From a virus: a stretch of DNA of 28,517 bases. The notes beneath the pieces were generated by a model. That model was given only the letters and a program-made list of their open reading frames with translations, did no database searches and was not told where the DNA came from. Of the stretch, positions 1-28,517 are shown in pieces (position 1 is the stretch's first letter; each line of letters starts with the position of its first letter). Both the position numbers and the translations under genes were made by a program. The stretch lies in the IMG/VR virus record IMGVR_UViG_3300012988_000035, positions 1-28,517 of that record; one strand, written 5' to 3'.

Positions 1-981
1 ACCGATCCAACCACGGCCGATATCATCATCGTCTGCATGCCAAAGCGTAGAAAGGCAGACGGGAACTACGACAGCATATATTACGTCTATACCCGATATC
101 AGTTCGTCATCATCAATCAGCAGGGTGAGATTCAGATGGACCTGATGAACGAAAAGGAAATGGATGGGACCAACCCCTACGGCACCAACCCCTTCAGCTA
201 TGCCAACGCCAGTCAGGATTGCGTCATGCCGGAAATCCAAACGGATAACCTGGATATGTCGCTGCTCATCCCCCTGCTCCTGACTGACCTGAACTACGCA
301 ACGAAGTTTCAGGCATTCTCGGTGTTCGTCGCGATCGGTCTTAAGAACGTCAAAGCCGAGATGGCACCAAACTCTGTGATCGAATTTGACGCCAACCCGG
401 CTGCAGATAAATCCTCATTTGACGTCCTGAAACCCAGTGTGGACATAAGCGAGGTCTTGAACCTTGCTGCATCCCAGATGTCGCTCTGGCTGTCATCGAA
501 GAGCGTTCGCCCGACGATCGTGGCCGGGGATCTTGGGGCCGACAGCTTCGCTTCCGGCATCTCCAAGATCATCGACGAGGCCGATACCTTCGAAGCACTG
601 AAATGGCAGATCAGCATTTATAAAAGATTCGAGGCCGATTTCTGGGAACGCCTTTTGACTAAAATGCATCCCCAGTGGGTCGCGGCCGGCGTGATCGAGA
701 ACAAAACCATATTCAGCGCCAAAGCCAGAGTGGTAACCACGTTCGCCACGCCTTCCCCCATGCAGACGCGCGGGGAACTGGTCAAACAATTGGATGAGGA
801 GCGCACCGCTGGTTTCACATCGAAAGAGCGCGCAATGAAACGCCTCAATCCTGAAATGACCGACGAAGAAATCGTGGCTCTTATAAAAGAAATCGACGCT
901 GAGACACCAATCATCCAGCCAATGGGGGGGAATGGCTTTGGCCAGGAACAGGGAGACCCAACTCAAGCTGCGAGTGCCTGA
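1..981 (+). CDS. Portal protein, C-terminal part (5' end outside window)
   Basis: The frame is open from base 1, so this is the C-terminal 326 residues of a larger protein, and the ATG at 37 is probably internal. The last 110 residues have the pattern common at the end of phage portal proteins: a helical stretch with a conserved Trp (EADFWERLL), then a basic residue-rich segment, a Thr/Pro-rich strand, and a final helix reading GFTSKERAMKRLNPEMTDEE. Portals form the dodecameric ring at one capsid vertex through which DNA is packaged and leaves. The position just before scaffold and capsid genes supports this. The family (SPP1-like or HK97-like) cannot be fixed from the C-terminus alone. The gene overlaps the next one by 50 bases. 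Confidence 0.7.
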   Translation, partial: TDPTTADIIIVCMPKRRKADGNYDSIYYVYTRYQFVIINQQGEIQMDLMNEKEMDGTNPYGTNPFSYANASQDCVMPEIQTDNLDMSLLIPLLLTDLNYATKFQAFSVFVAIGLKNVKAEMAPNSVIEFDANPAADKSSFDVLKPSVDISEVLNLAASQMSLWLSSKSVRPTIVAGDLGADSFASGISKIIDEADTFEALKWQISIYKRFEADFWERLLTKMHPQWVAAGVIENKTIFSAKARVVTTFATPSPMQTRGELVKQLDEERTAGFTSKERAMKRLNPEMTDEEIVALIKEIDAETPIIQPMGGNGFGQEQGDPTQAASA

Positions 982-1390
982 ATATTTCGACGCTGAACAG
1001 AGGGCGGACGTTGCCGAACGAGTCATGGAGTTTATTATCGATCGGAGCAAGAAGGGCTACAACGTCCACGGCCGTGATTGGTCTGGCAAGGCTGGCGAGT
1101 ATACCGAGGAGTACGCGAAAAGAAAGGGCGTGTCAGAGGGCGGTCCTGTGGACTTATCCCTATCACATGACATGCTCGACAATATGCGTTATTTTTCCAC
1201 GCTTTCGCCACGCGGCCAGGTCACGATTGGTTATCAAAAGGGAACTCGATTGGAGCGAAAGGCCGAGGGGAATATCCTAGGAACCTACGGCCAGCAGTCG
1301 CCTATAGCAGGGAAGGCGAGGCCGTTCCTGGATATCCTTCAGAAGGATCTGCAAAAGATCATTCAGAAAGTTGAGAAGGAAAGTGCCTGA
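932..1390 (+). CDS. Putative virion morphogenesis / head-tail completion protein
   Basis: A 152-residue protein starting inside the end of the portal gene. A run of seven G bases directly before the ATG is the likely ribosome site. It contains AEYTEEYAKRKG-like and PVDLSLSHDMLDNM-like segments followed by GQVTIGY. This Tyr-Ala-x-Arg-Lys / Asp-Leu-x-x-S/T-x-x-Met-Leu layout is typical of phage virion-morphogenesis and gp10-like tail-completion proteins. The role is inferred from that pattern and from the location between portal and scaffold. A second protein of similar pattern (TFSGKMLDSL) is encoded at 1917-2372, so the exact job of each is uncertain. Confidence 0.5.
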   Translation: MALARNRETQLKLRVPEYFDAEQRADVAERVMEFIIDRSKKGYNVHGRDWSGKAGEYTEEYAKRKGVSEGGPVDLSLSHDMLDNMRYFSTLSPRGQVTIGYQKGTRLERKAEGNILGTYGQQSPIAGKARPFLDILQKDLQKIIQKVEKESA

Positions 1391-1589
1391 GAATACTGCA
1401 GAAGGATTCATCGAAAGATTAGCATATTACTCTGATAAGGTTTCCGATTCGGTTCTGTTTGGGGGTAAGACAGTGGAAGGAAATTTCATATTAGCTACAT
1501 CGGCATCCATTGATATGAGGACCCTCAAGGAAGTCAGAAAAATGATTTCCGATAGGATCAAAGAAATGAAGGATGAGGCGTCCGAATGA
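1383..1589 (+). CDS. Small protein of unknown function in head operon
   Basis: A 68-residue protein if the GTG at 1383 is used, which overlaps the previous stop by eight bases. A purine-rich GAGAAGG lies only three bases upstream. An in-frame TTG at 1371 would add four residues. The protein is mixed alpha/beta in appearance with a charged C-terminal helix (RKMISDRIKEMKDEASE). I do not recognise it. Its stop overlaps the next start as ATGA, so it is translated as part of the head-gene chain. Codon use is like the neighbours, which supports a real gene. Confidence 0.5.
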   Translation: MPENTAEGFIERLAYYSDKVSDSVLFGGKTVEGNFILATSASIDMRTLKEVRKMISDRIKEMKDEASE

Positions 1590-1783
1590 GCGACGACGAA
1601 AAACCGGAACGCTATGTAGTCACAGAGGAGCAGCTGGAAGACCTGATCTATCATCATCAGGAAATCATCAGGTGTGCGTTCCAGCGATATTCCACAACCA
1701 ACGCTCAGCTCAAGGCTGATCAAGCACTGCGATCTTGCAAGAGTTTGGTGTTAATTGAGAATCCAGCGCTGGAGGAGCAATGA
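1586..1783 (+). CDS. Small protein of unknown function in head operon
   Basis: A 65-residue acidic, helical protein (residues such as YVVTEEQLEDLIYHHQEII). It starts with ATGA overlapping the stop of the previous gene and ends with ATGA overlapping the next start. A GAGG eight to ten bases upstream can serve as ribosome site. It has no signal peptide or membrane segment. The function is unknown. Position between portal and scaffold suggests a head accessory factor, which is inference only. Confidence 0.55.
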   Translation: MSDDEKPERYVVTEEQLEDLIYHHQEIIRCAFQRYSTTNAQLKADQALRSCKSLVLIENPALEEQ

Positions 1784-1920
1784 CGATTGAGCAGCACTAT
1801 GTTCTTCAGACACTCCTGGCTGCGATCAAGACGAAAAATAGCTGGGGAAAAAACGAATTAATTGAACTCATCGCCCAGATAGCGGTTGAGAGCATTGATA
1901 TTCGGAGTATTCCAAAATGA
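1780..1920 (+). CDS. Micro-gene, 46-residue helical protein of unknown function
   Basis: A 46-residue frame bounded by ATGA overlaps at both ends (previous stop at 1781-1783, next start at 1917). A strong GGAGGAG lies two bases before the ATG. The peptide is amphipathic (HYVLQTLLAAIKTKNS, then NELIELIAQIAVESI). The start context and coupling at both ends argue that it is translated despite its size. The function is unknown. Confidence 0.6.
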   Translation: MTIEQHYVLQTLLAAIKTKNSWGKNELIELIAQIAVESIDIRSIPK

Positions 1921-2372
1921 GCGTGACGATCACCGGCCTCGAAAAAGTCCAGGCCGCATTCTCAGAAATCATCAAATCGATCAGTTCCCCTGCTCAAATG
2001 AGAAGGCTGGGGGGATACGTTATCAAACAAATCCGGCAACGCACGCGCGGTGAAGGGAAAGGGGTTGGACGCCCAGGCGGAAACGCCGTGAAACTGCGAC
2101 GCGTGACGGATAAATATGCGAAATGGAGGGCCAGACAAGCAAGACACCCGGAAGCTGCAAGCGGCAAGTCCAGTAATCTCACCTTCAGTGGAAAGATGCT
2201 GGATTCCCTGATCATCAAGAACGCGACGGCCAATAAGCTGTTCATTGGTTTTAGGTCAGCCAAGGAACAGACCAAGGCCGACGGTCAGGAGGAGCAGGGA
2301 CGCCGCTTCATGTTCCTCTCGGGCAAGGAAATCAAAGACGCCGCGACCTACGTAAAGATGAACTTAAGATAA
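1917..2372 (+). CDS. Putative HK97 gp10-like / virion morphogenesis protein
   Basis: A 151-residue basic protein. It begins with a typical short strand and helix (MSVTITGLEKVQAAF), has a basic middle, and carries LTFSGKMLDSLII then RRFMFLSGKEIKDAA. The S/T-G-x-M-L-x-S motif and the R-F-M-x-L-S-x-x-E segment are features of the gp10 / minor head-tail protein families that join head to tail. It follows the micro-genes with an ATGA overlap and is the last gene before the scaffold. The assignment is by pattern only. Confidence 0.5.
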   Translation: MSVTITGLEKVQAAFSEIIKSISSPAQMRRLGGYVIKQIRQRTRGEGKGVGRPGGNAVKLRRVTDKYAKWRARQARHPEAASGKSSNLTFSGKMLDSLIIKNATANKLFIGFRSAKEQTKADGQEEQGRRFMFLSGKEIKDAATYVKMNLR

Positions 2373-2386
2373 ATGCTGAAGCTATA

Positions 2387-2416
2387 TTGACAATGGAAAA
2401 AAAAGGACGTTATAAA
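2387..2416 (+). promoter_or_regulatory. Near-consensus sigma70 promoter overlapping scaffold start
   Basis: TTGACA at 2387-2392, an 18-base spacer and TATAAA at 2411-2416. The -10 box ends one base before the scaffold ATG, so a transcript would start inside the scaffold gene. It would then mainly serve the capsid gene downstream. The same stretch holds the scaffold ribosome site (AAGGA), so part of the match may be chance. Confidence 0.4.
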
Positions 2417-2417
2417 G

Positions 2418-3056
2418 ATGGCAGACAATCCTTCCCAAAATTCCCCTGGTGGGGGAAGCCAACACGCAGGCGGTGCCGGTGAGGGCAGCGACAAACCGGA
2501 CTTTGTAAGTTTGGAAACGTACCAGCGTACGGTTACAAGCGAGAAAAAACTCCGAGATACGCTGCGGGAAACCCAGGAAAGGCTGACCGTGTTCGAAACC
2601 GAGCAGAAAGCTCGCGAAGAACAGGCCATGCTGGACCAAAAAAAGCATGTGGAATTTATCGATCAGCTCAAAGCTGAAAAGGCCAAACTTCTCGGTGAGA
2701 ACGAGACCTTGAAACGCAATGAGACCGATTTCCGCAAGCTTAATGCAGCAGTGGGTTTACTCAACGAAAAAGGCATTCGCGTCGATCCCCAGTATATGGG
2801 ACACCTCCGACTCGATGAAATTCAAATCACGGAAAATGGCATCGACCATAGCTCGGTTGCCAGCGTGATTGAAACCTTCCAAAAAGAGCACCCACGGCTC
2901 GTGGCACCTGCAAGCAAATTCCTCCCATCAGATAAGTCGGGTGATTCCGGCGCAAAGATTTCTGTCGAGGAATGGAAACAGCTTCCCCCAAAAGACAAGG
3001 TGGAAGCACTTCGCAAGGGCCAGGTAAAGCACAACTTCAATTTCGGCAGGAAGTAG
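2418..3056 (+). CDS. Capsid scaffolding protein
   Basis: A 212-residue protein placed directly before the major capsid gene. It has a Gly/Ser-rich disordered start (about residues 1-28). A long, highly charged heptad-rich coiled coil follows (about 35-110, rich in Glu, Lys and Gln). The C-terminus is basic (EALRKGQVKHNFNFGRK). Coiled-coil body plus basic tail that binds coat subunits is the standard plan of phage scaffolds, which guide prohead assembly and then leave or are cut. No protease is visible nearby. An AAGGA about twelve bases upstream is the likely ribosome site. Confidence 0.75.
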   Translation: MADNPSQNSPGGGSQHAGGAGEGSDKPDFVSLETYQRTVTSEKKLRDTLRETQERLTVFETEQKAREEQAMLDQKKHVEFIDQLKAEKAKLLGENETLKRNETDFRKLNAAVGLLNEKGIRVDPQYMGHLRLDEIQITENGIDHSSVASVIETFQKEHPRLVAPASKFLPSDKSGDSGAKISVEEWKQLPPKDKVEALRKGQVKHNFNFGRK

Positions 3057-3082
3057 GGAAGGTCAATCGTTTGCCTTCCCTA
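3054..3082 (+). promoter_or_regulatory. Perfect 9-bp hairpin between scaffold and capsid genes
   Basis: TAGGGAAGG at 3054-3062 and CCTTCCCTA at 3074-3082 pair perfectly around an 11-base loop. The left arm includes the scaffold stop codon. No T-run follows, so it is not a standard terminator. It could stabilise or process the mRNA for strong capsid expression. Confidence 0.5.
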
Positions 3083-3114
3083 AACGATAAAACGCGAAGG
3101 GAAGGGCGAACACT

Positions 3115-3984
3115 ATGGCCAACTCAGATTTGGATGATGTAGCGAGTGCGATTCAAACCTTTTGGTCGCCTCTGTTTATGGATCAACTCCGTCAGACAAA
3201 CCTCCTCTATAACCTGGTGAACCGTGACTATACGGGCGACCTCAAAGAGGGCGGCGACACCGTCAAGGTCAACCAGATCAACGCTCCCACTGGTCAGCGT
3301 CTGACTATCGACGGCGCGGGCGTAGGCCGGACATTCACACCTGAGACGATCAGCTTGAGCTCTGTGTCGGTTACCGCCGATCAGCGTTTGGTTGCGTCTT
3401 ATGATTTCCATGACCTCATGGCAATCCAAAGCTTGATCGATCCTCTGGGTGGGAAGTCCACCGAAGTCCGTAATGCCATGGTGTCTGCGATCAGCAACCA
3501 GCTGAACACCTATCTTTACTCCCTCGTGGCACCAACGACCACGATCCCAAGCATTGCGACCATGACAGCGTCGACCGTGGCCCTTGCGCGCGAGACCGCG
3601 GCTTTGGCAAAATGGGGTTATAACAAACCTTGGTATGCTCTGCTTGCGCCCCAGTATTACTCGGACCTGCTCGTGGATACCACGTTCACCAGCGCTGACT
3701 TCGTTGGCTCTGATGCTCCCGTGATCAACGGCCAGATCGGTCTACCGCGCTATGGATTCCGCGTCTACGAAGACAATACCCAATCCATCAGCGCAACATC
3801 GGGCGGCCTGTTCTTCCATCCAGACTTTTTGTACTTGGTATCGCAGTACGAACCACGGTTCAAAGTCTCCGATAAGCACGCGCAGCATGAGTTCGCGTAC
3901 GTGCTCAGCGTTGACTGGGTGATCGGTGCGAAGCTTGGTATTTCCGGCGCTGCGAAGCATATCAAAGTGCAGACCGGTGTGTAA
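3115..3984 (+). CDS. Major capsid protein
   Basis: A 289-residue protein following the scaffold gene, with a strong ribosome site (GAAGGGAAGGG) before the ATG. The start (about residues 1-40) is helical, with a segment FWSPLFMDQLRQTNLLYNLV resembling the N-arm of P22-type coat proteins. Later come the E-loop-like GDTVKVNQINAP region and a beta-rich middle. The end is a strand-rich domain finishing IGAKLGISGAAKHIKV. The composition, length, lack of Cys-rich or signal features and position identify the coat protein with an HK97-type fold. A terminator follows immediately. Confidence 0.85.
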   Translation: MANSDLDDVASAIQTFWSPLFMDQLRQTNLLYNLVNRDYTGDLKEGGDTVKVNQINAPTGQRLTIDGAGVGRTFTPETISLSSVSVTADQRLVASYDFHDLMAIQSLIDPLGGKSTEVRNAMVSAISNQLNTYLYSLVAPTTTIPSIATMTASTVALARETAALAKWGYNKPWYALLAPQYYSDLLVDTTFTSADFVGSDAPVINGQIGLPRYGFRVYEDNTQSISATSGGLFFHPDFLYLVSQYEPRFKVSDKHAQHEFAYVLSVDWVIGAKLGISGAAKHIKVQTGV

Positions 3985-4020
3985 TTTCTGTCTGTCTGCG
4001 GTTTAAAAACCCATCTCCGT

Positions 4021-4056
4021 CGCGGCCTTTTTGTTAAGTTGGGAAGGCCGCGTTTT
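4021..4056 (+). terminator. Rho-independent terminator after major capsid gene
   Basis: CGCGGCCTT at 4021-4029 pairs with AAGGCCGCG at 4044-4052 (nine base pairs, 14-base loop), followed by TTTT at 4053-4056. It would let capsid mRNA accumulate above that of the tail genes. Confidence 0.7.
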
Positions 4057-4083
4057 CACATCACCTTTAAACGGATTTTATGA

Positions 4084-4332
4084 ATGGAACCAAACGTAAT
4101 CGAGGATATCAACGGTTTTTCCAATCTCGTTTACCTTGAAGCACGCGAATTTGAGACGCTCAAAAAAAGAATGATCACTGAAATACGCGTGCCAGCAAAC
4201 GTCGTGCAATTTGGGCTGAAGAACGGGGGTTTCCCCTTCGTTATCCTCAACGTTTCACGGCAGGAAAGAAAATCCGGCAATAAAAAATCAGAGCCGGGCC
4301 AGGTTGTTAATGATCAGCAGCCGCAATCGTAA
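4084..4332 (+). CDS. Small protein after capsid gene, unknown function
   Basis: An 82-residue protein. The first 60 residues are mixed alpha/beta (SNLVYLEAREFETLKKRM, then FPFVILNVS) and the end is a polar, Lys/Gln-rich tail. It lies after the capsid terminator, where decoration or head-closure genes are often found. No motif identifies it. An overlapping ATG at 4080 in another frame gives only a short product, and 4084 gives the full reading frame. The ribosome site is weak. Confidence 0.55.
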   Translation: MEPNVIEDINGFSNLVYLEAREFETLKKRMITEIRVPANVVQFGLKNGGFPFVILNVSRQERKSGNKKSEPGQVVNDQQPQS

Positions 4333-4444
4333 TAGTATGCGGACAGCCGATACCGAATTGAAATTCTCGATGACTCAGAATGGATGGGCGACGTGAAATG
4401 TTTGCGTCGACCCATGTTTTTCCACACCCTGAGGGTGATGCGAA

Positions 4445-5326
4445 ATGCCGACAAAGCAAGGCCTGACTGACCTAGAGCGCGGGAAATATTTGCCAGGGGG
4501 AGACAATGTTTCCTCCACTGTTCGCGTGCAGCATGACGGTAAAATTGCCGTCAGCACGGTTGATCTGGTCACCAATATCGAGAATCTGGAATCGGTTGAC
4601 CTCATCGATGAGTTGGCTCACGTCACGAATATCGACTCGCTCGACCTTGTGAGTGAAATCGCACACGTTACAAACGTTGACCTGATTGACGTTGTGGACA
4701 ACATCAATTCCATCGATGAAGTCACACACGTAACAAACCTGGATCTGGTGGACGAGGTAACTCACGTCACGACCGTGCAGACCGTCCAGGCTGTTACCCA
4801 GATCACCAATCCCGTCATGAATGCCGATTACTCGGTTGTTCCGCATGAGACGTATAACCACTTTCTGCGATATCTTTTGAACGGTGCCAGCGCCGATCAG
4901 AATGTCAATGGGACGCTTGCGGTGCCGGTCGACTTCACGACTACGGCCACAACCCGAAGCCTGATCCATTCCTTTGATATGGTCATCGTGGCAAGGAATA
5001 TGGGCTCTGTCCTGGACTATGGGACCCTTTCAGGCGGCCTGACCAACGGCATCCAGATCATCCGAAAGGTCGGGGCAGTTGAAACCATCTTTTTCACGAT
5101 CACGCGGATGGTTCAATTCGCTCATCCGTCGACATCGGGAGCCTTTCAGACGATTGCCCTGAAAGCCAACGCGACAGAAGACCTGATCATTGTGTCAGTC
5201 ATCCTGAAAGACCCGATTCTCATGCAGACCGGCAACAGTCTTATCATTAGAATCCGGGACAATCTGACTGAAGCCACGTCGGGCATTGCTTATCAAAGGG
5301 CTACGGTCCTTTTGAAAGAGGTGTAA
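4445..5326 (+). CDS. Repeat-containing fibre or decoration protein
   Basis: A 293-residue protein in two parts. Residues about 39-122 hold degenerate repeats built on (H)VTN-hydrophobic-D, at residues 42, 59, 74, 95, 107 and 119. Regular Val/Ile/Leu spacing there suggests a coiled or beta-prism shaft. Residues about 135-293 form a beta-rich domain containing LLNGA, VNGTLAVP, TTATTRSLI and RIRDNLT. That second part is related to the next protein (5330-5806), which has LLNGA, VNGSVTP, TTATERF and VRDNLT at matching places. A shaft with a head domain next to the capsid gene suggests a capsid fibre or decoration protein, but a tail role is possible. A GAGGG about ten bases upstream supports the start. 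Confidence 0.6.
   Translation: MPTKQGLTDLERGKYLPGGDNVSSTVRVQHDGKIAVSTVDLVTNIENLESVDLIDELAHVTNIDSLDLVSEIAHVTNVDLIDVVDNINSIDEVTHVTNLDLVDEVTHVTTVQTVQAVTQITNPVMNADYSVVPHETYNHFLRYLLNGASADQNVNGTLAVPVDFTTTATTRSLIHSFDMVIVARNMGSVLDYGTLSGGLTNGIQIIRKVGAVETIFFTITRMVQFAHPSTSGAFQTIALKANATEDLIIVSVILKDPILMQTGNSLIIRIRDNLTEATSGIAYQRATVLLKEV
4559..4810 (+). repeat. Degenerate coding repeats, (H)VTN-hydrophobic-Asp units
   Basis: About six units spaced 11-21 codons apart encode VTNIE, HVTNID, HVTNVD, HVTNLD, HVTTVQ and QITNP. At DNA level several units share cacgt(c/t/a)ac followed by an Asn codon, which suggests growth by unequal duplication and later drift. Confidence 0.6.
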
Positions 5327-5329
5327 ACC

Positions 5330-5806
5330 ATGGCCACGGTATTCCCCTTCAGAGCGAATCTCTTGAACGGCGCGGTCAGCAATATGGCCGTCAATGGATC
5401 CGTCACGCCGCAAAACTTCGATTTTGCGCCGACAACCGCGACCGAACGCTTCCAGATATTCGAGTCCTCTTTCATCCTGTCAACGGCAGGGAACGTGAAT
5501 GAGCTCATAACCAAATTCGCCGATTTCGCACCGCTCACCAATGGCCTTGACCTGAGTTTTCTATTTTCAGGACAGACCTATAGCCTGACAGGTCTCATAA
5601 AAAACAACTTTGACCTATATCGGGTATTCGTCGATGAGACGGTCCAAATAGGAAACGGAAACAGAACAGTGATGATTGGCAGGCAGTGGCATGACCCGCC
5701 GATTATTTTTCAACCAAATGACAGGTTCCGGGTAACAGTCAGAGACAACCTGACAGGACTGACTGCGATGGGAATTACGCTGGCCGGAAAGATGTTTAGG
5801 ACATAA
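5330..5806 (+). CDS. Paralogue of the C-terminal domain of the upstream fibre-like protein
   Basis: A 158-residue beta-rich protein lacking the repeat shaft of its upstream neighbour. Shared landmarks are LLNGA near the start, VNGSVTP, TTATERFQIFES, and RVTVRDNLTG near the end, in the same order as in the 4445-5326 product. The two genes are separated by three bases, so they look like a tandem duplication in which only one copy carries the shaft. The likely role is a virion surface or tail-tip protein. No catalytic motif is visible. Confidence 0.55.
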   Translation: MATVFPFRANLLNGAVSNMAVNGSVTPQNFDFAPTTATERFQIFESSFILSTAGNVNELITKFADFAPLTNGLDLSFLFSGQTYSLTGLIKNNFDLYRVFVDETVQIGNGNRTVMIGRQWHDPPIIFQPNDRFRVTVRDNLTGLTAMGITLAGKMFRT

Positions 5807-6277
5807 ATGGCAACTGTAAAACGATACCAAAATATCAGCGTTCAATTGACGACAGCGACGGCCGGCAGTGCGCAAATGCTGGACGTCAATGGCGCTGCTA
5901 TCGTCACATGCACGACGACCCTCTTGAATAACGTCCTGGCTGTTGTATTGGCGGCGACTGCGACAACGCTCCGGGTCGACTTCACCTGGCCGTATAAAAC
6001 GACGATCCATAAAATCAGGATCGCCTGCAAGGGCGCACCGACCGGCCGCCTTTATATCACGTTGGGACCGGCCAGCACTGACCTCAAATTGGTCCAAAAC
6101 TTCGATCTGAGCTTCATCGGAACCAACGGAGCATGGGAGTTTGAGCCGTGTGTCATGCAGACCGCCGACCTGGACGACGGCTCGGACGCGACCACAGTCA
6201 GGCTCTATATCCGCGATCACACCTTGCTGTCTGCCATCCCATACCAAATTTCATTTGAGACAGAGGAATACCGCTGA
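5807..6277 (+). CDS. Beta-rich structural protein of unknown role
   Basis: A 156-residue protein starting directly after the previous stop (taaATG). It has alternating hydrophobic strands (TLRVDFTWPY, RLYITLGP, TVRLYIRDHT) and no signal peptide, membrane helix or catalytic motif. The strand-rich pattern and its place among structural genes suggest a virion component. No more specific call is supported. Confidence 0.55.
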   Translation: MATVKRYQNISVQLTTATAGSAQMLDVNGAAIVTCTTTLLNNVLAVVLAATATTLRVDFTWPYKTTIHKIRIACKGAPTGRLYITLGPASTDLKLVQNFDLSFIGTNGAWEFEPCVMQTADLDDGSDATTVRLYIRDHTLLSAIPYQISFETEEYR

Positions 6278-7126
6278 ATGCAATCAAACCTTGATCAAAG
6301 AGTGTTCCTTTACACGGCATCGGGTCCAACCTGGACCGATCTGACGCCAAAGGTCAATGAATGGACCAGCGGGCAGGCGGCTATCGTCGCGATGGAACCG
6401 GGCGATTATCTTTACATCGGTTGTTTTCTGCCATTCAACCATAAGTATTTCAAGCTGAGCACGGCGTCGATCCTTGAAAGAACGCCGATCATTGAGATTT
6501 TGAATGCACCGAATGAGTGGAGTCAGGTTGTCGACCAGATCGACTATACCAACGGCATGCAGCAGTCCGGCGTCCTCCAGTGGACACCTAACTTTGATAA
6601 AAACTGGGGACTGGTCACTGACTCATCGCGGGATATCACGGCCCTTTCGGGTGGGCCCACGGTCTATGGTGCCTACTGGCTTCGGATCAGCTTCGCCGCG
6701 TCCACCAGTATGTCCATCGACTATATCGGTCAGCGGTTTTCATCGGATGATGAGCTCTATCAGGAATACCCAATGCTGAAAGCCCCGGCCATCCTCACTG
6801 GATGGAAGGCAGGAAAGACCGATTGGGCAGACCAACACCTGACCGCGGCCTGCTATATCGGGAAGGAATTGGTGCAGCGGAATATCCTTTTGACGAACCA
6901 ACAGATCCTCGATATCGCCACGCTCCGGTCCGCGGCTGTCCATAAAACAGCGCACGTCATCTATAGTGGCCTTGGGGTTAAGAACTACTCAGAGGAAATC
7001 AAAGCAGCGCTGTCGGCCTATTCCGAGGCGATGAACCTTGACCGCTTCCAGGTCGATACCAACGCCAACGCGCGTAAGGACCGCCACGAGGTCTCGATGA
7101 ACACGACATCGAGGGCCACGCGATGA
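6278..7126 (+). CDS. Putative head-tail joining protein with N-terminal beta domain
   Basis: A 282-residue protein. The N-terminal part (about 1-155) is beta-rich with many aromatic residues: GDYLYIGC, PFNHKYFKL, a second stretch with ILQWTP-like and W-x-x-V segments, then YWLRISF and SIDYIGQRF. The C-terminal part (about 165-282) is helical, starting with KAPAILTGWKAGKTDWADQH and rich in Ala and Arg, like small head-tail connector proteins. It starts one base after the previous stop (TGAATG) and overlaps the next gene as ATGA. A connector role is inference from layout and order. Confidence 0.5.
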   Translation: MQSNLDQRVFLYTASGPTWTDLTPKVNEWTSGQAAIVAMEPGDYLYIGCFLPFNHKYFKLSTASILERTPIIEILNAPNEWSQVVDQIDYTNGMQQSGVLQWTPNFDKNWGLVTDSSRDITALSGGPTVYGAYWLRISFAASTSMSIDYIGQRFSSDDELYQEYPMLKAPAILTGWKAGKTDWADQHLTAACYIGKELVQRNILLTNQQILDIATLRSAAVHKTAHVIYSGLGVKNYSEEIKAALSAYSEAMNLDRFQVDTNANARKDRHEVSMNTTSRATR

Positions 7127-7578
7127 CAGCTGTTGCCGACATCAGGGACCGCCTGAATGCCATCATGCTCGCAGTTTTGCCTGCCTATGTGAAGCTGGCC
7201 GATAGCTATGAGACATCCGACAATGCGAATCCCCTTTTCCAAAAGGGATATTCGATCGGCTATTCGTCCGCGGAAAACCTCACTAACGAATGGTGCAACC
7301 TCGGCCAAATGCGGATACGGCGGCAGTTTCAAATCGTGATGGTCAACATCTATATGCCAAATATGGACGCGGACTATCGCGAACAACTTGAGGATAGCCT
7401 TGTCGACGATCAGTTCGCATTCATATCTGCAGTCGAGAAAGACCCGACCCTGACAGGGATGGACGTCAGTTCCAGATATTCGTTCGACAACGGTGTCGAG
7501 TATTTGATCGATGATTCGAAGCAGTTTATTATCGTCAGCATGACAATCACAGTCGATTATTTTGAGGAGACAGCCTGA
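7123..7578 (+). CDS. Putative tail terminator / tail completion protein
   Basis: A 151-residue alpha/beta protein located between the connector-like gene and the tail tube gene, the usual place of the tail terminator in siphophages. It starts with a helix (VADIRDRLNAIMLAV), has a central strand-rich region (RRQFQIVMVNIYMP), and ends with a long strand pair (QFIIVSMTITVDYFE) typical of the gpU / tail-completion fold. Start and stop overlap both neighbours. The call rests mainly on order and secondary-structure pattern. Confidence 0.5.
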   Translation: MTAVADIRDRLNAIMLAVLPAYVKLADSYETSDNANPLFQKGYSIGYSSAENLTNEWCNLGQMRIRRQFQIVMVNIYMPNMDADYREQLEDSLVDDQFAFISAVEKDPTLTGMDVSSRYSFDNGVEYLIDDSKQFIIVSMTITVDYFEETA

Positions 7579-9107
7579 TGGCTTTTGCAACGCGTTCCAG
7601 CATCGTCGCCTTCGTTGAGGAAGTCACAGAAGGCACTCCCGTCGCGGCTACGGGCAATGATTTCACTGTTGTCCGTGAAGGTGCATCATTCACCGGTGCC
7701 GTCAATACCGTGACATCGGATGAGCTCCGAAACTCGATCGGTGCTTCCCAGGCATTCGTCACATCCCAGGCTCCAACCGGTTCCATTCCCAAATATTTCA
7801 AGCCATCCGGCACCGAGGGCGTGGCACCTGACTACGGAATCCTGATCGAATCCTGCCTTGGTGAAGTCGACGTCAACTCGACTGAATACGCGACTGATGC
7901 GGGTTCCACGGCAGGAACCACGAGCGTACGCGGGAACATCAAAGTCGTGGCAGGCATCGAGGCCAACTTTCAAAAAGGCCAGGCGGTCCTGATAAAGGAC
8001 GCTGTGAATAACTACGCCGTGCGCCCGATCTTTGACGGCATCACATCGACCAACCTCCCCCTTGCATTCAATCTCGGCACTGCACCTGCTGCGGCCGTGA
8101 ACCTTGGGAAGTCGGTGCTCTATCTGCCTTCCACAACGCAGCCGACTTTTACCGCTCACATGTGGCAGGCCCAGACTAACAGCGCCGTCCATCAAATGAT
8201 CGCAGGATGTCGGACCTCGAGCATGAACATCGAATTCACGGCCAATGAACTGGCGGCCGTGACCTTTGAATTCGGGGGGGTTCAATATTTTGTCGATCCG
8301 GTTGAGATTACTAGCAGCTCTCGCTATATCGATTTCACTGATTCGGCTGGCACGGTCGCTGCTCAGCTGGAAGTCAAGACATACGCGACACCGATAGACC
8401 TCGCCGCCGAGATTGCATCCAAGATGACCGGTGCTTCGGCATCGTCCGGCGCTGATATCATCAGCTGCGCATGGAACAACTCGACTGGAAAGTTCACGAT
8501 CACATCCGATGGCACAGTCCTCTCCCTTCTCTGGCAATCGGGAACGAACACCGCCAACTCCGCCAAAACCAAGCTCGGCTTCGCGAATACCGATGACACG
8601 GCGTCTCTCACCTATACCTCAGACACTGAGCTCAGCTGGGATCCCGGCGTAACTCCGTCCTACGACAGTCAAGCCCCGCAGGTTGTTCGCGACAACATGC
8701 TTGAGCTCGGAACTTTCTCTGATTACCTCTGCTTCGGCGGCCAGGCGCTCAGTATTTCGATTGCCACGCCAAAGACCGATGTCCCCAACTGGTGCGCCGT
8801 GACCGGGATTGACGAGTCTGTGATCCTGTCGCGGGAAGTCAGGGTATCGGCTACGCTGAAATTCCAAAAACACAACGTCCAGCAATTTTACAACCTCCTG
8901 AACAACGTCGAAATGCAGCTTCATTTCGTCCACGGCAAAAAGATCGGCGGGAACTGGGTTCCAGGCACGATCGTGTCTGTCTATCTGCCAACGCTCAGCA
9001 TTACGGCCAACACCATTGCAGACCAGGACGGCTATCTGGTTGTGAATATGGAAGGCACGGCATTCGTCGGTCCAGACATGGAAGACATCTATATTAACTT
9101 TTTGTGA
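7578..9107 (+). CDS. Major tail tube protein with inserted domain
   Basis: A 509-residue beta-rich protein. The start (AFATRSSIVAFVEEVTEGTPVAAT) matches the usual opening of phage tail tube proteins. About residues 240-348 form an insert with IDFTDSAGTVAAQLEVKTY, ATPIDLAAEIASKM, TGKFTITSDGT and LGFANTDD. This Y-s-p-x-x-L-A-x-x-I / G-k-F-t-I / L-G-F pattern is a repeat module known from phage tail structural proteins. The end (ADQDGYLVVNMEGTAFVGPD) matches the last strands of the tube fold. The protein polymerises into the rigid tube that carries DNA. The length exceeds a minimal tube subunit because of extra domains likely exposed on the tail surface. Confidence 0.7.
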   Translation: MAFATRSSIVAFVEEVTEGTPVAATGNDFTVVREGASFTGAVNTVTSDELRNSIGASQAFVTSQAPTGSIPKYFKPSGTEGVAPDYGILIESCLGEVDVNSTEYATDAGSTAGTTSVRGNIKVVAGIEANFQKGQAVLIKDAVNNYAVRPIFDGITSTNLPLAFNLGTAPAAAVNLGKSVLYLPSTTQPTFTAHMWQAQTNSAVHQMIAGCRTSSMNIEFTANELAAVTFEFGGVQYFVDPVEITSSSRYIDFTDSAGTVAAQLEVKTYATPIDLAAEIASKMTGASASSGADIISCAWNNSTGKFTITSDGTVLSLLWQSGTNTANSAKTKLGFANTDDTASLTYTSDTELSWDPGVTPSYDSQAPQVVRDNMLELGTFSDYLCFGGQALSISIATPKTDVPNWCAVTGIDESVILSREVRVSATLKFQKHNVQQFYNLLNNVEMQLHFVHGKKIGGNWVPGTIVSVYLPTLSITANTIADQDGYLVVNMEGTAFVGPDMEDIYINFL

Positions 9108-9113
9108 GGTTTC

Positions 9114-9419
9114 ATGAGTCAGTCCATCAAGGAAGTTCAATTGGCAAATGGCGGCTGCATCAAGTATCGATTGCCGAACGTAATCGAGCAGCTGCGTTTT
9201 CTCGGACAATCAGGCTGGCATTCCCCTGAGTGTCAGTCAGACGTTTGGCTGAGAACATCCAAGGCGATTGAACATATCAAGGGCTTTATCATCGAGGTTC
9301 AAGGCATCGTCGATTCGATCGATGAGCTCTTGAACGATCGGGATAACATCGATGCATTTATCACTCTGGCGTGGGATATCGCGGGCGGTAAGTTAGGTGA
9401 ATCGACAAAAAAGCCCTGA
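9114..9419 (+). CDS. Tail assembly chaperone, short form (gpG-like)
   Basis: A 101-residue protein between the tail tube and tape measure genes. It is mostly helical after a short beta start (IKEVQLANGGCIKYRLP). It ends GESTKKP followed by a stop. In siphophages this position holds the gpG/gpGT pair that coats the tape measure protein during tail assembly. The last codons contain A AAA AAG, a classic -1 slippery site, so part of the ribosomes should pass into the longer form ending at 9640. A GAGG before the ATG supports the start. Confidence 0.8.
   Translation: MSQSIKEVQLANGGCIKYRLPNVIEQLRFLGQSGWHSPECQSDVWLRTSKAIEHIKGFIIEVQGIVDSIDELLNDRDNIDAFITLAWDIAGGKLGESTKKP
9407..9413 (+). promoter_or_regulatory. 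Programmed -1 ribosomal frameshift site, A AAA AAG
   Basis: Zero-frame codons read ACA AAA AAG CCC TGA, giving the heptamer A_AAA_AAG at 9407-9413. This is the same heptamer used in Escherichia coli dnaX. An AGGTGA at 9395-9400 lies six bases upstream and could act as a stimulatory ribosome-binding element. A GC-rich stretch follows and includes AGCC-CTGA-GGCT. After slippage, translation continues in the open -1 frame to 9640. Confidence 0.8.
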
Positions 9420-9640
9420 GGCTGGTCGCGGTCAATATCGCGGCGAAGGCTCCTTATTTGCGCGACGTTGACCTTGATCAGCTTGAGGACGTGATCCTCG
9501 CAGTGGGTCTACTGGAAGCAATACGCGGTGCATCCCGGCTCGGTTTTGAACTTGAGTTCCGGGACCTGACACCCAAGGAATTCAACCTGGTTTCATATCT
9601 GTCTGCTGAAGTTGATAAGATGAGGTTACCCAATGGCTGA
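9413..9640 (+). CDS. Tail assembly chaperone, frameshift extension (gpT-like part of gpGT)
   Basis: A frame open from 9401 to the stop at 9638-9640, in the -1 frame relative to the preceding gene. It has no good start: the first TTG at 9458 lacks a ribosome site. Through -1 slippage at 9407-9413 it adds 75 residues beginning ALRLVAVNIAAKAPYL to the first 100 residues of the short form, giving a fusion of about 175 residues. The sequence is helical, with an acidic middle (DVDLDQLEDVILAVG). The stop overlaps the tape measure start by eight bases. By analogy with lambda gpGT, the extension recruits tail tube subunits to the tape measure. Confidence 0.75.
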   Translation, partial: ALRLVAVNIAAKAPYLRDVDLDQLEDVILAVGLLEAIRGASRLGFELEFRDLTPKEFNLVSYLSAEVDKMRLPNG

Positions 9641-11876
9641 TGCGACAATTAACATTGCGATAAAGACCGATCCAGCTCAGCCCTTAACCCTACTCATCAA
9701 ACAGTCCAAGGAAGCTGAAAAGGCCGTCGATGGCCTTTCCGGCTCTTTTGGAAAAGTCGCTGCTGCACTTGGTTCCCTTGCTGCTTTGAAAGGCACTTTC
9801 AGTTTTGTCCTGGATTCCACGCGCCAGATGGAGGACCTCACGACGCAATTCATTGCGTTCACGGGTTCAACCAAAGGCGCGCAGCTGCAGCTTGAGAAGC
9901 TTCAGGCATTCGCCGCAACATCCCCATTCGAATTGACCGAACTGGCCGACGCCAACCGGACACTTTTGGCCTTTGGATCATCGAGCAAGCAATCGCTCGA
10001 GCAGCTTCGGCAATTGGGCGAGGTAGCCGCCGCAACGGGCAAGCCGATCGGGGAATTGGCGACGATCTTTGGCCAGATCCAGGCCGAGGGGAAGCTGACA
10101 GGCGAGCGATTCAACCAGCTGATCGAACGCGGCGTTAACATCGGGCCTGAGATTGCCAAATCCCTCGGCGTGGCGAGCACCTCCATTCGGGGATTGATAT
10201 CTGATGGAGCGATCACGGCTGACGCTGTCGCATCCGCATTCGAAAAGATGACTTCGGCAGGTGGTCAGTTCTTTGGCGCTACGGAAAGGCTCGGGAAAAC
10301 GGTATCTGGCCAGCTGTCCACACTCAAGGATGCCTTCACGGCACTCGGCGCTGAGATTGGTGGCAGGCAAAAAGGGATCTTTTCCGATTGGATTTCGGTT
10401 GTAACTGAAGGCGTCAATGCCCTCACTGCGTATTCAGCAGCCCAAAGGGAATTGGAACAAGGCGGCCAGAAATCGAAACGGGTCGCGGAACTAAAGGACC
10501 AGCTTGAGGAACTTCGTGGCACCCTGAATGATGTCGAAGAGGACATCAAACGCAACAACGCTGGCGGGTTCTCAACGATCAGGCTCAATATCGAGCGCAC
10601 TGAGATCCTGCAAAAATACAAAGAACTGAACAAGGAACTGGTTTCCCTCAGCGTCGAACGAAACAATGAAATAGCAGCCGAGCAGAAAAAGGCCGACGAC
10701 GCTGAACAAAAGGCAATCGACCAGAAAAAGGCCGATGCCGCTGCGGGCAAGCTTGCCGAACAGCAAAAGATTGAGCAGGCCGAACGTGATAAGGCGATTG
10801 AGACCGAAGTCAAAAAGGTCGAGGAAAAAGAAAAGCGGATAACTGAGATAGCTTTTCAGGAAGCGGCTGTCAGAAATGCGATCCTAAAAGAGCAGCAAGG
10901 CGCCAACGACGCAGAAAAGGTCACGGCCCTTCAGGAACGGGAAGCCGTCCTGACCAGCGAACGCCTCAAGATTGAATCCGATCGCCTCATACTCCTAAAG
11001 GAATTCGAAAGTTCTGAACTGTTGCAAAGGCAGGACACCCTAAATAAAAAGATTGCGGCCGAAAAGAAAGCGGAAACAGATCGCCTTGCCATTTCGAAAA
11101 AAGCCCAGGCCGAGCAGTTCAACCTTGAAATTGCGACACAGAATGCTCAAAAGAAATTCGATGAGCAGACATATGCCCAACGGGTGACTACGGCGCAGAC
11201 GGGACTTGCTGCTTTGTCCAGTCTGATGAAATCTAGAAATAGGGAAGCCTTTGAAATTGGCAAGGCGGCGTCCATTGCGCAGGCGCTGGTGGCAATTCCC
11301 GTCAGTGCCATTGAAGCGTATAAATCCCTGGCCGGTATTCCAGTTGTCGGTGTTGGACTGGGTATAGCAGCGGCGGCGGCAGCAACGGCGGCTGGTCTTG
11401 AAAACGTGCGCGCGATCCAGGCTACCAAACTTCCCGCGTTCGCTGAAGGCGGTATGGTTCCCGGAGTAGGAAACAAAGACACGGTTCCGGCGCTCTTGAC
11501 TCCAGGGGAAGTCATAGTCCCCAAAAAGAATTTTGCAGATCTTGAAGCCAGCTTTGTCCAAGGCGCAATTGCGAACGATCAGGTCATCCTCATGCGTCAA
11601 AGCAATGACATTCAAGCGAGGATCCTGGAGTCAGTGACGTTTGGCGCTGTCATTGAAAAACTGACTACGATCATCGCCAAGCTTGATCAGATCGGAAGCA
11701 TGCAATCGAGCAGCATTCCATCATTCGATACCAAAACCATTGAACCGATCATCACAGAGATTGCCCAGAATAGTCCACAATCTCAGGGCGGATTCAATCC
11801 GGCATCCATAGGGCCAGGCGGACGAAGTCAGAATTTTGATCGGATAATAAAAACACGCGCACCTCTCGGAGCATAG
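9633..11876 (+). CDS. Tail tape measure protein
   Basis: A 747-residue protein directly after the chaperone pair. Residues about 50-245 resemble the conserved N-terminal tape measure domain, with FIAFTGSTKGAQLQLEKL, a helical region containing GKLTGERFNQLIERGVNI, and a Gly-rich end. Residues about 270-540 are a long charged coiled coil. A hydrophobic stretch follows (about 550-590: VAIPVSAIEAY, AGIPVVGVGLGIAAAA). Then comes the familiar C-terminal block LPAFAEGGMVPG with TPGEVIVP. The protein sets tail length and leaves the tube at infection. At about 0.15 nm per residue the tail would be near 110 nm long, which is an estimate only. Confidence 0.85.
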   Translation: MADATINIAIKTDPAQPLTLLIKQSKEAEKAVDGLSGSFGKVAAALGSLAALKGTFSFVLDSTRQMEDLTTQFIAFTGSTKGAQLQLEKLQAFAATSPFELTELADANRTLLAFGSSSKQSLEQLRQLGEVAAATGKPIGELATIFGQIQAEGKLTGERFNQLIERGVNIGPEIAKSLGVASTSIRGLISDGAITADAVASAFEKMTSAGGQFFGATERLGKTVSGQLSTLKDAFTALGAEIGGRQKGIFSDWISVVTEGVNALTAYSAAQRELEQGGQKSKRVAELKDQLEELRGTLNDVEEDIKRNNAGGFSTIRLNIERTEILQKYKELNKELVSLSVERNNEIAAEQKKADDAEQKAIDQKKADAAAGKLAEQQKIEQAERDKAIETEVKKVEEKEKRITEIAFQEAAVRNAILKEQQGANDAEKVTALQEREAVLTSERLKIESDRLILLKEFESSELLQRQDTLNKKIAAEKKAETDRLAISKKAQAEQFNLEIATQNAQKKFDEQTYAQRVTTAQTGLAALSSLMKSRNREAFEIGKAASIAQALVAIPVSAIEAYKSLAGIPVVGVGLGIAAAAAATAAGLENVRAIQATKLPAFAEGGMVPGVGNKDTVPALLTPGEVIVPKKNFADLEASFVQGAIANDQVILMRQSNDIQARILESVTFGAVIEKLTTIIAKLDQIGSMQSSSIPSFDTKTIEPIITEIAQNSPQSQGGFNPASIGPGGRSQNFDRIIKTRAPLGA

Positions 11877-11879
11877 TGA

Positions 11880-12689
11880 ATGTCGAATCTAAAACTGCGA
11901 CGGAATGCTCGAATAGCCGACAATAATCATCTTGATTCAGCCACGGTTGTGGCTCCTGAGCATGCGTCGTTCCCGTTTACCAATGCATTGAACTTTCGGC
12001 AACGTGGCCGCGTCTGGAAGCCTGACGACAAAGATTTCGTCATCGAAATTGACCTGCTCGCCAATAAGCAGTGCAGCTTTTTTGCGATATTTGGGGAAAT
12101 CGATAAATATCTCAGGATTTCAGATCAGGCTGTCATCACGATCAAAGCCAATATGATCAACCTTTTCACTGGCGGGGAACCGTTTACAACGACTGCAACG
12201 GTGACTGATAAGGGTGTGTTTGCAGATCTGACTGACGATGATAACCCAACCGGCATGCAATACCGCTACTGGCAGATAACGATCGAGGATCTTTTAAACC
12301 CAGACGACATCGAAATCAGTGCCATCTTTTTGGGCGATCATATAGACTTTCAGTTCAATGCCAAGCAGCAGTTTGAATTCAGCTGGGTTGATCTTACGAG
12401 GAGGGCAAGCAGTGACTCCGGAGTTGTCTACACTGTTCGAAAAAATCAATACGCTCTATTCAGTGCTATGGGCTTCAGCTACCTTAACACTGATGATCGC
12501 CGCAAGATTCAGTCGTCCACCGAGACCCTCGGACTCTCGACGCCGTTCATATTCATCCTCGATCCGCTCCAAATAGCGTTCGAATGGGAATTCGGCACGA
12601 CGCTCTGCTATTTCGATTCGCTTCCCCAGTTCACCCATGCATACCAAAACAAATTCAACGTAGCCTTTCAACTGCGGGAGGTTGTCTAG
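11880..12689 (+). CDS. Putative distal tail / tail-tip protein
   Basis: A 269-residue beta-rich protein, first gene after the tape measure. It begins with segments such as FPFTNALNFRQRGRVWKP, a Pro-x-x-N-A and Arg-Trp pattern seen in early strands of tail-tip and fibre-attachment proteins. It ends with a strand-rich region (FIFILDPLQIAF, then NKFNVAFQLREVV). In siphophages this slot encodes the distal tail ring to which hub and fibres attach. No catalytic motif is visible. Confidence 0.5.
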   Translation: MSNLKLRRNARIADNNHLDSATVVAPEHASFPFTNALNFRQRGRVWKPDDKDFVIEIDLLANKQCSFFAIFGEIDKYLRISDQAVITIKANMINLFTGGEPFTTTATVTDKGVFADLTDDDNPTGMQYRYWQITIEDLLNPDDIEISAIFLGDHIDFQFNAKQQFEFSWVDLTRRASSDSGVVYTVRKNQYALFSAMGFSYLNTDDRRKIQSSTETLGLSTPFIFILDPLQIAFEWEFGTTLCYFDSLPQFTHAYQNKFNVAFQLREVV

Positions 12690-12690
12690 T

Positions 12691-13158
12691 ATGGCTTTCA
12701 ACCAATATCCAGACGATCTTGCCGTTGTCATATGCACTGGCGGGGACAATCTCATCGACCTCGGCCCGGTTGATCCTGACACTGACCAGCAGCTTGAGAT
12801 ATTCGGCCTTCAGATATTCAAGCGCGGCCTTCAGCCCCTGGTCAGGATGCGAGTCAATGCCTACGTCGCAGGAATCCTGGAAGGCACGAGCGAGGACGTT
12901 GTGGTGGGGACGATTGAGGACCTTTACCCATCGACTAATAACTTTTATGGCTGGGTTCGATTCACCTTTGAGCCGCGGTTCAACCTCAATGCTGGAACCG
13001 ACACGCGTTTCGAGCTCGAACTGGAAAATTATGCATATACCGCTGACACGGTCTTCATAGGCGGCGTTTTGGATTGGCCTGTAACCATGGCCTATAACGA
13101 AAACCCAGGTGCAGCAAGTTCGGCTCCGATGGCCATTGAACTTTACGGAGCGATTTGA
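12691..13158 (+). CDS. Tail-tip associated beta protein
   Basis: A 155-residue protein. The ATG at 12691 is preferred because GGGAGG lies nine bases upstream. An upstream TTG at 12682 would add three residues and has no ribosome site. The protein is strand-rich (LAVVICTGG, LQPLVRMRVNAYVAG, RFELELENYAY) with an acidic surface. It lies between the distal tail-like and hub-like genes, and its stop abuts the next start (TGAATG). It is probably a tail-tip component. The family is not recognised. Confidence 0.55.
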   Translation: MAFNQYPDDLAVVICTGGDNLIDLGPVDPDTDQQLEIFGLQIFKRGLQPLVRMRVNAYVAGILEGTSEDVVVGTIEDLYPSTNNFYGWVRFTFEPRFNLNAGTDTRFELELENYAYTADTVFIGGVLDWPVTMAYNENPGAASSAPMAIELYGAI

Positions 13159-15102
13159 ATGCAGCAGGTCACCCTCGCGCCTTTGGCAGATATCACATCC
13201 ATCATTACCGGAACCACGGCCAGCTGGTCTTTCGAAGTGATGACGGTTTATGTAAACGGGATCAGCACGCCTTTCAGTTGGACAGGGGGAAGCCTTTCCA
13301 TTCCGTCTTACACGGTCGGAACGGTCCTCGTGGAATTCCCGCTCTATCTCTTATACGACGCGCCGAGCCAAAATCTGCCATCCGATCCAACTGACTCAGG
13401 TTCAGATCCAGTCTTCTGGGAAAACCGCCTTCGAAATTTCATCAATTTCAGCACCTCACTCAAGTCCTTCGAATCGGGCCTCACCGAAATCAACGTTGGT
13501 GCCGTCGTGATCCAACTCGATGATGATTGGATCCAACTGGCTCAGCAGCAGCTGATCATGCCAAACACGATTGTCCGGATTTATCGCGATGGCCAGATCG
13601 TTTTTAAAGGCGTGGCAACCAAGCATACGATTTCCGACTATCTGATCACGATCAATATTCAAAAGCGCGTCACGATATTCGACTCTGAATGCCATTTCGG
13701 AGATCCTGCATACCTGAACCGAATCGATCGCAGCACGAACACGGCCTATTACAATGGGGCCAACGTCCCCCAACAGTTCGAGGGCGCTGTCATTCCCATG
13801 CTGTTCGGTCCTGAGTTCCCTTATGATCAGACCGGATACACCGAAATCGATATTGGACCTACCAACCCTGCGGTCCCTGCGACGGGGGGAGCGACTAAAT
13901 TCACCCAGAAAAATATCGAAGCCAATTCATTCATCGTCAAAGTTATACCGACATCATCGACAACTGGCATCATAGGCAGAATGCCATCTTTCCAATCCCT
14001 CGTGTCATCTCCATCGACACAGAGCCTTGGCATTGGAACGCAACGGCCTTATAGCCGAAGTCAGCAATCAAACAATGCCACACTCTATAGCACATCGATC
14101 CAGGGCGAGATTTTCATCATAAAAAGGAACGTTGCCCCGGTATTGACGAACATCAGTCGACTATGGAGAAAACAAACGTCCCCAACGGCATTTCTATATC
14201 TGGGTCTGGAGGACGCGTCCTTTGGAACCTATGACGATATTTTGACCCATTCATCGACCGAACACTGGTTCTCAACCAATATTCCAGACTCCACTTGGAC
14301 CCTTCCCGCGGTATCGTCGGGGTCGTTTACTCCCGGAAACAATCGCTGGATCACGGCCAATTTCACTGGCGTTGACCTTTATACCAATGAAGTTTATGTC
14401 GTATTCACTGGGATAACAGGCGCGGTCGATAACTTTGAGCTCATGCAATGGATACTTGAGCAGCATGGCTTTACGGTCGATGCGGCGTCTTTCGCAAGTC
14501 TATCGGCCGAATTCAGCACCGTTGAAACGATTCAACAGGTCGGGTCTGGAAACGACATGCCGACCCTTGGCACTCTCATAGCTGAAATGAACCAGAGCCT
14601 GATGACTGCTCTCATTTTCCCGTCAGACAACGATGAGCCAATCATCAAAAAGATTGATCCAACAGAGGCAGCAACGCAGACTCTGGACGAAACCCAGATA
14701 GCGCGGCTGTCCGTCTCAAGCGAGTATCGGAATCAGGCGGCCAACGTCCAGTTCCGTCCCAAGTATGCAAGGTCGGACATCTATAAATACTCCCTCTATA
14801 AGAACCTTCAGGCTCCAAATAAGGACCTGTTCGCTTCGCAAAAGACGCTGGAAGTGAATCACGTCCTGAATGAAATCCCGACCAACGTCACCGATCGCTG
14901 GGCGGAAATGACAGAATTATATGGAGCTCCGCAGACGATCGTCACCTTCGATCTATTTGACGACGACGTCACGATTGAGCTGGGGGACATGGTTTACATC
15001 GACCATGACCTATTCAAAAACAAAATCATGATCATCAGCATTGATAACAAAAACCAAGGGCGCACTGTCCAGGGGAGGTACTTCTATGTCAACGAAAACT
15101 AG
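13159..15102 (+). CDS. Putative baseplate hub / tail-tip protein
   Basis: A 647-residue protein. The N-terminal part is beta-rich. The middle (about residues 120-180) has VRIYRDGQIVFKGVATKHTIS followed by LITINIQKR, matching the first hub domain in many phage tail proteins where a small beta barrel defines an axis. The C-terminal part includes IELGDMVYIDHDLFKNKIMIISI, a segment common near the end of hub or tail-spike attachment proteins that resets local coordinates. No peptidase or muramidase motif is apparent. Order (distal tail, small protein, hub, fibre) supports a tip hub. Confidence 0.6.
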   Translation: MQQVTLAPLADITSIITGTTASWSFEVMTVYVNGISTPFSWTGGSLSIPSYTVGTVLVEFPLYLLYDAPSQNLPSDPTDSGSDPVFWENRLRNFINFSTSLKSFESGLTEINVGAVVIQLDDDWIQLAQQQLIMPNTIVRIYRDGQIVFKGVATKHTISDYLITINIQKRVTIFDSECHFGDPAYLNRIDRSTNTAYYNGANVPQQFEGAVIPMLFGPEFPYDQTGYTEIDIGPTNPAVPATGGATKFTQKNIEANSFIVKVIPTSSTTGIIGRMPSFQSLVSSPSTQSLGIGTQRPYSRSQQSNNATLYSTSIQGEIFIIKRNVAPVLTNISRLWRKQTSPTAFLYLGLEDASFGTYDDILTHSSTEHWFSTNIPDSTWTLPAVSSGSFTPGNNRWITANFTGVDLYTNEVYVVFTGITGAVDNFELMQWILEQHGFTVDAASFASLSAEFSTVETIQQVGSGNDMPTLGTLIAEMNQSLMTALIFPSDNDEPIIKKIDPTEAATQTLDETQIARLSVSSEYRNQAANVQFRPKYARSDIYKYSLYKNLQAPNKDLFASQKTLEVNHVLNEIPTNVTDRWAEMTELYGAPQTIVTFDLFDDDVTIELGDMVYIDHDLFKNKIMIISIDNKNQGRTVQGRYFYVNEN

Positions 15103-17692
15103 GAACCTATCGAACATCGATGGCGCGGCCGTTGGGAATCCAACGATGAATGAATTCACGTCCTCATCATTCGAGTCCTATGCGAACGACGCGGCATTCG
15201 AAGTCGATCACGGCGCAGGTGCAGCTGGTGATATCTATTGGAACACGACTGAAAAGCTTATCCGTGAGCATAACGGAACGGCCTGGCAGAATGACAAAAC
15301 TTCGTTTGAAACGCAGACCGACACGACAACGACGGGATCAAACCAGGACATCACGCCAAACACGGTAGCCCAGGTGATTCGCTTTTCCAATGCATCCCTA
15401 TCCAGTATCAGATCGATCATCCCAACGGTTCAAAAAGTCATAACCCTGGTCAATGCCAAGGCCAGCGGGGAAATTACGATCGTCAATGAGTCGGCGGGCG
15501 CGACTGCTGCAAACCGTATCGTAACCGGCACCGGGCAGGACTTCCGGCTTTCTGTCGGCCAAGCGGTTATGTTCATTTATGACATTGGCGGAACGCGCTG
15601 GCGAATGATCGGCGGCGGTGGTGGTGGTCTGGCAACTGAGCTTCAATCGACCGGGTTCACGGCCGTCGCTGGGAAACATTACCTATGTAACACAAGTGCT
15701 GGATCCTTCACGGCTACGCTTCCCGCTGGAGTTGCAGGCGCTGTTATCAGATTTTCAGACGACGCAAGATCCTGGGCAACAAATCCGATAACCATAACTC
15801 CAGCAACTGGCGAATCGATCGACGGGCTTGCAGTCAATACCTCCATCGTAGGTGGGATGAACGGTCAATTCCTACAGTTCATGTGGGATGGCTCCCGTTG
15901 GGTTGCCGACAGCAACAGGATTCCAACTGGCGCGGTAAACGCATGCTCATCATCGACAAATGCGAACGGCTGGACATCGTCCGGCGCTGGCGTTACCGTC
16001 GCGACTACGGTCTCTGCTGCAGAGCTTCCATTGGCTGGGATAATAGACTCGGCAATCAAAATCACTGCCGTCTCAGGCACCGACTACGCCCGATTCCGCT
16101 GGACTATGCCGACAGGTCTTAAGAATTCCACGGTGCCGGTATCCTGGTATCAGCTGGTTGAATCAGGCTATCTGTCTGGTGATTTCAAGCTGGACATCTA
16201 TACAAACTCTGCATCGAACTACGGCGGCGCTTATACCCGCAAGGCTTTACGCACTGACGTTTCGAGTGTCACCAGCATTCCAGCGTCAAACGGTTACTAC
16301 GGCGCTGGCGCGGCTGTTTCGTTCGACGCCGCTGATGAGAGTTATTATGAACTTCGAATCACTCGCGTGAGCGGAACGAAATACATCTCCCTCACGAATG
16401 TGCGGATAGGGCCGGGTGATTCGAGTGTAGTTCCGTCGATTGGCAACTGGCAGAGCTACACACCGACACTGACAAACGGAGGAACGACCAGCACTAACAA
16501 CGGTCGCTGGCGACAGGTCGGAAGCACGATGGAAGTAGAAACTTATGCAGTTTTCACCGGCACTGGCTCAGCGGCTGCGTTTTCTGTTGGTATTCCATCT
16601 GGCTATACCATCGACACAAGAGCGGCCAGCAGTGGCGCAGGAGCAGGCACCCCTGGAACCGCCACTCAGTTTAATGGAACAGACTTTGTTAGTAGAGCTA
16701 TTTATGTAACTGGTAATGCGTTTTTCCTCTTACCATCGGGCGGAACCACTCCGATATTCGGTAACGCGATAGTAAGCGGACACCATATCGGAATTAAAGT
16801 CGCCGTCCCCATTGCCGAGTGGGCCGGCTCAGTCAGCACAGGTCCGGCACCGGCTGAGGAGTTTGTCAGTAACTCATCGACTACGGTAACCACAGATACC
16901 ACCAGTTTTGTTAAGGGAAGCACGCTTGGAACGCAGATCCCTAATGGATCAGCAGCATCCAGCTTTAACAAGCGGGTTGAGTTTCAGTATCCAATTCAGT
17001 CTGACGATGAAATTGTAGTCGAACTGCAAAGTGACACTGGCGGCCCATGGCTTGCTGTGAACAATACAATCAACAACTTGGGTATAGGCGCGCTAACCTA
17101 TTACGGAACTGCGAATCAAGGCATAGGACTTCAGCGCGTCACGGGCAGCAGCACCCAAGTCGATATTGTATTTGGTCGCTATCCATTTAATACAAATGCC
17201 ACCTTTGGCGCTGCGGGGACTGACTGGTCTACTATTTCTGTATCCACCGTCCGCTGGCGCGTACGCAAAACCAAAAAAGCCTCTCTCCCCTACGCAAAAG
17301 CCGATTCTTCTGCAAGCGGATTAGTTGCGCCGAGGAAAGGGCAATCAGCGCTGACTGTAACCAGCACGGTTGCTGGATGGACTACTGCGCGGGCGGTCGG
17401 TGTTTACTATCAAGATCAAGATGGCAACCATCGCTTAAAGTTTAACATAGCTGGAACCGTAACAACTGGTACATATACAGGAGGAACGTGGACTATCTCC
17501 GGTGTAACATTTAAGAATATTTCAAACTACTATCAAGCTATCGCACCCTTCAGTAATGCTAGTAATGGAACTTCTGGATATGTTTCTCCGGGTCTAGCTA
17601 CGATTATTATTTTTCATGCATCTTCAGCAGGCACGGATAGATATGGACTCTCCGGCGATATTGAACTCGATAGCAAACCAAGCTGGGCTTAA
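15086..17692 (+). CDS. Tail fibre / receptor-binding protein
   Basis: An 868-residue protein rich in Thr, Ser, Gly and Asn, as expected for a trimeric fibre. The ATG at 15086 has AGGGGAGG seven bases upstream and overlaps the hub gene by 17 bases. The start (MSTKTRNLSNIDGAA) and the region with DIYWNTTEKLIREHNGTAW match fibre attachment modules. The middle has repeated beta modules (for example GKHYLCNTSAGSFTATLPAG). A Gly-rich GGGGGG stretch near residue 180 is a hinge. From about 16680 the DNA becomes more AT-rich with different codon use, suggesting an exchanged receptor-binding tip. No chaperone gene follows directly. Confidence 0.75.
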   Translation: MSTKTRNLSNIDGAAVGNPTMNEFTSSSFESYANDAAFEVDHGAGAAGDIYWNTTEKLIREHNGTAWQNDKTSFETQTDTTTTGSNQDITPNTVAQVIRFSNASLSSIRSIIPTVQKVITLVNAKASGEITIVNESAGATAANRIVTGTGQDFRLSVGQAVMFIYDIGGTRWRMIGGGGGGLATELQSTGFTAVAGKHYLCNTSAGSFTATLPAGVAGAVIRFSDDARSWATNPITITPATGESIDGLAVNTSIVGGMNGQFLQFMWDGSRWVADSNRIPTGAVNACSSSTNANGWTSSGAGVTVATTVSAAELPLAGIIDSAIKITAVSGTDYARFRWTMPTGLKNSTVPVSWYQLVESGYLSGDFKLDIYTNSASNYGGAYTRKALRTDVSSVTSIPASNGYYGAGAAVSFDAADESYYELRITRVSGTKYISLTNVRIGPGDSSVVPSIGNWQSYTPTLTNGGTTSTNNGRWRQVGSTMEVETYAVFTGTGSAAAFSVGIPSGYTIDTRAASSGAGAGTPGTATQFNGTDFVSRAIYVTGNAFFLLPSGGTTPIFGNAIVSGHHIGIKVAVPIAEWAGSVSTGPAPAEEFVSNSSTTVTTDTTSFVKGSTLGTQIPNGSAASSFNKRVEFQYPIQSDDEIVVELQSDTGGPWLAVNNTINNLGIGALTYYGTANQGIGLQRVTGSSTQVDIVFGRYPFNTNATFGAAGTDWSTISVSTVRWRVRKTKKASLPYAKADSSASGLVAPRKGQSALTVTSTVAGWTTARAVGVYYQDQDGNHRLKFNIAGTVTTGTYTGGTWTISGVTFKNISNYYQAIAPFSNASNGTSGYVSPGLATIIIFHASSAGTDRYGLSGDIELDSKPSWA

Positions 17693-17723
17693 AATCCTTT
17701 CGCCCTCGGGAGGGGGAAAAATT

Positions 17724-17831
17724 ATGAACGACAAAAAGCCAAAAGACTGGAAAAAACCACCGAAAGAAAAACCCGCTGATTCGGAATACCCGACGCGTGA
17801 GGAAAAAAAGAAAGGAAAGAAAAAGAAATGA
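17724..17831 (+). CDS. Lysine-rich 35-residue micro-protein coupled to Acb2-like gene
   Basis: The ATG at 17724 follows a strong GGGAGGGGG. The product has 35 residues, about 40 percent Lys, with many Asp, Glu and Pro (NDKKPKDWKKPPKEKPADSE, then EEKKKGKKKK). It is likely disordered. The same open frame extends upstream to 17616 inside the fibre gene, but no ribosome site is found there. Its stop overlaps the ATG of the next gene (ATGA), so the two are translationally coupled. The function is unknown; a nucleic-acid or acidic-surface binder is conceivable. Confidence 0.55.
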   Translation: MNDKKPKDWKKPPKEKPADSEYPTREEKKKGKKKK

Positions 17832-18064
17832 GTCGATTCGATTACGTTCGCTATGATGAAACTGCGCAGGTCATCCAGAATGCCGCAAAGGACATTTGCT
17901 CGAATCTCGAAAATCTCATCGATGACAATCTTCGGGACGGGCGATCTAAATCATTGGCCCTGACCAAACTCGAAGAGACTTACATGTGGATTGGCAAAGC
18001 AATCCGCGATGATCAGGTTCAGAATCGAGCCGCTGAACTTCAGGAAGAGCGTTTAAACGCATGA
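17828..18064 (+). CDS. acb2: Acb2-like cyclic-nucleotide sponge (anti-CBASS)
   Basis: A 78-residue, all-helical protein. The core (residues about 37-60) reads DGRSKSLALTKLEE then TYMWIGKAIRDD. The Arg-x-Lys-Ser-Leu-Ala-Leu-Thr-x-Leu-Glu-Glu...Trp-x-x-x-Ala-Ile-Arg pattern is the hallmark of the Acb2 family, small phage proteins that form hexamers and sequester cyclic di- and tri-nucleotides made by CBASS (and bind Thoeris signals in some cases). Length and helix-turn-helix hairpin shape fit. It is coupled to the lysine-rich gene upstream and followed by a 10-bp hairpin. The family call is from the motif; ligand range cannot be read from the sequence. Confidence 0.75.
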   Translation: MSRFDYVRYDETAQVIQNAAKDICSNLENLIDDNLRDGRSKSLALTKLEETYMWIGKAIRDDQVQNRAAELQEERLNA

Positions 18065-18070
18065 TCAAAA

Positions 18071-18100
18071 GAGCCGGGGAACTTATCCCGTCCTCGGCTC
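18071..18100 (+). terminator. 10-bp hairpin after Acb2-like gene
   Basis: GAGCCGGGGA at 18071-18080 pairs with TCCTCGGCTC at 18091-18100 (one G-T pair, 10-base loop). No T-run follows, so it may be a Rho-assisted terminator or an mRNA 3' end stabiliser. It separates the structural operon from the haem lipoprotein block. Confidence 0.45.
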
Positions 18101-18121
18101 ATCCCACCCCGCGAATGTTGC

Positions 18122-18151
18122 TTGCATTTTGTTCACTCATTGTCCGATAAT
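18122..18151 (+). promoter_or_regulatory. Candidate promoter of the haem lipoprotein block
   Basis: TTGCAT at 18122-18127, an 18-base spacer and GATAAT at 18146-18151. The -10 box is a five of six match and the -35 box matches only at TTG. It lies in the only intergenic gap of this region and would start transcripts near 18158, about 30 bases before the ATG at 18187. Confidence 0.4.
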
Positions 18152-18186
18152 CAAAAGATTCAATCACTTCAGTCATGGGTTATTTT

Positions 18187-19665
18187 ATGAAGACTATGTG
18201 CATTCCAGCCATGCTATGTCTTTTTGCGGCCTTCGGCTGTCAGCAGCCCGTGAACAAAACTGTTCAGGTTGAGGTGCCGGTCCCCCAACTGCCTATCGAA
18301 CCAGCTCCCCCTGTCGAGCCCGGCAAACCTGGGTTTTTGCGTTTCGATGAGATTGAACAGTATGCCGATCGCGACATCAAAACCCTGAACGCGACCGATC
18401 GTAGTCGGACCCGTTACCTTCTGACATGTGACCTTTATGATCAGGGCATCAAGGACCTTTCAAACGTCCTGGCCGGGATCAACAAAGGGATCAATATGGT
18501 CTCGACTGAGCGGCTCATCGCCTACGTCAATACCATCGATGAGGACGTAGGGTGCGTGCACCGCATCAATCTTGACGATATCGGCATGACCAATGAGGAA
18601 TGGCAGAAGTTTGAACGCTCGAACGTCCTCCCCTTCATTTCAAACTCGGTGCGCGGGCGTACGCTGAGAGCTCTGACAGGCACCAATCAGCCGATGGTTT
18701 ACGCGTCCAGCTTTTTCCTGACTGTGATGCAGGCCGACCAGGTCTCGATCGGAAACCAGCTTTACTACGATCTGACCGAGCAGCCGCTGAACGACACCGA
18801 GTTTTTGGCCAAACTTGGCATAGACCTTCAAAAGGAATTCAATGAGGAGAGCCCCGCGTGCGCGGCCGGGGGGAAGTCGCAAATTGCGTTAGGAAAGCCG
18901 AGGCTCATATGCATCCTCGATACCACGGCCGATGGATTTTTGATGTTCACGGGCGATGTTTCCCTGGCTAAAAACGATTCCATCCAGCAAAACCCGTTTT
19001 TCAAAAACATGGCCCTGATTCCCGGGTTCGCGACTAACAAGGTATTCAATTTTGTCGCAAGCGAATGGATCTTTAGTCTGCCAAACGGACTGATGACAGG
19101 CTATCGATTGTCAAATGCCGGGGGAACAGCGGAAGTTATCGCGCCCACGAACGTCGTCATCGATATCGAGCAGGCGGGCAAGGGCCTGCCGCCAGATATC
19201 ACCCTCGGAGCATGCTCAAACTGCCATCATCAGGAATCGGGGATCTTTTTCAGAGATGAGGTTTTCTCAATCGTCCAAAACAATGGGAATTTTAATGCAG
19301 CCGAAAAGGCATTGGCTGACACTTTCTATCGCGCGGATAAGTTTCAGGCCAAGCGTGCCGTGGCCAACCGCGAGCATACCGACGCTCTTAAACGCATTGG
19401 CGTGAGCACGTTTGCCGAAGATCCGGTTGTAACTGAACTGATTCAACCGCTCCGGGGCGAGCTCACTTTGGATAAGGTCGCAGGCAAGGTTTTCCTGGAA
19501 CCCGATGAATTCCGCATACGCCTGGCCGGGACTAATCTGAGTAAGGTCCTATTCGGGGCCCTGCTTGAACCGGGCGGGGTTGTGGCGATCAGTGATTTCA
19601 GCCGGGGCTTTAGAACGCTTGCCGATGAGCTGAGACTTTTCCGTGATGCAGGCCAATTGGATTAA
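18187..19665 (+). CDS. c-type cytochrome lipoprotein of unknown role
   Basis: A 492-residue protein from the ATG at 18187; an in-frame ATG at 18175 would add four residues, and neither has a clear ribosome site. It opens with a short basic and hydrophobic signal (MKTMCIPAMLCLFAAFGC), the last Cys being a likely lipidation site, followed by a Pro-rich linker. About residues 50-130 contain ATDRSRTRYLLTCDLYDQG and later RINLDDIG, a pattern I associate with an uncharacterised family of large bacterial cytochromes. A single haem-binding CSNCH occurs at about residues 343-347, followed by another His. The mature protein would sit in the periplasm on a membrane. It is followed nine bases before a second haem lipoprotein. 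No phage role is known. Confidence 0.65.
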   Translation: MKTMCIPAMLCLFAAFGCQQPVNKTVQVEVPVPQLPIEPAPPVEPGKPGFLRFDEIEQYADRDIKTLNATDRSRTRYLLTCDLYDQGIKDLSNVLAGINKGINMVSTERLIAYVNTIDEDVGCVHRINLDDIGMTNEEWQKFERSNVLPFISNSVRGRTLRALTGTNQPMVYASSFFLTVMQADQVSIGNQLYYDLTEQPLNDTEFLAKLGIDLQKEFNEESPACAAGGKSQIALGKPRLICILDTTADGFLMFTGDVSLAKNDSIQQNPFFKNMALIPGFATNKVFNFVASEWIFSLPNGLMTGYRLSNAGGTAEVIAPTNVVIDIEQAGKGLPPDITLGACSNCHHQESGIFFRDEVFSIVQNNGNFNAAEKALADTFYRADKFQAKRAVANREHTDALKRIGVSTFAEDPVVTELIQPLRGELTLDKVAGKVFLEPDEFRIRLAGTNLSKVLFGALLEPGGVVAISDFSRGFRTLADELRLFRDAGQLD

Positions 19666-19683
19666 TCGATAGGAGTGGAGACG

Positions 19684-20001
19684 ATGAAATTTCTGCTGGC
19701 AATCGTTTTTCTGATCGTTTCCTGCGGGGGTCCTGCACCGCAGCAGCAGGCGCAACAGCCTATTCCCGGACCAACTCCGACGCCCACGCCTCAGCCAGGC
19801 GGGAAAACCAGCTTCGCTGATGCTCAGTCGATAATGAAAAATTACTGTAACGATTGTCATGCAACGGCGGCCTTCACCAAAACCGAGCAGGCGCTGATAG
19901 CGTCCTCGGCAAAGTCGCGCGTGCAGAATTCCACGATGCCCCCACCATATGCCTCTCAAATGAGTGCGGGGGACAAAACGAAGTTCCTTGGTTTTTTTTA
20001 A
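19684..20001 (+). CDS. Small monohaem cytochrome c lipoprotein
   Basis: A 105-residue protein. The ATG at 19684 has AGGAG eight bases upstream, and an upstream GTG at 19675 is less likely. A lipoprotein signal ends at FLIVSC (Cys14). Then comes a Gln/Pro/Thr-rich spacer to about residue 38. The remaining domain has CNDCH at residues 55-59 and STMPPPY with Met85, followed by a short helix. His from CxxCH and Met before Pro-Pro are the usual axial ligands of class I cytochromes c, so this looks like a complete small electron carrier tethered to a membrane. It lies directly after the larger haem lipoprotein, which suggests they work together. Confidence 0.75.
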   Translation: MKFLLAIVFLIVSCGGPAPQQQAQQPIPGPTPTPTPQPGGKTSFADAQSIMKNYCNDCHATAAFTKTEQALIASSAKSRVQNSTMPPPYASQMSAGDKTKFLGFF

Positions 20002-20013
20002 GGATCGAATGAA

Positions 20014-20217
20014 GTGAGCGCATATCACGATTATAACGATCACATTTCAGCGCGTGTTCCAAAGCGCCGAAAGGTCGACCTTGAATTTGATTCGGTCCAA
20101 TCCCGCGGCGGTCATTTCCTTTTCCACATGGATGGGAAACTGATCTGCGTTATCGACAAAAACTATTTCGACCAGCGCCAAAGTGATTTTTTTGAAGCGA
20201 TATCGGAACCAACGTAA
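20014..20217 (+). CDS. Small protein of unknown function
   Basis: A 67-residue protein with a GTG start at 20014, supported by AAGGA nine bases upstream. It carries a basic patch (RVPKRRKVDLEFD) followed by strands (GGHFLFHMDGKLICVIDKN) and an acidic end. There is no signal peptide, so unlike its two upstream neighbours it stays in the cytoplasm. It is followed by a strong terminator. Its role is unknown; it could regulate the block or be an unrelated phage gene. Confidence 0.5.
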   Translation: MSAYHDYNDHISARVPKRRKVDLEFDSVQSRGGHFLFHMDGKLICVIDKNYFDQRQSDFFEAISEPT

Positions 20218-20292
20218 TATGCTTTTCTGTGCGAGAGTGTAGGGACATCGAGCTTTGTTTTCATAACTCCTGGAAGTATAGAAAAAGGCGAA

Positions 20293-20325
20293 GGGCGCGG
20301 CATGGATCATGCAGCGTCCTTTTTT
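20293..20325 (+). terminator. Strong rho-independent terminator
   Basis: GGGCGC-G-GCATG at 20293-20304 pairs with CATGC-A-GCGTCC at 20308-20319 (one G-T pair, one G-A mismatch, three-base loop), followed by six T (20320-20325). It ends the haem lipoprotein block only 32 bases before the lysis genes, so the latter need read-through or antitermination. Confidence 0.75.
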
Positions 20326-20356
20326 ATTACACAATTTTTTTCGCGATGGAGGCAAG

Positions 20357-20680
20357 ATGGACGCTGAGTTACTCCAGCATTTGAAAGACTTCAGTCCCTT
20401 GACACTCGGGGTTTTGGTCCTGCTCTATGGATTGAAAAGACTGCCTTACTACGCGCTAAAAAAAATGGAGCTTCAGCATCAGGAGAAGGACAAGATCTTA
20501 GTTCATCTTAATGAACAGCTCGATGAACTGAAAGCGGACTTGGAAAAAATGAAAAGCGATTTGTCCGAATACCGGCAAAAGTTTTTTGATTTGCAGGTCG
20601 AGCATGCCAGCCTCAAGGCCGAGCATGAACAGCTACGGGGGGTTCTGAAAGCATATGAACAGAAAAAAGCTAAGCGCTGA
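20357..20680 (+). CDS. Membrane-anchored coiled-coil lysis protein (holin- or spanin-like)
   Basis: A 107-residue protein. The ATG at 20357 has GGAGG four bases upstream; the open frame upstream (from 20309) lacks this. Residues about 14-34 form one hydrophobic segment (LTLGVLVLLYGLKRLPYY). The rest is a charged coiled coil (about 38-105). One N-terminal membrane helix plus a long coiled coil fits an Rz-like inner-membrane spanin, or one of the small phage proteins often labelled as holin-associated. It overlaps the endolysin gene by 26 bases, which supports a lysis role. No nested Rz1-like lipoprotein frame was found. Confidence 0.55.
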   Translation: MDAELLQHLKDFSPLTLGVLVLLYGLKRLPYYALKKMELQHQEKDKILVHLNEQLDELKADLEKMKSDLSEYRQKFFDLQVEHASLKAEHEQLRGVLKAYEQKKAKR

Positions 20681-21044
20681 TTTCTTTGAAGACGAGTTCT
20701 GGTCGCCCGACACGAATATGGCAAAAATGAGTGCGGAGTTTATTTATAAACTGCAAAAGCTCAGGACCGTCGTAGGCGTCCCGTTTCTGATTGCACCAGG
20801 GGGTGGGTATAGGACAGCCGAGTATAACGCCAGGATGCAGGGATCCAGCGGTTCAAAGCACATGGAAGGGATAGCAGTCGACGTCGATCATACTCGATGG
20901 GACGGCGCGATAAGGTTTCAATTCATATCTGCAGCGTGCGCACTTGGGTTTTCGGTTGGGATATATCCCAAGCATTTTCACATCGACACTCGTCAGGGCC
21001 AGAAGGTGCTCTGGGTAAGCCTTTATAAGAAGGCGAAAACCTAG
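20655..21044 (+). CDS. Endolysin, peptidase M15 family
   Basis: A 129-residue protein with the M15 zinc peptidase signature. It contains GGYRTAEYN, then SKHMEGIAVDVD with His69 and Asp76, and KHFHID with His109. These are the expected zinc ligands of the VanY / L-alanyl-D-glutamate type peptidases. It has no signal peptide, so it needs a holin to reach the wall. It cuts peptide cross-links or stems of peptidoglycan at the end of infection. The start lies within the previous gene, and the stop overlaps the end of a small - strand gene by three bases. Confidence 0.85.
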   Translation: MNRKKLSADFFEDEFWSPDTNMAKMSAEFIYKLQKLRTVVGVPFLIAPGGGYRTAEYNARMQGSSGSKHMEGIAVDVDHTRWDGAIRFQFISAACALGFSVGIYPKHFHIDTRQGQKVLWVSLYKKAKT

Positions 21045-21160
21045 TCCCTGATGAGTTTTTTAGAAGCTGGCACGATGATACTGGGAAGTATCCTATCGAC
21101 CAGCTTTTTCTTCAGAAAATTCATATCAAGGATTGGCCCGGGCTCTTTTTTGCTTTCCAT
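21041..21160 (-). CDS. Small 39-residue basic protein of unknown function
   Basis: On the - strand, an ATG (bases 21158-21160) is preceded by GGAG at an eight-base spacing. The 39-residue product starts MESKKEPGPILDMNFLKKKL and ends IIVPASKKLIRD. It is basic and partly helical. The strong ribosome site and a candidate promoter just upstream favour a real gene. It is antisense to the surrounding + strand genes and lies inside a pair of inverted repeats. It may instead reflect regulatory DNA. Confidence 0.45.
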   Translation of the reverse strand: MESKKEPGPILDMNFLKKKLVDRILPSIIVPASKKLIRD

Positions 21161-21178
21161 GTTCATAGCTCCTATGCT
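21150..21178 (+). promoter_or_regulatory. Weak candidate promoter for the YceI gene
   Basis: TTGCTT at 21150-21155, a 17-base spacer and TATGCT at 21173-21178. Both boxes are partial matches. A transcript starting near 21185 would lack the left inverted repeat, leaving the YceI ribosome site free. Confidence 0.25.
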
Positions 21179-21206
21179 CAAATAGCCGGAAATCAACCTA
21201 TCTCAA
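21179..21206 (-). promoter_or_regulatory. Candidate promoter of the 39-residue - strand gene
   Basis: On the - strand, TTGAGA (bases 21201-21206), a 16-base spacer and TATTTG (21179-21184). The -35 box is a five of six match, the -10 box weaker. It sits 19 bases before the start codon. Confidence 0.3.
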
Positions 21207-21220
21207 TTCAGGGACTAAGC

Positions 21221-21712
21221 ATGTTTAAACAGGTTTTCACATTGATTTCCATCGCAATGTTATTGGCAAGCGGTTTTGTCATGGCTGCAGGCAAATGCGA
21301 AATCACAGGTCACGCCGTGAAAGGGACGCTCGATTTCAGCGTTGCTGGCTGCATCATCGAGGGGAAGCCAAAGATCGAAGGCGGCAAGGTCACTGGGGAA
21401 TTCACCGTCGACACAACGAAACTTGACGGCGGCGTTCGCAATCAGCATATGCACGAAAAATATCTGGAAACAAAGTCATTCCCAAAGGCCATCCTCAAGC
21501 TTGACCCTATGCCGGAAGCCGGCGGCCCGTTCACAGGAAAGCTGAGCCTTCATGGCAATGAAAAAGAAATCAAGGGCGTGGCAGAAAAGTCCAGCATCGG
21601 CTACGGGTTCAAATTCGAAATCAATCGGAAGGAATTTGGCATTGCTGAAGTCAGTTATAAAGACATTCTTATCGGTGATTCTCTTAGCGTCTCTGGCACT
21701 ATTGATAAGTGA
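21221..21712 (+). CDS. YceI-family periplasmic protein
   Basis: A 163-residue protein with a Sec signal peptide (about residues 1-22, ending FVMAAG) and a beta-rich mature part. The block RNQHMHEKYLETKSFPKAIL and later FTGKLSLHGNEKEIKG and INRKEFGIAE follow the YceI pattern (R-x-x-H-x-x-x-x-x-F-x-x-x-x-x-P, then G-x-L-x-x-x-G-x-x-K, then R-x-x-F-G). YceI lipocalin-like barrels bind polyisoprenoids and quinone-like lipids in the periplasm. The gene has AGGGA six bases before its ATG, inside the right inverted repeat. Its end overlaps the next gene by 71 bases. The mature part is shorter than typical. Confidence 0.8.
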   Translation: MFKQVFTLISIAMLLASGFVMAAGKCEITGHAVKGTLDFSVAGCIIEGKPKIEGGKVTGEFTVDTTKLDGGVRNQHMHEKYLETKSFPKAILKLDPMPEAGGPFTGKLSLHGNEKEIKGVAEKSSIGYGFKFEINRKEFGIAEVSYKDILIGDSLSVSGTIDK

Positions 21713-22712
21713 TAGAGCGTTCTGTTATCCTCAGACTATCGTCCATGGCTATTCAAATTGCGCAACGTGCCACCTCACTGGGGATGGCGGGGATGTCTTG
21801 AATAACTATGGACGGGCCATGACCGAGGAGTTCATGGCATCGTTCGCGCGCGAGGGAGAAGCGCGGGAATTCTTTGGCCTCGGTGAAGCTGACTTTCTGG
21901 ACCTTGGGATCGATTACAGATCAATGAGGATACAGGATGCAGGGACGGGCGAAAGCGATCAATTCCACATGTATACAGTGGGTCAATTGGCTCTTAGACA
22001 TGATGGCCTTAGTTTGTTTGGCAGTGCTGGATATTTTGGGAGAGACCGAGAATATCAGACGCGAAACTACGGAGTGAATTATCATGTCGATATTGACACT
22101 CATAGCGTGGATTTCAAGCTCGGTTATTGGATGCCTGTGGTTGGCATTGGGCTCAATAATCATGATCTTTCGATTAAAAAAGCCCAAGGATTCGGACGGG
22201 GACAGGAAAAATTCATAACCCAGGTCACTTGGCTCAATCGCTGGTTTGAGCTCAAAGCGCTGCAGACCCGATCCGACATCGAGATAGTGAAAGGCCCCGA
22301 CAATTTCCCAAAGAACGAAGCGGACGATAAGCCTGAGTATCTCTTGGATCTGAAGCTGAAACGAATCGAGAAGTTTGAATTCGGCCTGCATACCCGGGTC
22401 CAGGATGGGGTCCAAACTCTTATCGGTTACTCAACAAGGATATCCAAGGGCCATGCATATATCTTTCTGCAGCAGGATATCGATCAGAGTAAAGGAATCT
22501 TAACCGACTACGGGAGGTTTGGATTCTACCCGGTGCGCGGCCTTGACCTTTATTTTGAGCAGGATCAGATAAAAACTTCGCTGAATCCTGAAATTACTCG
22601 TCGGTCTTTAGGTTTTTCATGGATGATTCGCCCAAGGTTGGAATATGAAGGGACAGGGATGCAATGGGGACAAAGGCGGTTCTACTCGACAAGCCTGAAG
22701 CTCTGGCTCTGA
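21642..22712 (+). CDS. Outer-membrane beta-barrel with N-terminal c-type haem motif
   Basis: The start is a TTG at 21642, with GGAAGGAA seven bases upstream. From there a signal peptide follows directly (LLKSVIKTFLSVILLASLAL, then a cut near FCYP). An earlier ATG at 21552 would put a long non-signal leader in front. Then comes GYSNCATCH (CATCH, residues 40-44), TGDGGDVLNNYGRAMTEE, and an array of alternating strands to the aromatic end TSLKLWL. A haem c motif followed by Gly-Gly and YGR, then a barrel, is a layout I recall from Gram-negative bacteria using outer-membrane redox proteins. At 356 residues the barrel would be of medium size. It overlaps YceI by 71 bases, so they are probably co-translated. 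Confidence 0.65.
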   Translation: MLKSVIKTFLSVILLASLALLISDRAFCYPQTIVHGYSNCATCHLTGDGGDVLNNYGRAMTEEFMASFAREGEAREFFGLGEADFLDLGIDYRSMRIQDAGTGESDQFHMYTVGQLALRHDGLSLFGSAGYFGRDREYQTRNYGVNYHVDIDTHSVDFKLGYWMPVVGIGLNNHDLSIKKAQGFGRGQEKFITQVTWLNRWFELKALQTRSDIEIVKGPDNFPKNEADDKPEYLLDLKLKRIEKFEFGLHTRVQDGVQTLIGYSTRISKGHAYIFLQQDIDQSKGILTDYGRFGFYPVRGLDLYFEQDQIKTSLNPEITRRSLGFSWMIRPRLEYEGTGMQWGQRRFYSTSLKLWL

Positions 22713-23035
22713 AAGAATTCGTTTCCGAAAAGTATTTGCAGAATCAGATCATCGAGTATCTGAATGCGAATACCGATGGGATGTTTTGGCAAAACGATAG
22801 CATCGGCATCAAAGGTCGCAAAAGGCAAAACCGTTACCGACCAAACGGTGTAGCCGATATCCTCGGCGTCATCGATGGCCATTCAATTGCGATCGAAGTC
22901 AAAGCACCAAAGGGAAAGATCCTTCAGAGTCAAATGACCTTCGCGGAAAAATTCCGACGCTCTGGGGGATCTTATTATGTTGTACGGTCTTTTGAAGACA
23001 TTTCAGAACTGGTTAAAATCAATGGCTGGATTTGA
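22664..23035 (+). CDS. VRR-NUC domain nuclease
   Basis: A 123-residue protein with the PD-(D/E)xK nuclease core. It has YLQNQIIEYL at the start, then a basic stretch, PNGVADILGVI (Asp65), and IAIEVKAP (Glu78, Lys80), followed by QSQMTFAEKFRRSGGSYYVV. These match VRR-NUC enzymes, found in phages as small stand-alone nucleases that cut branched DNA. A GGGAT precedes the ATG. It overlaps the beta-barrel gene by 49 bases and is the only nuclease visible in the window. It may serve in recombination, packaging or repair with the RecT-like protein of the facing operon. Confidence 0.8.
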   Translation: MGTKAVLLDKPEALALKEFVSEKYLQNQIIEYLNANTDGMFWQNDSIGIKGRKRQNRYRPNGVADILGVIDGHSIAIEVKAPKGKILQSQMTFAEKFRRSGGSYYVVRSFEDISELVKINGWI

Positions 23036-23216
23036 GACAGATAAAAAAATCCTCGATTCCCAGTTTTCCTTGCTGGACAGCATGTCGACTGACCAGCTTG
23101 AGGACCTGACCAACGGCTATGAATCATTCAAGCTGAAGGTCCTGGGGCACCTGCATGATACGACTGACAAGCTCGAGTTCCTATACCAGCTGGTCAGGCT
23201 AAGACAAAAGCAATGA
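22977..23216 (+). CDS. Small helical protein of unknown function
   Basis: A 79-residue protein if the ATG at 22977 is used, with GGGGGA seven bases upstream. An in-frame ATG at 23022 would give 64 residues with less overlap of the nuclease gene but no ribosome site. The shared part is helical and acidic (STDQLEDLTNGYESFKLKVL, then KLEFLYQLVRLRQKQ). I do not recognise it. It is the last + strand gene before the convergent - strand operon, 18 bases away. Confidence 0.5.
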   Translation: MLYGLLKTFQNWLKSMAGFETDKKILDSQFSLLDSMSTDQLEDLTNGYESFKLKVLGHLHDTTDKLEFLYQLVRLRQKQ

Positions 23217-23234
23217 GAGAGAGTCAATCCGCTT

Positions 23235-23510
23235 TCATAGGGGGGATTCTTTTCCCCCCTCTCTCTTAAACTCCCTAAGACGTCGATTCATTTCTTTATT
23301 CACATCGTCTGGATGCATACCGCGAAAGTCTTTAAGATTCATCATGCCGTCGATTCCCGTAATAAGGATCGCCCTTGCACTGACGGGGTCGGGACAATTC
23401 ATGACTTGATCAGCAGCGATGGCAACGATCGCACTAAATGTCGCCGCAGGATCGCGCTTAGCCAAAGTATCGACCGTTGTTTTGATGATATTCAGGATTT
23501 CGTCATTCAT
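23235..23510 (-). CDS. Small protein of unknown function at end of recombination operon
   Basis: A 91-residue protein whose start overlaps the RecT stop (ATGA). It is helical, with an alanine-rich middle (AATFSAIVAIAADQV) and a basic end (NKEMNRRLREFKREGGKE). No membrane segment or motif is evident. It is the last gene of the leftward operon, and its final codons form the G-run of the hairpin at 23239-23260. Confidence 0.55.
   Translation of the reverse strand: MNDEILNIIKTTVDTLAKRDPAATFSAIVAIAADQVMNCPDPVSARAILITGIDGMMNLKDFRGMHPDDVNKEMNRRLREFKREGGKESPL
23239..23260. terminator. Hairpin at the convergence of the two operons
   Basis: AGGGGGG at 23239-23245 pairs with CCCCCCT at 23254-23260 around an eight-base loop. 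Flanking GAGAGAG and CTCTCTC runs can lengthen the stem. There is no T-run on either strand, so efficiency is uncertain. The position between converging genes fits a two-way terminator. Confidence 0.4.
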
Positions 23511-24652
23511 GTTTTATCCATCCCGTTCACATGTGCTGACAGCTTTTTATAGAATGTCAAAAGGTCTGAAAGGCCGGCGGTCTCCATGACAGACGGCGGC
23601 GTGCCGGTTTTTTCAAGTATGATGCCATTGGTCAATTTGTTCGACCTAATCAGCGCTTTCAGCTTTTCCAGAATTTCAAGGCGCTGCTGTTCATCGGCGT
23701 CAGGTTCCGGCTGTTCAGATTGCGCTGCTGGCGGTTCTGGTTCATAGGTCGAAAGAACCTGCCATACAGCTATCAGCTGCTGATAGGCCAGGACCTTTAT
23801 ATCCTCTAGCGACATGAGACCAAGCGCAGTTAGAACCTGGAATTCCTGAACGCCGGACTGCATCATGTCGGCTATTTTCTTTTCGATCCTGTCCAGCAGG
23901 TCAAAGCGGGCATGTTCTTGTGCCTTTTTTTCCTCTGATCGCGCAATGTCCTGCATAGCCAGCCTTGCATCGGCGGGCGGCGTCACGTCAAGGACCGTCC
24001 CCTTTTCAGCCTGTTCCTTAATTTCGTCGACTGTGTCGCTGGAACCGCCGAATGCATGAGCACCGGTCGCTCGGATAAGGAATGTCGCAGCGCGCTTTTC
24101 CAGCATATAGTCTGGCATCGTCACCCATTTGCTTCCCTTTTTTTCTGTCCAGCCTTCCTTTTTTGCCATGGCAAGGCTGACTTCGCTTCCCTCAGCTGTC
24201 GAACCGTCTGGCCTTGTCCCCACTGCTATGCAGGTTCGGGTTCCATCTTCAATGGATCCAGTTTTCACGTAGTCAATTTTCGTGAAAATTTTCAGTTCAA
24301 GCACACGGGAAATCATGAACTCTGCATACCAACCGTGTCGGCCGTGGACGAAATAGCCGCCTTGCAGGACCTCGGGCAGGCCGATTCCCATCCGTTCGGC
24401 CTTGAACGACATGATATAGATCGACCGAATGTCGCCCTTGAATGCATCGGGGACCAGTCCGCTCTGAACAGTTGAAAGGAAATAAGCCCTTTGAAGGTGC
24501 CGCGTTTCCCTTTCGTCCATACCATAGACTTCGGCAATCAGTTTGATTTCATCCCTGGTGGCTTGTATTTCAGCCATGGAACCGAATGGCGAACTCGATC
24601 TCTGTGGCGCTGCTGCTGCACTGGCGCTGCTGCGAATCATATTTGTCTGCAT
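23507..24652 (-). CDS. RecT-like single-strand annealing protein
   Basis: A 381-residue protein. About residues 40-230 follow the RecT pattern: helical start (MSFKAERMGIGLPEVLQGGY), GRHGWYAEFMISRVLELKIF, then the strand pair ending CIAVGTRPDG. Next comes the diagnostic W-x-x-MPDYMLEKRAATFLIRA segment, and AFGGSSDTVDEI. The remaining 150 residues are Ala/Glu/Gln-rich and less conserved. RecT proteins bind ssDNA and anneal strands for recombination-dependent replication. AAGGA ten bases upstream supports the start. It follows the Gp157 gene by three bases. No partner exonuclease (RecE, lambda Exo or YqaJ type) is found in the window. Confidence 0.8.
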   Translation of the reverse strand: MQTNMIRSSASAAAAPQRSSSPFGSMAEIQATRDEIKLIAEVYGMDERETRHLQRAYFLSTVQSGLVPDAFKGDIRSIYIMSFKAERMGIGLPEVLQGGYFVHGRHGWYAEFMISRVLELKIFTKIDYVKTGSIEDGTRTCIAVGTRPDGSTAEGSEVSLAMAKKEGWTEKKGSKWVTMPDYMLEKRAATFLIRATGAHAFGGSSDTVDEIKEQAEKGTVLDVTPPADARLAMQDIARSEEKKAQEHARFDLLDRIEKKIADMMQSGVQEFQVLTALGLMSLEDIKVLAYQQLIAVWQVLSTYEPEPPAAQSEQPEPDADEQQRLEILEKLKALIRSNKLTNGIILEKTGTPPSVMETAGLSDLLTFYKKLSAHVNGMDKT

Positions 24653-24655
24653 TGT

Positions 24656-25237
24656 TCATATATCCTTTAAAACTGAAAACCGTATGCCCGGTCTTTTTGC
24701 AATTGAAGCGAACTCCCGCACTTTTTCAGCCATGGCCTTGTCAGTTTCCGACTCCGGGGCCGATTTCAATATGCGTTTGATGTCTGTTTTTTTCCATTCA
24801 TAAGTCGTCTTGATGAGATCGTGGAAGTGAATGCTGTGGTGGGCAGCAGGTTCAGACAGCTTCAGGTCGACGTATTCAGAGTATTGCATTCGGACCTTAT
24901 ACTGATGGCCGACGAATTTCTCAAATCCATTGTTTTCCATTGCGAACATCAGGTGTGATTCCAGCCTTTCGCGCTGGTTATCAATAGTCTTTCGCGCGGT
25001 CTTATATTCGTTTTCCTTGCGCTTCAATTCATCGGAGATAGTTTCCATGCGATCCATGAGATACTTGTAGGAATCAATTTTGACTTTCCCCTGCTCTAAA
25101 AGATCGGGGACGTCGTCAAGATTGACTTCCAGCATGGCCTCATCGGCCAGGCACAGGGCCTGCAAAAGTTCATTCAGTGTTTTTGGTTTGACGATGGTCC
25201 GCTCTGGCGGCTCGGGGGATTGATCGATGCTGTCCAT
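24656..25237 (-). CDS. Siphovirus Gp157-family protein
   Basis: A 193-residue protein. The ATG ending at 25237 has AGGGA seven bases upstream, better than the TTG at 25252. The N-terminal half is a long coiled coil (KIDSYKYLMDRMETISDELK, then KEYNEYKTARKTI-like charged helix). The C-terminal half carries a short strand region (FEKFVGHQYKVRMQYS). A final segment has KKTDIKRILKSAPE and GIRFSVLKD, the usual end of the Gp157 family, where a Lys-x-x-hydrophobic-K pattern ends in a beta hairpin. These proteins occur next to phage recombination genes. Gp157 was first described in streptococcal phages, and its role is unclear. Confidence 0.7.
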   Translation of the reverse strand: MDSIDQSPEPPERTIVKPKTLNELLQALCLADEAMLEVNLDDVPDLLEQGKVKIDSYKYLMDRMETISDELKRKENEYKTARKTIDNQRERLESHLMFAMENNGFEKFVGHQYKVRMQYSEYVDLKLSEPAAHHSIHFHDLIKTTYEWKKTDIKRILKSAPESETDKAMAEKVREFASIAKRPGIRFSVLKDI

Positions 25238-25244
25238 TTGGGTT

Positions 25245-25291
25245 TCCCTCAATCAAAAATTGATGAGGGAACTATAGCCTAATTTTTAGGC
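25245..25291 (-). promoter_or_regulatory. Candidate promoter and two palindromic operators before Gp157
   Basis: On the - strand a TATAGT box lies at 25271-25276. Next to it upstream is the perfect palindrome GCCTAA-TTT-TTAGGC (25277-25291). Downstream, TCCCTCA (25245-25251) and TGAGGGA (25264-25270) form a second palindrome over the expected transcription start, which also contains the Gp157 ribosome site. No good -35 box is present, so an activator may be needed. Confidence 0.45.
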
Positions 25292-25323
25292 AAAATCCAG
25301 CAAAAGCAGGCGGGGAGCGGGGT

Positions 25324-25560
25324 TTAGGTTTTAGGGCTCCTCGGTTTTCTCATTCCCTCAACCAAGATCGGAACGGGGACGTCGAAAAGCCAGGCGCTTT
25401 TTGTGCCACACTGAATGCACTGATATCTCACAAGATCAGATTTCGGATCTGCAAACCAGGATTCTGTGTTGCACAGTTCCAATCCGCAACCAGGGCAATA
25501 GCAGAAAGTTGTTTGGTTCCGATTGTATTTTTTCACTAGCCAGCGGGCGATAGTTTCCAT
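25324..25560 (-). CDS. Small zinc-ribbon protein
   Basis: A 78-residue protein with CYCPGCGLEL (Cys22, Cys25) and QCIQCGTKS (Cys48, Cys51), a four-cysteine zinc ribbon. The N-terminal helix is basic (RWLVKKYNRNQ) and the tail after the ribbon ends in a basic KPRSPKT. Such proteins in phage early operons often bind nucleic acid or other proteins. The start abuts the stop of the preceding gene (TGAATG). The partner is unknown. Confidence 0.55.
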   Translation of the reverse strand: METIARWLVKKYNRNQTTFCYCPGCGLELCNTESWFADPKSDLVRYQCIQCGTKSAWLFDVPVPILVEGMRKPRSPKT

Positions 25561-25767
25561 TCATTTCCCCATCCCAGCATTGGTGATCCGACCGCAAGCA
25601 AGCCATGACCCGGCCCTGCCCGTCCGCAATTCCTGAACGACATACGTATTGCCGTGCTGTCTCAGCTTTTTAGGAAAACGGACCCAGGCCTTTTCGTGTC
25701 GGGCGCGGATCCGTTTCGTTTTTGGATCATATACGATTTCGACTCTGGCGTCGGTTTTGATGGTCAT
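25561..25767 (-). CDS. Small basic protein of unknown function
   Basis: A 68-residue, strongly basic, beta-rich protein (RVEIVYDPKTKRIRARHEKA, WVRFPKKLR, TYVVQELRTG). The ATGA start overlap with the preceding gene and a direct junction to the next gene place it in the Rep operon. The basic surface is consistent with nucleic-acid binding, but no motif is recognised. Confidence 0.5.
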   Translation of the reverse strand: MTIKTDARVEIVYDPKTKRIRARHEKAWVRFPKKLRQHGNTYVVQELRTGRAGSWLACGRITNAGMGK

Positions 25768-26246
25768 GATTTGTCCTGCAATTCATTCAGGTATTGCGAC
25801 ACAGATCTCCCGTCGTCAATAAAAAAGTGATCCTCCCCATACATTTGAGTCAGTGCTTCATCCCTGCGTATATAGGCATTTTCAAAAATATCCACGGATT
25901 GGCAGATTGTTTGCATTGGGAGTTGAGGGTTCTGCCAACTAGAAGCAAACTGGATGGATCTCATGAAATCCAAGTGAATTTCGCAGAGAATATTTTCCAT
26001 GGCTTCCCCAGGAAATCTGCTTAGAGCCAATTCATAGTTGTATTCAATCCTTGCCAGCAATCTTTGATATGCATTAGCATTTAACCATGAAGTCCCAACT
26101 TCGTCGGCAAATTTTCCTATCCCAACAATTCGCTCGGCGGTTGGTTCATTCTTGAAATAGAAACTTTCATCCAAATGCTCCTTCGGGCATTCGGGCCATA
26201 GTTTCAAAGCTTCCTGCTGGATTTTGTTTTTCGTTTTCGCGTTCAT
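25764..26246 (-). CDS. Protein of unknown function downstream of rep
   Basis: A 160-residue, mostly helical protein. The ATG ending at 26246 has AAGGA five bases upstream and starts one base after the rep stop. A TTG at 26267 would overlap rep by 20 bases and has no ribosome site. The middle has aromatic-rich helices (YQRLLARIEYNYELALSRF, HLDFMRSIQFASSW). No membrane segment, metal site or catalytic motif is evident. Its stop overlaps the next start as ATGA. Confidence 0.5.
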   Translation of the reverse strand: MNAKTKNKIQQEALKLWPECPKEHLDESFYFKNEPTAERIVGIGKFADEVGTSWLNANAYQRLLARIEYNYELALSRFPGEAMENILCEIHLDFMRSIQFASSWQNPQLPMQTICQSVDIFENAYIRRDEALTQMYGEDHFFIDDGRSVSQYLNELQDKS

Positions 26247-26247
26247 G

Positions 26248-27039
26248 TCAATCCTTGACCAACTCAAGATGGCGATTTTTGAAATTGTCTGCAGCCATCG
26301 GGTCGTGCTTCCGCAATTCCGAAAGAACTTCGTCCATTGTCTTTCTAATATCCGCCGTCAGTTGTTGCATTTCCTGTCGCAGTTTTTCATTGCCCAGCTG
26401 CATTTCTTCTTTCAATGCTTGGAATTGCATCTCTCTCTCCTTTTGTTCCCCAATCCATTTTTCGGATTCCCTAGCGTGTGCTTCAATCATGTTCTGTATC
26501 TGGTCTTTGAGGGATTTTATTTCGCTATTGTCGTTACTATTTTCATGTCGACGTTTTGCGGATATCGCGGCGCTAAGTCTTTTCACCGATAGCAGATTTG
26601 GCAGACGGGTATCCGTCAAACCCCTTGCTGATGCCCATTTTGAATAAGCTTCCCTCAATTCAGTTTCGAGTTCTATACTCTCAAACTCCCATATTCCAGA
26701 TAAATATTTCGCCCTATTTGCCACTGCAGGGTTTATCCGACAGGCCCTACGAGTTTTTACGTCGATAAAAATTATCAGGTTTAATTCTGCGAGACGCTTA
26801 AGATGCTTATTCACTTCGCTTTTATCGATTTTGAAACGTTCCTGGATAAATTGACTCACGGAAGCGTCTTCAACCTCAAAGCAGTTGCCCATGTCCATTT
26901 TGAAAATCATCTCCATGAATATGGACATTTCAGTCGGCTTGAGCACTAACGGTAGAATGACGAACAGGTAAGGGTTTGGTCGATAAAAAATAGGGATCGG
27001 CTGAATATTATTTTTTTGGTGCGATGTGCTGGATGCCAT
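26248..27039 (-). CDS. Replication-initiator-like winged-helix protein with coiled-coil tail
   Basis: A 263-residue protein in two parts. About residues 20-130 have an alpha/beta layout ending in a winged helix: VSQFIQERFKIDKSEVNKHL, KRLAELNLIIFIDV, then RRACRINPAVANRAKYL. The recognition helix followed by a wing and a terminal Ile-Asn-Pro is typical of plasmid and phage replication proteins such as the RepL type. About residues 150-260 are a charged coiled coil. It lies first in a leftward operon next to the iteron-like repeats at 27190-27225, supporting an origin-binding role. A transcriptional regulator is the alternative. GGAG eleven bases upstream supports the start. Confidence 0.55.
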   Translation of the reverse strand: MASSTSHQKNNIQPIPIFYRPNPYLFVILPLVLKPTEMSIFMEMIFKMDMGNCFEVEDASVSQFIQERFKIDKSEVNKHLKRLAELNLIIFIDVKTRRACRINPAVANRAKYLSGIWEFESIELETELREAYSKWASARGLTDTRLPNLLSVKRLSAAISAKRRHENSNDNSEIKSLKDQIQNMIEAHARESEKWIGEQKEREMQFQALKEEMQLGNEKLRQEMQQLTADIRKTMDEVLSELRKHDPMAADNFKNRHLELVKD

Positions 27040-27119
27040 GCTATAGACCGCTCCGAGAGTTACTGATTATTTTTTGGTCAGGGACATTTTCTTAACGGAT
27101 GTTCCGATATATGTGAAGT

Positions 27120-27150
27120 CCGGTCTTGTCAGAGGCCGGTCTTTTTTTTT
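27120..27150 (+). terminator. Rho-independent terminator upstream of rep, + strand
   Basis: CCGGTC at 27120-27125 pairs with GGCCGG at 27134-27139 (one G-T pair, eight-base loop), followed by nine T at 27142-27150. No + strand gene precedes it, which leaves a small RNA or a leader of the - strand transcript as its user. Confidence 0.5.
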
Positions 27151-27189
27151 ACCCATTGCCAGATCGTGCTATTTTTTCGGCCATAAAGG

Positions 27190-27225
27190 CGAGGTGGAAA
27201 TCCTCCTCGACCGAGGTGGAAATCC
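27190..27225. repeat. Two iteron-like direct repeats 22 bp apart
   Basis: CGAGGTGGAAATCC occurs exactly at 27190-27203 and 27212-27225. Start-to-start spacing is 22 bp, two helical turns. Each copy is followed by a CT-rich stretch that can pair with its GAGG. This is the usual look of initiator binding sites near a rep gene. Confidence 0.55.
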
Positions 27226-27393
27226 CCTCCGCCATATGCGGTGAAAGCCGCGCGCACCAAGGCCTCATTTTTACCCTTCTTAAGACATCTATGTATCAAG
27301 GGCTTTTGTCCTCTCCTCAGGTCGATTACGGCGCATTTATTTTTCAGCGCACGCGATCCCATCGCTTGGTTTTTTTGTTCAGAAACTAAACAG

Positions 27394-27409
27394 GCATTCT
27401 ACGGAATGC
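27394..27409. repeat. Short perfect hairpin in control region
   Basis: GCATTC and GAATGC form a six-base-pair stem around the loop TACG. No T-run follows. It may be part of an origin or a binding site. Confidence 0.35.
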
Positions 27410-27634
27410 TATTTACGGCAATCGATGCAAACGAAACGCGCGCTGCAAGCCGCGTTGATGATCATAATACTCCTACCAAAACTCTGCATCCGTTGGTATA
27501 TAAAGGTTTCAAGGTTTTTAAAAAGTCGTCCAAAAAACAGGAAAATTCTGATCCATGAATTGCAAGTACATGATATCAGCGAACTATTTAATTTTTCTTA
27601 GGGTGTTATCATCACACGTGAAATGAGGTTTTTT

Positions 27635-28027
27635 ATGGATTCACAAGCTACGTTTACCGTCACATTGACACAGATTTGGCAAAAGCTGGTTGATATCGAG
27701 TCGCTGCTGGAAAAACAAAAAAATAACCCCTCAACGACGACCGACGCCAAACCAACCGATCTTGGAAAAGACAGCGGGATTTCGGAAGCGGTCACTTTCT
27801 GCGTTGCCCACGATTGGATATTCAAGCGCGCGAACAACGGCCAGTATTCCCATACGATCGCCAATAAGGCCGCAGCAGCATTCCTCTCAAGGCATGGCCT
27901 TAGCGATCGCCAGCTGCTCTCCGAAGAACTGGGTAAGCGTCGGTCGTCGTTGAAAGGTTTGGTGAATGTTTACGATGGGGTATTCGAGGATCTATTCCGG
28001 GATTTCGTAGTCAATCGCGTTGATTGA
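27635..28027 (+). CDS. Protein of unknown function, first + strand gene right of the control region
   Basis: A 130-residue protein. The ATG at 27635 has GAGG six bases upstream and is preferred to the ATG at 27623, whose sequence forms part of that ribosome site. The N-terminus is helical (TQIWQKLVDIESLLEKQ), followed by a Thr/Pro-rich linker. A folded domain then follows with ISEAVTFCVAHDWIFKRANN and LSDRQLLSEELGKRRSSL, which may include a small helix-turn-helix. No family is recognised. Being divergent from rep, it may be an early regulator. Confidence 0.5.
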   Translation: MDSQATFTVTLTQIWQKLVDIESLLEKQKNNPSTTTDAKPTDLGKDSGISEAVTFCVAHDWIFKRANNGQYSHTIANKAAAAFLSRHGLSDRQLLSEELGKRRSSLKGLVNVYDGVFEDLFRDFVVNRVD

Positions 28028-28048
28028 AAGACGTTCCGCTGAGCTATC

Positions 28049-28088
28049 GACGCCGTTCGGCGTCTTGCCGCTCACCGTCTGCAACGGT
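28049..28088. repeat. Tandem hairpins after the unknown gene
   Basis: GACGCC-GTTC-GGCGTC at 28049-28064 and ACCGT-CTGCA-ACGGT at 28074-28088. The second is followed by CTTT. Together they may end the upstream transcript weakly or form an RNA element. Confidence 0.35.
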
Positions 28089-28141
28089 CTTTGAATCTGG
28101 ATTGACGTTTTTTCCCCAGGGATCTAATGTCCGGACTGAAA

Positions 28142-28158
28142 TTTGTTAATTAACCAAA
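28142..28158. promoter_or_regulatory. Palindrome, candidate operator
   Basis: The sequence is TTTGTTAATTAACCAAA, with TTTG and CAAA in inverted orientation around an AT-rich core that includes the palindrome GTTAATTAAC. It lies 65 bases before the start of the next gene and could be a repressor or initiator site. Confidence 0.35.
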
Positions 28159-28178
28159 GCAATCACAAGCCTATCGGT

Positions 28179-28207
28179 CGGGAATCGGTTCGTTTCCCGC
28201 CTTTTTT
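28179..28207 (+). terminator. Rho-independent terminator or attenuator
   Basis: CGGGAA at 28179-28184 pairs with TTCCCG at 28194-28199 (nine-base loop), followed by CC and six T (28202-28207). It ends just before the ribosome site of the next gene. It either ends the upstream transcript or attenuates the leader of the next gene. Confidence 0.6.
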
Positions 28208-28222
28208 GAGGAAACGTGCCAA

Positions 28223-28517
28223 ATGAAAACCCCGACGCAGCAGCACCTCGAGTTTGTCCGCGACATTGAGGACGCCGTGACTGATCTGATTCAGTGCAAT
28301 GTGAAGGTCACCAAGATTTACCAAGTCACGGAAAAGGCCGACCGGGCCATTTACGACCTGACCAACTACGTCAACAGGTTCGTGGAAGCCGGGTATTGGG
28401 ACCTGATTGCCCGTCTGGCAGAGGCATACCTCAAAGTCGGCCAGGCACCGGCCTGTCTGACCAAAGCGCTTGAGCAGTCCCCGCAGAGCAGGGCTATACC
28501 CACGGCAAAACAGCTTA
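28223..28517 (+). CDS. Partial gene of unknown function (3' end outside window)
   Basis: An ATG at 28223 with GAGGA ten bases upstream opens a frame that runs to the window end, giving the first 98 residues. They are helical (EFVRDIEDAVTDLIQC, then KADRAIYDLTNYVNRFVEAG and LIARLAEAYLKVG). The only clear point is good codon use and a plausible start. If the genome is circular or permuted, it may lead towards packaging genes, but nothing in the visible part shows that. Confidence 0.5.
   Translation, partial: MKTPTQQHLEFVRDIEDAVTDLIQCNVKVTKIYQVTEKADRAIYDLTNYVNRFVEAGYWDLIARLAEAYLKVGQAPACLTKALEQSPQSRAIPTAKQL

Follow-up and report, generated by a model that had tools for sequence, protein, structure and literature searches.

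A haem-c-motif, YceI and porin-like gene set around the lysis genes of a phage clade, related to a Bdellovibrionota envelope operon

Haem-c-motif proteins and a YceI protein beside the lysis genes

Why should a phage carry several signal-bearing proteins with haem-binding motifs next to the genes with which it opens its host? The question is raised by the window analysed here, which is the whole of one IMG/VR viral record (28,517 bases, a linear fragment). An earlier note on this DNA had placed three CxxCH proteins and a YceI protein in two blocks on either side of the lysis genes. Reading frames for all four were found, none of them off by more than a few codons from where they had been put, and share a strand with the late genes, flanking the endolysin gene on both sides (18175-22712).

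Protein A (18175..19665, + strand) is a predicted lipoprotein of 496 aa, with its lipobox cysteine at residue 22 and a CSNCH motif at residues 347-351 (nt 19213-19227). It has no match in Pfam, is 66-100% identical to its counterparts in 7 other phages, and was modeled by AlphaFold (six sequences) with a pLDDT of just 37, too low for a fold to be assigned. Protein B (19675..20001, or from an ATG at 19684; + strand) is a smaller predicted lipoprotein of 105-108 aa, with its lipobox cysteine at residue 17, a Pro-rich linker, CNDCH at residues 58-62 (nt 19846-19860), and MPPP at residues 88-91 (nt 19936-19947). Neither A nor B gave an informative match among solved structures. The YceI protein (21221..21712, + strand; Pfam YceI, E=2.4e-12) has a signal peptide and is lipocalin-like; it scores as a member of the YceI family (47.9 bits, against a curated cut-off of 23.7), and its profile matches include E. 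coli YceI (1y0g) and a polyisoprenoid-binding protein (5w2x). Its identity across the other phages is 56-100%.

Protein C (21642..22712, + strand) has an N-terminal haem-c segment, with CATCH at residues 40-44 (nt 21759-21773), followed by a putative porin-like outer-membrane barrel. Its gene overlaps the 3′ end of yceI, with candidate starts at 21552 and 21642. An AlphaFold model (19 sequences; pLDDT 74, pTM 0.70) is mostly at pLDDT 80-90 over the barrel and of low confidence over the haem-motif segment; among PDB entries it comes closest to OmpU and other porins (E=1.3e-10). The beta-barrel proposed for C in the earlier note is thus upheld as a structural prediction. So are the envelope locations it gave, by lipobox motifs for A and B and by the predicted barrel for C: signal sequence and lipobox features predict A and B to be envelope lipoproteins and YceI to be periplasmic.

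Each of A, B, and C has a single CxxCH. These are 3 of the 35 proteins in the window, while amino-acid shuffles of the window proteins gave a mean of 0.005 CxxCH proteins, with 0 of 5000 reaching three; the number is well above chance. In all of the block-bearing phages, A, B, and C are predicted to be exported and have a CxxCH. The curated cut-off for Cytochrome_CBB3 (27 bits) is missed by both B (13.8) and C (16.7), though host homologues of B pass, and the three are therefore called haem-c-motif proteins here. They probably work like cytochromes c.

Between B and YceI are three further genes. The first (20014..20217, + strand) encodes a 67-aa protein found in all block-bearing phages, with no known domain. 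The second (20309..20680, likely from an ATG at 20357; + strand) encodes a holin-like candidate with one transmembrane segment (TM) and a coiled coil; its match to a holin PHROG is weak and driven by the coiled coil. An acidic N-terminus, with basic residues after the TM, suggests an N-out/C-in topology. The third (20655..21044, + strand) encodes an M15 peptidase endolysin (Pfam Peptidase_M15_3, 5.4e-9; PHROG endolysin/lysis, E=1.9e-17), and with the TM/coiled-coil protein it bears out the location of lysis genes between the two blocks. Promoter and terminator scans found no excess over shuffles, and Rfam gave no match. A PADLOC search was also without a match, giving no support for a defence role.

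Recurrence and selection in a phage clade

Recurrence of the block in related phages, raised in the earlier note, is confirmed. When A, C, and YceI were used to search 2.9 million viral contigs, the same phage contigs came back each time, and the first six related contigs all had the YceI gene. The order A, B, small protein, TM/coiled-coil protein, M15 endolysin, YceI, C is found in every contig of the clade that spans the region (seven, plus the window), at block identities of 48-100%. When window ORFs are mapped onto these relatives, they are collinear, with portal, capsid, tail, and tape measure genes followed by the block; in several, a VRR-NUC protein comes after C. One relative of 35,812 bases has a direct terminal repeat of 127 bases, and on this ground looks like a complete genome. 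A search independent of the block, using a tail protein, found ten contigs, with the block in all that reach the region; one (G377) stops just past C, and three end short of the block region.

A slightly relaxed pattern for the C motif matched 8 of the 2.9 million viral contigs, all in the clade. There were no matches to A, YceI, or C among 50,697 phage records, nor did cultured phages have a relative of the 509-aa tail protein; capsid matches in cultured phages reach only about 24-27%.

Within the clade, overall identity falls as low as 48%, yet the haem motifs, the lipoprotein cysteines, and the methionine in the MPPP of B do not vary. Values of pN/pS, reported for six genes, are 0.28-0.40 for the block genes, 0.30 for the capsid gene, and 0.32 for the endolysin gene. 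On these comparisons, the block genes are under purifying selection, and the block is a lasting component of this type of phage.

The idea of a lysogenic conversion trait, also raised in the earlier note, is disfavored: no Phage_integrase match, a test for tyrosine integrases, was found in 8 records including one with terminal repeats, while 14 of 14 controls were positive. The view of the sequence as one phage genome agrees with its gene content and collinear relatives, although the record itself is a 28.5-kb linear fragment. It is identical to one relative (G002) over ~3.1-13.2 kb and to another (G001) over ~9.6-28.5 kb, and elsewhere 83-97% identical, so the window may have arisen by natural recombination or by chimeric assembly, with its junction in the shared 9.6-13.2 kb. 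This would not affect the findings on the block, since it lies wholly in the G001-identical part and is seen independently in each of the relatives.

A related operon in Bdellovibrionota, and the probable host

The haem end of C carries the motif YPQ-x4-GY-x2-C-x2-CH-x4-G-x6-YGR. When 84,980 prokaryote species genomes were searched with a degenerate DNA version of this motif, 16 matched, all of them inside a single 369-genome phylum set, assigned to Bdellovibrionota by its record titles (which also include Nitrosovibrio, Proteobacteria, and one plain “bacterium”). By profile, the C family is found in 218 of these 369 genomes. Among the 30 nearest host loci, 28 have YceI next to C, and in most a lipoprotein cytochrome gene precedes the pair, giving an operon order of B-like lipoprotein, YceI, C. 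The host lipoproteins have one or two haem-c domains, and those tested mostly score above the cut-offs for Cytochrome_CBB3 or PSCyt1; phage B matches the haem domain of this first gene, and the Pro-rich linker, CxxCH, and MPP region all align. Phage and host C are about 18-25% identical in the aligned set, and NCBIfam does not name A, phage C, or host C. Neighbors of the host operon give weak hints only, to DUF1501- and PSCyt3-like proteins. No paper about the operon, or about haem porins in phages, was found in the literature searched; a widespread and unnamed Bdellovibrionota operon with a haem-bearing porin has been uncovered along with the phage set.

In the phages, the B, YceI, and C genes are not contiguous: the small ORF, the TM/coiled-coil gene, and the endolysin gene lie between B and YceI in every genome, while the C-family motif (YPQ..GY..C..CH..YGR) stands beside YceI as it does in the hosts. 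Because the host C motif, the gene partners, and the B alignment agree, the phage set is taken to be a diverged copy of the Bdellovibrionota envelope operon, with the lysis cassette lying inside it and with A added. It differs further in that phage B has one haem domain where many host proteins have two. The A family, recognized by a signature of the form “IFSLPNGL ... CxxCH,” is distinct from the families of the host operon; distant members are found in 7 of the 369 Bdellovibrionota genomes, and an alignment of A run against genomes gave no match. The shared role proposed in the earlier note thus gains ground for B, YceI, and C, through their chromosomal operon, with A outside it.

In trees, phage C forms one clade (100/100) on a stem of 2.83 changes per site, nested in a Bdellovibrionota group supported at 97/100, and phage YceI likewise forms one clade (100/100), with a stem of 1.62 changes per site. 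A single phage clade and a long stem in both trees agree with C and YceI having been acquired by the phage once, at an early date.

The host is likely to be a member of the Bdellovibrionota or similar to Bdellovibrio, given the gene homology and distant phage relatives in three Bdellovibrionota MAGs. One MAG has a 34.8-kb phage-like contig with a tail protein 39% identical; a second, on a 13.5-kb contig, has five head genes in collinear order at 28-38% identity; and the third has weaker matches to phage capsid and tail proteins. Among prokaryotes, this search for capsid and tail relatives covered the Bdellovibrionota. The 34.8-kb contig showed no homologues of the haem genes; the contigs from the remaining two MAGs are partial. 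The finding as a whole points to tailed phages of Bdellovibrionota.

Possible roles before lysis

The placement of a phage-kept set of haem proteins around the lysis genes suggests that the phage steers the flow of electrons in the host envelope in the last stage before the cell is opened. The explanation preferred here, with a probability of about 0.5, is that the phage has in this block a late-gene redox/quinone module of its own, by which the envelope is kept energized or undamaged until lysis. It is favored because these late genes flank the endolysin and because there is a precedent for YceI, quinone, and cytochrome b561: ubiquinone-8 or another isoprenoid is often bound in YceI lipocalins, and in Burkholderia a YceI lipocalin works with cytochrome b561 against lipid peroxyl radicals (PMC9113575).

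By this scheme, a Bdellovibrionota operon for a lipoprotein cytochrome c, YceI, and a haem porin would have been taken up once, long ago, with the cytochrome lipoprotein A added and the set coming to wrap around the lysis cassette. The proteins would be made together with the structural and lysis proteins and exported, and the cytochrome c maturation system of the host would add the haem. A and B would then be anchored as envelope lipoproteins, YceI would carry a quinone or other isoprenoid across the periplasm, and C would have its single haem at the periplasmic mouth of its outer-membrane barrel. Such a set could draw electrons off over-reduced quinone or lipid radicals, leaving the envelope energized and undamaged up to the firing of the holin. 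The electron path across the periplasm put forward in the earlier note would have to run through proteins with one haem motif each, and the block genes themselves encode no quinol-oxidizing protein or inner-membrane electron donor.

Several known systems resemble the phage set in part. In porin-cytochrome conduits of the MtrAB type, haem-c and an outer-membrane barrel cooperate. The phage set makes the same pairing, but with one CxxCH per protein, that of C being fused to the barrel N-terminus, and with no multihaem wire. Like phage auxiliary metabolic genes, these are host-derived metabolic or redox genes that a phage has retained; unlike them, they make up a whole envelope haem-c set beside the lysis genes, so that a phage lineage is seen to keep an entire set, tied by position to lysis, rather than a single metabolic gene. 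Viral control of envelope electron flow late in infection thereby becomes a testable question.

A narrower possibility, and an unlikely one, is a role in the strict sense of Burkholderia BcnA and LcoA: YceI-bound ubiquinol would quench lipid peroxyl radicals and be re-reduced by the phage cytochromes, protecting the envelope and the virions from oxidative damage during infection. The pairing of a YceI lipocalin with a haem protein, in one operon and in the envelope, is common to both systems (PMC9113575), but the phage block has c-type cytochromes and a haem-bearing outer-membrane barrel and lacks cytochrome b561. The expected direction of electron flow is also against it, as B appears to be Met-ligated. 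A Met-ligated cytochrome c is usually an electron acceptor, not a donor, at quinone potential.

It is comparably doubtful that C, helped by YceI and the lipoproteins, alters the outer-membrane surface in receptor replacement or superinfection exclusion, which would bar other phages from adsorbing or save phage particles from being wasted on debris. Phage porins such as the lambdoid Lc change receptors, porin-like proteins are predicted in other phages, and C is porin-like in prediction. Unlike the Lc-type porins, however, it bears a haem-c motif and has cytochromes and YceI as companions, and receptor change would leave unexplained both the joint invariance of the haem motifs, B's Met ligand, YceI, and A, and the match of these partners to a redox-type host operon.

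Less expected again is a step in outer-membrane lysis, with the Pro-rich lipoprotein B, the barrel C, or both replacing spanins after the endolysin has acted. The genes directly flank the endolysin and the TM/coiled-coil protein, the block shows no ordinary spanin pair, and B is a small Pro-rich lipoprotein with a weak PHROG spanin match. That match (E 0.29) is not significant, though, and since B's Pro linker and haem domain are common to host chromosomal proteins they need not be adaptations to lysis; A and YceI would also be left without a role.

Holin triggering is linked to loss of membrane potential. It is conceivable, at similarly long odds, that the haem-c/YceI module serves as a clock for lysis, its uptake or release of electrons setting the membrane potential and hence holin timing. 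In a Bdellovibrio-like host, lysis time would then follow the cell's redox state or its access to oxygen.

Finally, ordinary cargo, useless to the phage and gained by recent accidental capture of host genes or by mis-assembly of a chromosomal piece, is very improbable: all four families do have Bdellovibrionota homologues, but the block is in every region-spanning member of the clade and under purifying selection. The case of a recent, decaying host copy in one genome, which the earlier note had considered, is ruled out by the same clade-wide conservation, by the pN/pS values, and by the long-stemmed phage clades in the trees.

Patchwork identity to two related contigs

Contig 3300012985_000024 shares 100% identity with the window over positions 3115-13158, and contig 3300012984_000032 does so over 9633-28517; each drops to 83-97% identity outside its own stretch. 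This patchwork may represent either a recombination mosaic or a chimeric assembly. Contig 3300012984_000032, a phage near-identical to the window, also encodes in its early region (20352-20912; 2352-2912 of locus L015) another secreted CxxCH protein, of 186 aa and with the motif CTPCH, which was not detected in the other phages and had no match in a Pfam search.

Small genes in and beside the haem/YceI block

Directly upstream of the gene for the CxxCH protein A, a 78-aa protein (17828-18064, + strand) matches the Acb2/Tad1 hairpin domain (Pfam, E=2.2e-11), and is likely a cyclic-nucleotide sponge countering CBASS-type defence. The 67-aa protein (20014-20217, +) between protein B and the lysis genes is conserved in all block-bearing phages. 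A VRR-NUC nuclease gene (22664-23035, +) overlaps the 3′ end of that for protein C, an adjacency kept in several relatives.

Phage relatives and chromosomal genes in Bdellovibrionota

Distant tailed-phage relatives are found in Bdellovibrionota MAGs: G286 contig 52 (loci L052/L053), G251 contig 49 (L129) and G045 (L130/L131). Homologues of A, B, YceI and C were looked for on the G286 phage-like contig, and none was found.

An unnamed operon of lipoprotein cytochrome c, YceI and haem porin occurs in a large part of the Bdellovibrionota (loci L033-L048 and L054-L083). One host clade carries, after C, a conserved gene of 300-365 aa (no match in a Pfam search), near DUF1501- and PSCyt3-like genes. 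An A-like host protein of 886 aa (locus L095, 4473-7133, - strand) has two haem-c motifs fused to an FGE-sulfatase (formylglycine-generating enzyme-like) domain.

Follow-up and report, generated by a model that had tools for sequence, protein, structure and literature searches.

A pair of tandem palindromes precedes the gene of a Rep-like winged-helix protein in a phage genome of ~35 kb, and such pairs recur upstream of the corresponding genes in related phages, in synteny and at a position unique in the contig. Comparative sequence data support the view that they are a conserved cis element that would belong to the Rep-like gene. With middling confidence, we consider the pair to be Rep's own binding site, which may serve as origin and/or autoregulatory operator in the manner of lambda O-ori or the BusR-operator.

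Two tandem palindromes upstream of rep

The window, i.e. the whole stretch of DNA analysed, is a fragment of 28,517 bp that comprises an entire IMG/VR record and has no end repeats. A second contig, L002 (26,110 bp), matches window positions 16251-28517 at 99.93% over the compared part and positions 1-1091 at 95%. Together, window and L002 yield a circular map of ~34,950 bp (~34.95 kb) with a filling piece of 6,433 bases. This map is a composite of two strains.

CGAGGTGGAAATCC occurs in two exact 14-bp copies, at 27190-27203 and 27212-27225, with a start-to-start spacing of 22 bp, and the nearer copy starts 151 bp from the ATG (at 27039) of the winged-helix gene. The preliminary description, which had reported exact 14-bp repeats with 22-bp spacing about 150 bp before this gene, was accurate. 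It did not include that each copy, when read with its flanks, is part of an imperfect palindrome of ~20 bp. Palindrome 1 (27190..27209, no strand) reads CGAGGTGGAAATCCTCCTCG and matches in 8 of 10 base pairs. Palindrome 2 (27212..27231, no strand) reads CGAGGTGGAAATCCCCTCCG, is likewise imperfect and lies 22 bp from palindrome 1 on the same helix face. This confirms that the repeats are real and that they form a tandem palindrome pair. As a mere 14-mer, CGAGGTGGAAATCC is not very rare: with up to three mismatches it has 8 matches in the window compared to a shuffle mean of 3.35, and 4 of 100 shuffles reach 8. When the whole window was scanned blind for palindromes occurring as direct repeats of each other at a distance of 18-40 bp, the pair at 27190-27231 ranked first in the contig (score 25). 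This score was never reached when the 300-nt region upstream of rep was Markov-shuffled 500 times, and no other of the 189 300-nt tiles of the contig attained the score of the rep-upstream tile. Shuffling of the whole contig was less extreme, as the maximum scores of 30 shuffled windows ranged from 22 to 25 with three of them reaching 25, so that the strong evidence lies in the position of the pair and its recurrence in relatives. These three shuffles are the one point in favour of a chance repeat or an assembly artefact, a reading that appears already contradicted by the comparative data: L002 carries the same region at 99.93% identity with the same palindrome site, and like pairs recur in relatives and plasmids. 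It is hardly credible. GCC-rich short-unit repeats in L029 (~6807-6985) also score in the tandem-palindrome scan and were discarded as low-complexity look-alikes. Searches of Rfam and for tRNAs yielded no match.

A winged-helix protein with a long coiled coil

Among the coding neighbours of the repeat pair, the nearest convincing one is the rep-like gene (26248..27039, minus strand). It encodes a 263 aa protein with an N-terminal winged helix, a long C-terminal coiled coil and the conserved tail RHLELVK. AF2 models (mean pLDDT 67 and 73, alignments of 7 sequences) comprise a winged helix and a long helix; in the model of the window protein, residues ~31-100 form the winged helix at pLDDT 80-93. 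The predicted structure thereby shows the fold class and bears out the winged-helix ORF that had been proposed at 26248-27039, here on the minus strand. The window protein matches the replication-initiation profile phrog_270 (E 8e-4) and is the only one among 11 family members to do so at E < 0.01. One of the 11 matches the O-like phrog_345 (E 0.022). Otherwise, the matches in Pfam, PHROGs and NCBIfam are to winged helices of a generic kind (HTH_5, MarR_2, transcriptional-regulator PHROGs), with no more than two of the 11 members matching any one of them, and PF05732 (RepL) does not match the window protein up to E 1. Foldseek gave no match at E 0.001 or better; MarR, ArsR and BusR chains were among its weaker matches. 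VIA-align yielded Z values up to 9.6 for assorted winged helices and singled out no function. No initiator-specific match was seen in these structure searches, an absence that carries no weight. By sequence, the window protein seems to resemble generic winged-helix regulators almost as much as RepL, and we infer its role as an initiator.

A generic regulator winged helix would also suit a pure transcription switch. In such a switch, the protein would be an autorepressor or a regulator of the early operon, the palindromes its operator and the coiled coil a molecular ruler as in BusR, and replication would proceed via the host and RecT-type recombination or via an unrecognised gene. The BusR chains among the Foldseek matches point in the same direction: BusR is described as reading a bipartite motif separated by 22 bp via a tetrameric coiled coil (PMC8517857), and the ingredients of a BusR-like mechanism, a wHTH, a coiled coil and two phased sites, are all present here. 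We hold such a switch tentatively to be a real possibility. It is weakened by the lack of a second operator anywhere in the contigs and by the absence of any other initiator candidate in the window or the filling piece, where the larger ORFs gave no match to another initiator, a helicase, a primase or a polymerase.

Gene neighbourhood

Rep heads a leftward operon that contains, on the minus strand, the next gene (25764..26249; unknown function, with a homologue in G011 near the G011 rep), a Siphovirus Gp157/Gam-like protein (24656..25252) and a RecT-like single-strand annealing protein (23507..24652). The rightward gene block is ended by a protein with a VRR-NUC nuclease domain (22664-23035, plus strand). 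Across the intergenic region, a small divergent ORF of 134 aa (27623..28027, plus strand) has homologues in G011 and G016. It is followed by the 5' part of a conserved 176-aa ORF (28223..28517, plus strand) which is completed in L002 (7289-7819). The palindrome pair stands upstream of a rep promoter candidate, TTAAGA-N18-AATAAT (27066..27095, minus strand), that is weak and by itself not above chance.

Between rep and the palindromes, an intrinsic terminator-like hairpin with a T run (27120..27149, plus strand) points away from rep. Its AAAAAAAGACCG block (rep strand) is common to the window, G014, G016 and G018. An intrinsic terminator of this orientation, 60-105 nt upstream of rep, is found in the window, G010, G014/G015, G016 and G018; in G019, a palindrome itself together with its T run qualifies as terminator, and at this place none was found in G003, G005 and G011. 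The A-run/GACCG block of the terminator provides the most widely shared 10-mers of nine upstream regions (4/9). The orientation of the terminator had raised the idea of copy control by an antisense RNA, which was abandoned, as candidate antisense promoters were not consistently above background. Also given up was an AT-rich unwinding element at 27497..27576 (no strand): this is the 80-bp stretch with the lowest GC content of the contig (29%) and a possible unwinding region, the position of which is not kept in relatives.

Recurrence of the pair in related phages

The window Rep as a query finds only L002, and wider Rep searches in IMG/VR yielded no phages beyond those already found via TerL. 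TerL led to 6 loci; a TerL alignment yielded 112 relatives, from which the top 80 were retained, and 14 records were examined at length. Iterated profiles detected Rep homologues in 12 of these 14 records, 10 of them non-redundant; of the two others, G002 ends before the region and in G017 none was found. The homologues share the winged helix and the coiled coil, most have a tail like RHLxLV, and 5 of the 10 non-redundant phage Reps carry an EGGK-like C-terminal extension. Their identity to the window protein is merely 11-23%, so the homology link rests on profile scores, synteny and architecture.

In seven of nine testable non-redundant rep genes of terminase-synteny relatives, a tandem palindrome pair is located 110-195 nt upstream (for G011 and G014 measured from the start suggested by the family alignment, which falls ~60-75 nt within the longest ORF). 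Left out of the nine were G013 (190 nt upstream only), G001 (the window's Rep) and G015 (a near copy of G014). The pairs score 25 in the window, 28 in G011, 32 in G014 and 30 in each of G003, G016, G018 and G019; each is the best of its contig and was reached by 0/500 shuffles. The tandem test was failed by G005 (score 23; 22/500 shuffles) and G010 (score 22; 57/500 shuffles). In place of a tandem pair, G010 has one long near-perfect inverted repeat upstream of rep (L098 ~18900-18965). The score was designed after viewing L012, L014, L027, L029 and L031. G010, G011, G013 and G019 had no part in its design: among these, G011 and G019 pass and G010 fails, and the scan had detected the pairs of G011 and G019 before these records were inspected.

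Spacings in the seven phages are 21, 22, 31, 31, 31, 32 and 33 bp, which corresponds to about two or three helical turns. The palindrome letters differ between most lineages, and the closest Rep pair (G014, G018) shares them. Searched with up to three mismatches, the site patterns occur at no second place of the contig in 8/8 checked records that have a pair; the inverted repeat of G010 is likewise found nowhere else in its contig (9/9 records including G010). Similarity of the half-sites correlates with that of the winged-helix domain (r 0.74, permutation p 0.0015) and a little less well with that of the terminase (r 0.62, p 0.02), in a comparison of 7 phages that used half-sites set by hand and is driven mainly by one pair.

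Similar pairs in small plasmids

One relative, G019, carries beside its Rep/palindrome cassette a RepL gene (L109 12476-12916), the product of which, a second winged-helix protein, passes Pfam RepL with 29.4 bits (cut-off 20.3). No palindrome pair accompanies this gene (best score 20). With G019 RepL as tblastn query, 233 PLSDB plasmid records were obtained at E 0.05 or better, with ~33-43% identity among the matches listed. They include 1.5-kb E. coli plasmids whose single annotated gene is a 'replication protein' (CP098968.1). In 5/5 plasmids examined with RepL-like Reps, a tandem palindrome pair (score 28-32) with a distance of 21 bp is located ~49-74 nt upstream of rep. The Reps of the window and of L031 had no match in plasmid records. 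The five plasmids (L128, L129, L130, L131, L132) also share AAGATACAGAA upstream of the pair, as seen by eye in 5/5; it may be an origin element. It was dismissed as an element common to phages and plasmids, being absent from the phage upstream regions.

The plasmid pairs sit at the rep promoter with TTGACA or TTGACG beside them, and this location suits an operator, in agreement with the transcription switch considered above. By contrast, the phage pairs are placed 110-195 nt upstream of the start codon, in several cases past the terminator, and no recognisable conserved promoter was found at them.

The Reps themselves may be related. A C-terminal LxxIxGG[KR] tail is common to the plasmid RepL-like Reps and 5 of the 10 non-redundant phage Reps, and among 2493 ORFs it occurs in only six, all of them Reps (G015 included). 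The phage family profile matches G019 RepL at E 1e-5, an alignment of the five plasmid Reps at E 8.4e-5 and single plasmid Reps at 1.6e-4 to 2.3e-3; lambda and other controls give 0.1 or worse, the winged-helix controls CRP (E. coli) 2.5e-3, ArsR 5.7e-3 and MarR 1.4e-2. ArsR itself matches the plasmid Rep profile, and of the 11 single phage Reps, only that of the window falls below 1e-3 against this profile. Since winged-helix controls score this close and only one Rep is below 1e-3, the protein link between phage Rep and plasmid RepL is suggestive only. Better arguments than the profile link come from the tail motif and the palindrome pair that both groups have in common.

The plasmids also bear on the idea that the palindromes serve another factor, i.e. 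the protein encoded by the divergent 134-aa ORF or one from the host, or that they act in packaging (pac) or segregation. This would fit the intergenic location of the pair between divergent operons. However, the pair keeps its distance to rep in 7/9 phages, and small plasmids have a like pair upstream of their RepL-like genes, in one case with no other gene annotated. We consider a service to another factor to be decidedly improbable.

Genome map, lifestyle and host

Portal, major head, tape measure, endolysin and TerL genes are present, and the filling piece comprises the start of the portal gene, TerL and a weak TerS match. The assignment of window 7578-9107 as 'sheath' was not retained, since Pfam suggests a tail tube instead (PF18906, 25.8 bits, below the cut-off of 27). 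In G014 (L102 13264-14538), a DNA methylase gene (N6_N4_Mtase) directly precedes TerS. Proteins encoded in window 3115-13158, from the major head to past the tape measure, are 99.7-100% identical in G002 (L016/L017), with neighbours at ~80-88%. This mosaic identity may be a sign of recent recombination.

Closure by the second contig provided the circular map that the preliminary description had asked about, although the map is equally expected of a headful-packaged, circularly permuted phage and would fit this as well as a plasmid. G014 has identical ends of 127 bases and G010 shows a self-overlap of 834 bases (13 mismatches); thus, circular maps recur in this phage group. A switch of the cumulative GC skew near 27.2 kb, likewise envisaged, proved to have no diagnostic value: the skew of the circular map reaches its global minimum at 18.8 kb, and near 27-28.5 kb there is only a local low that coincides with the change of gene direction. 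GC skew was discarded as an origin marker, since it was uninformative in the window map, G014 and G010.

Could the phage persist as an extrachromosomal plasmid prophage using this replicon? The circular map would allow this, the RepL gene of G019 resembles that of tiny E. coli plasmids, and no integrase of the tyrosine family was found: PF00589, the family to which this search was directed, matched in 0/20 records, many of them fragments, including the window, in agreement with the earlier statement that no integrase is seen there. Neither an integrase nor a partition family matched among the 10 L002 proteins scanned. In addition, a TerL-bearing prophage is absent from 368 Bdellovibrionota genomes except for one contig and two weak partial matches. 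Against a plasmid prophage speak the virion and lysis genes, the lack of a ParA of the PF13614 type in 20/20 records (most of them fragments; this search covered PF13614 among partition types), the lack of a plasmid record with this Rep and the lack of a repressor match among the larger ORFs of window and filling piece, as had been noted for the window, too. Moreover, circular permutation is normal for headful phages, and a missing integrase is equally expected of a lytic phage. We regard a plasmid prophage as rather unlikely. The proposal that the element is kept as a plasmid finds no support: neither a ParA nor a plasmid record with this Rep nor a lysogen was seen. Its counterpart, a lytic phage with a plasmid-type initiator, gains in the part that concerns the initiator, from the pairs in 5/5 plasmids, the RepL gene of G019 and the lack of a match to another initiator.

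Bdellovibrionota are the probable, albeit unproven, host, as suggested by sequence matches. Among 84,980 genomes, the TerL profile matched one contig, in a Bdellovibrio MAG (44%); three of the 368 Bdellovibrionota genomes matched, two of them weakly. A Rep search in these 368 genomes was empty, which carries no weight. A 386-aa CxxCH protein of the phage has homologues in 150 of 290 Bdellovibrionota genomes, a count made in Bdellovibrionota only. CxxCH heme-c motif proteins are encoded at window 19675-20001 and 21552-22712 (plus strand); one of them is lipoprotein-like, and the 386-aa one is kept across the phage group.

A putative replication-control cassette

We propose that a ~35-kb phage has its replication-control cassette in this region, where the pair at 27190-27231 would be the cognate site of the winged-helix coiled-coil protein (26248-27039). 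One Rep dimer would occupy each palindrome, and the coiled coil would join two dimers on one helix face, because the spacing is always near a whole number of turns. Like the initiators of iteron plasmids, the Rep-palindrome complex would most likely mark the phage origin and control rep transcription. The terminator between rep and palindromes might keep transcription that starts near rep out of the site. We infer that Rep binds the palindromes, that the origin is located here and that Rep loads the host replisome.

If the pair is the binding site of Rep, initiator and origin would form a compact module that has changed its DNA recognition several times at nearly fixed geometry. Such modules would offer natural variants from which winged-helix specificity and incompatibility could be worked out, along with a small replicon candidate for Bdellovibrionota, probable but unproven as host, and a bridge between phage and minimal plasmid replication. 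In other respects, a phage origin beside its initiator gene is an ordinary idea. A bolder reading would see a hitherto undescribed replicon class, composed of a winged-helix coiled-coil initiator and a freely re-coded phased palindrome pair, that is common to a group of Bdellovibrionota-associated tailed phages and the smallest enterobacterial plasmids and would, in the phages, support an extrachromosomal plasmid-like state in a predatory bacterium; we give it little credence. Titles and abstract openings of the literature on Bdellovibrio phages, phage-plasmids, RepL and MG828, a body in which subscription journals are mostly uncovered, contain no description of this cassette.

Comparison with known systems

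Among the closest known systems is lambda O/ori. As a control, the same blind scan was run on lambda, where the ori iterons (39054-39095) share the top score (24) with five other sites, and the OL and OR operators stay below 24. This means that tandem palindromes of this kind can be an origin. Both systems have tandem imperfect palindromes (in lambda of 18 bp and 20-24 bp apart, in the window 22 bp) beside red-type recombination genes, and the lambda O protein has an N-terminal winged helix like the window Rep. The iteron-type arrangement of an initiator-like gene with adjacent direct repeats in helical register is found here with two copies, compared to four annotated in lambda; theta origins usually have four or more iterons. 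In contrast to the window with its two palindromes upstream of rep, the four lambda iterons are located inside the O gene. Furthermore, a relation in sequence to lambda O was not evident (hhalign E 0.61 when O alone was compared), and no P-like loader was found here.

With RepL replicons (Col(MG828) type, CP098968.1; PF05732), the phage cassette shares a winged helix followed by an LNPxF-like motif, the LxxIxGG[KR] tail in a part of the phage family and the tandem palindrome pair upstream of rep. It differs in the long coiled coil of the phage proteins, in the pair being farther upstream, in a profile match that is barely above unrelated winged helices and in the window protein having no Pfam RepL match. 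Extrachromosomal mycobacteriophages of the RepA type are reported to have a repA with a helix-turn-helix that is transcribed against the structural genes, with the origin presumed in or beside repA; unlike the phages investigated here, they carry parABS, and no repeats were identified there (PMC7157519).

BusR is reported to combine a wHTH and a coiled coil with two sites in fixed register on one DNA face (PMC8517857). It differs in its RCK_C effector domain and its function as a repressor, and the likeness is confined to the winged-helix level; by this precedent, tandem palindromes can equally be an operator. Both roles need not be separate: in pIGRK, the single protein RepR is reported to serve both origin and operator (PMC6854812).
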